Shown: positions 1 through 64,000 of the stretch, in pieces
How positions within the stretch are numbered: position 1 is the first letter of the stretch
Layout: each line of letters begins with the position of its first letter
Assembly (NCBI GenBank): GCA_036768485.1
Contig: JAVLUZ010000273.1
Location: 2,413,669 to 2,477,668 of the forward strand
Source: Mermis nigrescens
Taxonomy: Eukaryota; Nematoda; Enoplea; Mermithida; Mermithidae
Length of the DNA: 64,000 nucleotides
Direction of reading: 5' to 3'
Program-made: the position numbers and the translations under genes
The notes under the pieces: model-generated
The model's database searches: none
Told to the model about the DNA's origin: nothing
Seen by the model: the letters and a program-made list of their open reading frames with translations, nothing else

Positions 1-877
1 GGCGCAATGCTGTAGCATAGGCTGTGTTGTGGCATAGGGAGGGAGGGGGCGCGCGCCAGCCCAGAGCCAGGGGCCCAGGGCCAGGAAAAGGGTAAATTTT
101 CCTGGGGGAAATTTCCATGGGGGAAATTTCCCTATGAGAAAACTTGAAATAAGTATAAATCAAGAACCAGTGGTCGGATTGGGCTGAAATTTTAGGGTTA
201 GGATGAACACCTTATTAGCAAACTACTACAAAAATTTTGAGGGAGCACCTACAGTATACCAGCATAAGTTCACACTTTTGCATGACTCAAGAACTAATGG
301 CCGGATTTTGTTCAAATTTTCAGGAAATGATGTATAGACGTTAGCTGTGCTATGTACAGAATTTCAGCGCGTAACCTAGAGTATGCCGATTACACTGCTT
401 TTTCAGTTGCCACCCTAGGACCTTATCTTATAGCGTTGTAGTGTTATAGCATAGGAGTCTGACCTGCCTGGACAAACCAGAGCCTGTGTTGTAGCATAGG
501 ATGCCGGGTAAAGCGGGGGCGGTGGACGAGGCAAATCTGCGCCCTGGCCCAAAATCAAGGTCGCGCCAGGGCGCAAATGGCTTGGGGTCCTGAAAAAGGG
601 GTTCCTCCGCATTTTATCGATTTTTTTACAGTAACAGCTGGTTCCGAAACAACTTGTTCCGAAACAAAGGCAATATAAGTTGTGGGTGAGGGGTAAGAGA
701 GTATTGTTGTATTTTGGGGGGACTAGTGTAAAGTGTAAAGCTAGTGTAAAGTGTAAAGTAGTGTAAAGCAAGCTTAGGGAAAAAGTTTTTTCCTACAATT
801 TTAGAATATTTATGCATCAGTTTCATTTTTTACAGTAACAGTTGGTTCCGAAAGAATTTGTTCCGAAACAACATTGT

Positions 878-879
<2 letters not shown>

Positions 880-952
<73 letters not shown>
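880..952 (+). repeat. GT microsatellite (mirrored as AC at 7582-7652)
   Basis: About 36 uninterrupted TG units. The mirror tract at 7582-7652 shows it was present before the arms were duplicated. Confidence 0.95.
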
Positions 953-954
<2 letters not shown>

Positions 955-1067
955 GGGGGTAGCAGTCCCTGTGGGAGTCCACAAGCGCCACCTCCACAAA
1001 CGCCACCTCCAGAAGCGCTACTGCGTTCACTATAGCCTTTATAGTGAGTTTACGAAAGTAGTCAGCT

Positions 1068-1782
1068 ATTTCGTCATCATGTCATAGCGATTATTATCTA
1101 CGTGCAAATTAATTATTTTGATGGCCTTTGGCCCTTCATAAAACAGAATATTGTCCGAGTAAACTTTAATTTGGTAGTCAGGTACCAGAACGTTTTGAAT
1201 TTTTTCAACAGCATCAAGACCGTATTTTTCTTTATCAGTGTTAAGATCAGCTTTGTGCATTGAGTCTAGAGCAAGCTGCTTTTGTAAACAATGTCGCCCT
1301 TTATCGCCTTTCCTAATAGACTCCCATTTTGGGCTATTGTCCAGCTTTGCTATTCCTGTAACAACAGCTCGAGGAAGTGATGAATTATCATTTGATGCAA
1401 TTTTAATGTACGCTCCTCTGCCCAATTGTGGTTTCTTATTTACTACGACTACCTTGAAGATCATCTCTTCGTCAAACCTAAGCTCCTCACTGGACTGTGC
1501 TATATTTTCAATAATACTAAAAACTTTGTTGGTGTTCAGATACTGACGCTGAGTAAATGGAACTAATACAGGGAAGTCAAGGCATGAATGTTTGATTTCT
1601 AGACCTATCAGACTGTCTGCGGGGTAATGCTTGAGTATCTGCTGGATAGCTTGCTCAAACATCTCTTTAATATCAGGACAGTCATCGTGGTTTCTAAACT
1701 TTAGTCGAAATGTACTTGCAGCTGACTTAAACCTACGAACAGAAGTGAATGAGTGTTCGCTTACTTCAAAAAATTGATCCAT
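1068..1782 (-). pseudogene. Polinton PolB N-terminal fragment, left arm
   Basis: An open frame of 238 codons resembles the conserved region that precedes the exonuclease domain in Polinton protein-primed DNA polymerases, including the short motif GDKGRHCLQKQLA and a YDMMTK end. It stops where the gene would continue, and no exonuclease or polymerase motifs follow. The frame runs into non-coding terminal sequence. A TATAAATA box lies 36 bp upstream of the ATG, and the integrase is divergent from it. Assignment to PolB rests on remembered family appearance and is not a search result; a separate accessory protein is possible. It cannot act as a polymerase as it stands. Confidence 0.65.
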
Positions 1783-1818
1783 TTTTGAGGAAAACTATAA
1801 CATATACTGCTTGACCCT

Positions 1819-1826
1819 TATTTATA
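1819..1826 (-). promoter_or_regulatory. TATA box of PolB fragment, left arm
   Basis: TATAAATA on the minus strand, 36 bp before the ATG at 1782. Conserved at the equivalent site in the right arm (6705-6712). Confidence 0.7.
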
Positions 1827-1877
1827 GACAAAATTATTGCATTAGATGGTAAGAATCCAAAAACTAGGAATGTTGTT

Positions 1878-1885
1878 TATAAATA
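1878..1885 (+). promoter_or_regulatory. TATA box of integrase, left arm
   Basis: TATAAATA lies 27 bp upstream of the in-frame ATG at 1912. It sits downstream of the first ATG at 1846, so it argues that translation starts at 1912 and not 1846. Conserved in the right arm (6646-6653, minus). Confidence 0.7.
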
Positions 1886-1911
1886 GATGGAATGCTAAAA
1901 ATTGTTCAAGA

Positions 1912-2970
1912 ATGAATAAAATACTTAAGAAACTGTACTACAATCCACAAAGTGGAAACACTGGCGATAATCAACTTTACACTCGCATAAAAAAGATTCG
2001 CCCGACTGTTAAATTAGAACAAGTACGTGCCTGGCTAGAAAAGCAACCCACCTATACTTTACACAAACCCGTCCTCAAGCATTATTCACGAAATAAAGTA
2101 TTAGTAAGCAGCATTGATGAGCAATAGCAATGTGATATTGTAGATCTTCAATCTTTAGCGAGGCATAATGATAATTTTAAGTATCTCTTGAATTGCATAG
2201 ACATTTTTTCAAAATACGCATGGTCTCTTCCTCTAAAATCTAAAAGTTCAAAAGATGTTCTGACCGCTTTTCAAAGCATTTTAAATTCATCTAATCGAAA
2301 ACCGTACAAGCTGCAAACGGACGCAGGGACCGAATTTACAAACAAGGAGTTCCAGAAATTTCTAAAATCTGAATCTATCGATTTTTTCACGACCAGAAGC
2401 GAAACAAAAGCTAGCATAGTTGAACGTTTTAATCGCACGGTTAAAGAACGTATGTGGCGGTACTTCACAAAGAGTAATTCGTATAAATATATTGACATAT
2501 TACCCGACTTGATAAAAAATTATAATCACTCTAAGCATCGTACGATAGGTACATCGCCAGCTAATGTGACCGTAAAAAATGAGACGGACATCTTGAATAG
2601 AGCATTTAGAATTGATAAACAGAACGTTGTCTTTAAATTTAATATTGGCGATAAAGTCCGACTGAGTAAAGTTAAGCGCACTTTTGAAAAAGGATTTTGG
2701 CCCAACTGGACAGAGGAGTTTTTCGTAATTAAATAAAGATATGCTCGAACCCCATCCGTTTATGTTCTAGAAGACCAAATGGGCGAAAGAGTCGAGGGTA
2801 TTTTTTATGAGCCCGAATTGCAAAAAATTGAAACAAAAACTGACGATTTGTATGTAATTGAAAAGATTTCGAAAACACATAAGAAAGGCAATAAAACTGA
2901 TTATTTAGTACGGTGGCGAGGGTACCCAGAAAAGTTTGATTCCTGGGTCTCGAACCTAATCAAGCTATAA
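1912..2970 (+). pseudogene. Polinton integrase with chromodomain, left arm
   Basis: Retrovirus-type (DDE) integrase that would insert element DNA. The catalytic core is visible: first Asp in QCDIVD near 2135, second in TDAGTEF near 2325, Glu in SIVERFNR near 2415. A C-terminal chromodomain follows (YLVRWRGYPEKFDSWV near 2905-2955), as is usual for Polinton integrases. The start at 1912 is chosen from the TATA box 27 bp upstream. An in-frame TAG at 2125-2127, just before the first catalytic Asp, and a TAA at 2734 break the frame. The right-arm copy has Trp at the first position, so the TAG is a later lesion. The gene is divergent from the PolB fragment, and its stop codon lies inside the next gene's TATA box. 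Confidence 0.92.
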
Positions 2971-2973
2971 ATA
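2966..2973 (+). promoter_or_regulatory. TATA box of unknown gene, overlapping integrase stop
   Basis: TATAAATA contains the integrase TAA stop (2968-2970) and lies 34 bp upstream of the ATG at 3008. The same overlap of stop codon and TATA box occurs at 52756-52763 in another Polinton. Confidence 0.7.
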
Positions 2974-3007
2974 GTAAGTAATTATGTATTTCCAATTAAA
3001 GGCACAA

Positions 3008-3325
3008 ATGGAGATCAGCCGATGTTTTTTCAATCATATGTTGCATCGTTTGTCACAATACACTTACTTGTCTGATGATGCAATTGCAGATTATTTTTGG
3101 CCAAAAATGAGCGAGCAATATAAGCAAACATTGCTGGAATTTGATGAGAATGCCATGTTGAGCTTCTCAAAGTATATCAGAAAACGATTAAAAAAGGGCG
3201 ATATTTACACATTATTTAAATTATGGGAATTTCTAAGTCCCGAGGCCAAATTTTATTTTGCAAACCTTTACACCACACACATAGACGAGCACCTAATCTC
3301 ATCCTTGTCTAAGGTTTTAATATAA
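3008..3325 (+). CDS. Unknown Polinton gene, about 105 residues
   Basis: I do not recognise this protein. The frame opens at 2984, but the TATA box 34 bp before the second ATG favours a start at 3008 (MEISRCFF). The product is about 105 residues, looks helical, is rich in Phe, Tyr and Leu, and has a basic stretch (KYIRKRLKKG) in the middle. It has no membrane segment, cysteine cluster or nucleotide-binding motif. It lies between the integrase and the TBP-like gene and is repeated in the right arm with a frameshift. This left copy is intact. A structural or DNA-associated accessory role is only a guess. Confidence 0.6.
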   Translation: MEISRCFFNHMLHRLSQYTYLSDDAIADYFWPKMSEQYKQTLLEFDENAMLSFSKYIRKRLKKGDIYTLFKLWEFLSPEAKFYFANLYTTHIDEHLISSLSKVLI

Positions 3326-3330
3326 AGTTT

Positions 3331-3557
3331 TGCGGAGTTTGGAAAATTTTTTGTAAAGTTTTAAAATTTTTTTGTAAAGTTTGGAAATTCTTTTGTAAAG
3401 TTTGGAAAATTTTTCGCAGAGTTTGGAATTAATTTTGTGTGCTTAAGCTTAGGAATTTTGCAGAGTTTGGAAAATTTTTTGTAAAGTTTGGAAATTTTTT
3501 GTAAAGTTTGGAAAATTTTTTGAAAAGTATGGAAAATTTCCTGTAAAGTTTGGAAAA
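3331..3557 (+). repeat. 21-bp minisatellite GTAAAGTTTGGAAAATTTTT
   Basis: About ten degenerate units of a 20-21-bp motif, with GCAGAGTTTGG variants, separate the unknown gene from the convergent TBP-like gene. It is mirrored at 4971-5197. A near-identical unit (GTAAAGTTTGGAACATTTTT) forms arrays in the foldback element at 39.2 and 42.4 kb. Confidence 0.9.
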
Positions 3558-3560
3558 TTA

Positions 3561-4116
3561 TCATTTAATTTGGCATCGTTCAAGCGTTGTTGAGACTATT
3601 TTATATGCTATATGCAACTCATGCTTGTGTTTTGCACCTGTGAGAATCATTTTTCCGCTTGTAAAGAGCAAAAATGTTACATTTTGAAATTTGTATACTA
3701 AACCAGGAAACAATTCTACTTCGTACATGCATTTCCCATTTACCATCTCATAAAATTTACAAAGATCAATGCGAAATCCCAAGTTAGCCGAGCCAACAAA
3801 AAGCTCAGGCTTTATTTTCAACATTGAATTATGTTATTATGGGTAAATGAATCAAAAAAAAAATAAAGCCCTCATCTTTAGTATTTGGATGAATGCCTTT
3901 ATCGTATTTTCGCCTTCTTGTATAGTTTTAGCTCCAACGCATACAATTTTACCCGATCTGAAAATCCAGTAATGCTGCCTGCGGTAATCGAAATACAATA
4001 CCTGGAAATCTTTGGTGACTGTATTGCGCAGTATTTGGCAATTTCAGATAGACATCATCTAGATTTAGCGTATTCGGCAGTGCTGTAGTTAGCACAATGT
4101 TCTGTATTGTGACCAT
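3561..4116 (-). pseudogene. TBP-like protein (two-repeat TBP core), left arm
   Basis: Encodes a TATA-binding-protein-like core of about 185 residues with no N-terminal extension. Repeat 1 starts at the ATG at 4116 (MVTIQNIVLTT), carries RFPGIVFRL, and continues after a 1-base frameshift near 3967 with an SGK-IVCVGAK motif. Repeat 2 lies at 3824-3561 with VGSANLGF, ELFPGLVYKF and LLFTSGKMILTGAK. These match the paired SGK-x-V-x-TGAK motifs, the FPG turn and the DNA-intercalating Phe positions of TBP. An insertion near 3827-3870 adds a second break. The gene is divergent from the packaging ATPase, with TATA boxes between them. Function (recruiting transcription to element promoters) is inference; fold assignment is strong. 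Confidence 0.88.
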
Positions 4117-4120
4117 TTTC

Positions 4121-4154
4121 TATAAATACCTGTATATATAAATCATTATTTATA
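4121..4154. promoter_or_regulatory. Divergent TATA promoter between TBP-like and ATPase genes
   Basis: Forward TATAAATA at 4121-4128 lies 33 bp before the ATPase ATG at 4162. Reverse TATAAATA at 4147-4154 lies 31 bp before the TBP-like ATG at 4116. The two genes share a 45-bp intergenic region that is almost entirely TATA-like. Confidence 0.72.
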
Positions 4155-4161
4155 AACAAAA

Positions 4162-4600
4162 ATGATTTTTCAACATCCTTTCACCTGCCTTGTCTCAGAG
4201 CCAACAAAATCGGGCAAAACAACGTTTGTTAGGCGACTGATTTGATACTAAAATTAAAAAGATTTGGTGGTGCTTCGCATAAAACCAACCGCTTTATAAG
4301 AAAATCGATCATGTGTCATTTATAGAGGGGCTTCCTGATTTTAGTTACTTTAAGCAGTTCAGCCCTACACCACAACTTTTGATACTCGATGATTTAATGC
4401 AAGAGAGTAAAGGTAATGCTCAAATTGTACAACTATTCACAAGGAGTTGTCATAATTGGAATATTAGCATCATTCACATTGTACAAAACGCTTTCTTCGA
4501 AGGTCTCAGAACATCGCGTATAAACTCGGATTATATTGTTTTATTTAAAAATCCTGCTGATCAGCTACAAGCACAAATGCTGTCTAGGCAGCTTTACTGA
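4162..4600 (+). pseudogene. Polinton packaging ATPase (FtsK/HerA-A32 type), truncated
   Basis: ATPase that would pump the genome into capsids. The first 27 codons carry a Walker A loop (SEPTKSGKTTF near 4195-4228). A frameshift near 4235 and a stop follow; then the frame from 4313 carries a Walker B (LLILDDLM near 4377) and the following HIVQN motif near 4475. The C-terminus is cut after LSRQLY, exactly where the right arm of the palindrome begins. It lies in the unique loop, so only one copy exists. It starts 33 bp after a TATA box and is divergent from the TBP-like gene. Confidence 0.88.
4586..4599. other. Palindrome junction with microhomology
   Basis: AGGCAGCTTTACTG at the ATPase 3' break is nearly identical to the complement of 3966-3980 inside the TBP-like gene (AGGCAGCATTACTGG). 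In the ATPase it encodes RQLY of a conserved motif; in the TBP-like gene it encodes part of QAALL. The sequence is therefore native to both genes, which suggests fold-back template switching at short homology. Confidence 0.75.
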
Positions 4601-4965
4601 TTTTCAGATCGGGTAAAAGTGTATGCGTTGGAGCTAAAACTATACAAGAAGGCGAAAATACGATAAAGGCATTCATCCAAATACTAAAGATGGAGAATTC
4701 AATGTTGAAAATAAAGCCTGAGCTTTTTGTCGGCTCGGCTAACTTGGGATTTCGCATTGATCTTTGTAAATTTTATGAGATGGTAAATGGGAAATGCATG
4801 TACGAAGTAGAATTGTTTCCTGGTTTAGTATACAAATTTCAAAATGTAACATTTTTGCTCTTTACAAGCGGAAAAATGATTCTCACAGGTGCAAAACACA
4901 AGCGAGAGTTGCATATAGCATATAAAATAGTCTCAACAATGCTTGAACAATGCCAAATTAAATGA
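4600..4965 (+). pseudogene. TBP-like protein, right arm (5'-truncated)
   Basis: Continuous frame from the junction through the repeat 1 tail (IFRSGKSVCVGAK) and all of repeat 2 (ELFPGLVYKF, LLFTSGKMILTGAK) to the stop at 4963-4965. It lacks both the frameshift and the insertion that break the left copy. It also lacks the first 50 or so codons, which exist only in the left arm, and has no promoter of its own. This is the cleanest evidence that both TBP repeats belong to one protein. Confidence 0.88.
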
Positions 4966-4970
4966 TAATT

Positions 4971-5197
4971 TTCCAAACTTTACAAGAAATTTTCCAAACT
5001 TTACAAAAAATTTTCCAAACTTTACAAAAAAATTTCCGAACTTTACAAAAAATTTTCCAAAGTCTGCAAAATTCCTATGCTTAAGCACACAAAATTAATT
5101 CCAAACTCTGCAAAAAATTTTCCAAACTTTACAAAAAAATTTCCAAACTTTACAAAAAAATTTCCAAACTTTACAAAAAATTTTCCAAACTCCGCAA
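4971..5197 (-). repeat. 21-bp minisatellite, right arm
   Basis: Mirror of the array at 3331-3557, with slightly different unit number and variants. Confidence 0.9.
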
Positions 5198-5216
5198 TAC
5201 TTTATATTAAAACCTT

Positions 5217-5518
5217 AGACATGGATGAGATTAGGTGCTCGTCTACGTGTGTGGTGCAAAGGTTTGCAAAATAAAATTTGGCCTCGGGACTTAGAAATTC
5301 CCATAATTTAAATAATGTGTAAAATATCGCCCTTTTTTTCGTTTTCTGATATACTTTGAGAAGCTCAACATGGCATTCTCATCAAATTCCAGCAATGTTT
5401 GCTTATATTGCTCGCTCATTTTTGGCCAAAAATAATCTCCAATTGCATCATCAGACAAGTAAGTGTATTGTGACAAACGATGCAACATATGATCGAAAAA
5501 ACATCGGCTGATCTCCAT
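5217..5518 (-). pseudogene. Unknown Polinton gene, right-arm copy
   Basis: Copy of the gene at 3008-3325. It is intact from the ATG at 5518 to about residue 60, then a 1-base loss in the A/T run at 5335 shifts the frame. TATAAATA lies 35 bp upstream (5553-5560), supporting the same start as chosen in the left arm. Confidence 0.75.
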
Positions 5519-5552
5519 TTTTGCCTTTAATTGGAAATACAGAATTACTTAC

Positions 5553-5560
5553 TATTTATA
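5553..5560 (-). promoter_or_regulatory. TATA box of unknown gene, right arm
   Basis: Minus-strand TATAAATA 35 bp before the ATG at 5518, overlapping the end of the integrase gene as in the left arm. Confidence 0.7.
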
Positions 5561-6619
5561 ACTTTATTAGGTTCGAGACCCAGGAATCAAACTTTTCTGG
5601 GTACCCTCGCCACCGTACTAAATAATTAGTTTTATTGCCTTTCTTACGTGTTTTCAAAATCTTTTCAATTACATACAAATTGTCAGTTTTTGTTTCAATT
5701 TTTTGCAATTCAGGCTCATAAAAAATACCCTCGACTCTTTCGCCCATTTGGTCTTCTAGAACATAAACGGATGGGGTTCGAGCATATCTTTATTTAATTA
5801 CGAAAAACTCCTCTGTCCAGTTGGGCCAAAATCCTTTTTCAAAAGTGCGCTTAACTTTACTCAGTCGGACTTTATCGCCAATATTAAATTTAAAGACAAC
5901 GTTCTGTTTATCAATTCTAAATGCTCTATTCAAGATGTCCGTCTCATTTTTTACGGTCACATTAGCTGGCGATGTACCTATCGTACGATGCTTAGAGTGA
6001 TTATAATTTTTTATCAAGTCGAGTAATATGTCAATATATTTATACGAATTACTCTTTGTGAAGTACCGCCACATACGTTCTTTAAGCGTGCGATTAAAAC
6101 GTTCAACTATTGCTAGCTTTTGTTTCGCTTCTGGTCGTGAGAAAATCGATAGATTCAGATTTTAGAAATTTCTGGAACTCCTTGTTTGTAAATTCGGTCC
6201 CTGCGTCCGTTTGCAGCTTGTACGGTTTTCGATTAGATGAATTTAAAATGCTTTGAAAAGCGGTCAGAACATCTTTTGAACTTTTAGATTATAGAGGAAG
6301 AGACCATGCGTATTTTGAAAAAATGTCTATGCAATTCAAGAGATACTTAAAATTATCATTATGCTTCGCTGAAGATTGAAGATCTACAATATCACATTGC
6401 CATTGCTCATCAATGCTGCTTACTAATACTTTATTTCGTGAATAATGCTTGAGGACGGGTTTGTGTAAAGTATAGGTGGGTTGCTTTTCTAGACAGGCAC
6501 GTACTTGTTCTAATTTAACAGTCGGGCGAATCTTTTTGATGCGAGTGTAAAGTTGATTAACGCTAGCAAGTGTATCCACTTTGTGGATTGTAGTACAGTT
6601 TCTTAAGTATTTTATTCAT
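5556..6619 (-). pseudogene. Polinton chromodomain integrase, right-arm copy
   Basis: Same gene as 1912-2970. The N-terminal region and first catalytic Asp are intact here (EQWQCDIVD near 6390), the second Asp lies in TDAGTEF near 6205, and the chromodomain ends near 5570. Different lesions break it: a stop near 6285, a frameshift near 6140 by the catalytic Glu region, and a stop before the chromodomain near 5795. The start at 6619 has TATAAATA 27 bp upstream. Confidence 0.9.
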
Positions 6620-6645
6620 TCTTGAACAATTTTTAGCATTCCATC

Positions 6646-6653
6646 TATTTATA
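6646..6653 (-). promoter_or_regulatory. TATA box of integrase, right arm
   Basis: Minus-strand TATAAATA 27 bp before the ATG at 6619, at the same spacing as in the left arm. Confidence 0.7.
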
Positions 6654-6704
6654 AACAACATTCCTAGTTTTTGGATTCTTACCATCTAATGCAATAATTT
6701 TGTC

Positions 6705-6712
6705 TATAAATA
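6705..6712 (+). promoter_or_regulatory. TATA box of PolB fragment, right arm
   Basis: TATAAATA 36 bp before the ATG at 6748. Confidence 0.7.
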
Positions 6713-6747
6713 AGGGTCAAGCAGTATTTGTTATAGTTTTCCTCAAA

Positions 6748-7467
6748 ATGGATCAATTTTTTTGAAGTAAGCGAACACTCATTCACTTCTGTTCGTAGGT
6801 TTAAGTCAGCTGCAAGTACATTTCGACTAAAGTTTCTAAACCTTGATGACTGTCCTGATATTGAAGAGATGTTTGAGCAAGCTATCCAGCAGATACTCAA
6901 GCATTACCCCCGCAGACAGTCTGATAGGTCTAGAAATCAAACATTCATGCCTTGACTTCCCTGTATTAGTTCCATTTTACTCAGCGTCAGTATCTGAACA
7001 CCAACAAAGTTTTTAGTATTATTGAAAATATAGCACAGTCCAGTAAGGAGCTTAGGTTTGACGAAGATATGATCTTCAAGGTAGTCGTAGTAAATAAGAA
7101 ACCAGAATTGGGCAGAGGAGCGTACATTAAAATTGCATCAAATGATAATTTATCACTTCCTCGAGCTGTTGTTACAGGAATAGCAAAGCTGGACAATAGC
7201 CCAAAATGGGAGTCTATTAGGAAAGGCGATAAAGGGCGACATTGTTTACAAAAGCAGCTTGCTCTAGACTTAATGCACAAAGCTGATCTTAACACTGATA
7301 AAGAAAAATACGGTCTTGATGCTGTTGAAAAAATTCAAAACGTTCTGGTACCTGACTACCAAATTAAAGTTTACTCGGACAATATTCTGTTTTATGAAGG
7401 GCCAAGGGCCATCAAAATAATTAATTTGCACGTAGATAATCATCGCTACGACCTGATGACGAAATAG
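6748..7467 (+). pseudogene. Polinton PolB N-terminal fragment, right arm
   Basis: Copy of 1068-1782. A T-run expansion right after the start (near 6765) and small indels near 6910 and 6980 shift the frame. From 7069 the frame is open through GDKGRHCLQKQLA to YDLMTK and the same stop. Both arms end the gene at the same codon, so the truncation predates the arm duplication or is built into this element family. Confidence 0.65.
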
Positions 7468-7591
7468 CTGACTACTTTCGTAAACTAACTATAAAGGCTA
7501 TAGTGAACAGCAGTAGCGCTTGTGGAGGTGGCGTTTGTGGAGGTGGCGCTTGTGGACTCCCACAGCGACTGCTACCCCCAACACACACACA

Positions 7592-7654
<63 letters not shown>

Positions 7655-8625
7655 ACAATGTTGTTTCGGAACAAATTCTTCCGGAACCAACTGTTACTGT
7701 AAAAAATGAAGCTGATGCATAAACATTCTAAAATTGTAGGAAAAACTTTTTTCCCTAAGCTTGCTTTACACTACTTTACACTTTACACTAGCTTTACACT
7801 TTACACTAGTCCCCCCAAAATACAACAATACTCTCTGGCCACTCACCCACAACTTATATTGCCTTTGTTTCGGAACAAGTTGTTTCTGGAACCAGCTGTT
7901 ACTGTAAAAAAATCGATAAAATGCGGAGGAACCCCTTTATTCAGGACCCCAAGCCACGGCGCCCCTGGCGCGACCTTGATTTTGGGCCAGGGCGCAGATT
8001 TGCTCGTCCACCGCCCCCGCTTCACCCGTCATCCTATGCTACAACACAGGCTCTGGTTTGTCCAGGCAGGTCAGACTCCTATGCTATAACACTACAACGC
8101 TATAAGACATGAGTCTAGGGTGGCAACTGAAAAAGCAGTGTAATCGGCATACTTCTAGGTTACGCGCTGAAATTCTGTACATAGCACAGCTAACGTCTAT
8201 ACATCATTTCCTGAAAATTTGAACAAAATCCGGCCATTAGTTCTTAAGTCATGCAAAAGTGTAAACTAATGCTGGTATACTGTAGGTGCTCCCTCAAATT
8301 TTGTAGTAGTTTGCTAAGAAGGTGTTCATCCTAACCCTAAAATTTCAGCCTAATCCGACTACTGGTTCTTGATTTATAGTTATATAAAGTTTTTTCCTAG
8401 GGTAATTTACCCCCATGGAAATTTCCCCCAGGGAAATTTCCCTTTCCCTGGCCCTGGGCCCCTGGCCCTGGCTGGCGCGCGCCCCCTCCCTCCCTATGCA
8501 ACAACACAGCCTACAGCACAGCATTGCGCCCTGAGAAAAGCCAGGGCGCAGATTCTGAGCCCCTCCGCCTATGCTATAACAGTACAACGCTATAAGATAA
8601 GGTCCTAGGGGCCACGGTATACTAC

Positions 8626-8632
8626 TTTCAAT
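8626..8632. other. Right terminus of Polinton 1 and predicted target duplication
   Basis: The element should end at ...ACTACT (8626). The following six bases TTCAAT are the predicted target-site duplication, to be found before AGTAGT upstream of the window. Polintons characteristically make 6-bp duplications and end in AG...CT. Confidence 0.55.
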
Positions 8633-8903
8633 CGTACAACTTCCTAGATTTCTCTGTTTTCTAAGAAAAATTGCTGCAATTTTTTGCAGCTTTTTGATAA
8701 GAGCACGTTTTCAAGTAGCTAACAGAATGTTTTCCGTGCACAAATTATTTTCGAATTTTAGCACGTGTGCATAGGGTGCAGTGCACAAAAAAACCCGCTT
8801 CCACGTCTCATATAACCCGCAAAAACAGAAGAAAAAGTAGCTACATACTTACATAAGGCACAGGAATCGCAATTATTTGTCTATCGATTTATAAAGTAAA
8901 GCC

Positions 8904-9433
8904 TGATTTATACTTCAAGTGGCGAGCGAAGCAGCGAGAAATTGCAACAACGGCTGCCGCAGAAATTTCGCGCAAATTTATACTTCTGGCCAAGGCGCGG
9001 CAGCCGGCAAATTATTCGCCCCCGCAATTTGATATATACTTCACGCGGCCGCCGCGCCGCGGACTGATTCGCAAAAGTCTAGATTTTTTTCGCCGCTTTC
9101 CAATTTATTCTTCTACCGCGCCATAAGGAGTCAAAATTGTTATTTTTAGCTTTTTCGGCCATTTTTCTCCGAGGCCGCAAAAGTCAAGAAGCCCATTGCT
9201 CTGCGAATGCTAATGAGATTTCGAGCCGAGTGTCGACGTCAAATCATTTTGAATTTTAATGAAATATCGATTTGCGCAATAGGAGAACTCAGCGTCTTGA
9301 TTCTGCTGCAGTTCGCAGGAAGTATAAACGCAATGCGCGAAGCGGCTACGAGGTGGCAGTGAGGTGCCACCATGTCGCTGTTTTTTTGTCCACGCGGCGA
9401 GCTCGCCGCGTGAAGTATAAATCAAGCTTTAAT
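8904..9433. mobile_element. GC-rich MITE, family A, copy 1
   Basis: Terminal inverted repeats AGCCTGATTTATACTTCA and TGAAGTATAAATCAAGCT enclose GC-rich sequence of CGGCGAGCG and GCCGCGCCGCGG type. It is homologous throughout to 33019-33675. No coding frame is supported. A 2-bp TA or 3-bp duplication is possible but ambiguous here. Confidence 0.75.
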
Positions 9434-10518
9434 GTAATTCCAGAAAAATTATGCTCAATTTTAGTGAAACTGACTCAATTTCAGGACGATTTTGATCAAG
9501 GACAGGCAAAATTTAGCAGTAACTTGTACTTCAGGCACGTTGCAAGTGCTTTTTTGAATTCTAGTGCATTTCTTATTTATTTTATGTTAGAAAATATACA
9601 AAGCGCAAATAGTTTTTGAAAATGTGTTTTATGTCTCATCCCTTTAGTTAATTAAATTGCACTTTTCTAGATATTCAGGATAATTTTATCATGGATGTCT
9701 CAAGTAGCCCCACCTGAGGGTTACTAGAGATGCAAACATTATTTTCTGAAAAAAAATTCTTCTTTCATGTTTTGATTTTCTGCACTTTTTGAGTACACAT
9801 TTTGCGGGAATTGGCGCAATATTGACTTTTTACAGCACTTTTTTGTAAAGTAACTGTAAATGAAATTTGTCTCAAATAGCCCTGTTGTATGGTTTCTGCA
9901 GAGTTTAAACCTCATTTTCCTGATTTGCATAAATATTATCATACCTGCGTGCTGCATTGTAGTTTATTTGAGCTTGGGTTTGTGGTTCTCGAAATGGCGT
10001 TACAATCCAAGGCTTACAGGGGTATACACTCTCCCTATGAATAATACCGACGTCCCGTCCATGTTCAAATTGATAATCAATGGAGCACTGTAACTACACA
10101 AAAAAGCAATATGAGTTGATCCAGGCCATTTAGCATAAACGTTTAGAAATCGACATTTGCTGTTCAGAAAGCATTGTATATTAAGCGAAGGATAAAATTT
10201 TCATTCCATATATTTATTTTCGTTGACAGAAGGGCACTGGATACGGATTTGGATTCCATCTACTGCATCGAGAGCACCAGTAAAATAAGCTTTGATTAGA
10301 GAAATTCTGATTTTTAACAGATTTTGCGCCTTTAGGCATATGCGTAGGTAGCTCTTTCTTAGTCCCTTCCTTTTACATCCTCAATAATCCACAATCCCAA
10401 GTAAATTCGTCTTTTCCGTTCCATCAATGCATTCTTTGCTAGTAACAAATGGAAGACTGCAATTTTTTTGTAGGTTAACAATAAATTACCTGACTAAATT
10501 GTTGCTCTTATTTGCAGC
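9434..10518. other. No feature seen
   Basis: AT-rich sequence with short frames only; nothing coding or repetitive that I can support, apart from a possible splice acceptor at its right edge. Confidence 0.5.
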
Positions 10519-11117
10519 AACCTTGCAAGTTCAAGCTTCGCGCGTTGTCAAGACGTTGATTTGTCCCATGTGTTTTATGTGCGAGAATGAAGAACCTGTG
10601 TGTTGCTTTTATTGCAAAAAATTTAAGGGTTGCCAAACTTGCTTCAATCGCATCAGGAAGGAGCAGCGCTGCTGCTCACTCTGCAATAAAACGAGTTGTA
10701 GTGCAATGCCAGGATTGCGCCCTTTGTTCGGACCAGAAAGTAAGTGGTATAAAGTGAAAAGAAAACGTCCTTTATACAAATTTTGACACGAATTTTTGCT
10801 TAACAGGATGGCGCCACGTAAATTTGGATTCTAATATTCCGTATTCAGTCATTAACTATTTCGGTGGTGGCGGTGCGCTATCCATGCTTAAATCTGGATA
10901 TGTATATGTGGACTGCGAGCTTCGTAATACAATGGAGCAAATGTGGTTATTCAACAGCACCGAAGGGACGATCAGAAACTACGCGTACCCTGAATTCAGT
11001 CTCAAAGAAAATGGTCGCTTCCTCGTTCGTCCCGTTCGTCGAGATGTTTATCTGGGAGACCACTACGAAATCGTAATGCAGATGAAAACTTTGTTTTTTA
11101 TCAAGCAAAACGTATGA
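10519..11117 (+). CDS. RING-like Cys-rich protein, two candidate exons
   Basis: Exon 1 (10519-10739) follows an acceptor (TTATTTGCAG). It encodes a cysteine-rich module of RING-like spacing: CPMC, CENE, CCFYCKKFKGCQTC, CCSLCNKTSC. Exon 2 (10807-11117) follows a 67-bp intron with donor AAA|GTAAGT and acceptor TTAACAG. The reading phase is kept across the join. Exon 2 contains WLFNSTEGTIRN, which is reminiscent of ricin-type beta-trefoil repeats, but this is weak. RING proteins commonly act as ubiquitin ligases. The 5' end of the gene is not seen. It could be a host gene fragment or pseudogene. Confidence 0.4.
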
Positions 11118-11155
11118 AGGCGACATGATTCTGTAGGTGCTTGCAGGGCCATAAC

Positions 11156-11297
11156 CATACGTGGGTAGCAAGGAAATTCTGGGAGAGGGTTAAGATGTAG
11201 AACATCGCCGAAAATGTTTAGTCTACAGGAATCTGGGGGTTTTAACTTCTAATAGGGTACACCCCCATTCCCAAACCCCTCCCCGCGCCCATGTTTG
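11156..11297. mobile_element. hAT MITE, family B, short form
   Basis: Starts CATACGTGGGTAGCAAGG and ends CGCGCCCATGTTTG. It is flanked by GCCATAAC and GCCATAAT (8 bp, one mismatch). Only 142 bp, the same size class as 63068-63215. Confidence 0.65.
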
Positions 11298-11305
11298 GCC
11301 ATAAT

Positions 11306-14278
11306 TGGGAATTTATTTCGAGACGGTTTAAACCTATTGGAGATAAATATCTTATAGAGCGTTAGTCATAAGTTCTGCAAGAGTAAGGAAGTTTTTTTAG
11401 CATCTAAGGCGAATTCTGTACAGATATCAAAAAATTTCTTTTAGATTATTTCCCGTATTTTCAGACAGAATACAAAAATTTTTCCTCAAGCAGTTTACAT
11501 GAATGATTTTTTAGCAATTGATACGAGCTTTACTCTATGAAATTTTGAAGTTTCTACACCCTATTAAAAGAATCATGTGCCTAGAAATTCGGCACTTATA
11601 AAGGTGGCTTTAAAATCGAAATTTATGTAATTTTTCATTTTTATATAATTTTATAATAAAACTTTACATGCCTATCTTGTGTATTTCACGATTCTTAAAT
11701 CAGTTTAAACCAATTTTGTAGTCAATTCACATGGATAAAAAAATTCGCTTTGCATAAAGTTCTAAAATTTGGATTACAGTCATTGTGCTCAATTTTTTTA
11801 TAAGCAAAGCTGGACTTTCTGATAACGAACACTAATAAAAAATAAGAAATCCGGTGTCATGTGTTAAAAATCCCGGGTTTTCAAATGTCCGATAGACAAT
11901 TTAACACGTGGCATGGCAATGCTCATATTAAAGTCTCCGAGCAGTCAATCATCCTTAATTTGGATAGTCTACATGTCTCGCTGTATGACTAATATTAATT
12001 AACTAGTAATTGTTTATCTTTATTTCACGCTAAATTTGATGAGCACAATAGAAAAACAAAAAAATGACTCAAATCAATCAAGGGACGGAACAAAGGAATG
12101 TCACTCGAATAAAGCCAATAAACAGAATAATAAAAGAAGCACAGAAGTTGATTTTCTATTATCCACTCAATGTTTTAAAACGAGTTTTTAGTGATTACTT
12201 GACGCAAAGATACTCGGCTGCTGATTGTAAGGTTATTGCAAAATTTTACATAATGGAAAGAACAGTGACTGGCGGCGCTATACGCCGTAAATTTTGACGT
12301 TTTTCCAATTTAAACTTAATTTATACCGCTTAAACAAACAAAACAGACAAACTAATGATTGCGCGAAAGGCCAAAAATTTTTAGAAATTCCTGGCCTGTT
12401 TTCCCTCAAATCTCGTTGCACATGTACAATGGGATTTTACGGCAGCGGGGAACTGGGGTGGCGCGCTCAAACGTTTCCAGTGGGGTCCGTGGCAGAGTCT
12501 TGAGAAATTTTAAAAAAAATAGCATTTCAATGTTTAATAGTAACGTCAAGTTTTTCGCAAAATCGGCCAGATCTCGATTCTAAATCAAGCCTAAAAACAC
12601 TTAAAATTAATGAAGTCCTACACTGCGCAAAACTTATGAGCTGTAATGCATTTTTCGACCTCTACTAATTACATAGCGCAGCAACGGGTCGCTGCCAATA
12701 AAATATAGAAAGATGAGTCAATGAAAATTATCTTCTTACCGTCTTCAGGCCCGTTTGTGGCCTTCTTTTTAACAAAATGCAATTCAGAAATCAAGAAAAT
12801 GAGCATAAATATAAGAAAATTTAGAAAATCCTTTTATTTAAAAGAGGATTATGTGTACGTGTAAAGGAAGATAAACGAAATGTCACGCCCAAATTTCGCG
12901 TCACTAAATTATTCGCTCTTTATAGCTTAATTTCACTTATTTATCTTCAATTCTTCTTATTGAAGTTTGCACAATTTGTCGTAAGCTAGGTTCGGGGTTG
13001 ATTCTCCTATGTATTGAAGAAAAACAACAACAATTTGAGAATTTGTGATTTTATCGGAAATCAAAATTTATACAATTTCTGAATACGTTGGTGTTAAACG
13101 CGCTCCAAAATACTAGCGAACTTAAGGCGTAACTTGTAGGTACGAATTGCGCAAGCTATGATAGCTAAAGCGTCAGAGATTATGATTTTTCTACATATGC
13201 AATAATGCTGACACCGGGACTTCAGGCAAGGACTACGCAATGACCAGACACTAAGACAAAGGTAGGAAGAGCCAAAGCTTTGAGTCGCGCCGCTTTTATA
13301 GTAAAATCGGCGGGCGCACATGGTGTTGTTTTGATGACTCATTTTTGGCTATATTCTGCTCACCTGTTCTCACGTTTGCATCTGTCTGCATATATGCGCG
13401 TTTTTCGTCAACTTACATCTTATGCTTTTGACTTCAAGTAATCTTTTCGATAACTTACTCACATGACCCAAAAATTAGTAATTAATGTCAGTTGTTTGGG
13501 TATGTTTTGCGCGCAGTCTCGTGTTTTCTGATTTTCTTAGTGTGGGAAGCTTAATTAATCTTAAGTTTCCATTCTTGTCTCACGGATGTCTTCTCTGTCT
13601 GGTTCTTAACACCGTTTTCAACTGGTTTGACCATGCTATTGCATAGAACCGCTTTGTTAGCCTTCGATTTTGCCTTTTCGCATATTTACATAAACATGAA
13701 CGCTAATAGTATAATTACATTTTTTGGAAAGAATATAAGACATTATGAATAAGCGTTTTCGAAAACTTAACGATTTAAATTAAAACATTAGATTTTGCGT
13801 ATATTATATCATGAGTAAAAATAAACAGAATGTTCGTAATATTATTAAAAGATCATATTACATTAAAATACAATGCTTACATATTCTTTTTGTCCATATT
13901 GGAGGCTTAAAATCGCGTCGATCGTGACAGAAAGCAGAGAATAGACACACTGGTATACAATCATTTTCGCACTTTTACATTTATCCTCAACATGCACGAG
14001 CAGTTTCATTCATCGAACAAATAGTGCATTAAATTACTGTAGTAATGTGAAGTACTGTATTTTTTAGCTGATTCAAGCTTTCAAATTCATTGAATTCATA
14101 TAGCAATAAATAGGGACTCGGCGCGAAATGCCGGAAAATTTCGACGTTTACGCCTTTGTGAACTCAGTTTTCCGGACACACATTATTGCAAAAGAAACAT
14201 CAATAATATTTCTAAAAAATTCCGGTGAGGGGGGCATGTGCCGCCAATCTACCCCCTGGCTACACCTATTGTCTTACG
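11306..14278. other. No gene seen
   Basis: AT-rich unique sequence. Short frames exist, for example at 12064-12297, but without family resemblance, splice sites or promoter context that would support them. Confidence 0.5.
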
Positions 14279-14561
14279 CACACCTGGGCGTGGGGGACGG
14301 TTTAGAGGGGGAGGTAAAAAAAATTGAAATATTAACTTAAAATATTAAATTTGAAATTAAAAATAATTAAAATACCCACCTCCCAGAATTCAATTTTGAA
14401 CTTATTCTGTTTTTTTCGAAATTTTTTGATACCAATGGATAGTGCTCGATGAAAAACGTTAAAAAATGGTGTTTTTCCGCCATATCACCATTTTTAGGGC
14501 CTTTTTTGACCTTTGAAGTATCTTGCATCCCCCCCCAGAATTCTGGTGCTGCCCACGTATG
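14279..14561. mobile_element. hAT MITE, family B, with 8-bp duplication GTCTTACG
   Basis: Starts CACACCTGGGCGTGGG and ends GCCCACGTATG (imperfect inverted ends). Perfect 8-bp duplications GTCTTACG at 14271-14278 and 14562-14569 place it in the hAT superfamily. Confidence 0.88.
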
Positions 14562-15023
14562 GTCTTACGACAACCCAATTATTTACCTGTTAGAATTACC
14601 CCGTTTCCGTCGATGGTTTCTTCACCCTTGGCAGGCATACCTGCATAATCCGGATTTCTGAATCTCCTGAAGGTTCTCAACCATCCAGAAATTTTTTTTG
14701 CCCCTTCTCTCAAATTTATGATTTTCTGGAAGGTCTGCTTTTTGTTAGCTCAAAAGCATAAATTTTATCGCTTCCTGTCGTTTACTCAGTTTTAACTATG
14801 ATTTCTTTAATTTATTCGATTTTTTTATGTTTTCTTAATTTTTTCAATGATTTTTAGGGGGGGGTTGTTGTGCAAAATGAATTACAATAAAGGTTTCATT
14901 TCATAGTGGACGAATTGCTGAGGCGATTGATATGCAAAACATTCTCCTTATTCGTCCTTGCCCTTTCGTTTAATGCCAAAGTTTCGAGATAAGTAGATCG
15001 CTGAAAATATAGATTATTTGCAG

Positions 15024-15225
15024 ATTTTAACGAATTACGATGGCGAAGACCGTTTTCTTTACCATAATGCAACAACGGAATCATATATACTCGATATTGG
15101 CAGCTGGCGTTATCTTTCCCTGCGCAGAGACTTATTTGGTTCTTTCGACACTACACCCTCTACGACTTTTTCAATATCTTGGAACTTGTTCGGAACGTTT
15201 CAATCTAAATGGAAAATAATCAGAA
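15024..15225 (+). CDS. Candidate exon, unknown product
   Basis: A 202-bp open stretch lies between a good acceptor (ATTATTTGCAG) and a good donor (CAGAA|GTAAGT). The peptide (NYDGEDRFLYHNATTESY near its start, FQSKWKII near its end) has complex composition unlike random AT-rich frames. It is on the same strand as the RING-like exons 4 kb upstream and could belong to that gene. I do not recognise the domain with confidence. Confidence 0.3.
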
Positions 15226-15229
15226 GTAA

Positions 15230-17780
15230 GTAAATCTGTCAAAAGGCGAGTATATAGTAGCGTAGGTAATGCCTGGGAGAGCTGGGCTTTCCAAATTTTT
15301 AAGAAGCTATCGTATTACTACATCAAACTAGGCCCTCTACATTAAAGCGAATATTCGAACGTAAGATGTAAACGAATGTAAGATACACGAATGAATGTCA
15401 TAAAAACATTATTAAACTAAATAATATGTTCGTCTATCATTATGAAGTAAATTATACTCCGTGCGGACTAAATCAGATTACTTAAAGGTAAGCTTACAAA
15501 ATGATACGTTAAAGCAAATAACGACTAGAACTGTCGTTGCAGTAGAAATCCCCAAATCGTTTTGATGTTATGACTCCTAATAAGCTAATCTAGCATTTCT
15601 TGTACCTACATAAAACAAGTGGGCAAGCGAGCGCAGGGGCGCATCAAAGTTCAGCGTTAACGAAAAACGATAGGTATTGTTACCCGAACTTTTCAATAAG
15701 CAGTCGAAAACAAATCCGAAAATTCGTTATTTACTTTGCCAAATTGCGTTTTTGCCGTTTACCATTGTCTATTTTTTAAAACTGTATTATAGATATATTC
15801 GGAGAATTGTAAAATTTCGGAATTTTTCGGCGAACAACAGGGCTAATTTTTTAACTCCAACAAAAATAAAAATTTGTGAAATCTAAGTAGATGATGCTAG
15901 ACTTTAATTATTGTAATGTAATAAGCCGATCAAAACATTGGACGTTTAGCATCAAATATAGTCTTTTGGTCGCTCCATAGCTGACTGTCCAGAATGTTTA
16001 CTTCTCACTAGAACATGCCTGACTTCTAAATCTAACGTGGTAAACAGGCAGCTGTGACGACTAGATGAGTGATCTGGTCAGCCTGCTCCACTTTGATATG
16101 GATAAGATAATAAATTAGACCTTTTGAACAGCTTCCTCGCCACCGTTTTTTAGCCGATCTATAAATAGCTGCAGTAACGAATTTTTATATACAACTAGCT
16201 TATGACTTCTTGTCTTTAAACCTACAAAATAATATATTGTAATATATAAAATAATATATAAAAAATAATATACACTGTATCTTTATTCCGTCTCTCAAAA
16301 AAGCGTGGTGGGGAAATTATTAAAACGTTCCCATAACTTACGTAATGATAACGTTTTTAAGAGGTATGTACTCTCTTTTCCACTTACATTGATCTTAGAA
16401 AGGAAGGATTATTTACTTCCTAAGATCGATTAGGAGAAGGGATGGAGACAAACAGATGGACGCGAGGGATCTCTCTGCTGCACCCACCAAGAATCTAAAA
16501 AAGCCTCCATAAATCTATAAACCACCCAGAAATAAATTTTTGACAACTGTGCCCAATCAGATCTCTAGAATTTACTCGCGGTCCAAGTACATATAGGCAG
16601 CAAACGGCACCTAACCTAATATAATTTGCGTGTGTGAGCTTGATATAAATTATTGACATAATTGTTGGCGTGAATTTTGTTCTGAATATATAACATTTGT
16701 TCAGACGACGGAGACTTCAGGCCCTTGCTAATATTTTCGAAATCAAGACCTTCTGATATGAGCACGTTTATCCTTACCTCAGCTAAGTTTCCTTAATTTG
16801 GGCATATAGTAGGCTCTATCGCGTCAATCTCTTTTACGGCTCCAATGTAGCTCCAAGTGTACGAATTTAGTACCAAAAATTTTAGTCATCTTTGTCGTAA
16901 ATGGGTAGGATTCAATTCTGGGGTTCCTCTGGTCAGGTCTAGAATTTAAAGCAGCAAAAAAGTCGAACAATTTGTGCTACGGCTATTATACACTATTTTA
17001 AGGAGTTCTCATAAGCTCTATCGTGACATCGAAAATCGCTAAAACCGATGAAGCATTACAAAAGTTTAAACTGGAGTCTTACGAATTTTGTTAAAGCTTT
17101 TTAGATTCTGAGAGGCGCCTTATTTCGGCTCACAAAAATGATGCACTGTAAACCTCGATAGCTTTAAAGCCTTGAAAAAATTTTAAGTTCCTAAACATTT
17201 TTGAAGTAATTGTTGCACCAGTAATTATCCTGAATCAAATCAGATAACAGAAAGTAAGGATGGGTTAATGCACTAAAACAAATAAGTATCCTACATGTAT
17301 AATTCTTAGTCGACTCAGGTTGATTACAACATTCTACGAAAGTATTGAAAATTGCATTCCTTGCGCCAAGATTCAGTGAATTAAACTAGGTTCACGAGAA
17401 TGTAGGTACCAGACATGCACATCATCAGAGTTATACGACAAATGAAATTTTGATATGCCTTTTTAGACCCAGAAATGATGGGTACGTGTCAAAATCATCG
17501 TTTTAGCGACTCTGACAATGCTCTATCTTTTTAAACCATAAAAACGTAAGACAATCTTTAAAAAACAAAAAAGTCGAATGTATTGAACAAATTATGGTAA
17601 ACACATGAGTATGTACCTCGGCGCAAAGCGACGAAAATTCAACACTTTAAGCAAATATCTAGCTAAAAACGCCATTTCAATGAATTTTCAGGAGATTATG
17701 GGAAACTTCAGATAAATCGCGAATTCTGGGGTAGGGTGAAAAAATTTCTGCTGGGGAGGGGGTGAAGATGTGTTTCGGGG
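15230..17780. other. No feature seen
   Basis: AT-rich, including a simple AT stretch near 16225-16275. No supported gene or repeat. Confidence 0.5.
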
Positions 17781-17788
17781 GTTGAAAC

Positions 17789-18053
17789 CACACCTGGGCG
17801 TGGGGGGGTTTGGGGGTATGCACCCCCCCAGAAACCAAAATACCCCCCCCAGAAATCAAAATACCCCCCCCCAGAATTCAATTTTTATAAATTTTTTTCG
17901 TTTTTTTCGCAATTTTTTGATGCCAATGGATAGTGCTTGATGAGAAACGTCGAAAAATGGTGTTTTTATCGCCATACCACCATTTTTAAGGCCATTTTTC
18001 GACCTTCAAAAAAATCTTGCACCCCCCCAGAATTTTCTTGCTGCCCACGTATG
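17789..18053. mobile_element. hAT MITE, family B, with 8-bp duplication GTTGAAAC
   Basis: Full copy from CACACCTGGGCGTGGG to GCCCACGTATG, flanked by perfect GTTGAAAC at 17781-17788 and 18054-18061. Confidence 0.9.
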
Positions 18054-18061
18054 GTTGAAAC

Positions 18062-21000
18062 CCTCCTACTTATATTGTGTGGTATGGGTACCACTTCAGA
18101 GATTTTGTAAGACTAATAATATAAGAATCGGGAAGATATTAACCCTATTACTTTATAAGAGTATTATTTAACGATTTGTGTAAATATTATATAGGGAATA
18201 GTTAACATACAAAACTATTATTTGCAAATTACTATTGCAGAAGATTGAAATAAATCATACATACGTCTATTTGCATGTTCTGATTCAGAACGGTTTGTTG
18301 GTCGTAGACGTCGATACAATATTTGATTCTCAACGAATACTCGTTGATGATCTTTGCATGCTGACTTTATTTTTAGATAAGGCTGAGTAATTTTTATCAT
18401 AAAAATGTAATCATTCTGGTCTTTGTTTCCAGGATATAAGCCATAATTATCGTAATAAAGCATTGTTGTCAACAATTGTGTTATATTTCTATAGAGAAAA
18501 CAGCGGTCTATCAATATTCTATCCTTTCTACATAGAATTCTTTTGGATAGGATAAATTTATGTTTCCAGTTATTTTAAAATTTGACATTGTTGCTTGGAG
18601 TGATATTGTTAACATTTGACATTATAGCTTGGAGTGATATCGTGATTAAGAGAATAAAGGAGACTTCGATGAATCGTGATTAATCTAAAGACTGCAAAAT
18701 AGCAGAAAGCTTTCAAATTAGAAAAGAGAAAAATATTTATGACTTTAAGCTGTTCCATAAAAATTTCTGGACGTAAATTAGGTCAGCAAACGCACCTTAC
18801 GTGTGGGAATAGCCATACTTTCATATATTGTTGAGTCAGTAAATGCAGATAATTTGTGGAAAAAGTTACGAAGATGCATTAGGTAAATTTGTTCATGCTT
18901 GAGGAAACATTCCAAGGAATAACCTTAGAAAAAGAAGAAATAATATAAAACCTAAAATCGCTGATGCAAATCAGATATAAGCATATTTTTTGGATATGAT
19001 ATATTATTTTGTATTGATTTCGTCTGATAAGTGCCTATCTTTTCTAGGTAATCAATGTCTTTCTTAATTAATTTTGCCTTCTCTCGAACCAGCGCGACAA
19101 TATTTAGGTATCATATAAGTGCAAGCAGGCTGGCAAAAAATGTTCTGATATACTAGAAAGGACAAATATACTTGGGAACACGCATTATAGAGGACATAAA
19201 AGATGAGTACTAGGAAAAATTCACTTAGCGTGCAAAAATCATTAGAATCTGCTTAAAACATGTGAATTCCCTAAGACATCTCACAGTCAGTAAACATGAA
19301 CGATTACATGCCAAACGTCCAAGAAAGTGGAGAATAGAATTGTTCTTGGATATCAGCAGTATCATTCTTTAAGACCTTATTGAAACAAATCAAAAAATTC
19401 AAAGTTATATTCGTACTTTCAATATTGCAGAGAAGAGTTACAAGGCTTCCGGTCTAAAATTTTTATTTGGAAATCAAGTTTAGACATTCCCTTTATGTAA
19501 ACAAAATCTAGAGCCAGATTTACAATGGAAAATAATTCGAAAAAAAAATATTATTCACAACGTTATGAAACTAGAGTTATTTTTTGGTTTAAACTTTAGA
19601 CGACCACAAAGTATAAATATAATTAAAGATCAAATTCGTAATCCCTATTTTAACGAGAACAGTTAAAGAAAACTTGTTCTACAACGCTTTGGAATTTATT
19701 TTTAGTGTATACATTACACAAACATTGCATGTGAAGGCAATTCAAGCTTAAGTTTGTAATCCTGATTATACAGAGGACATTAACTGCATTTATTTTTAAG
19801 TGTTTACTTTACGCAACTGCTGAACATAAAAGAAATTAATGGTCAGATTTGTAATCCTGAGTTTTGGAAAACATTTCGGGTGCTGGGCATAGAAGAAACT
19901 TCAGATTCGTAATCCTGAATTTTAGAAAAGATTTCGGGGAAAAAGTAGGCTCCTGCAACGCTCTGAAATTAAAGTTAATTTTTAGGGTAAGCTATACAAA
20001 ATTACTGTATTTAAAGGAGACTTAAAATCAAATTTGTAATCCCAACATAAGGGAAACATGTTTAAATAAAACAATTATTTTTTGCAAAGCTCTGGCAGTA
20101 AAGTTTATTTTTTGTGTAAACCTTACACTTATACGATAAATCAATATATGAAGTAATTGAAGCGTTCTCTCTGGTCTACCGCTTAATTATATACAGTGGA
20201 AGGAAGTCAATTGCTGTAAGACTTTATCCCAGTCGATTCAAGTCACAGCAAAGATGTACAGCATAGCAGATCTGAGGGGAGGGGGCTCAGGCGGTCAGGG
20301 TATGGGTCTGAAATCAAACATTTTTTGGGCTAAAATGACCTCAAAAAGTGGTGCAAGGGCTAAAATAGCGTTAAAACTTATTACATAGTGTATGGTCAAT
20401 TTTAAGCATTTTTAAAGCAGATTTTTCATTTTCTTGGTTTGTGGCCTTTATTTTGTAGAATTTTTCCCGTGAAATTTTCAACTTTTTATATTCGGAGGGT
20501 TAGACCCCCAAACTCCCCCATGTGCATGTCTGCATCAGAGCATTGTCACTCCAGCAAAGATTATATGTAAGCAGATCAAATACCTGAATTTTGAATAGAC
20601 GAAATGTCTGCTAATCATTTGAAAAAACCATCAAAATACTCATTTTTCATAGAGTTATGTATGACAATAGATGCAATGTCATTAAAATTTCGAAAAGCTG
20701 AGTAACTTTTTTCAAAATTTGAGCATGCTATTTTTGCAATACGCTTCAAAGACATTGGCACACAGTCACTCATTTATTACGAAAAATGAGACTAGTATCA
20801 TTCAAAAATCACTTTGAATTCTTTTCTAACCATTGATTTGATTCATCTTATTGGACGATAAAGTGGTAATAAAAAGGACGCTAATTCTGTGATATTAATG
20901 GTGAAAATCAAGCAAACTAGGTGACAAACGCATCGTTGTCTGCCTGCATGGAGAGAAGGAATAGGGACAGTGTTGGTTTGGACGGCGTCATGAAAGTGCG

Positions 21001-21118
21001 TCTAAAATGATTTCTCTGATTTTGCTTTAACGTTGTATTTTTGACCGTTGAACAGAATTATTTACTTTTGTTAACTAATTAAAGCAATCTAAAATTAATA
21101 GTATACGGCGCATTGCAA
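18062..21118. other. No supported gene
   Basis: AT-rich sequence. A minus-strand frame at 18218-18514 has mixed composition and an acceptor-like TTTTCTCTATAG at its start, but no donor or family resemblance, so I do not call it. The gypsy 5' LTR should end at about 21118, but I could not define its boundaries. Confidence 0.45.
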
Positions 21119-21120
21119 AA

Positions 21121-21131
21121 TGGAGGTCCCA
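21121..21131 (+). other. tRNA primer-binding site
   Basis: TGGAGGTCCCA matches the 3' end complement expected for a tRNA-Gln acceptor. The duplicate copy at 48190 has TGGAGGTCCCACGG. The tRNA identity is from memory. Confidence 0.55.
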
Positions 21132-21539
21132 TGGGGATAAGAACGAGAATGAACCTTGTTAATTAATTAGATAAAAACGAGAACAAACATCGTTAATTTG
21201 CGGTAATTATTGCATGATAACACGATTACGAAGTGTTACAGGAAAGGTTGAGAAATCAGAGAACGAAATGAGGAATCCAAATCCAAATCAGTAAATCAAG
21301 AAGTTGACTCTTTCGAACGTAATTTAGATTTAGCGCAGTGCTTACAACACTCAAAATTTTTACAACTCGCTCGCTGGCGATAAATCCATTTTGTGGCACA
21401 GCAGATAAAGAAATAATCGCATTTTTCTGAGGAATTCGATTCATTAGCAATAGCTGATAGTGCTACAAATGACAGTAAGTTGTCAATTCTGCCATTTTTC
21501 CTACACACCTATACAAGATCAGTCTTTAAAGACTTAGGC

Positions 21540-22200
21540 TCAGCCGCAGAAACGATTTATTCGGAAATTAAAAAGGCATTAACCGAAACATTTTTTGCCT
21601 CCTGGCTTTCAGAGACCAAACGATTTTAGATTTTCGAGAAATTCGACAAAAAGAAAATTAATCAATCGATCAATACGTATATAATTTGAGAAAATTGGCG
21701 AAGCGCGCATTTCCTAATTTATCGTTTGATCAGTTGGAAGATCAGCTAAGAGTTAGTTCCATCAAAGGGCTATTACCGAAACTGAAATCGCAAATACAGA
21801 TATTCAGCACGACAAAATCATATCAGCAGGCAATGAAGCTTGCGAAAAATGTGGAATATCCGCTAATTAGCGATCAAAGTACTGCAACAAACAGTATTAA
21901 TAAGGATACATCTATATTTAATTCATCAGTAACAGAATTATCTAAAGACGGTAAATAGATGAAGGGAAAACAGATAATTATACTAATTATGAACGCAGGA
22001 AACCAGCGGCGCCTCCAAATCGTTTCAATAATCGAAGTTTTAATACAAAAAAATCAGTACTATAATTCATGAAACAATTCGACGTATAAGAATGAAAAAA
22101 ATATTATGAGTGTGGAAAGATAGGATATCTCGCACGTGATTGTTGGTATCGAACAAGTAATTCGAGAAATTGTTCCTAGGATGAATTTAATTCGCCGCAT
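21540..22200 (+). pseudogene. gag: gypsy gag remnant
   Basis: The open frame 21686-21958 (RKLAKRAFPNLSFDQLEDQ) resembles a gag capsid C-terminal segment. A degenerate CCHC knuckle follows near 22102-22145 (ECGKIGYLARDC), in which the first Cys and the His are both replaced by Tyr. Stops and shifts are frequent. Gag would package the retroelement RNA. Confidence 0.65.
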
Positions 22201-22624
22201 TTTGATTAAAAGCGCGTAATTCAGCTTTGTTCAACTATTCCTCGATAAGGAATTCTAGTAAGAGGCACAATAGCAGCAGTGAAAATGAAGAAGCTGATGC
22301 AGAAACATCAGATGTAAGTTCGAATCCGGAGGGAGCGTTAAAAAGTATACTAAAAATCATGGATTGAACTGATATCGATTATTATCATGTACATAACTTT
22401 TTGCGAAGATCTTATGGCATGGCTGCAGCAACAGTCAAATATAAGAATTCTCACTGGATTCCTTACGAAGATTTAACATGAATAAGAAGAAATATCTGAA
22501 TTCTAATATAAAGAAAGCGGTAAATTATGAAATAAAACTGCGCGAGTATAATTTGAACCATCAAGCAGCGATAAGAAGACATATTCTTATTCTAAATGTA
22601 AAAATGTATGCAAAAACACGTAAA

Positions 22625-22960
22625 TTCCTTTGCCACTGATAGACATATCTGTGAATAATTTTTCAATGACAGCCTTAATTGATACTGGCTCACAAATAAC
22701 TTAATTACGAAGTCATTTGTTGAAAATACGCTGAAAATCAATCTACCTTAATCTAAAGCGTAAGATTCAGGAATTTCGGTCGATGGAACGCGTTTCCAAA
22801 TACTCGCTATGTTGCCCTTTCACTTAAGATTAATGACATGCTGGTGTAATTAATCATTTACCATAAACTACATTACTTGCTTCTGATTTGATGAAGAAAT
22901 ATTGTGCAAGCATTGAACCCTATCAGGACTGCAAAAAAATCGGACAGGAAGAAATCTCGA
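22625..22960 (+). pseudogene. gypsy aspartic protease remnant
   Basis: Retropepsin active-site motif ALIDTGSQIT, with Asp-Thr-Gly-Ser at 22681-22692. The rest of the domain is shifted and stopped. It would process Gag-Pol. Confidence 0.6.
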
Positions 22961-23030
22961 TAGTGTATGGTCAGAAAAGTTTAATTAATTATGGTACGGG
23001 CGAACACGAGCACATCTAATGAGTCGTCAG

Positions 23031-23303
23031 CATACGTGGGCAGCCAGAAATTTCTGGGGGGGGGTGCAAGATTTTTTTGAAGGTCAAAAAATGGTCTTAA
23101 AAATGGTGGTATGGTGATAAAAACACCATTTTTCGACGTTTCTCGTCAAGCACTATCCATTGGCATCAAAAAATTGCGAAAAAAACGAAAAAAAATTTTC
23201 AAAAATTGAATTCTGGGGGGGGTATTTTGATTTCATTTCTAGGGGTGGGGTATTTTGGTTTCTGGGGGGTGCATACCCCCGAACCCCCTCACGCCCAGGT
23301 GTG
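23031..23303. mobile_element. hAT MITE, family B, inside gypsy pol
   Basis: From CATACGTGGGCAGCC to CACGCCCAGGTGTG, opposite orientation to the copy at 17789. Perfect GTCGTCAG duplications at 23023-23030 and 23304-23311. It inserted after the gypsy element had landed. Confidence 0.9.
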
Positions 23304-23609
23304 GTCGTCAGTACTTGTATGCTTATGCCGAAATTTCGAAATACCAACACGATCTGAATGCATGCTGCAATGTACAATACTATCCAAACTCGAGAAGAAT
23401 GAGCTCCTCTGTGAATCAAATGAAAACTTTAGCGAAGCAACTAAAATTTGTGTCGCTACACCTCTTGTTAAAAGCAAGATATGTCATACCTTGTCGCATA
23501 CTCTATCAGACGAAAAGCCCGATAGCTATTGAAGCAGGGTCAATATTAAGAATGGTAAGAGAAGATTTTCAAGTATGCAATGAAAAGCTTCCAGAAATAA
23601 GCAGCATTG

Positions 23610-25230
23610 AATAGGATATATCAGTTTGTGTTGAAAAAGCAGACATTACAGAAGCTCAGAAAGTCGTACTAAGACAAGTATCAAACAATAATCGAGATCT
23701 ATTCGCAAAAAGTAACACAGACCTGTGTAGAACGACATTGATAGAACACAAAATTAACACTGGAAACGTCAAAGCGCTTGAAAAAAAGAAATTTAGAACC
23801 CCTTATGTATATCGCTATACATTGAAAAACGCAATAGAAGCAATGAAGGTTGATCGCATAATTCGACCATCTATATCAGGGTGGTCAAGTCCGATTTTTC
23901 TGATAAAGAAAAAAGGACGAATCACCTAGAGCAGTAGTTGATTATAGAGCCCTAAACACAATAACGGAAACGGACATGTACCCCATCCAACGCATCGATG
24001 AATACTTGGATAGTTTAGGTAAAGCTTAAGTGGGAAATACCTTCAGAGGAACAATCCAAATTGAAAACAGCATCTTCTTCTCCATATGGAAATCCAGAAT
24101 TTAATGTAATCCCTAGTGGAATCGAAAATGCTCCGTCGGATTTTCAACGGCTTATGGATATAGTATTAGTAGGGCTGCAGTGGAAAACAGCTCTTGTATA
24201 GATAGATAATATAGTCATATTTTCAAAATCATTCAAGCAGCATAAAATGCATTTGATGCAAGCATTTGCCGTACTTAAAAATACGAATCCTAAATTAAAA
24301 TTATCTAAATGTTCATTCTGTAACGAGCAGGTTACATGTCTAGGCCATTTAATATCAAAAAACGGTATAGAAGCAGGTCCTAAAAAGACAGCAGCATCTG
24401 CTCCGAAAAACCAGAAATAAATGCAACGTTTATGGGATTATAGCAATGTTTTCGTAGGTTCATACCGAATTTAGCGAAAATCGCAGTTCCACCTTATTCT
24501 CTTTTAAGAAGGATCAAAAATTTATTTGGACTGAAGAGGAACAAAATGCATTCGAAAAATTGAAAAACGCATTTACAACCCTACCATTATTGTGTTTTCC
24601 TTCCTTTGACAGAGATGACCAATTTATTGTAGTAACGGATGCAATCGGTCAAGCTTAAGGGGCCATTTTAGCACAGAAATATGATAAAGAACAATGAATT
24701 ATAGACTATGCCTCGAAACAATAATCAAAATCAGAACAGAATTATTCAACAACAGAAAGAGAATTATTAGCTATTGTGTGGGTCTTGCTATACTTTTGGC
24801 ATTATTTATTAGGTCGAACATTAATATTGCAATGCGATAATATGCCATTACAATGGCTAGCAAATACGAAAGATACATGCGGAAAGTTAAAAAGATGATC
24901 ACTTGAGCTTTTGGAATTCGATTTTAGCATTTAATATTGCCCAAATAAGAATAATGATGCCGCAGATATGCTATCCTGAAAGCACTCGGTAAATACGCAT
25001 ATGAAAAATATAGAAAAAGCAGATAGGCACGATGAAAAATTCGAAGATGCACAAAATAAAAACGATAACATCAAAGAGCTGAGAAATAAAATATTAGATT
25101 TAAGCACCAGAGAGCAATACAGAGACGAATTTGAAATACTACGAAATATTTTGATTCGTAAATATCGCTCGAAATTCTCAAGAAAGCTTATTTACAAAGA
25201 GTTATACCAAAGAAATTAGTCCAACTTATT
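23610..25230 (+). pseudogene. pol: gypsy reverse transcriptase and RNase H remnant
   Basis: RT motifs are readable across frames: SPIFLIKKKGRIT near 23890, VDYRALNTIT near 23938, and a destroyed catalytic box near 24190-24215, where the Tyr codon is a stop (TAG 24199-24201) and the second Asp is Asn. RNase H follows with VVTDAIGQA near 24630 and STTERELLAIVWVL near 24748. Many stops; non-functional. Confidence 0.82.
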
Positions 25231-26950
25231 TTAACGCAATATCATGATGACATAGTTGGGGGCACCTAGGCGTTACGAAAATCATGGGAAAATACAAAAG
25301 AAATACTGGTGGCCAGGGGCGTAACTAGAATTTTATTTACGGGAAAGGCCGGAATTTTGAAGTCCTATATCTCGGGAATTATTAGGAGATGCGCGAAAAT
25401 AATTGAATTTTTGAGCGTTTCTCGACAAGATCTACGAAATGATGAAGTAGAAAATTTTTAAAAAAATCAAAAATCTTCCTGCTTGATTTCAGATTTGAAT
25501 ATCAAAAATCTCTGTTTTAATCTATCTGTATGGCTTGACTCCAAAACATTTCGAAATTTTTTTCTTTGCATTTAATTTTGCACTTATGCAAAGAAAACTA
25601 ATGCAGAAGATACTAATCGGGCGTCGGAAATTTTTTGTCAAATTCGCTCTTTTCAAGTAAAATCTGGGCTTTTAAGGTAAGAAAAAAGATAGAACATATG
25701 AAATCCGGTGCGAACCGTCGGAAAATTTTGAGCTAAGAAGTTAAAATGTGTGCGAAAAATGTATTTTGGTTGTCCTTTTAGTTGACTCCATGAAGCAGAG
25801 CATGCAGATTGAAGTGTACAATTGCGTATGAGTTCATTATTTTCCAGTAGACGTCCGAGAGATTACGCTCATTTCATGAAGATATGAGAGCACTGATCGG
25901 CAAATTGCTCCTGATACGCAGAAACTGTTCCCACTGAAACATATAACAATTAACAAGATTAGTTGGCTTTTCAACATACTTTCAAAGCATCCCATTATGC
26001 TTAATCCGTTACCACTTCACCTGAAGAAAAAGGCAAACGGCCCCCTTTGCTTTTAAAAAATTATCTTTTCATTTCGGGGAGGGGGCGGGCCCCGATGCCC
26101 ACCTGCTTACGCCCCTGCTGGTGGCCAAATATGGCAAACGATATCGAAAAGCATTGTCTATCGTGCAATATATGTAACTATAGAAAAGTGTCTTACTCCA
26201 CTACCCTAATACTGATGCAGCCGATACCTGTAAACGGCCATGGCATAAATGGGTAGATTGTTTGAAGATACCAGCAACTAGATCAAATAATACTCAATTA
26301 GTCGTCTTAAGGGATTATTACGCTGAATGGGTTGAAGCTTTTCCAGTGTCAGACATAACAGCTAAAACAATCAGTGATTTAATGTCGATAAAGTTATAAT
26401 GCGCTATGGAGTGACAAATAGACTATCAAGTGACAACGCAACGAACTTTACTTCATAATTAATTAGCAACGTATGCAAAATTTTGAATTTAAACAAAAAA
26501 ATTTCCACAAGCTCTAATCAAGCTCAGACAGACGGTCTTGTTGAAAGATTTAACAAAACAATAGCTGTCATTTTAACTACTATTGCATCAGACGACATAT
26601 TGAATTGGGATAAATTTATCAGTCGAGCATTATTTGCATATAATTCAAGCCCTAAAGCATCAACGGGAGAAAGTCCTTATTATTTAAAACACGGTCGAGA
26701 ACCTATGCTGCCAGTTGATAAACAATTAACAGCGGATATTGCAAAAGCTCCAAGTTTAGATGTGTACAAGAAAACATTACCGAAAAATCTTTCCCTGGTT
26801 AGGACTGTAGTAGATCAGCGCATAAAAAGGGCGCAAGAAAGGCAAAAACGGCAATATAACAAAAACGGAAAAAAACTATCGATTTCAAACAGGCGAATGC
26901 GTTTTTCTAAAAAACGAAGTACTAGACCCGGTGACAAAGAAATTGGCGTT
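25215..26950 (+). pseudogene. gypsy integrase remnant, interrupted
   Basis: The zinc-binding HHCC region is split by the hAT-like insertion: HLGVTKIMGKYK before it, NMANDIEKHCLSCNIC after. In the core, an LSDNATNF-type second Asp motif lies near 26430 and the Glu in LVERFNK near 26540. The long open frame 26483-26953 covers the core end and C-terminal region. It lacks a chromodomain and is unrelated to the Polinton integrase at 1912. Confidence 0.8.
25314..26117. mobile_element. Non-autonomous hAT-like element, 804 bp
   Basis: Starts CAGGGGCGTAAC and ends CTTACGCCCCTG. Perfect 8-bp duplications CTGGTGGC lie at 25306-25313 and 26118-26125. Removing it restores continuity of the gypsy integrase zinc region. 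No coding frame inside. Confidence 0.92.
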
Positions 26951-27808
26951 TAGGTATGATGGGCCATACTGAATAGAGTCAAAATTCGCAATCAAGATGC
27001 TACAGACTCGAACAACGGAGTTAACTGTAAAATAATATCTTTTGAAACAATTTAGATAAAGCATGCGCATGTTTTCTTTATTTCTAATTCTTATTTTTCC
27101 TGACCGTTCGTTTAATCTATTTTATTAAATTTGAATTGCAGAAATGAATTTAAAGAAAATCAAATGGGCCTTCAAATTTTGGAAAGTTTTTTGAATCTAT
27201 ATTATAACTATCTCAAACGGAGTGAAAATTGATAAGCATATTTTTCAACGCAAATGACGAATTTAAGTTTAACTGATTTTTACAATGCTCATCATTAAAT
27301 CAATATATTCATTTTAGACCTGGGCCCTATTGCACAAGATTAGGAGTGTAGGAGTGTAGGAGTAAAATTACTCCTAGACGAGGAGTCTCCTAAATCTGGT
27401 TGCACAAGTTACTCCTAGAGTAGGAGTAATTTTTGAACAAATCCTAGGAGTAAACTCTCCTTTTACTCCTAGTAGGAGTAATTTTAGGAGTGTAGGAGTG
27501 TAGGAGTAAATCGAAGCGGACTTTCTACGGCTAAAGGCTCATTCATACTTCGTCCGATCCGACATCGGACGACACTGCATGTCGCATCCTGTCGGACGCG
27601 TGTCGGGCACAGTCGCATCCGACTCTGTCCGACGCGCGTCCGACACGATGCGACATGCAGTGTCGTTCGATGTCGGATCGGACATCGGATCCGACTTTCA
27701 TTCAAACTTCATCCGACTTCTTCCGACTAAAAATCAATATTTTTAGCGCAACAAACATTGATGTTCTTATATTGTCTCTCTGTCGAACAGCGTTTGTACC
27801 ATAACTAC

Positions 27809-28330
27809 CATAACTGGGCATGGGGGGTTGCGGGCATAAGTGGGCAGCAAGAAAATTCTGGAGGGGGGGGGTGCAAGATTTTTTGAAGGTCAAAAAATGG
27901 CCTTAAAAATGGTGGTTTGGCGGAAAAAACACCATTTTTCGACGTTTCTCATCGAGCACTATCCATTTGCATCAAAAAATTGCGAAAAAAACGAAAAAAA
28001 TTTCAAAAATTGAATTCTGGGGAGGGTATTTTGATTTCTGGGGGAGGAGTATTTTGCTTTCTGGGGGATGCATACCCCCAAATCTTCCACGCCCAGGTTT
28101 GGTTGGGGGTATGTAACCCCCCAGATACTAGAATACCCCCCAGAAACCAAATACTCCCCCAGAATTCAATTTTTAAAATTATTTCTGTCTTTTCCTCAAT
28201 ATTTTGATGCCATTGGATAGTGCTCGATGAGAAACGTCGAAAAATGGTGTTTTTCACCATACAACCACTTTTAAGACCATTTTTTGACGTTTAAAAATTT
28301 TTTCACCCCCACCCCCCACACTCCAGAAAT
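27809..28330. mobile_element. hAT MITE, family B, split by another copy
   Basis: The start CATAACTGGGCATGGGG is interrupted after 26 bp by a second copy, then resumes at 28110 and runs to about 28330, where its far end is lost. Confidence 0.75.
27835..28101. mobile_element. hAT MITE, family B, inserted in another copy
   Basis: From CATAAGTGGGCAGC to CACGCCCAGGTTTG. Flanks GTTGCGGG (27827-27834) and GTTGGGGG (28102-28109), one mismatch. Fourth nesting level at this locus. Confidence 0.8.
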
Positions 28331-28990
28331 AAAAATTAAATGCTGAAAATATCGAAGTTCGTTTCATGCGCCAATTTATTTAAACTTATTAATTTATTTT
28401 AACTTTTTTCCCACAAATATGGATGTTCTTTAACAGCTATGATTAATAACTCAGTAGTAACGTCGTCAAAATCGCCATTAGCCATTTGCAATCAATTAAA
28501 TTTTAAACCTGAAAAATACAATAAAATGAATTGACTGCAACAATAAATAGTACAAAATAAACGAGACACGATATGCCACAGCGCTTTTATACGACTAGTA
28601 CAAAGCAATAAATTAATCAAAAATTTTAAGCTTGAAAAATGAAATAGTACAAAATAAACAGGGCTTGCAAGCAATGCGCTACATGTCGCGCCAATCTTCC
28701 TACACGCTGTAGTTTAAATTTCATGTGTGTCAGACGGACGAAAGTTGAAACCAACTCAACTTGTCCGTTCCGACAAAAAAGTCGCATTGTAAAACAGATT
28801 ATGACGTCATGCGCAAAGAAAATTCGGACGCGTGTCGCATGATGTCGGATAATGTCGGTGCGTGTGGGAGCGGTTTTGTCAATTTTCGCATTCCGATACC
28901 AAATCGGACGGAGTCGGACGAAGTATGAATGCGCCTTAAGTCGTTTTGTATTCAATCTAGTCGCTAATAGCCGGTCTTCAATGCATTATC

Positions 28991-29317
28991 ATGTTACGAG
29001 AGGGAAAGATCGTCTTTTTAAAATTAATTCGCGAAAATAAAGAAGTGTTACTCGGAAAATTCACTCCTACTGTTACACGCGATTCTAAACAAGACGCTTG
29101 GACTAAAATTCGAGAAGATTGCATAGCAACTGGATTTGATCATCTTCCCGAAGGAAAAGATTGGCAATATCTTCGGGACAAAGTATATGGCAACATAAAA
29201 AGCAAGACAAAGGAAAAGTTAGACAAACGAAATAAAACTGCTGCTGATAGCTTCAATACGGAGCTCAATGAGATTGATTTGCTTATAATAGAAATTATTG
29301 GAAAGGATTCTCCTTAG
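28991..29317 (+). CDS. Harbinger-associated Myb/MADF-like DNA-binding protein
   Basis: Intact frame of 108 codons. Residues 8-90 resemble the Myb/SANT-MADF domain of the second Harbinger protein: LIRENKEVLLGKF, then DAWTKIREDC, then WQYLRDKVYGNIKSKTKEKL. The tail NEIDLLIIEIIGKDSP is also typical of such proteins as I remember them. In Harbinger elements this partner binds element ends and brings the transposase to the nucleus. An AATAAA-type signal occurs near 29331. It lies outside the nested MITEs and opposite in strand to the transposase fragment. Confidence 0.7.
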   Translation: MLREGKIVFLKLIRENKEVLLGKFTPTVTRDSKQDAWTKIREDCIATGFDHLPEGKDWQYLRDKVYGNIKSKTKEKLDKRNKTAADSFNTELNEIDLLIIEIIGKDSP

Positions 29318-29398
29318 CTTAAGGTAATTAAATAAAGTACGCAACGCTTTGAAGCTTAAAATTTCATATAATACTCTTATGAAGTTTAAGTGGAGTTA

Positions 29399-30084
29399 GG
29401 CATGCAGACATTAGAGCGCACGACATTAGAGCGCCGACATTAGAGCGCAACGACATTAGCGCGCGCGACATTAGAAGGCCGATATTAAAGTGCAGTGGGT
29501 ATGTTTCAGTTTTAAATTTGTGGCGACAGCGATAGTTTGCGGATTCAGATTGGTGCCAGACATGGGCTAAGCCTAAGGCATAAATGGAGCAATTTTTGCT
29601 TCATTTATCTCAAGCTTGACCCATGCACTGGCATCAATGTGAATGCACATAACTAAGCCTAAGCCTAAGACATTGGTAATCCCACTTAGTTACAGTCCCC
29701 GACGCTTCGGAGACTAATCCGAAAGATTCCCAAAGGCAGGCTTACTTTTCACCCATCCTTAAACACATGAACTTCAACAGCCTGTAACTCGGTCAAAAAT
29801 GTCGACCGCCACCTAATGCTTTCAAATGTGAACTGCCTACCCCAAACTCAGTTAGAAAATACCCTTTTCGTAACTTTCTGGGACTTTCCAATCTCCTCTA
29901 CTTTAGTCGAAGGAATTCAAAAGCCTATACATTGTTTTACAAAACAAAAGACACCGCACTACCTGATACCGAGATATTCATGTGTAGGTGGTTAAATTTG
30001 CCCCGTTAGCATAAAAGTTTTGTAAAGTTGCGTGAAAAACATCTATTATGGCTGCGCTCTAATGTCGCGCGCTCTAGTATCGGC
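29399..30084. mobile_element. Nested MITE with GACATTAGAGCGC repeats
   Basis: Both ends carry inverted arrays of GACATTAGAGCGC (29407-29460 and 30052-30080). TTA flanks at 29396-29398 and 30085-30087 fit a 3-bp duplication. No coding frame. Confidence 0.65.
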
Positions 30085-30175
30085 TTAACCTATAATTACA
30101 CCTAAAATTTTTGAGTGATAAAATTCATGATTGAGATTAAGCGCCATAACGCCCTAATTCTAAGTCGGTGATAAG

Positions 30176-30332
30176 CATATGTGGGCAGCAAGAAAATTCT
30201 GGGGGTGCAAGATTTTTCAAAGGTCAAAAAATGGCCTTAAAAATGGTGGTATGACTAAAAAAGACCATTTTCCGACGTTTCTCATCGAGCAGTATCCATT
30301 GGCATAAAAAAATTGCGAAAAAACAAAAAATA
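30176..30332. mobile_element. hAT MITE, family B, 3'-truncated
   Basis: From CATATGTGGGCAGCAAG to about 30332, where similarity stops. It lies within the Harbinger transposase gene. Confidence 0.75.
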
Positions 30333-30369
30333 GTATTATAAAAACCACCACTAGTATTATAAATTTGTT

Positions 30370-30502
30370 TCACAACGTGCCGATTAAGCCGGAAGCATTC
30401 TTGAAAATTATCTAATTCAAAATTTATCCTCGGTTTATATAATGGTCGCTTTCGTTTATTCCTAACTTCTACCTCAGTTTCACTCTCGCTGGAGCTATCC
30501 AT
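30370..30502 (-). pseudogene. Harbinger transposase N-terminal fragment
   Basis: The frame begins with an acidic serine stretch (MDSSSESETEVEVRNKRKR), followed by a segment that resembles the Harbinger DDE transposase N-terminus (FQECFRLNRHVVKQI). The MITE fragment follows immediately, and the catalytic domain is missing. The transposase would be divergent in position from the Myb-like gene. Confidence 0.6.
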
Positions 30503-30813
30503 AGAACCATTAACTCGAAATATTCAAAAAATGACAATGAAAGTTTACTGCTCAGCATTTAGGAGCATACAATCACTCCTAGATTTTGTGTGCACTTCTA
30601 GGAGTAAAATTACTCCTACAAATAACACTCCTAACTAGTGTGCAACAGGAAGAAAATTTACTCCTAAAATTACTCCTACGTCAGCCCCTTTTACTCCTAC
30701 ATTTACTTCTACACTCCTACTTTAGGAGTCTCCTTACTCCTAGACTGTGCAACAGGAATTCCTCCTACACTCCTAACTCCTACACTCCTAGCCGCTTGTG
30801 CAACAGGGCCCTG

Positions 30814-31700
30814 ATCTAGTATGTAACTTGAATATATAACTAAACTTCGTTTAAAACTAACTGGGCGCATTTTTGTAGAAAATATATACTCAATACATGG
30901 TAAGAGTATCGAAACTAATTTTCGGAGAAAATAATTGAAAGTCTTATTATAAATCTTATTTTAATGAAGCCCGAAATTCATTTTATGTTTTCCCTTGTAT
31001 AAAATGAGTGAATTCAATATTCTTTCGCCATATTTAGTTTTGATTTATAGTTTCAGCTTGAGTAAGTCTCGACAAAAAAGCATCGTCACTGCTTCGTCAA
31101 AAAGCATTTTGATGAATTAATGATTAATAAATAAATAAATTAATTAATTAATTCAACATTAATGACTAAATCTTTTTGCATATTTTTAGAGGGCATTTGC
31201 CTGATCGATATTGCGAAATCATATAAATGAATCGACGTAAGTAGTAAAGCTTGCACCTGGATCGCTACAACAATAAGCTATAGGTCGTGTTGAAGCATAG
31301 GCGCAAAGTGCCGAGCTCGGTACACTTGTATTTGAAGGCACAATTGCACTGTACCGCTTGAAGTACCAGGGCAAGCTAGGACATGCTAGGACTGGGCGAG
31401 GGGGTCGGGCCATACCCATTAAGGTCGCAGAGCCAGCTGGGACGAGCTAGCTCGGGGACCCAGGCTGTTTAGCCTGAGCAATTTCTCTGCAATTCCGTCG
31501 AATCTAAAGGAGACTTGAAACATCAGTTTCACGGCTTTCAGTCTAAAACTATAATTAATCATAAAACATTAGTACACTTGCAATAAACTAATCAACTTTA
31601 ATTTTTTGTTATTTCGTCAAGCTAAAACGTGTATTACTCGCTATTATGATTGTATGATTGAGCACATATTACTCAGATACATAGAAGCTGTATGTACACT
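30814..31700. other. Unique/duplicated sequence, no gene
   Basis: Homologous to 49569-50880. It includes a GC-rich segment at 31255-31465 with a GTTGAAGCATAGGCGC motif like those near other Polinton termini (60085-60105). It may be terminal sequence of Polinton 2, but no AG...CT end was found. Confidence 0.4.
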
Positions 31701-31704
31701 TAAC

Positions 31705-32173
31705 CTCATATGTGTAAAGGGCTTATGAAAAAATAACGTTTTTATTGAATCGGTGTACTTGCGGCTCAGTTTTTTTATACCTGTGATTACGATCTTGCCA
31801 GAACTTAAAATGAGCGACAGAACAATTCGGGTTCATACTCATTAATTTTGCGATAAGCACCAGCGAAAGATAGTTGAGGATTTTATGAGTGGTAAGTTGT
31901 AGTTGGTATTCACTGGTTTGTATTAATTTACAAATTTTCTCGTTTGCAATGTTATTTTCTTGTACGCTCCTTGCACCCACACAAACTAATTTTCCCGAAT
32001 TAAATAATAAATCTTTTGCTTTAGGTTTTTTTTAATCTAATAATCATAGCATTGAAACGCTTATGATCGAACTCTACCTCATCGCAACTTTTCTTAATTT
32101 TGTATGAATTTAGGGGTTTTGTGGAAAGCCGAGCTCTTGAAACAAGGTTCACAATCGTAGTCAACTTGATTAA
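31705..32173 (-). pseudogene. Second, divergent TBP-like gene
   Basis: Both TBP repeats are readable across several frameshifts. Repeat 1: LTTIVNLVS near 32165, FNAMIIRLKK near 32060, then, after a shift in an A-run, LLFNSGKLVCVGAR near 32005-31970. Repeat 2: YEPELF near 31835, then, after a deletion of about 15 codons, LILSSGKIVITGIKK near 31810. The match to eukaryotic/archaeal TBP motifs is independent of the copy at 3561-4116, and the sequences are clearly divergent. The intercalating Phe of repeat 2 appears as Leu. It lies after the penton, and a TATATATATATA run lies about 30 bp upstream. Confidence 0.8.
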
Positions 32174-32200
32174 TAATGATAATTAATTGAAAAACACGAG

Positions 32201-32213
32201 TATATATATATAT
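32201..32213 (-). promoter_or_regulatory. Candidate TATA box of second TBP-like gene
   Basis: A 13-bp alternating TA run about 28 bp upstream of the inferred start. Could be a simple repeat. Confidence 0.35.
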
Positions 32214-32215
32214 CC

Positions 32216-32966
32216 TTGAAAGTAGGACGATTTATTTTTTCGGAAATGCAATTTGATAATCACTTTCATCGAAACAAATGGAGTCAATTCATCTACATCG
32301 TCTTAGATATTAATTTCAATACTTGAAAGATCTTTAACTAGGACGAGCACGTAGTGAGGGAAGTCAAAGGTTTTATCGATAATATCAGAGTAGGACCTTT
32401 CTACGATAACAATTCGTCATAAGAGAGCCGCCACATCTCCAACAATTTGCGGTACTAAAATTTTTGAATAAAAGTAAAAAACCGCAAAACCACCATTGTG
32501 TAAATTTGGCTCGTTTACGCCCCATCTTGATATCACTATTTTCTCATCATGATACTCTAAAATTTTAGTCATTTCTGATGGCAATGTTATCGATTTTACG
32601 TATTCATTGAGTACTAATGCATGCACTCGTTTTACTACACTTTGGTATTCAGAGAATATTCTTTTTTTAGCCATTTTGTCTGCATTTAAAAGGCAGAACT
32701 GTATAGTTTCATCAAACTCGTTTATTGAATCATAGCATCCGATTGGTAACCTAACTGTAAGCTCATCATCGTCCGCATCTTTAAGTCTGATGACAGCTCC
32801 GCCTTCCTTTAACGTTTCCCAGTTGTGTGGATATATTAATTGACACAATCCACTTTCCCAATCTCCAGTTAATGTTATTTTTTAGGTAAATGCACAGTAA
32901 ATTGAGATGGGGTGTTTTGCTTGTCACTTATTTTGATACTAGTATAGTTATATAAAATTTATCCAT
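32216..32966 (-). pseudogene. Polinton penton (minor capsid) protein
   Basis: Single jelly-roll vertex capsid protein by family resemblance. Start ATG at 32966 (MDKFYITI), parallel to the start of the copy at 54840 (MDTKQF). Then LTGDWESGLCQLIYPHNW near 32870-32820, the open frame to 32417 with VPQIVGDVAALL, then after a shift DKTFDFPHYV near 32380 and LHFRKN near 32240. A one-base slip in the A-run near 32885, another near 32410 and a stop near 32320 disable it. In virions it would occupy the five-fold vertices beside the major capsid protein. Confidence 0.8.
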
Positions 32967-33018
32967 TGTTTAGCAATTTGATTAACTAGAAATTCTTCAT
33001 TTACTCCTGTTGTGCTGA

Positions 33019-33675
33019 AGCCCGATTTATACTTCACGCGGCGAGCGAAGCGGCGAGAAATAGCCGCAACGGCTGCTGCTGCTGAAATTTCGCGCAAACC
33101 CATTTATATTTCGGGCTGCGGCGCGGCAGCCGGCGAATTATTCGCCGCCGCAATTTGATTTATACTTCACGCGGCCGCCGCGCCGCGGACTGATTTGCAA
33201 AAGTCTAAATTTTTTCGCCGCTTTCCAATTTATACTTCTGCCGCGCCGTAAGGAGTCAAAATTGTTATTTTTAGCTTTTTCGGCCATTTTTTCGCCGCGC
33301 CACAAAAGTCAAAAAGCCCATTGCTCTTGCGAATGCTAATGAGGTTTTGAGCCGAGTGTCGACGTCGAATCATATTGAATTTTAATGAGGTATCGATTTG
33401 CGCAATAGGAGAACCCAGCGTCCTGCTTCTGCGGCAGTTCGCAGGAAGTATAAACGCATTGCGCGAAGCGGCTGCGAGGCGGCGGTTTGGTGCCATCTTG
33501 TCACTGGTTTTTTGTCCACGCGGCGAGCTCGCCGCGTGAAGTATAAATGCACGACGCGGCGCGGCAAGCGGATTTTGCCGCAGAATATTCGCGCAGGGTC
33601 GACTAATTTTTGGGCATACTGTGGCCGCAAAACCCCTTTGCGGCGCGGTTCGCGTGAAGTATAAATCAGGCTTGA
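33019..33675. mobile_element. GC-rich MITE, family A, copy 2
   Basis: Ends AGCCCGATTTATACTTCACG and GTATAAATCAGGCT. TGA on both sides fits a 3-bp duplication. Same family as 8904-9433. It separates the penton from the protease. Confidence 0.78.
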
Positions 33676-34113
33676 GCCTAAATAGACTATTTACAAGACC
33701 GGTAACGAATTCATCAGAAAAGCTTTTTCTTAACTTTGTAGGATCGATTTCATAGGCACTTCTCTGCAGCGCCATACTAAAAAATATACGCACAATTGTC
33801 CGCACGTAGATGTTAGAGGTTTCTGCACACATTTCTTATTATATTTTAACTGTGATGCATATTTTAGTACGTACTCGCGCGTTTTTTCACTAGACGATAG
33901 CCCGTAGCTATCGAAATATTCGCATTTATCATTTGCATCGAAAAACAAGCCTACCCACTGTGAGCCGGGCAGATTACTAGAGTCTGTATTCATAACTAAT
34001 GCAGATGGTTTACTAAAAATTAGCGGTAGTTTATCGCTCGGAAAAACTCCACAAAAAACTCGACCAACCGCCTGGTCGCTTTTTAAAACGTTAATTAGCT
34101 GAATAGTATTCAT
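33676..34113 (-). pseudogene. Adenain-like capsid maturation protease
   Basis: Cysteine protease of the adenovirus-protease family used by Polintons to mature capsids. ATG at 34113, three bases after the capsid stop, so the two may share a transcript. Motifs: NTDSSNLPGSQWVGLFFD, YFDSYGL (Asp region), STCGQLCVYF (catalytic Cys). The position that carries catalytic His (THW in this family; TH is kept at 54565) is SQW here, so activity is lost. A frameshift at about 33790 moves the C-terminus into another frame, which runs to the MITE edge. Confidence 0.82.
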
Positions 34114-34116
34114 CTT

Positions 34117-35429
34117 TTAAGCAGTATAATCAAATATTACATTTTGATGCTTATCTAACATTACTAAATTATCAAATTCGGCGTAAACTACTACTTCGAT
34201 ACCTGTATCTGGAATTTTTTCTGCTAAGGAAATTTCAATGCTAGTCGTACCTTCCCTAATTAGATCCCAATAGGCGCCGTCATCTTTGTCGGGAGTGAGA
34301 TCAAATGTAAAAAAGCACTGACCCTCGTTGAACCCTTTTCGAGTTATATTGTTTCCTTTATTGTCCCTAGCAATATACAGCACTTCAAATAATTGATCGA
34401 ACGCTCTAATATACTTCCCTCCCTTAAAATCTAGCTTCAGAGGGTGGGAAGGAAAAGCCGCGCCACTAGAAGTCACTTTAACTTCATTTGTGCTATATGA
34501 TTTTTTAAATTAAATGGCGATACTTCAACGTTACCTCGATACGCGTCTACATCGATGCATCCAAAGATTATGCGTCTAGGGAGCTGTCCGATACATAATG
34601 TGTCAAGTGGGGTCGACTGAGATGTACTGGGAATGTGTAAGTTCATCATCATTACTCTACGAATTGGATACTTTGATGTATTTTTAGTCAGCACTTGCTC
34701 AACAGCGTAATGCACACTGTCTAAGATTTTCGTTTTCCTTACTAGAAATTTCATTTGTTGTGCACTCAGACGAGCATTTATTGGTCCACCTGGGCTTTCT
34801 AAAACAAATGCATCCTGATTTCTATTTAATTCGAGTCTTAAATCGGTATAGTTCAATAAAACTCTGTCTTGCAAAAATAAATCGATATGAAGCGGAGCTG
34901 TTACTTGAATTATTGTTTTATCTTTGAAGTTAGAAACGCGCTGTTTAAAGCCATAATTATCTTCAAAATCCCCTTTATTATCTTGAGTATACAATGCGGA
35001 TTGTAAATGCGAATTTTTCGCATCCCAATCATAGCTTAGTTCGGTCTCTAAGAAAGCTCTGTATGCATATTTATCGCCGCAATCATGTACGAGTTTACCA
35101 TTTAAAAATAACTTGATTGTCTAAAAAATGTTTTACCTATTAAATTCATGGGCGATACAGCTGGTGTGGCAGGAATTTTTTCATCTGCTCCTGCTAGCAT
35201 AACACCTGGAGATAATGAAAGTTGCATGTAAATGTAATCTTTATTTAGTTGCGAAAAATGAGGATCGGGAGGTATGTGAAATTCGTACGGACCTTCATCT
35301 GTTACTGGGTTAGTCACATTGATTTCATCCCAATATCCTCGTTTCACAGCAATCTGGGTAGGAGGAACAGTGAAAAAAATCTAATTCGCTTTTTGTACTA
35401 GCGAGTGAGAGTGAATCGATCAATGACAT
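34117..35429 (-). pseudogene. Polinton major capsid protein (double jelly-roll)
   Basis: About 437 codons from ATG 35429 to stop 34117, the expected size for Polinton capsid proteins. N-terminal STKSELDFF, then GYWDEINVTNPVTDEGPYEF, then SPMNLIGKTFF; middle NFKDKTIIQVTAPLHIDLFL; C-terminal FFTFDLTPDKDDGAYWDLI and VVVYAEFDNLVML. It aligns block by block with the plus-strand copy at 53206. Frameshifts near 35365, 35115 and 34480 break it. A degenerate TATATTTT lies about 25 bp upstream. Confidence 0.88.
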
Positions 35430-35465
35430 TTTCCTTTTTGCTTTTTACTTAAAAATATATCCTGC

Positions 35466-35803
35466 TTAGGTTCTATTATAGACTTTGAACGCTCCCCAAG
35501 ACCACGTCCTTTTGTAATCTGCCTGTTTTAATATATTTGATGCGCCTTCTCTTCCATGCTGTTCGAATAATTGTATGATAGGTCGACCGCGCAGAACATC
35601 AGCTGCTACATGAGCGCCGGAAGCAAGCGCCTGCTTTCCAATGCTAGTCGCCGCCAATTTCATTAATGTTATTGCCATTCGAAAAAGTAAGCAAAAAAGT
35701 TACCCTGATCCGTGCCTCGTTGGTAAGGTGTCCTTTTAAATCCAATTATACTACCATAGCCGACCTGTGAAGCCTGGTCGCTATAGTAGTAGAACTGAAT
35801 ATT
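35466..35803 (-). pseudogene. Polinton small px-like protein
   Basis: Small protein conserved just upstream of the capsid gene in Polintons. Here: QVGYGS, TPYQRGTDQG, FF-MA, then SIGKQALASGAHVAADVLRG and REGASNILKQ. The copy at 52801 has the same blocks. A frameshift at the FF-MA junction separates the two halves near 35680. Probably a virion-associated protein with a hydrophobic middle; exact role unknown to me. Confidence 0.65.
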
Positions 35804-35917
35804 AAAATTTTTGGAAATTAAATTGTTGTCTCATTTCTAAAATTTGTTATTTTTTATGCATGCATTTCTTTATTAGACTTATTTTTGCCCAATTTTTTAA
35901 CGAACTGCGCGTATGTG

Positions 35918-36290
35918 AGTAGTTATATGTGGGACCCTAGAGTGCAACGCTATAACATATGCAATGGTTAAGCATAGGCAATTCTTAAGAATAGACAACG
36001 TAATAACATAGGCTAATGCTATAACATATACAATGGTTAAGGATATACGATGGGATGGAGCCTTGCTCCCTGGGATTAGGGTCAGGGAGCAATGGTTAAG
36101 GATAGACAATGGTTTAAGATAGGCAATGGTTAAGCATAGACTAACGCTATAACATATGAGGACATAGTTGAGGAGTGGAAGGGGAAAACTAGGATTAAAC
36201 CTGAACTAAGTGTAAACTAATTGCGAGTGATATACAATGGTTAAGCATAGACTAACACTGTAACACATGAGGACATAGTTGAGGAGTAGA
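35918..36290. repeat. Terminal CTATAACATA-rich block (mirrored 45570-45941)
   Basis: Repeated GCTATAACATATG, GGTTAAGCATAG and similar motifs. Related motifs occur near both ends of Polinton 1 (430-500, 8040-8105, 8575-8600) and at 60010-60035. Confidence 0.75.
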
Positions 36291-36743
36291 AGGGGTAAAT
36301 TAAGCCTAAGCAAGCTAAGCTAAGCCTATGGGTAAACCAAGACTGAGCTAAACGAAGTGTAAATTAATTGTGAGCGACCCTGAGTAAATTGTCTGACATA
36401 CACACCCATACTAGCGCGCCTGTGCCCTGGGGGTGAGGAGGAGGAGCCCCCCAACACGTCAAGCATATTCCCCCTAAAATGTAGCAGGGGTCCACTTTTT
36501 CTACCCCTGTCACTCAGTCCAAAAAATTGCCTTAAATGTGCCGAAGTATGGCAAAACTAAGCTGAAGGAGTGTGTAGCAGGGGTCCGCTCTTGCTACCCC
36601 TGCCACTCAGTCTTAAATATATCTAAAATGTGCCAAAGTAAGACATAACAAAGCCCAAGGACTGGATGTGAGTGTAAAGTAAGCCTAGCTGCGCTAGGTA
36701 TTAAAGTGGACCTATGCACAAAAGGAGTGTGTATATACAGGTT

Positions 36744-36845
36744 TGACTTCCCGGTCCTTCGTCACTTACCGGTCCTTCGAATTCCCGGTCCTTCGTCACT
36801 TCCCGGCCCTTTGAATTCCAGGTCCTTTGACTTCCCGGTCCTTGC
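36744..36845. repeat. CCGGTCCTTCG short tandem repeats (mirrored 45014-45117)
   Basis: About six units of TTCCCGGTCCTTCG type with GAATTC or GACTTC spacers, in both arms. Confidence 0.85.
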
Positions 36846-38344
36846 TTGAGCCGGAGAAAACTATACCATTATGTATAAAAGATAGGACGACTTTTTTCAC
36901 ACAATTCGAGAATTTTAGTACATTTAAGCGTATAACTTTCGATCAGCTGGTATTTGTTAAAAAAATAAATACAATAAATGATCACAATTCATTCAGCTTG
37001 CTTAACAAATAGTCCATCTTTTATGTTATAACATGCTTACAGCGTGACTGTCGGTCAAAGTTGATGAACCTGCTCATCATTGAATAACTCATTTCATTGA
37101 AGTGAGGTTTTTGAGATGAATTCAAGAACCACTGAACGGATTTTGATGATATAAAGTCTTTTAGATATACAATCTTGGAATGAAACTATTTTGCCAAAAA
37201 AGTAAAGCTAGCCTATGTCTACAGTATGCTAGACTCGAAAAAGTGCTCAAACTTTGCTTAGTCACTACAGGTTAAGTTTCATATATTGGAAAATAGCAAA
37301 ATAGTTAGATATTTTAGTGCTCTAAATTTAACTCTGTCTTTGTTTTTCGCGTTTCTGCATAGTTCGTCCTGCAATTTCAATTGAATTTTTTCCAATATGG
37401 CTGCACCCATAAGGTGTGCATTTTACTCGCGCTATTTTTTCATATTTTTTAATGTTTGAGCACATTTTAGAAAAACCCCCCAAAAAAGCTCATTCGAATG
37501 ATAGCCTATTTGTCTGATTTACTAAAGAATTCCAGTTTTTCAATATGGCCGGCAGAAAGGCTGTCATACTGTAGCTTTTGATGTTTTCAGCTATTATTAT
37601 GTGAGTTTTTGACATATTTCAAAAAATTCATTCAGTAAGTAGCTAGAAAATTTAATGTTCTCAACGAGCTATGTCTCATGTTCTGAATCCTTCTCGTTCG
37701 TTTAGGAAAGTTCAAATACCTCAAAATTATTCATTGTATTGTGAAAATGCCGTGCATTGCAAATAATGGACCAATTGAGCTAAAATCTTGGTTTTGGATT
37801 GAATCAAACATATGCTGTAGAAATTGTCGATTATGGGTCATGGTCGAGAAAATCTAGTAGTTTTAATGTTTTTCGCTATTTTTACATCAAAATACACTGG
37901 TTTTGGCTCAAATAACTCAATGGTAGGTTCTGCATGTGTCTTGCAAAGGAGATCAACATCAACTTATATACCTACTGTAAAACTGAATACATGAGGAAGA
38001 ATAGCTCAAACTGATTCAGAATTTAACATACTGATCATACACCTTTAACAAAGTGTGTACTATTTGTAGAGCTGAGCACAAAGCAACTCACACTATTATG
38101 ATTAGTTAGGTCTCCGAGGCTATTCTTCTATGCTGAGGAGTTTAACAACACCTTTCATTTCAATACAATTAATACCTTAGAAACATAATTAAGATGTATT
38201 ATAAACTTTACTTGGTTCAAGCACTTCCTTTTTATTTGTGTAAGTTTAAGTAAAGTGTGCACTTAATTTAATAACATGTGAGCATTGAAAATGGCTCATA
38301 GGTTTTAGAACAAATATAAAGAAAGTGTAGGCAAATTGAGCAGT

Positions 38345-38695
38345 TTAGAAAAACGTGTGCAGAGTTTGGAAAAAAGTGTGCAGAGTTCGGAAAAAGTATG
38401 CAGAGTTTGGATAAAAGTGCGCAGACTTTAGAAAAAAGTGTGCAGAGTTTAGAAAAAAGTGGGCTGAGTTTGGAAAAAAGTGTGCAGAGTTTCGAAAAAA
38501 GTATGCAGAGTTTCGGAAAAAGTGCGCAGAGTTTAGAAAAAAGTGTGCAGAGTTTGGAACATTTTTCACACGTTATAACATGGGAAGTGTGCAGAGTTTC
38601 GAAAAAAGTGTGCAGAGTTTCGAAAAAAGTCTGCAGAGTTTCGAGAAAAGTGTGCAGAGTTTCGGAAAAAGTGTGCAGAGTTTGGAAAAGTACCG
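38345..38695. repeat. Minisatellite GTGTGCAGAGTTTGGAAAAAA (mirrored 43309-43690)
   Basis: About 16 units of roughly 21 bp. A TTATAACATGGGAAGT motif splits the array (38573-38589). Translated frames over it are repeat artefacts. Confidence 0.93.
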
Positions 38696-39227
38696 AGAAT
38701 ATTAAAACATATTTTGAGGTTATTCAAAATGTCATTATCATTCAGCCGACTATAGTACAATAGAGACATGTAGTTTAAGTGGGTGGGACTGAGTTCAGCA
38801 CTTATACAGGGCTAAGACCGACAGACGAGAATGATTTGGTCAAAAAGACTTTTTGCTTTGACATAGTTTTTAAATAGATTATGCGGGTATATTAGACTTA
38901 ACAATTTGATGCGTAGGCATGTCTTCAAGATAGAAACACAAGAATAAGCATTTAGTGTGGCCTACTTGGGTAGTGTGGCTGTAAAGTAATTTATCAGTCA
39001 GCCAATTTTCATAGAGATAGGTATTGTTTGCATATATACTTGCTACATAACAGTCCAGGCTGTTTGTTGGCTATAATATTCATTATTGCAACCCTTCATA
39101 CATGTAGGAAAACATTGCATTTTCATGGACTAGAGACATAAAGATTACAACACTGTTAGGTAGTCTTAAACAATATACTATGTACAGTAGGCAAAGTCTG
39201 CTGAATTTATAAGAATGCTTGTAAAGT

Positions 39228-39560
39228 TTAGAACATTTTTGTAAAGTTTAGAACATTTTTGTAAAGTTTGGAACATTTTTTGTAAAGTTTGGAACATTTT
39301 CTGTAAAGTTTGGAACATTCTTGTAAAGTTTGGAACATTTTTGTAAAGTTTGGAATATTTTTGAAAAGTTCGGAACATTTTTTGTAAAGTTTGGAACACA
39401 TTTTACACGTTATAACATAGGAAGTTTGTAAAGTTTCGAACATTTTTTGTAAAGTTTGAAATATTTTTGTAAAGTATGGAACATTTTTGTAAAATTTGGA
39501 ACATTTTTTGTAAAGTTTGGAACATTTTTGTAATGTTTGGAACAAAGCTTGTAAAATTTG
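39228..39560. repeat. Minisatellite GTAAAGTTTGGAACATTTTT (mirrored 42375-42775)
   Basis: About 16 units of 20-21 bp, split by CACGTTATAACATAGGAAGT at 39406-39425. The unit differs by about one base from the Polinton 1 array at 3331. Confidence 0.93.
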
Positions 39561-40028
39561 GAACAAAACTCGTAAAAGTCAGAAGAAAGTCATATAAATG
39601 GTCAAATATCCGAATTCAGCCACAATTAAAGGGGTATATTGCATCCAAAAACCTTGTTTTTATTGCCTAAGTTAATAAGGCAAGTAAAGCATAATGTGTA
39701 CACGCTGGTAAGCATCTGTACAGAAATTTGTATTTGTGACACTGTGTTATCTGTCTTATTGTTAGGTGTAAGCATGCTATTGCACAGAGTGCTTGAAATG
39801 TTGCTTGTTAATTGATAAAGAGCTAGTAGCCTAAGCACACAGAAATTTGGCAGAAAAACTCATATTGTATACACAATACTATTTAAATTCCAAACTTTAT
39901 TGGGAAAATGTGTGTTAAGCTCACTTGCATTGCTACATTAATTGAGAAATTTAGCCACAAGACAAAAATTCAGGCTGCATGCTTTTGTCTATATTGTAAA
40001 ATTATCATCTCAGTACTGCAAATCCTGA

Positions 40029-40352
40029 TATTTGGTAAAATGGTAAAATCCCGTAGCAAGAAGTTACTTGATTCACCTCTGCTGTAGGTGCGGGTGCCTA
40101 TTTTTCCCGATACACAGCCCTAGGCCAGCGTGTCTGATTAGACCGAATCTGGGTCACGGGGCCAGTGTGACTGCACAGAACGCTGTTACCATCCGCCACA
40201 CAAGTGCAGCTTCCCATTTATCGACCCCGGAGGGATGAAAGGCTGGGTTGGCCTGCCGAAAAGAACTGCGTCAACGTGGATTCGAACCTAGAACCTTGCG
40301 ATTCGTAGGTTTAACTGTTAACCACTCGGCGTCTCTCCGACAATGCTTTTGT
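40029..40352 (-). mobile_element. tRNA-derived SINE, only in left arm of foldback
   Basis: Minus-strand tRNA-like head: A-box GCCGAGTGGTTAAC and B-box GGTTCGAATCC near 40280-40335. The right arm lacks it (41930-41940 is the empty site). ATATTTG flanks both sides. The extra ATGCTTTTGTCTAT next to the head repeats sequence found 360 bp away, so the insertion is not clean. Confidence 0.75.
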
Positions 40353-40639
40353 CTATATTTGAGACCATCAATTTAGAGTTTTGTCTATACAAAAGCTAAT
40401 TTGCGCAGAAAAGTGCTATTCTATTAATCCAATTCTGGCATCCTTTAAAGCTTATTTCAACTTCATTTAATAGGTAAAAGCAGAAATGTACTACTTGGTG
40501 TCGCTGAAATCATCTAAGAGTGTTAGACCCTGAGGAAGGGGGATCCCCTCCCCTATAGGAACCTGTGGTTCTCCAGTTGCAGAAGGAGAGGGGAGTAGAG
40601 ATGTGCTGGGCCGCCTTTTTATCCGGGGTCACAGGGACA

Positions 40640-41640
40640 TAATAATTACCAAGGTATATCATACAGTATATGTGTACTGACTTAAAATGCAACAAATAAC
40701 AAAATACTGTTTCTCAATCATTGACTCATTTGGCACACGTAGCTGGTTTGTGTATTTTTATTGTCATTAATTGTACTGATGTACTAGGTGATTATCATAC
40801 TGTAACTCAATAGGAAACTTGAATGGGGCAAGTGGCTGTCATTCTGTCATTTGTAGAGCACTAAACCGTCCATATAAACATAATTCAAGCATGCAGTGGC
40901 TGGGGCATATTATAGTAAGTGAGCTATGTAAGTATTACTTCAAGATTGAACTAATCTGGAAATCTTAGGATTCTAAAAAATAATGACACAGTATTGCCCA
41001 CATTCTATTCTTTGCTTGACTATTCATAATTTAGGAACCACTTATTTAGATAAGAAATCTCATTTTCGGCAAAATCAACAGAAAAAGGGTAATTGGCCAG
41101 AAATGAGCTGCTTTGGCAGTAGTATCCTAGCTCAACCCTTCTTGGCACACATTTCAAGGATGTCCATCCTGACTCACACAAAGTGCCGTACCTTAAGACC
41201 AATACACAAGGCTTACATTTGGGAAGACATTTGCCAGCAACCTACAGCATGGTGAAGAGCATATAGGCATCAAACACTACATGCAACATTATTGAAGCAA
41301 AAAGAGAAAGTCATTTGCCTAGAACATTATCAATATTAAAATAACATAAAAGCTATAATTAACATAAGTGAGCTACATCGATCCTATTATCTGCTGCAAA
41401 GCACCCAGCATATACAACTATTTGTTATGCCCTAAAGTATGCATTGATAGTTAATACAGTATGTCCTCGAACATCTTTGTCCATTCAGCCAAATGTGATG
41501 CAAATGCTTTCAAAAATACATCAAATTGGTTTAATCTAATCATAGATACAACAAACCACAACTATATTACCAATCTAGCTTACTTTTTTTGTAAATATGT
41601 TGCAAAATTTGATCAAAAGATCATATTATTTTTGTCAATT
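40640..41640. other. Loop of foldback element
   Basis: Unique AT-rich sequence with no supported gene. At its right edge TTTTTTACAG precedes a short frame in the mirrored segment (KKAAQHISTPLSFC), which resembles an acceptor plus exon, but no family is recognised. Confidence 0.5.
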
Positions 41641-44600
41641 TTTTACAGGCCCCGGCTAAAAAGGCGGCCCAGCACATCTCTACTCCCCTCTCCTTCTGCA
41701 CCTGGAGAACCACAGGTTCCTATAGGGGAGGGAAATCCCCCTTCCTCAGGGTCTAACACTCTTAGATGATTTCAGCGACACCAAGTAGTACATTTCTGCT
41801 TTTACCTATAAAATGAAGTTGAAATAAGCTTTAAACGATGCCAGAATTGGATTAATAGAATAGCACTTTTCTGCGCAAATTAGCTTTTGTATAGACAAAA
41901 CTCTAAATTGTTGGTCTCAAATATCAGGATTTGCATTACTGAGATGATAATTTTACAATATAGGCAAAAGCATGCAGCCTGAATTTTTGTCTTGTGGCTA
42001 AATTTCTCAATTAATGTAGCAATGCAAAGGAGCTTAACACACTTTCCCAATAAAGTGTGGAATTTAAATAGTATTGTGTATACAATATGAGTTTTTCTGC
42101 CAAATTTCTGTGTGCTTAGGCTACTAGCTCTTTATCAATTAACAAGCAACATTTCAAGCACTCTGTGCAATAGCATGCTTACACCTAACAATAAGACAGA
42201 TAACACAGTGTCACAAATACAAATTTCTGTACAGATGCTTACCAGCGTGTACACATTATGCTTTACTTGCCTTATTAACTTAGGCAACAAAAACAAGGTT
42301 TTTGGATGCAATATACCCCTTTAACTGTGGCTGAATTCGGATATTTGACCATTTATATAACTTTCTTCTGACTTTTACGAGTTTTGTTCCAAATTTTACA
42401 AGCTTTGTTCCAAACATTACAAAAATGTTCCAAACTTTACAAAAAATGTTATAAATTTTACAAAAATGTTCCAAATTTTACAAAAATGTTCCAAACTTTA
42501 CAAAAATGTTCCAAACTTTACAAAAATATTCCAAACTTTACAAAAAATGTTCGAAACTTTACAAACTTCCTATGTTATAACGTGTAAAATGTGTTCCAAA
42601 CTTTACAAAAAATGTTCCGAACTTTACAAAAATATTCCAAACTTTACAAAAATGTTCCAAACTTTACAAAAATGTTCCAAACTTTACAGAAAATGTTCCA
42701 AACTTTACAAAAAATGTTCCAAACTTTACAAAAATTTTCTAAACTTTACAAAAATGTTCTAAACTTTACAAGCACTCTTATAAATTCAGCAGACTTTGCC
42801 TACTGTACATAGTATATTGTTTAAGACTACCTAACAGTATTGTAATCTTTATGTCTCTAGTCCATGAAAATGCAATGTTTTCCTACATGTATGAAGGGTT
42901 GCAATAATGAATATTATAGCCAACAAACAGCCTGGACTGTTATGTAGCAAGTATATATGCAAATAATACCTATCTCTATGAAAATTGGCTGACTGATAAA
43001 TTACTTTACAGCCACACTACCCAAGTAGGCCACACTAAATGCTTATTCTTGTGTTTCTATCTTGAAGACATGCCTACGGCATCAAATTGTTAAGTCTAAT
43101 ATACCTGCATAATCTATTTAAAACTATGTCAAAGCAAAAAGTCTTTTTGACCAAATCATTCTCGTCTGTCGGACTTAGCCGTGTATAAGTGCTGAACTCA
43201 GTCCCACCCACTTAAACTACATGTCTCTATTATACTATAGTTGGCTGAATGATAATGACATTTTGAATAACCCCAAAATATGTTTTAATATTCTCGGTAC
43301 TTTTCCAAACTCTGCACACTTTTTCCGAAACTCTGCACACTTTTTTCCAAACTCTGCGCACTTTTTTCGAAGCTCTGCACACTTTTCTCGAAACTCTGCA
43401 GACTTTTTTCGAAACTCTGCACACTTTTTTCGAAACTCTGCACACTTCCCATGTTATAACGTGTGAAAAATGTTCCAAACTCTGCACACTTTTTTCTAAA
43501 CTCTGCGCACTTTTTCCGAAACTCTATACTTTTTTCGAAACTCTGCACACTTTTTTCCAAGCTCTGCACACTTTTTTCTAAACTCTGCACACTTTTTTCC
43601 AAAGTCTGCGCACTTTTATCCAAACTCTGCACACTTTTTCCGAACTCTGCACACTTTTTTCCAAACTCTGCACACTTTTTTCTAAACTGCTCAATTTGCC
43701 TACACTTTCTTTCTATTTGTTCTAAAACCTATGAGCCATTTTCAATGCTCACATGTTATTGAATTAAGTGCACACTTTACTTAAACTTACACAAATAAAA
43801 AGGAAGTGCTTGAACCAAGTAAAGTTTATAATACATCTTAATTATGTTTCTGAGGCATTAATTGTATTGAAATGAAAGGTGTTGTTAAACTCCTCAGCAT
43901 AGAAGAATAGCCTCGGAGACCTAACTAATCATAATAGTGTGAGTTGCTTTGTGCTAAGCTATACAAATAGTACACACTTTGTTAAAGGTGTATGATCAGT
44001 ATGTTAAATTCTGAATCAGTTTGAGCTATTCTTCCTTATGTATTCAGTTTTACAGTAGGTATATAAGTTGATGTTGATCTCCTTTGCAAGACACATGCAG
44101 AACCTACCATTGAGTTATTTGAGCCAAAACCTGTGTATTTTGATGTAAAAATAGCGAAAAACAGTAAAACTACTAGATTTTCTCGACCATGACCCATAAT
44201 CAACAATCTCTACAGCATATGTTTGATTCTATCCAAAACCAAGATTTTAGCTCAATTCATCCTATATTTGCAATGCACGGCATTTTTACAATACAATGAA
44301 TAATTTTGAGGTATTTGAACTTTCCTAAACGAACGAGAAGGATTCAGAACATGTGACATAGCTCGTAAAGAACATTAAATTTTCTAGCTACTTACTGAAT
44401 GAATTTTTTGAAATATGTCAAAAACTCACATAATAATAGCTGAAAACATCAAAAGCTACAGTATGACAGCCTTTCTGGCGGCCATATTGAAAAATTGAAA
44501 TTCTTTAGTAAATCAGACAAATAGGTTATCATTCGAATGAGCTTTTTTTGGGGGGTATTTTGCTATTTTCCAAAATATGAAACTTAACCTGCAGTGACTA

Positions 44601-45947
44601 AGCAAAGTTTGAGCACTTTTTCGAGTCTAGCATACTGTAGACATAGGCTAGCTTTACTTTTTTGGCAAAAAGGTTTCATTCCAAGATTGTATATCTAAAA
44701 GACTTTATTTCATCAAAATCCGTTCAGTGGTTCTTGAATTCATCTCAAAAACCTCACTTCAATGAAATGAGTAATTCAATGATGAGCAGGTTCATCAACT
44801 TTGACCGACAGTCACGCTGTAAGCATATTATAACATAAAAGATGGACTATTTTTTAAGCAAGCTGAATGAATTGTGATCATTTATTGTATTTATTTTATT
44901 AACAAATACCAGCTGATCGAAAGTTATACGCTTAAATGTACTAAAATTCTCAAATTGTGTGAAAAAAGTCGTCCTATCTTTTCTACATAATGGTATAGTT
45001 ATCTCCGGCTCAAGCAAGGACCGGGAAGTCAAAGGACCTGGAATTCAAAGGGCCAGGAAGTGACGAAGGACCGGGAATTCGAATAACCGGTAAGTGACGA
45101 AGGACCGGGAAGTCAAACCTGTATATACACACTCCTTTTGTGCATAGGTCCACTTTAATACCTAGCGCAGCTAGGCTTACTTTACACTCACATCCAGTCC
45201 TTGGGCTTAGTTTTGTCTTACTTTGGCACATTTTAGATATATTTAAGACTGAGTGGCAGGGGTAGCAAGAGCGGACCCCTGCTACACACTCCTTCAGCTT
45301 AGTTTTGCCATACTTTGGCACATTTAAGGCAATTTTTTGGACTGAGTGACAGGGGTAGAAAAAGTGGACCCCTGCTACATTTTAGGGCGAATATGCTTGA
45401 CGTGTTGGGGGGCTCCCCCTCCTCACCCCCAGGGCACAGGCGCGCTAGTATGGGTTTGTATGTCAGACAATTTACTAAGGGTCGCTCACAATTAATTTAC
45501 ACATCGTTTAGCTCAGTCTTGGTTTACTCACAGGCTTAGCTTAGCTTGCTTAGGCTTAATTTACCCCTTCCACTCCTCAACTATGTCCTCATGTGTTACA
45601 GTGTTAGTCTATGCTTAACCATTGTATATCACTCGCAATTAGTTTACACTTAGTTCAGGTTTAATCCTAGTTTACCCTTTCCACTCCTCAACTATGTCCT
45701 CATATGTTATAGCGTTAGTCTATGCTTAACCATTGCCTATCTTAAACCATTGTCTATCCTTAACCATTGCTCCCTGACCCTTATCCCAGGGAGCAAGGCT
45801 CCACCCCATCGTCTATCCTTAACCATTGTATATGTTATAGCATTAGCCTATTTTATAACGTTGTCTATTCTTAAGAATTGCCTATGCTTCACCATTGCCT
45901 ATGTTATAGCGTTGCAGTCTAGGGTCCCACGTATAACTACTTATGTG

Positions 45948-46715
45948 GTCTTTTTTTAAGCGCTGGTGGCGTAAGCGCCACATGATTGTCAAACTTTCCA
46001 CCACTAGATCTATAGTCTGTTTCACATGATTCAACTCTATATATAAAATTTAGAGAAGCGCAACCAAGTGCGACGTAACGCACTTTACTTTTTAATATAG
46101 TGTAAACTTTATACCTCCAGCTCTCACTTTGTATTGAGTTTAAAGAATCACATCCAAGCGCGATGTGCAACTCTTTGTGTACTTTATTTTTAGAATACTT
46201 TGCAAGTCAGTGTCACAACCGGATAAGCTGGTAATTGAAGGAATGTAAAAACGGATTCTTTAATCTACCACCAGAGTGCAAGCTTTAAACTGCTGTAAAT
46301 CATTCTGTATTGACTTTAAACAAACACGATTAAATTCTACTTTTAGCCCTTAAAAACTAGATGTCCGGCTTTTATAATTAAATTCATCTATTCGCTTGTG
46401 AAATTTAGACCACGTTTTCTTTTTCTAAAAATCCAGTTCCACTTTATTGAGAGCTTAGATGCCCACACGCAAAGTCATTTACTTTTTGTTAGAAGCAAAA
46501 TGACCAGGAAGTAAAGAGTTCGTTTCAAAAAATATTGTTTACCTAATGCGTCAGCAGAAGGGTCTTCAGATTTTTTGGACAAAGGCTAACGAAGCTTAAA
46601 ACTAAAAACCTGATTTTTAATATCACATGCTTTTAAACAGCCTCGGTTTATTACGAGCTGTGACAACTTTGTTGGCAAGTATTTCGGCTGCAAAGGACAT
46701 TGATTAGTTAATAAT
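45948..46715. other. No feature seen
   Basis: AT-rich unique sequence; it does not continue the Polinton 2 gene block. Confidence 0.45.
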
Positions 46716-46716
46716 A

Positions 46717-46721
46717 ATGAT

Positions 46722-46788
<67 letters not shown>

Positions 46789-46864
46789 TATTATTATTAT
46801 TATTATTGATAATCATTATTATTACAATTATAATTACAATTATAATTACAATTATTATTATTAT

Positions 46865-46930
<66 letters not shown>

Positions 46931-46935
46931 GATTA

Positions 46936-46978
<43 letters not shown>

Positions 46979-47043
46979 TATTATTATTAATATTAATATT
47001 TTTATCATTATTATTACTATTATTATTATTATCATTATCATCA

Positions 47044-47087
<44 letters not shown>

Positions 47088-47105
47088 ATTATTATTAATA
47101 TTTTT

Positions 47106-47198
<93 letters not shown>

Positions 47199-47217
47199 AT
47201 TATTATTATTATTGCAA
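46717..47217. repeat. AAT/ATT trinucleotide microsatellite, about 500 bp
   Basis: AAT units switch to ATT units and back several times, so the tract is itself partly palindromic. All long frames over it are artefacts (poly-Asn, poly-Ile). Confidence 0.97.
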
Positions 47218-47392
47218 TACCGCAACACTATTTAGAAATATTTATGTTAACCGAAAAACATGAAAATTCAGGCGGCATTAATTGTGATGTCAGCCTGCAT
47301 GTAGAGATTAAAAGGCAGTTGATGTCTGGGAGTAAGAACAAGGAAGGGACTTCGATTCGAGCGATTAAAATGATTCGATGGTCTTTTGTATA

Positions 47393-48076
47393 CACGGTGT
47401 TGCATAATGATTTGCCCTACCCCTACGGCTACATGTGTAAGCGCAATATCAACATGCAATATGCCACCTTGTAGAAAATTCAATTCTGCGTTCAAGGAAC
47501 CTATTTTCAAAAGATGACTACCAATATAAAATTTTTTATTGTCCAAAAACAAAAATGATCAAAAAAATTTTCAATTTTTCGTCCTCTTTTCGCTAAAATT
47601 TCTTTCGCCAATTCACGTGAACTGCCTCGCTGACGACAATAACTTTGTTCAATAATGCTTTTCGTATCTTGAGATAAACTTTCGCTGCGACCACAATTCG
47701 AAAAATCCGTAAAACAATCGCTGGGTTTTTTCTTCCAGTTCTGCATAACCCTTCGAAGCTTAATCGCAACCCAACTAATGGAAATGAATGTTGCGCCGGC
47801 TAATTCCGCTTGGTAAAATGCCGATGATCGAATCCGATCAACAACTCGAGCAGTTTCCGAATCAAAACTCATTTTAACAACGAATATTCACAAATTTTAC
47901 TGAGTTCAATGACACATTCCTTTTTTTGCCTCTGTGTAAAGTTGACTGAATTTGTAAACTGTAAAATATAGTGTAAAACGCGCAATTGAATTCTCTACAA
48001 GATGATATATTGCATGTTCATGTTGCGCTTACACATGTAACTGTAGGGGTAGGGCAAATCATTATGCAACACCCTG
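47393..48076. mobile_element. Tc1/mariner-type element, internally deleted
   Basis: Inverted repeats of about 90 bp start CACGGTGTTGCATAATG and end CATTATGCAACACCCTG, with TA on both sides (47391-47392, 48077-48078). The interior holds only a transposase N-terminal fragment. Confidence 0.85.
47560..47872 (-). pseudogene. Tc1-like transposase N-terminal fragment
   Basis: The region around GRSESLSQDTKSIIEQ and SSRELAKEILAKRGRK resembles the second helix-turn-helix of Tc1-type transposases, which binds the inverted repeats. The DDE catalytic domain is absent; the frame runs into the inverted repeat. Confidence 0.55.
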
Positions 48077-48189
48077 TACAATGTCGTTATCTAACATTTT
48101 CAGATTTTTCTAATTTATTTGAATTTAATTAAATTAGCGAAAGAACTCCGTAGCACGAATATACCCGGAACGACATTATCATTACTAAA

Positions 48190-49310
48190 TGGAGGTCCCA
48201 CGGCAGTAAAACGAGAACAAAATTCGTTAACGATAATTATTTAATGATTGTGCGATCGAAAGGTGAAACAGGAAATGTAGAAAAATTAGAAACTGTAATG
48301 CCGAATCAAGAAAATGAAGGAGAAACAAATTCCTTTGAACATAACGCTTATTCAACTTAGTGCTTACAACACTCAAAATTTTCAGAACTTGAGCGCTGGC
48401 GATTAAGTCCATTTGTAGTACGGCAAGTAAAGAAATAATCGCATTTTTCGATGGATTTGATTTATTAGCGTTAGCTTCTAGAGACTGATGACAGTAAATT
48501 ATCGATTCTGCCATCGATCTGCAACACGCGTAACACGTGTTATAAAATCATGAAGACAAGCTTCTCTAATAAAATATCAATACGTTTTCTTTTGCTCAAT
48601 AAAACATGTGTTGCACTAAAAAAGGGGTACTGAGAAGCTTGCCACAAAAAATATATGGCCTTACAGTAAACTGCAAAAAATAGGCAACTAGATCACGGAT
48701 CTAGAGCCCGGTAAAAGTAAGGTTAAGGGATTATTACACTGAATGGGTTGAAGCTTTTCCAATGTCAATTATAACAGCTAAAGCAATCATTGATTTAATG
48801 TCGATAAAGTTATAATGCGCTATGGAGTGCCGAGTAGACTATTAAGTGACAATGGAACGAACTTTATATCAAAATTAATTAGCAACGTATGCAAAATTTT
48901 AAATTGAAAAAAATTTCCACAAGCCCTAATGAAGCTCTGACAGACGGTCTTGTTGAGAGATTTAATCGAACAATAGCTGACATTTCATCTACTATTGCAT
49001 CAGACGACATAAGAAGCATTGCTGCCAGTTGAAAAAAATTAACAGCGGATATTGCAAAACCTCCAAGTTTAGATGTATACAAGAAAACAAAGTTCCGAAA
49101 AATCGTTCCCAGGTAAAGATTGTAGTAGATCAGCGCATAAAAAGGGCGCAAGAAAGGCAAAAACGGCAATATAACAAAAACGGAAAAAAATATCGATTTC
49201 AAATAGGCAAATGCGTTTTTCTAAAAAACGAAGTACTAGACCCAGTGACAAAGAAATTAGCTTTTAGGTATGATCGGCCATACTGAATAGAAACAAAATT
49301 CGCAATGCAT
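48190..49310 (+). pseudogene. Shortened duplicate of gypsy element
   Basis: Primer-binding site TGGAGGTCCCACGG at 48190-48203, gag start to about 48580, then a jump to integrase sequence (LLSDNGTNF near 48835, VVDQRIKRAQERQKRQ near 49110). The copy at 21121-26960 contains the missing protease and RT. This copy lacks the nested hAT insertions. Confidence 0.78.
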
Positions 49311-50887
49311 ATTGTCTTTTTATTTGTATTTCTTATTTTTCTTGATCTTTCGTGTAATCTATTTTATCAAATTTGAATTGCATAAATGAATTTAAAGAAA
49401 ATCAAATGGCTTCCAAATTTCGGCAAATTTTTTGAATCTATATTATAAGTGTCTCAAACTGAGTAAAAATTGATAAGAATATTTTTTCAATGAAAATGAC
49501 GAACTTTAGTTTAAGTGATTTTTACAATGCTCACCATCAAATCAATATATTCATTTTAGACCTGATCTAGTATGTAACTCAAATATATAACTAAACTTCG
49601 TTCGAGGCGAACTGGGCGCATTTTGGTATAAAATATAAACTCAATACAAGGTAAGTGTACCGAAACTAATTTTTGGAGAAAATAATTGAAAGTCTCATTC
49701 TAAATCTTATTTTAATGAAGCCTGAAATTCATTGCATGTCTCCCCTTGTATAAAATGAGTGAATTCAATATTCTTTCGCCATATTTAGTTTTGATTTATA
49801 GTTTCAGCTTCAGTAAGTTTCGACAAAAAGCGTCATTACTGCTCCATCAAAAAGCATGTGAAAATATTATATCTGAGTAGCATAAAACTACTCGGCAGGC
49901 TATTGTTTTGAAAAATTATTTTGCTATAAAATCTTCTTTTTTTCTAGAACGGACGATTTTCGTAGGTTATGAGCAATTATTGATATGTTGAAATAATGCG
50001 GTTTAAGATTTACAGTTGAGTTAAAATTTGCCCTAGACTAAATGTTTTTGCATATTTTTAGAGGGCATTTGCCAGATCAATATTGCGTAATCATATACAT
50101 GAATTGACATAAGCAGTAAAGCATGCCTCTGGGGCGCTACAACAATAGACTATAGGTCGTGTTGAAGCATAGGCGCAAAGCGCCGAGCTCAGTACACTTG
50201 TATTTGAAGGCACAATTGCACTGTACCCCTTGAAGTACCAGGGCAAGCTAGGGCATGCTAGCTTTGGGGGAGGGGGTCGGGCCATACCCCTTGAGGTCCC
50301 AGAGCCAGCTGGGGCGTGCTAGCTCGGGGACCCAGGCTGTTTAGCCCGAGCACTTCCTCTGCAATTCCGTCGAATCTAGAGAAGACTTGAAGCATCAGTT
50401 TCACAGATTTAACTCGAGAGTATAATTCATCATAAAGCATAAGTACACTTACACTAAACGGATCAACTTCAATTTTTTGCAATTTCGCTCACCTCTTCAG
50501 AATTTGGTTCACATAGTTTTTGATAAATTCTCATTGATACTGGGACAATTTTAAACATTCCAGAACATTTTTGTTTATGATAAAATTTGATGCCTTCAAG
50601 ACTCGGACCTCGGGTTTTAAAATTGTAACTTCCACGTTCTACCACTAGACCAGACAAAGTGTAGCCAGAAAAATTTTATTCTCTATACATTTCAAAGGTT
50701 TACGCTGAATAAAATTCAATAGACATTTCTTTTATAGACTACATACATACTTTTTATCCATTAATTAAAAAATAATTTCAAAATGCTGTGATCGGGTCAT
50801 AACAAGCTAAAACGTGTATTACTCGCTATTATGATTGTATGATTAAGCACATATTGCTCAGATACATAGAAGCTGTGTGTACACATA
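49311..50887. repeat. Duplicate of 27000-27320 plus 30814-31720
   Basis: Collinear with the sequence on both sides of the Harbinger element, with the Harbinger absent. CCTGATCTAG at 49561 is the empty site. Contains a GC-rich block (50150-50345) like 31255-31465. Confidence 0.85.
50489..50797 (-). mobile_element. Candidate tRNA-like SINE insertion
   Basis: About 310 bp absent from the paralogous site near 31615. On the minus strand TGGTCTAGTGGTAGAAC resembles an A-box and GGTCCGAGTCTTG a B-box, near 50605-50660. Divergent and without a clear duplication. Confidence 0.45.
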
Positions 50888-50999
50888 ACCTCATATGTGG
50901 AAAGGTCTTATGCGAAAAATAACGTTTCTATTAAATTGGTGTACTTGCGGCTCAGTTTTTAGACCTGTGATTACAATCTTGCTAGTACTCAAAATGAGC
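50888..50999 (-). pseudogene. TBP-like gene, C-terminal fragment in duplicate
   Basis: Encodes the repeat 2 end (LILSTSKIVITGLK) paralogous to 31705-31820; cut at 50999. It shows that the duplication included part of the TBP-like gene. Confidence 0.75.
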
Positions 51000-52250
51000 G
51001 CCGTTGCTCTGCAATCTGGGATAGTATGTTTTGCGGAACAAAACAATCCGCATTGTTCAACATCAGTTTTATGCCCCTATCATGTTATATAGCAGATAAA
51101 TGAACTATGTCCATGGCTTTGGACCACGTTGCATATGTAGATAAAGTATCTACACGTGCCATTACTTGTACGGCCATTGCACACCTTAGTGCGCCTATTC
51201 CAACCATCCGGTCTTTTGTTTCCACTTGTGCAATCCAGCCATATATTCAGATCACGATAGTACGACATGCGGAGGCATTCCGACCACACAGTGTCATTTG
51301 GTTGGACTCTTCTCGCTACATGTTGCGAGGGATATGAAGATTCGACTTTTACTGTGGAACCCCTACAAGTCCCCTATCAATTTTTACAATTAAAACATAG
51401 GCGACATGACCGCTATTCACGTTGAGCCTGTGCAGAGACCCGAAAAATCTATGTGCAAGAAGCACACAATTTTTGTTATGAAAACCTTATATAATCTGTT
51501 TCTTCATATATTACTGTAGGCCATTCCCCCTACAATTATTAGTTAGTTTTGTGGCAGAGTTGCCTTTTTAATTTACTGGCGTGTCGTTTCCGACTGTATC
51601 AGCGCCCTAGCCTGTAAATTGTTTTGATTTGGTAAAAGCACAAAAACTAACTGTCTAGAGGTGCATTATACCGCAGGCAGTTAGGAATTGGGAAAAGGCC
51701 GGCCTCGACTTTATTTCTTGCCGGATTTTGTTGGGTAAAACCTTTTATTTATCATTTTGTGCAAAACTCATAATTCCACTTTCGAATCAAAAATCTATAA
51801 AACTTATTACATAATTTATATAGTGGATGACAGCCCGGAGTAGACCTCTTTGTTGTTGTCTTTTAAGTACAGAGTGCTATTGGAACCGGAATTTATAAGT
51901 TGTTTTGCCATAGGTAATCTAGCGCGAAACCTTTTCAATTCTTTTTGCGAAAAATTATTCTTTTGGTCTAAAAAAGGTCCAAGGGCCTAGGGCGAGTACC
52001 GAAGTTATCTAATTACTCCTGGTTAGGATCTGCACTCAGCATCTCCGTCCTGTAATCTCCATAAGTACCGGACCAGTTACGTCCATGGAGATTTTAGGTA
52101 ATAGGTATTTAGGATCATTTTGGAAGAGTGCAGGTTTTTACCGCAGCTTCTTGACCAGCGCTAGCTGTAGCATAAGTACTTAGGTAAGCCCCGAAGGTAC
52201 TTACTGGGGTTCGTTGCTTTGGTAGTTGTTGTGTGCAATAGCTTGAAGAA
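51000..52250. other. No supported gene
   Basis: Mixed-composition sequence at 51000-51350 with frames on both strands but no recognised family, then AT-rich sequence. Nothing called. Confidence 0.4.
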
Positions 52251-52251
52251 A

Positions 52252-52760
52252 ATGATACATACTGAAAAAATGATTCTTATACCTGCTGAAATAAGTGTGC
52301 GGACTAAACCTATCAATGTTGTGCTAGATTCCTTGGATAATGAAATGCAGAAAGTTTTGCATAGCAAAACTGTAGCTCCTTAAATAAAACTCATGACATA
52401 CAATCAGGCGCTTAACAGATTCAAACGACCATATGAACAAAAGTAGTAGCCATATAGAGCTAGTATAGTTAAAGATGCAAAAAATGCTCTTAGTGAGGAA
52501 GATTTGCTCGTTGGTATGCCAAAAATCAGATTCCAAAGGCAAAACTCCTTCTTCACTACATTCTTACAAATCCATTTATTGAAATTAAGCCTAATGGCGA
52601 GCTTGTGATAGATGACAATAAGATTGAAGGCTCAAACATTACAGATTTAGTTAATGATCTTGCATGTGAGCGTAAGAAAATAAGTAGGCATCCTGGCACA
52701 AAAGAAGGTAAGGAGATTTTTGCTGCAGGTAGTCAATTCGACTGGGATGAAAGTCTATAA
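52252..52760 (+). pseudogene. Conserved Polinton protein of unknown function
   Basis: Begins MIHTEKMILIPAE; ALSEEDLLVGMPK near 52485; then after a shift ALLHYILTNPFIEIKPNGEL near 52545-52605, ITDLVNDLACERKK and GKEIFAAGSQFD. This matches a protein I remember as frequent next to Polinton capsid genes; its function is unknown. Stops near 52381 and 52450 and a frameshift near 52535 break it. Its stop codon (52758-52760) lies inside the next gene's TATA box. Confidence 0.55.
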
Positions 52761-52763
52761 ATA
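52756..52763 (+). promoter_or_regulatory. TATA box of px-like gene
   Basis: TATAAATA 38 bp before the ATG at 52801, overlapping the upstream stop codon as at 2966-2973. Confidence 0.7.
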
Positions 52764-52800
52764 CTTATCATATTTAATTTCTTCAAACAAAATTACAAAA

Positions 52801-53196
52801 ATGCATGTTCAATTCAATCCTAACGATTACAACATTTGGTTGGACCACTACACAGGGCAGGCTGCCCAAACAGGTTATGGGTTGGAGGGGTATAAAGGCA
52901 TCCCATACCAGCGGGACGTGGGTCTTGTCAGCTTTTTCCGTTCGCTTTTCATAATGGCAGTCCCAGTTTTGTAGTCAATCGGTAAGCAAGTTGGAAAACT
53001 TGCTCTAGTTGCAGGTTCAAACATAGCACCTGACTTGGCCGATGGAAAACCGCTTTTTGAGTCTACTAAAGAACACTCAAAGAGAGAAGCTGCACAACTT
53101 TTTGATGAAGCCTCTCATGCCCTTCAGCAGCAGCAAGGAGAGGGTCTTGGTAGTCGCCCAAAGTATATAAATACCAGCATGATAGATGCTTTCTGA
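52801..53196 (+). pseudogene. Polinton small px-like protein
   Basis: 132 codons with a single nonsense codon (TAG 52972-52974). Blocks: QTGYG, GIPYQRDVGL, SFFRSLFIMAVPVL (hydrophobic), then SIGKQVGKLALVAGSNIAPD and a Gln-rich tail. Collinear with 35466-35803. It is followed by the capsid gene, whose TATA box lies within the last codons of this frame. Likely virion-associated; role inferred from position only. Confidence 0.68.
53166..53173 (+). promoter_or_regulatory. TATA box of major capsid gene
   Basis: TATAAATA 33 bp before the ATG at 53206, embedded in the 3' end of the px-like coding sequence. Confidence 0.7.
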
Positions 53197-53205
53197 AGCA
53201 AAAAA

Positions 53206-54430
53206 ATGGCTCTTGTAAACGGAAAATCTATTCCCAGTACTAAAACTGAATTGGACCTTTTCACGGTCCCTTCTACTCAAGTAGTGATAAAGCGTGGTTT
53301 CTGGCATGAAATTCTACCTACAAATCCTATGACCAATGAGGGGCCCTATGAATTTAGAGTACCTCCTGATCAACATTATATTCAGCTTAATAAAATTACA
53401 TTTAATTGCTACAGAGAATCAAAAACCAGTAGTTGCTGCTGGAGCAGCAGTGCCTGACTATGCGCCTATCAATCTTATTGGTAAGACTTTCTTTAAGCAG
53501 GTAAAATGCTTTTTAGGAGACAAATTAGTTTTTGACAGCTCTGATAAATACGCATATGGATCATATTTTGAAACTGAATCGAATTATGGGTACGATGCCA
53601 AACATTCACACTTGCAATCTGCGCTGTACTTGTACTTTCACGAGGGTGGAGGTGATGTTGACACAAAAGAGAATGAAGCATTCAAAAAACGTTCAAAAAT
53701 GTTCAAGGATGAAAATGTTGTAGAAGTTGCGGCCCCATTGCACATTGACATGTTCATGCAAGACAGATATTTAGTTAATTTTACCAATTTCCGCCTTGAA
53801 TTACACAGAAATAATAATGCGTTTGTTTTGCAGTGCTTTGAGGATGTCAACCTTGACATGAAAGTCTCCCGAATGAAATTTTTTATTCTTAAAGTTGAGG
53901 TTTTAGACACTGTGAATTTAGCTCTTGAGCAAACAATGCTTTTGTATACATCACAATTTCCCATTATGCGTGTAGTTTTGACTAATTTGCACATTTCAAA
54001 TCGTGCTAGAGAAACGCCCATTATACATTATTCACTGGTCACCTGCCTAGGCGTTTAGTGTTGATGTAAAAGTAACGTGCGGAGGTATAACATATCCTGC
54101 TTACCCTCTCAGCATTTCCTTTAAGCATGACATGACAGGTACTTGCAAGCCTATACTTAGATGTTTGATGCATTAGATATTTGGCACAAAGGTAATTTTA
54201 TTAGCAGAGAAGATTTTAAAACAAGTCACTGCTTTTTTGTATTCGATTTGACACCTGATGCAGATGATGGAGGACACTGGGACCTAGTTCGTGAAGGAAC
54301 AGCGAGCATTGCTGTTAGGTTTTCTGAAAATGTGACCGATTCTGGCATTGAAATCATTATATATGCTGAATTTGATAACTTAATAATGATTGATAAAAAT
54401 CGAAACACGTTGCATGACTATGATGCATAA
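53206..54430 (+). pseudogene. Polinton major capsid protein
   Basis: About 407 codons. N-terminal STKTELDLFTVPSTQ, GFWHEILPTNPMTNEGPYEF; a frameshift near 53395; then INLIGKTFFKQ and VVEVAAPLHIDMFMQDRYLV in the long frame to 54058; a shift and probable deletion near 54050-54160; then FVFDLTPDADDGGHWDLV and IIIYAEFDNLIMI to the stop at 54428-54430. It would form the hexon-like shell as a trimer. It aligns with 34117-35429. Only about two lesions separate it from an open frame. Confidence 0.9.
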
Positions 54431-54432
54431 AC

Positions 54433-54850
54433 ATGAACACTCTTGAAATATTCGAAATTCTCAGACATAATAATATATTTGCAGTCGTTTTCCCCATACA
54501 TCTTCTGCCACCTATAAAATTATCCTGCGGCTCTGGTTGTAAATTTGGACTCCAGTAAGGTACCAGGAACGCACTTAGTCGCAATTTTTCCAAAATAAGA
54601 AGCATTGCGAGACAGCTATGGGCTAGTACCAAATATGCAAATACATCAATACATTTCTGATAATGCGCTCTCATTTACATACAATAATATACAAGTAAAA
54701 GGGCTTTTTTCAATTAGCTGTGGTCATATGGTATCTACTTTTTGGTCTGCATGAGCCAAGGCATAAGTTTCACAAACATTGTTCTGTCTATGCTCAGTAA
54801 AAAAATTAATAAATACTTCAATAAACTTGATTTATATACATGGATACAAA
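54433..54850 (+). pseudogene. Adenain-like protease, element 3
   Basis: ATG two bases after the capsid stop (MNTLEIFEIL, matching the start at 34113). Readable motifs: NLDSSKVPGTHLVAIF near 54540-54585 with the catalytic His kept (the usual following Trp is Leu), DSYGL near 54615, SISCGHMVSTF near 54710 with the catalytic Cys. A shift near 54490-54535 and stops near 54592 and 54748 disable it. No TATA box lies just upstream, so co-transcription with the capsid gene is possible. Confidence 0.72.
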
Positions 54851-55330
54851 ACAGTTTTGCGAAACGCTTCCGAGCAATTAACAAGAGACAAATACTGCAG
54901 CCACATTCGTTACCAATCTGCCCAGACAAATCGCATTAACTGGTGGCCGGGAGGTCGGGTTAGCTGAAATAATTTATGCAAATACACGGCACATTGTTGC
55001 CGAGGAGCAGAATATGATACAATTTTATGATTTTCAAAATAATGTCCGAGTAAAAATGCTTATTCCTCAAGCAAGATAAATAAATATACATGATCTTGTT
55101 AAAACAATCAGTGAGGGAATAAAAATGGTTAGTTTGAAAGAAAAATTTGGATACATGCAATATTTTGGTATAAAGTATGATGAAAATAATATATTGTCAC
55201 TTAACAATCAATACTGAATATATTTTTAAAGTTTAAAGCTGATAAAGCATTTAATGTATATGCTAGGATTTCTAGAAAGTTAGCTTAGCGATATAAATTA
55301 TACTGTCGCACAAGAATTAATCATAGCTGC
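54840..55330 (+). pseudogene. Penton (minor capsid) protein, element 3
   Basis: ATG 54840; MDTKQF, LPSN, FVTNLPRQIALTG, EVGLAEIIYANT near 54955; then INIHDLVKTISEGI near 55080, as in the penton at 32966. Stops near 54879, 55078 and 55197; the C-terminal half is lost. A degenerate TTAATAAATAC lies about 30 bp upstream. Confidence 0.68.
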
Positions 55331-55349
55331 GTACAGGTATCTTATTCAT

Positions 55350-56570
55350 TATTCAAGGGTTTCGCAAGAATTTTCGACAATCAATTCGAAATTGGGCAAA
55401 TACATCTGATTTGCAAGTGCATTCCTTCTACGCAAGTTACAAGTTAGTGCTCGTATAACACGTTCTGATCGCGATTAATTAACTTTTAAATGCATGGCCT
55501 CTCCATCTTTAAGCGGTTTCCAAGGGCATAGCAAGTGGGACATAGATGGGCCATATGCCCTCTTTGAAAAATCTCAGAAATTTTATTGAGTTTTTCGGTG
55601 CAATAATTGTGTTTAGAAAATTGAGTTCAAAAAGGCAAAAGACGTCAAAATTTTCTGTATTATTATTTATTGTTGTATAGATCCATGAGTTTAGAAGCTT
55701 TAATCAGCTTGAATAATTCAGCGCTTCGGTGATTTAATGCATTATTTGTTCATTAAATGATACTGCGCATGCTTACCTAATAGTAAAAGTGAGCCTGTCT
55801 GTCTAATCTCTGCCTTGCTTGTCTTTCTTCACAAGGACACAAAATTTTATTGTACTTGTAAAGAATGGCCAAATTTGCTCGTTTTTCCGCATTTTCTGTT
55901 TTCTGAACTATACATCTTGTTAATAAGGTAATGAACCGATAGAAAGTCATCAATATGATTCGCAATTTAAAAAAGGATAATAGAAGAAACAAATAAATAA
56001 ATAAGAAATAAATAAGTAAATAAACGGTAAATAAACGAGGCTTGTTGTTAGTATAAAAAAAATGAAAAAATGCGAGAAATAGTACACATGTACATAAAAC
56101 AGTACATAAAATTATAATATGAGAAATTACGGTTTTTCCCAGGCACAAAAGTCTAAGTGAAACGAGAAGAAGTAAGCAGGAGTATATTCAGGAAAAATAC
56201 ACAAAAAAACATAAAAATCTATTAAAAGACGAGGTCATCAGAAAGGGAACTAGGTCGCTACAGTTTTGTACCTTTAATCGTCTGACTGTCACTGCAAACT
56301 AGCCGCACCAGTCTAGGCGGCTAGACTGCCTCTCAATCGAAAGAAAACGGGCAGCAACCAAATGGAAAGCAAATAAAGACGTGAAAAAATTTAGAAAATA
56401 TATTCAATGTGCTATTATGGTATTCTCAGGAAAATGCTGATATGACAAAAAATAGGCGAACGCGAAGAAGTTAGAAAAGCACAATCAATGTGCCCCTATT
56501 TGGGTAACTTGGCTTAATGCAGCACATTGGCAAAAAACTAGGCGAGGAAGAAAAGAAGGGAGGAAAGATT
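55350..56570. other. No supported gene
   Basis: AT-rich. A minus-strand frame at 55777-56148 looks like a membrane protein only because of T-rich codons. Confidence 0.45.
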
Positions 56571-56576
56571 AGTATA

Positions 56577-57143
56577 CTGGGGTTCAAGATTTTTCAAACG
56601 TCATAAAATGACTGTAAAAATGGTGGTATGACGAAAGAACACCATTTTTATCGTTTCTATCCAAGCACTCATCAGTTGGCAACAAATAAAAAACACTCAT
56701 CACCTATCATCAAGCACTGATCACCAAACCTGGGCGTGGGGAGTTGGGGGTATGCGACCCCCAGAAACCAAAATACCCCGCCCCAGAAATCGAAATACCC
56801 CCCCCCAGAATTCAATTTTTCAAATTTTTTTTGTCTTTTTCGCAATTTTTTGATGCCAATGGATAGTGCTTGATGAGAAACGTCGAAGAATGGTGTTTTT
56901 ATCGCCATACCACTATTTTTAAGGCCATTTTTCGACCTTCAAAAAAATCTTGCACTACCCCCAGAATTTTCTTGCTGCCCACGTATGCTGATCACTCATC
57001 GAACACCCTTTCTCACAATCATCCATTGGCATCAAACAATTGCGAAAAAAACAAAAAAAATTCAAAGATAGATTTCTGGGGGTATCTTAGTTTCTTGGGG
57101 GGTAGCATACCCCCAAACCACCCCCCACCTACGCCCAGGTGTG
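56577..57143. mobile_element. hAT MITE, family B, split by another copy
   Basis: Left end truncated; the right end CGCCCAGGTGTG is at 57143. Interrupted by the copy at 56725-56987. Internal CATCAAGCACT-type segments are partly expanded (CACTCATCA repeats). Confidence 0.75.
56725..56987. mobile_element. hAT MITE, family B, with 8-bp duplication CTGATCAC
   Basis: From CAAACCTGGGCGTGGGG to GCCCACGTATG. Perfect CTGATCAC at 56717-56724 and 56988-56995. Inserted in another copy of the same family in the opposite orientation. Confidence 0.9.
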
Positions 57144-57149
57144 TTAGGT

Positions 57150-58405
57150 ACCCGTATCCAATCAACCCAGACTTATACGTTGCCAAACTCAATAATATAA
57201 TCAACGCATATGCTATATACAGCAACAGATACATACATGACAGCGCTCACGATGTTAACTTTAATAGCAAACTACGTAAAAACTTTATAACTTCACCATA
57301 ATGTATCTTTACACTCTCAATGAAAATGGACTGCTTTGAATTGAATCAGACAGATAATTGACGCCTAGTTTTAGCATCCTTTTCGCCCTACAAAGACGTT
57401 TGGCGCCGATAATCTTACTAAGCTAACAAGACTAAGGTAAAGTAATTAATTAATAATTAATAATTCATCAATTAATTAATAATTAATTAATTAATCAATA
57501 ATTAACGTAATTAATCTTTATTCCGAACTGTGTTTTTATTCATGTGAAACTATTCCGCCTTTGACTTAGCCGCATAAGATCAATTTCTGTAGAGCTTCAG
57601 AAGTTATGTAATGCACTTAGTACTTAGTCGCTGTAAAAGTATGTTAAGTAATAAATCGGTCGGAAAGTTAAAAGCTAGATGAAGAGCGAGAAAAGCTATC
57701 GGCGTTTATCGGGCGAGACCATTAAATAAGAACTCCCGTAATCCTCTGTTATGCAAAAAATCATAAAAAATACATGCTAAAAGATATCTGTCTTACTTTC
57801 TCTACTCCTCAGCTCAAATCTCTCACCGACTATTGACTACTCATCACACCGTGTTTGTTACACATTTTACTATTCGCTCAGCGATTATTCCTTGTTAGCT
57901 AAATTCTCTACGTTCGACTCTTCTAGTAAATTGATATTAGCTTAGAACTCACTACACCCATCAGTTTTGATAATTGTGGTTGTTTTACAACTAATTAGAC
58001 CCAAATTTCGACACTGAAAGCCCCAAGGGAAAGGATTATCAGTTGCTACACTATACTGGAACCGCCCGTCATTGAAATTAAAAGGTAGATTAATTGTTGT
58101 GCTTTTGCTGACTCATCTGTTCTAAGCTGAATTCTAAACGTTGCTCGTGGTACCCCGGTCTCATAACACAAAATCTCCAAATCGGAAACTAGCTGAAATG
58201 ACTAAACTACCGTCGATTTTTAAGACTTACAAGATCTTCTGACTACTAGCGCTCAAGACATTACTAGAAGGACGTTAGTATTGTTTTGACTGTTGTTCAA
58301 GAAAACTCACCCTCCTTTTAACCCGAAACCAGCCTCCACTTTTTTACGGAAATTTTAACTAATACATAGCCGACTGGCTTTGAATATTCAATCGCTTCAC
58401 GATGG
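57150..58405. other. No feature seen
   Basis: AT-rich; TTAATTAATAA simple sequence at 57445-57510. No gene supported. Confidence 0.5.
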
Positions 58406-58408
58406 CTT

Positions 58409-58612
58409 CACCAGAAACCAAAATACACCCCTCCAGAATTCTATTTTTGAAAAGTTTTCTGTTATTTTCGCAATTTTTGATGCCAATGGATAGTGCTCGA
58501 TGAGAAACGTTGAAAAATGGTGTTTTTCCACCATAAAATCATTTTTAAGACTATTTCTTTGACCTTTCAAAAATCTTACACCCTCCTCCCCTCTAGAATT
58601 TCGGTGGAGCCC
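58409..58612. mobile_element. hAT MITE, family B, fragment
   Basis: CCAGAAACCAAAATACACC through AATGGATAGTGCTCGATGAG to GAGCCCACCTAT; both ends are incomplete or diverged. Confidence 0.7.
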
Positions 58613-59392
58613 ACCTATCTTCGGCACCAGTCTTTGGCGTAAGAAAAACTCATCATTAAAACTAATTTTCAACTGGGGCGCAATTAGTCGATAAAAAAGC
58701 GATTGTTTTAATGGGATGCTAAAGCCAGATCCACACCGAGGCCTGGTGAATGAGGTACTAGGACCGAGTGAATGGTCCGCCTATTACTGGTGTACCTAGG
58801 CATAATATAATGGCGATGACGGTGTGTGAGAGTGTAAACCTCCGCATTGAAACGACGTCAAATGATTTTGTGCATGTAGAAAATGAAATTGTTGTTTCTG
58901 GCTTGTACCCAGAAGGTGTGAAGTTTATTAATTTCGAGTCAAATGGCCTTGTATATAGAAGTATTGATTGTTTGGTTTTAAAAGGGAATGAGGAAAGTGA
59001 AAATCTAGATTGAAAGTCCCAACCCAATGATATGTAGCAGTAGATTCCTTTCCTACAGTAAAGCATAAAAAGGAAAAATGCTGAAGATTGTTTTTAAAAA
59101 CGATATTAATATCAATAACGATATTTTTGGGGTCGTCTTTTTCGTGAATGAAACGTAATTTTTTGGAAACATATTGTTAACGAAAACTATATCTTTTTCA
59201 ACTAAGGATAACAACGCTAATTTGTTGGTAATTTCTAAGGTAAGGAACAAAAACTGAATAACAATTTGCTGAATAACTTTCCGACACCTCGTCGGAGTCT
59301 GGGAGCGTTCTATCCCAAAATTACTGCTCCATGCAATACTTTCTTTGTGCACTCATAAACAATCTGCGCTGTAATGTGTTAAACCCATCTAA
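58613..59392. other. No supported gene
   Basis: Short frames at 58768-59013 and 59053-59352 lack any recognised domain or splice context. Confidence 0.4.
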
Positions 59393-59792
59393 GGCCAACA
59401 CTGTGAACTCCGTTCACCAGGCATGATTTTTAAGTCGATTTTGGAACAAAAAGCGCGATTCATGAAGTAAATTTTTTTCTATCTGTTATTGTCCACTATC
59501 TACACATTTCTTTGTAAAAAACTGCAATAAAAAATGTACTCGTGTGTCAATTATTAGTATTTCTTGATACAAGTTTAAAAATTGCAATGCTTAAAAGTAG
59601 GTTACATACTGATTAAAGGCTCTTGACATTTACTGTAGATCTCACAGTGTGGATTCCTGTTTCATTGAAAATTATTTAAAATTCCGTTTATCAATGAACA
59701 AGGAGTGGGCAATGTTCTGGCATTGTGTTATGTCTATGCATGTCTCCTTAACACCGTAGGTTGCCCGGTGAACAAGGTTCACTGTGTTGGCC
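59393..59792. mobile_element. MITE with GGCCAACAC inverted ends
   Basis: Left end GGCCAACACTGTGAAC, right end GTTCACTGTGTTGGCC; about 27 bp of imperfect inverted repeat. TAA/TAG flanks suggest a 3-bp duplication. Superfamily not certain. Confidence 0.7.
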
Positions 59793-59978
59793 TAGAGACG
59801 ATTTTTTTATGCTAGCCGTAGGAGGGTTAAGCGACTAATGTGAAGAAAGCACAACAGTTGATTGCACATGAGCATTTGTTAGGCACACTTTTGAACTAGC
59901 TCCTAAAAAAGAAAAGACTGACTTGGCTCAGATGACAAAAAACCTAAATGTAATTAATTATCAAAACATGACCAGAGA

Positions 59979-60120
59979 AGTACTGGCTGGGACCCTGGGG
60001 CGCAACGTTGTAGGATAGCCTATGTTATAACATAGGCGATGACGTAAAAATCTGCACCCTGACATCATCTCAGGATGCAACGTTGAAGTATAGGCGCAGG
60101 CAGCAGGCAGCAAGGCACGT
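59979..60120. mobile_element. Lone Polinton-like terminus
   Basis: AGTACTGGCTGGGACCCTGG followed by CGCAACGTTGTAGGATAG and CTATGTTATAACATAGG resembles the foldback terminus (AGTAGTTATATGTGGGACCC, then GCAACGCTATAACATA). No Polinton gene follows, so it is probably a remnant end. Confidence 0.5.
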
Positions 60121-60151
60121 ATGCGCGTGTGTTGAATAAAACAAGTGCATG

Positions 60152-61015
60152 CAGGGCCGGTCCCAGAAATTTTTTTTGGGGGGGGGGTTAACCAGTTTTG
60201 TCAGTTATGTTATACATGTAACTAACAATAGCCCAAAATAAGTCATAATTTCCCTTCCAGAGCAAGGCTACTACTAGGATACAAGTTGATATCATGTAGT
60301 ATCTACCTACTTTAGGTACTAGGAATCATTGTTAGTAAATTCTCTTTATCTAGGTACTATCAAATATTCGTTTCACACCCGAAAAAGTTGAAGAATCAAT
60401 CAATTTTATTAGAAAACGCTTAATGTATGTATGCTACAGTAGTAAGCAAAAACTCTATAGGTACATAGAGACATGCAACTGTACCCTCTGGTTTCATTCA
60501 CAGAACTCTTTGAGCATATGCGCAGCAAATAATTTTTTAACCCGTTAAAATTGACTGCAAAATTTGCTCTATGCAATTTCCAAAATCCATTTATAGGTAT
60601 GTACCTACTGGAGGTAAATACCATAGGTGCCTTAGGGGCCTGTATTCAGGATCCAGACAAGGTGGGCAGATCCAAGATATTATCGCCCTATATATCAGGA
60701 ACTTCGCCATGGACAGCTCGCAAGAACCGCAGTTTTTGACATTTTTCGAATGCTCTATCTAGATGAGAAAATTCGAACTTTTTTGAAATGATTTCTATTA
60801 TTCAAAAAGCTATTTAAAATACTGTAATTTTTTGGTCGCACTTGGGCTATACTGAGAGAATTTCCTTCATGTCAGGCGTGAAGCACTGAAAATTTAAAGA
60901 TTTGACATCAAAGATAGTCAATTTTTCCATTTCCTGATATCTCAGTTTTAAAGGATTCTTTCAGAGCCAAGTAGAGGCGGCGCGCCACCCACTCAGCCCC
61001 TTAAATATGGCCCTG
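60152..61015. mobile_element. Candidate hAT-like non-autonomous element
   Basis: Starts CAGGGCCGGTCCCAG and ends TTAAATATGGCCCTG. Flanks AGTGCATG and GGTGCCTG agree at 6 of 8 bases. No coding frame. Confidence 0.45.
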
Positions 61016-62008
61016 GGTGCCTGCCTACCTATTGTACTCTTATGGCATATTGAAGCATTCACATTTGTGCAAGTGTAAACTACACCAGACAATATTGCAA
61101 CACAACAGTACGATTAATCAAAGATCCATGCGTCGCAACTTCAAAGCAAAAGAATTAATTATAGCGTCTAAGTCATGGTCAAAATTACAATGAATATTAA
61201 TTAGGACCAAATTAGAGCAGCGTTCTTCGCCCATTGTGGCACAAAGACATGTTTTTAGACGGCGCAGAGTTTAAAATGATCGTTCTGGTGTAGCTGTTGA
61301 GACCGGAATAGTAGCCAGCACCTAATAAAATATAAATAAAAGCATCAATAATATATTTATATGCGCTACAATTTTTATTATACTCGGAAGATATGCAACT
61401 TTTATGGATACATAAATTACACTCGACTTAAAGAGACACAAGCTCAAGCAGTGGGTTTCATACATTCCTTGTACATGTCCAACATTTGCTAGAGATCTGA
61501 GCACTTCAGATCCATGATTTCAAATGAATGTCTAAATGTAGTACTAGCGTATTTTAAAGCTTTAATTTAGCCATTTTCAAGAACAGAGGTTAAGCAATAC
61601 AGTCATTCTGCTGTAAATCACTTTTTTTACAAAAATCTATCAATCCCTAAATTGAGCCTTTATGTTTTTCTGAAAATTTGACGTAGTGCATCATCTATAA
61701 TTTCAATAAAACAAAAACAAAAAAATTAATGTGATGGTTAAAACAATTCAATTATCAATTTTCCATAATTATGTAATAGTGACTCATAAACTTAGAAAAG
61801 TTATGTTACACACCATGCCTGCAAATAAGGAGGGTGAGAGAGAGAAGGCCACTGCCATTAGTTATATTGCCCATTGTTAACCGGTTGAAGATTCAATATT
61901 ATTGAACAGTTTAGGTCTAAAATTACAAGTTTTCAAGCAAATTTGTCTTAATCTGACTGCCCAATTTCATTCCTCCCTGGCCAGCTTGGCATTATGCACC
62001 TTCTATAC
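61016..62008. other. Probable 3' intron or flank of the hAT-derived gene
   Basis: AT-rich; I could not identify a further exon after the donor at 62008. Confidence 0.35.
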
Positions 62009-63935
62009 CTGCAATGTAAATAATAGGCTCAAAATCTTCACTGCCTTTAGCAAGAGCGTCCAATGCATTATTTGGTAGGAGGCCTTTATCTTCTGAAACG
62101 AATTGTCGAATCCCGGCTGCATATTCAGCAGCAAACGTATACTCTGTGCAATCGAGATCATCAACCAACACATTAAACATAGCTTTGATCGTATCTTTGC
62201 CTGTTGCTGAAAAAGAAGGAAAAATATTGCAAATATAGAACATTTTAATCAGCAACCTTAATTAAATTAAATACATGTTTAAATATACTACTACTTGCCA
62301 ATTATTTATTTTTGGAAAAAAAAGTGAAATCAATAACAATTCATATGCTTAGAAAAGATTTTCTAAGCAATTTATAGCAGACTGAAGATAAAAATACAAT
62401 GCCATTCTTATAGGGCGTAAATACTGTAAAATCGTTATTCTCCAAGAAGAAACAATAAAGTTTTTATAAGCTTAAATCATGTATACAATTGATACGCATA
62501 ACCTTTACAAACTTAGTGTTAATAAGGCTAGAAAGGTGTACCAAATATTCAAAGTTATTAGCTTTTACTAACTGCATGATTTTTTAAATCACAAAGATTA
62601 TTTTGATTTCACAAAAACCTTCTCAGAATAAAGATAGTGAAAATTCAAAAGCCTGAAATTGAGCTGAAAACGCTGACAAGCGGCATTCTGCAAAGGAGTC
62701 TCTGATTTACTGTATCACAAAACTGTTTTGTACAAAACATCACTGACTTACTAGCATAATAAGGCACCAAATGTTGGAGCTTAAAAATTGCTCTTGTTTG
62801 AGGATTGAACCGAATTTCTAATTGGCTAAGCAGCTCCAGCAAGTAAGGCCTATACACTGTTTGTCGATACTGCTCTCTAGCCGAAGAATACTGGTTCACA
62901 TTGAATGGCACACTGTCGCTTATCTTGGCCTTTGCAATTTCTGAAAAAAACATAATCTTCAAATTAAGTGAAATTCCAGTAATGTTAGCTAGATAGCAAA
63001 TTTCTTCATTGAAATTTGATATCTATCTAAACACTGAAAAATCTCTTATAATTAGGGATGTCAGAAGCACACATGGGCGTGGGGGGTCTGCTCGACGCCC
63101 CAGAATCTGGCGGACCCCCAAGACAACCCCAGAATGCTATTTTTGGCCATTTTTAGTGCTATTTTTGGCGATTTTGCCCCAGCGGACCCCAGAATTTTGT
63201 TGCTGCCCATAAATGGTCCCAAGCCCTGGCTCCAGCTCCAGCTAAAAAGTCTGCCCTAGGACATCCCTAGTTATAATAGCAGCGAAAAGCTAACTGGATT
63301 GTAATTAGCCACCATTCTTTTTAACAATCAATAACCATCATACTTGATTGAAGATAATAGAATACGTGCTACATCCACACCTGGGCGTGGGGGGGGGTTT
63401 GGGGGGAGGAATGCACCCCCCAGAAACCAAAATACCCCCCCCCCCCAGAAAACAAAATACCCCTCCCCCCAGAATTCAATTTTTGAAAATTTTTTTCGTT
63501 TTTTTCGCAATTTTTTGATGCCAATGGATAGTGCTTGATGAGAAACGTCGAAAAATGGTGTTTTTATCGCCATACCACCATTTTTAAGGCCATTTTTTCG
63601 ACCTTCAAAAAAATCTTGCACCCCCACCAGAATTTTCTTGCTGCCCACGTATGGCTACATCCATAAATTATGACAAAAACTTTTATTTTTGGAAAAGACA
63701 GAAAAATAATCTCACCATTGTATGCATCTTCATAAATGCCATTGAAACGTTTTTCGTCATTGAGAGCAAGTGTTAGGTCGCCTTTAAGTCGTTCTATTCG
63801 TGCACCCGACTCCACCAACTCGATCGAAGTGCGCTGCAGGGCATTTGCAATGGGAACAAGCTCCGAAGTCAAATTGACTAGCATTTGCAAAGTAAAGATG
63901 AAATCAAACTTGAAGGCGTTCAGGAAGTCCATAAT
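62009..63935 (-). CDS. hAT-transposase-derived gene, three internal exons
   Basis: Three exons with canonical sites and matching phase: 63935-63716 (acceptor AATTTTAG, donor AATG|GTGAGA), 62940-62752 (acceptor TTTTTTCAG, donor GCTA|GTAAGT), 62206-62009 (acceptor CTTTTTCAG, donor GCAG|GTATAG). The protein runs DFLNAFKFDF, LTSELVPIANALQRTS, REQYRQTVYRPYLLELLSQL, LQHLVPYYA. This resembles the C-terminal half of hAT-type DUF4371/zinc-finger transposase-derived proteins. The frame is open through all joins, so it may be a live, possibly domesticated, gene. Both ends continue outside what I can see. Two hAT MITEs sit in the first intron. Confidence 0.62.
63068..63215. mobile_element. hAT MITE, family B, short form in intron
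   Basis: Starts CACACATGGGCGTGGGG and ends GCCCATAAATG. Flanks GTCAGAAG and GTCCCAAG agree at 6 of 8. Same length class as 11156-11297. Confidence 0.65.
63376..63653. mobile_element. hAT MITE, family B, in intron, 8-bp duplication GCTACATC
   Basis: Full 278-bp copy from CACACCTGGGCGTGGG to GCCCACGTATG. Perfect GCTACATC at 63368-63375 and 63654-63661. Confidence 0.92.
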
Positions 63936-64000
63936 CTAAAATTAATAAGGCTGGCTTATAAGCTGTACTGATAAAGAGTACCAACCAAACACAATAGAAA

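Follow-up and report, generated by a model that had tools for sequence, protein, structure and literature searches.

TATA-binding protein genes carried by Polintons of the nematode Mermis nigrescens

Introduction

Polintons are small virus-like mobile elements (15–20 kb) which were thought to depend on the host for transcription. The DNA analysed here, a stretch of 64,000 nucleotides from the nematode Mermis nigrescens (the window), raises the question of whether Polintons can carry their own TATA-binding protein (TBP), the factor which specifies sites of transcription initiation, and what such a protein would do. A preliminary description of the window had proposed that a Polinton encodes a TBP-like gene with both core repeats, between a minisatellite and the ATPase gene, that repeat 2 is present again in the right arm of the element, and that this lineage has its own promoter-recognition factor.

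TBP remnants in the window

The window contains the following features (L numbers designate loci of the genome):

1066..1782, minus strand: gene of the g238 family, 238 aa, no assigned function; open frame, 56% versus g238 of L028, no Pfam family above cut-off
1912..2970, plus strand: integrase with C-terminal chromodomain, stop codons inside; PF00665 46.4 bits and PF00385 31.3 bits on pieces, 73% versus L017 integrase
2984..3325, plus strand: 113-aa ORF, no assigned function; open frame, no Pfam family above cut-off
3330..3560, plus strand: 21-bp minisatellite between the 113-aa ORF and the TBP stop codon, seen in the sequence
3561..3833, minus strand: TBP gene piece 3, repeat 2 through stop; PF00352 65.6 bits for 3564-3833
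3852..4043, minus strand: TBP gene piece 2, end of repeat 1 in a different frame; PF00352 29.5 bits for 3855-4043
3949..4116, minus strand: TBP gene piece 1, start codon at 4116 and first half of repeat 1, then a frame break; PF00352 35.6 bits for 3952-4119, tblastn 67% versus the intact L017 TBP
4162..4600, plus strand: packaging-ATPase-like gene, first 152 codons, frame broken near 4241; tblastn 87-89% versus L017 ATPase
4588..4965, plus strand: right-arm TBP copy, about codon 47 to stop in a single open frame; PF00352 92.1 bits for 4588-4962, two stretches, 71% versus L017 TBP
5556..6564, minus strand: right-arm copy of the integrase, broken; tblastn 66-72% versus L017 integrase
6758..7467, plus strand: right-arm copy of g238, broken; tblastn 36-64% versus g238 of L028
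31729..32031, minus strand: decayed second-type TBP piece following the capsid genes of a different Polinton remnant (32240-35711, minus strand); tblastn 40%, 76 bits, versus L016 TBP
50888..51073, minus strand: decayed TBP piece of the second type; tblastn 51%, 58 bits, versus L016 TBP

Three frame pieces at 3561-4119 of the minus strand match the TBP family PF00352 at 29.5-65.6 bits when each is scanned apart (cut-off 22.9 bits). Coordinates and motifs of both repeats agree with the preliminary description, and the gene does lie between the 21-bp minisatellite and the ATPase start. The unbroken frame announced for the right arm was also found: 4588-4965 is open and its match covers two stretches. 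With 29.5-92.1 bits, the window pieces score far above background, which rules out a chance match.

The element (about 61-8471) is a long inverted duplication, the arms of which are 86-98% complementary. At the fold-back junction, codon 152 of the ATPase runs directly into codon 47 of TBP on the same strand; the right arm is therefore an inverted copy of the left one, and its TBP frame starts only at about codon 47 because it is part of this copy. The minus-strand gene, split among three frames, is dead, as is the right-arm copy, and the element is the dead remnant of a TBP-carrying Polinton.

The remnant is thus a fold-back made of two inverted copies of its left part, a form which resembles the defective genomes of linear protein-primed viruses. 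Another large inverted repeat (35918-45941, arms 96-98% complementary) contains 21-bp minisatellites and gave no tblastn match to any Polinton reference protein used. The window also includes a long trinucleotide-like microsatellite (46586-47228), which reads as poly-Ile/Asn frames.

Intact copies and their Polinton neighbours

A PF00352 search of the 524-Mb assembly (860 contigs) returned 2554 candidates; the best 150 were scored, and all are above the cut-off. These best 150 correspond to 139 distinct places, two of which are host exons (contig C73) and 137 are others, on 79 contigs. No internal stop is present in 129 of these 137, and in 111 the frame is 160 aa or longer; the top of the ranked list favours intact copies, and these counts are not fractions of all TBP copies. 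The copies are integrated, since they lie on contigs of up to 48.8 Mb. Intact Polinton TBPs score 140.6-162.5 bits over two stretches (5/5 scanned). The protein is a stand-alone core of about 165-185 aa, with two repeats and no N-terminal domain.

We examined 22 TBP loci, chosen non-randomly (19 picked across score classes and 3 more). Genes for integrase, ATPase, capsid-module proteins, protease or PolB adjoin TBP in 19 of the 22, including L037, whose Polinton neighbourhood is recognised only by weak capsid fragments. Intact homologues beside Polinton genes are what the proposal of a Polinton-encoded TBP predicted, and the host TBP is a different, split gene. Within 4 kb of the L036 TBP, only the accessory gene g113 and an F-box gene are found. 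The TBP genes of L018 and L024 are intact; their surroundings contain neither a hallmark gene within about 5 kb nor g113, and only a small secreted-protein-like ORF family.

Three gene orders recur. In arrangement A, TBP is divergent from the ATPase (window, L017, L020, L027, L028, L035); in arrangement B, it is downstream of capsid genes (L016, L022, L023); in arrangement C, it follows capsid protein, protease, ATPase and a small gene (L021, L026). F-box and PolB genes are near TBP in L013-L015. The Polintons of this genome carry a multi-copy TBP gene which is under selection, mostly intact among the best-scoring copies and distinct from the host TBP.

Other genes recur in these neighbourhoods. 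F-box genes are found near TBP in L013, L014, L015, L020, L021 and L036, and several of these loci also have PolB nearby. The small secreted-protein-like ORFs, which have a cysteine-rich LRR-N-like start, recur in L018 (5927-6227), L024 (3722-4036), L025 (3742-4047 and 8864-9169), L026 (6015-6317) and L028 (50-352); the L024 member matches no Pfam family above cut-off. In L026, the small gene which precedes TBP in arrangement C (4389-4814) encodes an AT-hook motif (PF02178, 20.1 bits).

The hallmark genes are recognised with uneven scores. The retroviral-type integrase matches PF00665 in the window (46.4 bits) and in L017 (44.3 bits). The packaging ATPase matches PF04665 (Pox_A32) at 22.8 bits in L017, which equals its cut-off, and at 21.6 bits in L026, below it; the adenovirus-type protease matches PF00770 at 24.2 bits in L029 (cut-off 21.3) and at 20.4 bits, below cut-off, in L017. 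As for a double jelly-roll capsid protein, the 439-aa capsid-module protein of L017 has no Pfam match, two metagenome relatives score 24.2 and 24.4 bits with PF21738, short of its cut-off of 27, and PDB searches with two capsid-module alignments gave nothing at E <= 0.001 (matches at E 0.06-0.42 were ascribed to chance). PolB is recognised by PF03175 in L014 and L015 (71.1 and 69.2 bits), with matches also in L013 and L019. Two PolB queries gave no match in the window or in loci of group A, among them L017 and L031, the left flank of L017 being outside the sequence covered. The L017 element spans about 9 kb between inverted repeats of 159 bp (907-1065 versus 9829-9987, 89%).

These elements share with Polintons/Mavericks the integrase with chromodomain, the packaging-type ATPase and the adenovirus-type protease, and apparently also the capsid-module proteins and, in some loci, PolB. 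They differ in that the window and group A loci have no match to the two PolB queries, and in that they contain TBP, which is outside the known core set, as the preliminary description had stated.

Fold and contact residues

The DNA-intercalating phenylalanines are present in 69 of the 72 cells of an alignment of 18 Polinton TBPs (two are Tyr and one is a gap). The first TFIIB-contact glutamate is kept in 18/18 and the second in 17/18. The TFIIA contacts are rare in the same 18 proteins (Asn91 in 3, Glu93 in 4, Arg107 in none) and in seven metagenome relatives (2/7, 0/7 and 0/7, respectively). The contact positions are those assigned from work on yeast and human TBP. On the basis of these residues, the Polinton TBPs keep the DNA-intercalating Phe and the TFIIB contacts, and have mostly lost the TFIIA contacts.

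The structure prediction proposed earlier was made for P0045, a main-clade metagenome relative which is not a locus of this genome, and it gave the TBP fold. The model has a pLDDT of 95.1 and a TM score of 0.90 to both archaeal and human TBP; it matches 44 PDB entries at E <= 0.001, and ranks 1-44 are all TBP structures. The saddle fold is thus predicted for P0045. Compared with the TBP core (PF00352; PDB 1cdw, 1mp9), the two repeats, the predicted saddle of P0045, the intercalating Phe and the TFIIB glutamates are the same, whereas the Polinton TBP is Polinton-encoded, consists of the core only and has mostly lost the TFIIA contacts. The main Polinton clade is also far from the host TBP, and no closer to eukaryotic than to archaeal chains.

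Host TBP and origin of the Polinton TBPs

In L011, the core of the host TBP is divided among exons, and two exon stretches are 82% and 69% identical to a fungal TBP. Its C-terminal half scores higher with human TBP (171.6 bits) than with yeast (160.1) and plant TBP (149.2), which marks the host as animal-like. The finding of the host TBP elsewhere in the genome rules out that a host gene was misread as viral. The Polinton TBP frames have no introns, whereas the host core is split.

A tree of 52 rows places 15 of the 18 Polinton TBPs with 7 metagenome proteins in a clade of their own (99/97), separate from the eukaryotic and archaeal TBPs, while the TBPs of L016, L022 and L023 group with the eukaryotic ones (97/88). 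Three long-branch rows of a first tree of 55 rows (P0009, P0011, P0012) were left out. The 7 metagenome proteins come from 17 examined, among 120 listed and 1197 matched, so at least 7 such relatives exist. Of the comparison with host, archaeal and giant-virus TBPs envisaged in the preliminary description, the trees cover eukaryotic and archaeal TBPs: the main clade stands apart from both, and 3 of the 18 join the eukaryotic TBPs. The tree rows include no identified giant-virus TBP. No relative came out of IMG/VR, which was scanned for TBP, capsid and other TBP relatives as well as for contigs with giant-virus TBPs.

Scored against known structures, the L017 TBP matches the archaeal chain 1mp9 (111.3 bits) better than human 1cdw (94.9 bits), and the L016 TBP is nearer to eukaryotic chains (138.7 versus 108.5 bits). 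Neither a single origin of all Polinton TBPs (p-AU 0.204) nor a grouping of the main clade with eukaryotic TBPs (p-AU 0.193) is rejected; TBP may have been acquired once or several times.

TATA boxes and the proposed role

Four boxes precede genes of the window element:

1819..1826, minus strand: TATAAATA box, 44 bp upstream of the 238-aa gene start
1878..1885, plus strand: TATAAATA box, 34 bp upstream of the integrase start codon
4121..4128, plus strand: TATAAATA box, 41 bp upstream of the ATPase start codon
4147..4154, minus strand: TATAAATA box, 38 bp upstream of the TBP start codon

Promoters were counted at 101 Polinton starts which are at ATG, out of 115 found, near-identical loci being counted more than once. 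TATAAA begins 30-39 bp upstream of the start codon 20 times and 40-49 bp upstream 23 times, that is, 43 seen versus about 2 expected (about 1.05 per 10-bp bin) for these 101 starts, near-identical loci included. Similarly, TCTATAAATA was seen 28 times versus 1.2 expected in L012-L029, with near-identical loci again counted more than once. TATA[AT]A is present 28-60 bp upstream of 56 of the 101 starts and absent from 45. The starts without it comprise all those of F-box (5/5), PolB (2/2), protease (9/9), g188 (8/8), g178 protease (4/4) and g142 (2/2) genes. Protease and g188 genes abut or overlap the preceding gene. In L017, the members of the pairs g116/g188 and capsid/protease (5822-6735 and 7146-8893) lie end to end or overlap, and the second member of each pair lacks its own TATA box, which suggests two-gene transcripts.

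Among distinct boxes, TATAAATA is found in 24/24 of group A and TATAAAAG in 5/6 of group B, the exception being probably upstream of a separate capsid fragment in L016. The box type goes with the TBP type in these two groups, a link which may be due to shared ancestry only. Group C, where boxes are few, may have host-type boxes at the TBP genes and TATAAATA at other genes. The TBP consensus is TATAWAWR, and TATAAATA should therefore suit the host TBP too; hence the boxes are no proof of the use of the Polinton TBP.

We consider it probable that the Polinton-encoded core TBP directs host Pol II to Polinton promoters. It would bind the TATA boxes of Polinton genes and recruit host TFIIB and Pol II, while TFIIA would play little or no part in initiation. 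Among the genes scanned, none was recognised as coding for an RNA polymerase or TFIIB.

Alternatively, the Polinton TBP could act against the host, by competing with the host TBP or tying up TFIIB and so damping host transcription, while the Polinton promoters use the host TBP. The retention of TFIIB contacts with the loss of most TFIIA contacts fits a titration of TFIIB, and the Polinton boxes also suit an ordinary TBP, judging by the consensus. However, the DNA-binding face is kept, and the match between box type and TBP type in groups A and B, unless it reflects common descent, speaks for a role at Polinton promoters. On balance, an anti-host role seems unlikely.

The reading in which the TBP serves Polinton promoters can be extended, tentatively, to an old virus-borne TBP lineage which split near the parting of archaeal and eukaryotic TBPs. 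On TATAAATA boxes of its own, this TBP would organise a pared-down initiation complex with host TFIIB and Pol II but without TFIIA. Another Polinton group would have swapped in a eukaryotic-type TBP, its boxes shifting to TATAAAAG. In some elements, the host TBP would first read the TBP gene, the product of which would then switch on the other genes.

Selection on the TBP gene

Nei-Gojobori counts give a dN/dS of 0.11-0.26 in 11 of 13 Polinton TBP pairs; of the others, L018/L025 has a ratio of 1.05 and L026/L019 is saturated. When L017 is compared with L027 or L028, the ratio is 0.157-0.166 for TBP, 0.082-0.094 for the ATPase, 0.081-0.088 for the capsid gene and 0.115-0.129 for the protease. 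The TBP ratio is near those of these Polinton genes. Several ratios of 0.35-1.18 in the close pairs L027/L028 and L016/L023 mean little because dS is under 0.07. The ratios indicate that the Polinton TBP is under purifying selection. These dN/dS values speak against an inert passenger gene. L016 and L023 differ in a mosaic way (dS of 0.003 for the capsid gene, 0.272 for TBP and 0.411 for g116), which suggests recombination.

It is very improbable that a host TBP copy was captured by chance and is carried without function, even if most animal Polinton genes decay after insertion, the window copies are broken and the L018/L025 ratio is near one: the low ratios in 11 of the 13 pairs resemble those of core Polinton genes, the main TBP clade is far from the host TBP, TBP is present in three gene orders, and the Polinton frames lack the introns of the host core. 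Less probable still is that the TBPs are host genes of a large TBP-related family near which Polintons inserted, as the isolated intact genes of L018 and L024 might suggest, since independent loci have the same order and orientation (e.g., the divergent TBP and ATPase genes of arrangement A) and Polinton-type TATA boxes precede TBP in group A. Indirect support for a lineage with its own promoter-recognition factor comes from the purifying selection, the kept DNA and TFIIB contacts, and the constant spacing at which TATA boxes precede many Polinton genes.

Viral TBPs and implications

A search of open-licence PMC papers found none, among those listed, which describes a Polinton TBP; one may be described elsewhere. 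Excerpts of papers that name Polintons together with TBP or TFIID assign the TBP to mirusvirus-like elements, mirusviruses or large viruses. Beta- and gammaherpesviruses have the TBP-like proteins BcRF1 and ORF24, according to excerpts of PMC4893493. As proposed here for Polintons, these DNA viruses lack an RNA polymerase of their own and supply a TBP relative to their promoters. However, the same excerpts describe the herpesvirus proteins as only distantly related to TBP and as reading TATT boxes (PMC4893493), whereas the Polinton TBP is clear by sequence. The Polinton boxes found are TATAAATA or TATAAAAG and none is of the TATT type, in a scan which covered TATA-type boxes only.

Virus-encoded TBPs are also described, in excerpts of PMC10132985, PMC11464507, PMC12085832 and PMC5825884, for giant viruses, mirusviruses and a large algal virus. 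These resemble the Polinton TBPs in being encoded by a virus; they differ in that the genomes are large and, as far as these excerpts go, many have their own polymerase or TFIIB. TBPs are already known from herpesviruses and large DNA viruses.

The pairing of TBP and box makes a direct biochemical test possible. If the TBP is indeed dedicated to Polinton promoters, it would provide a handle to tell these promoters from those of the host, and a small viral TBP to compare with the giant-virus and herpesvirus systems. It would possibly add an ancient branch to the TBP tree, and it would mean that Polintons choose their own promoters.
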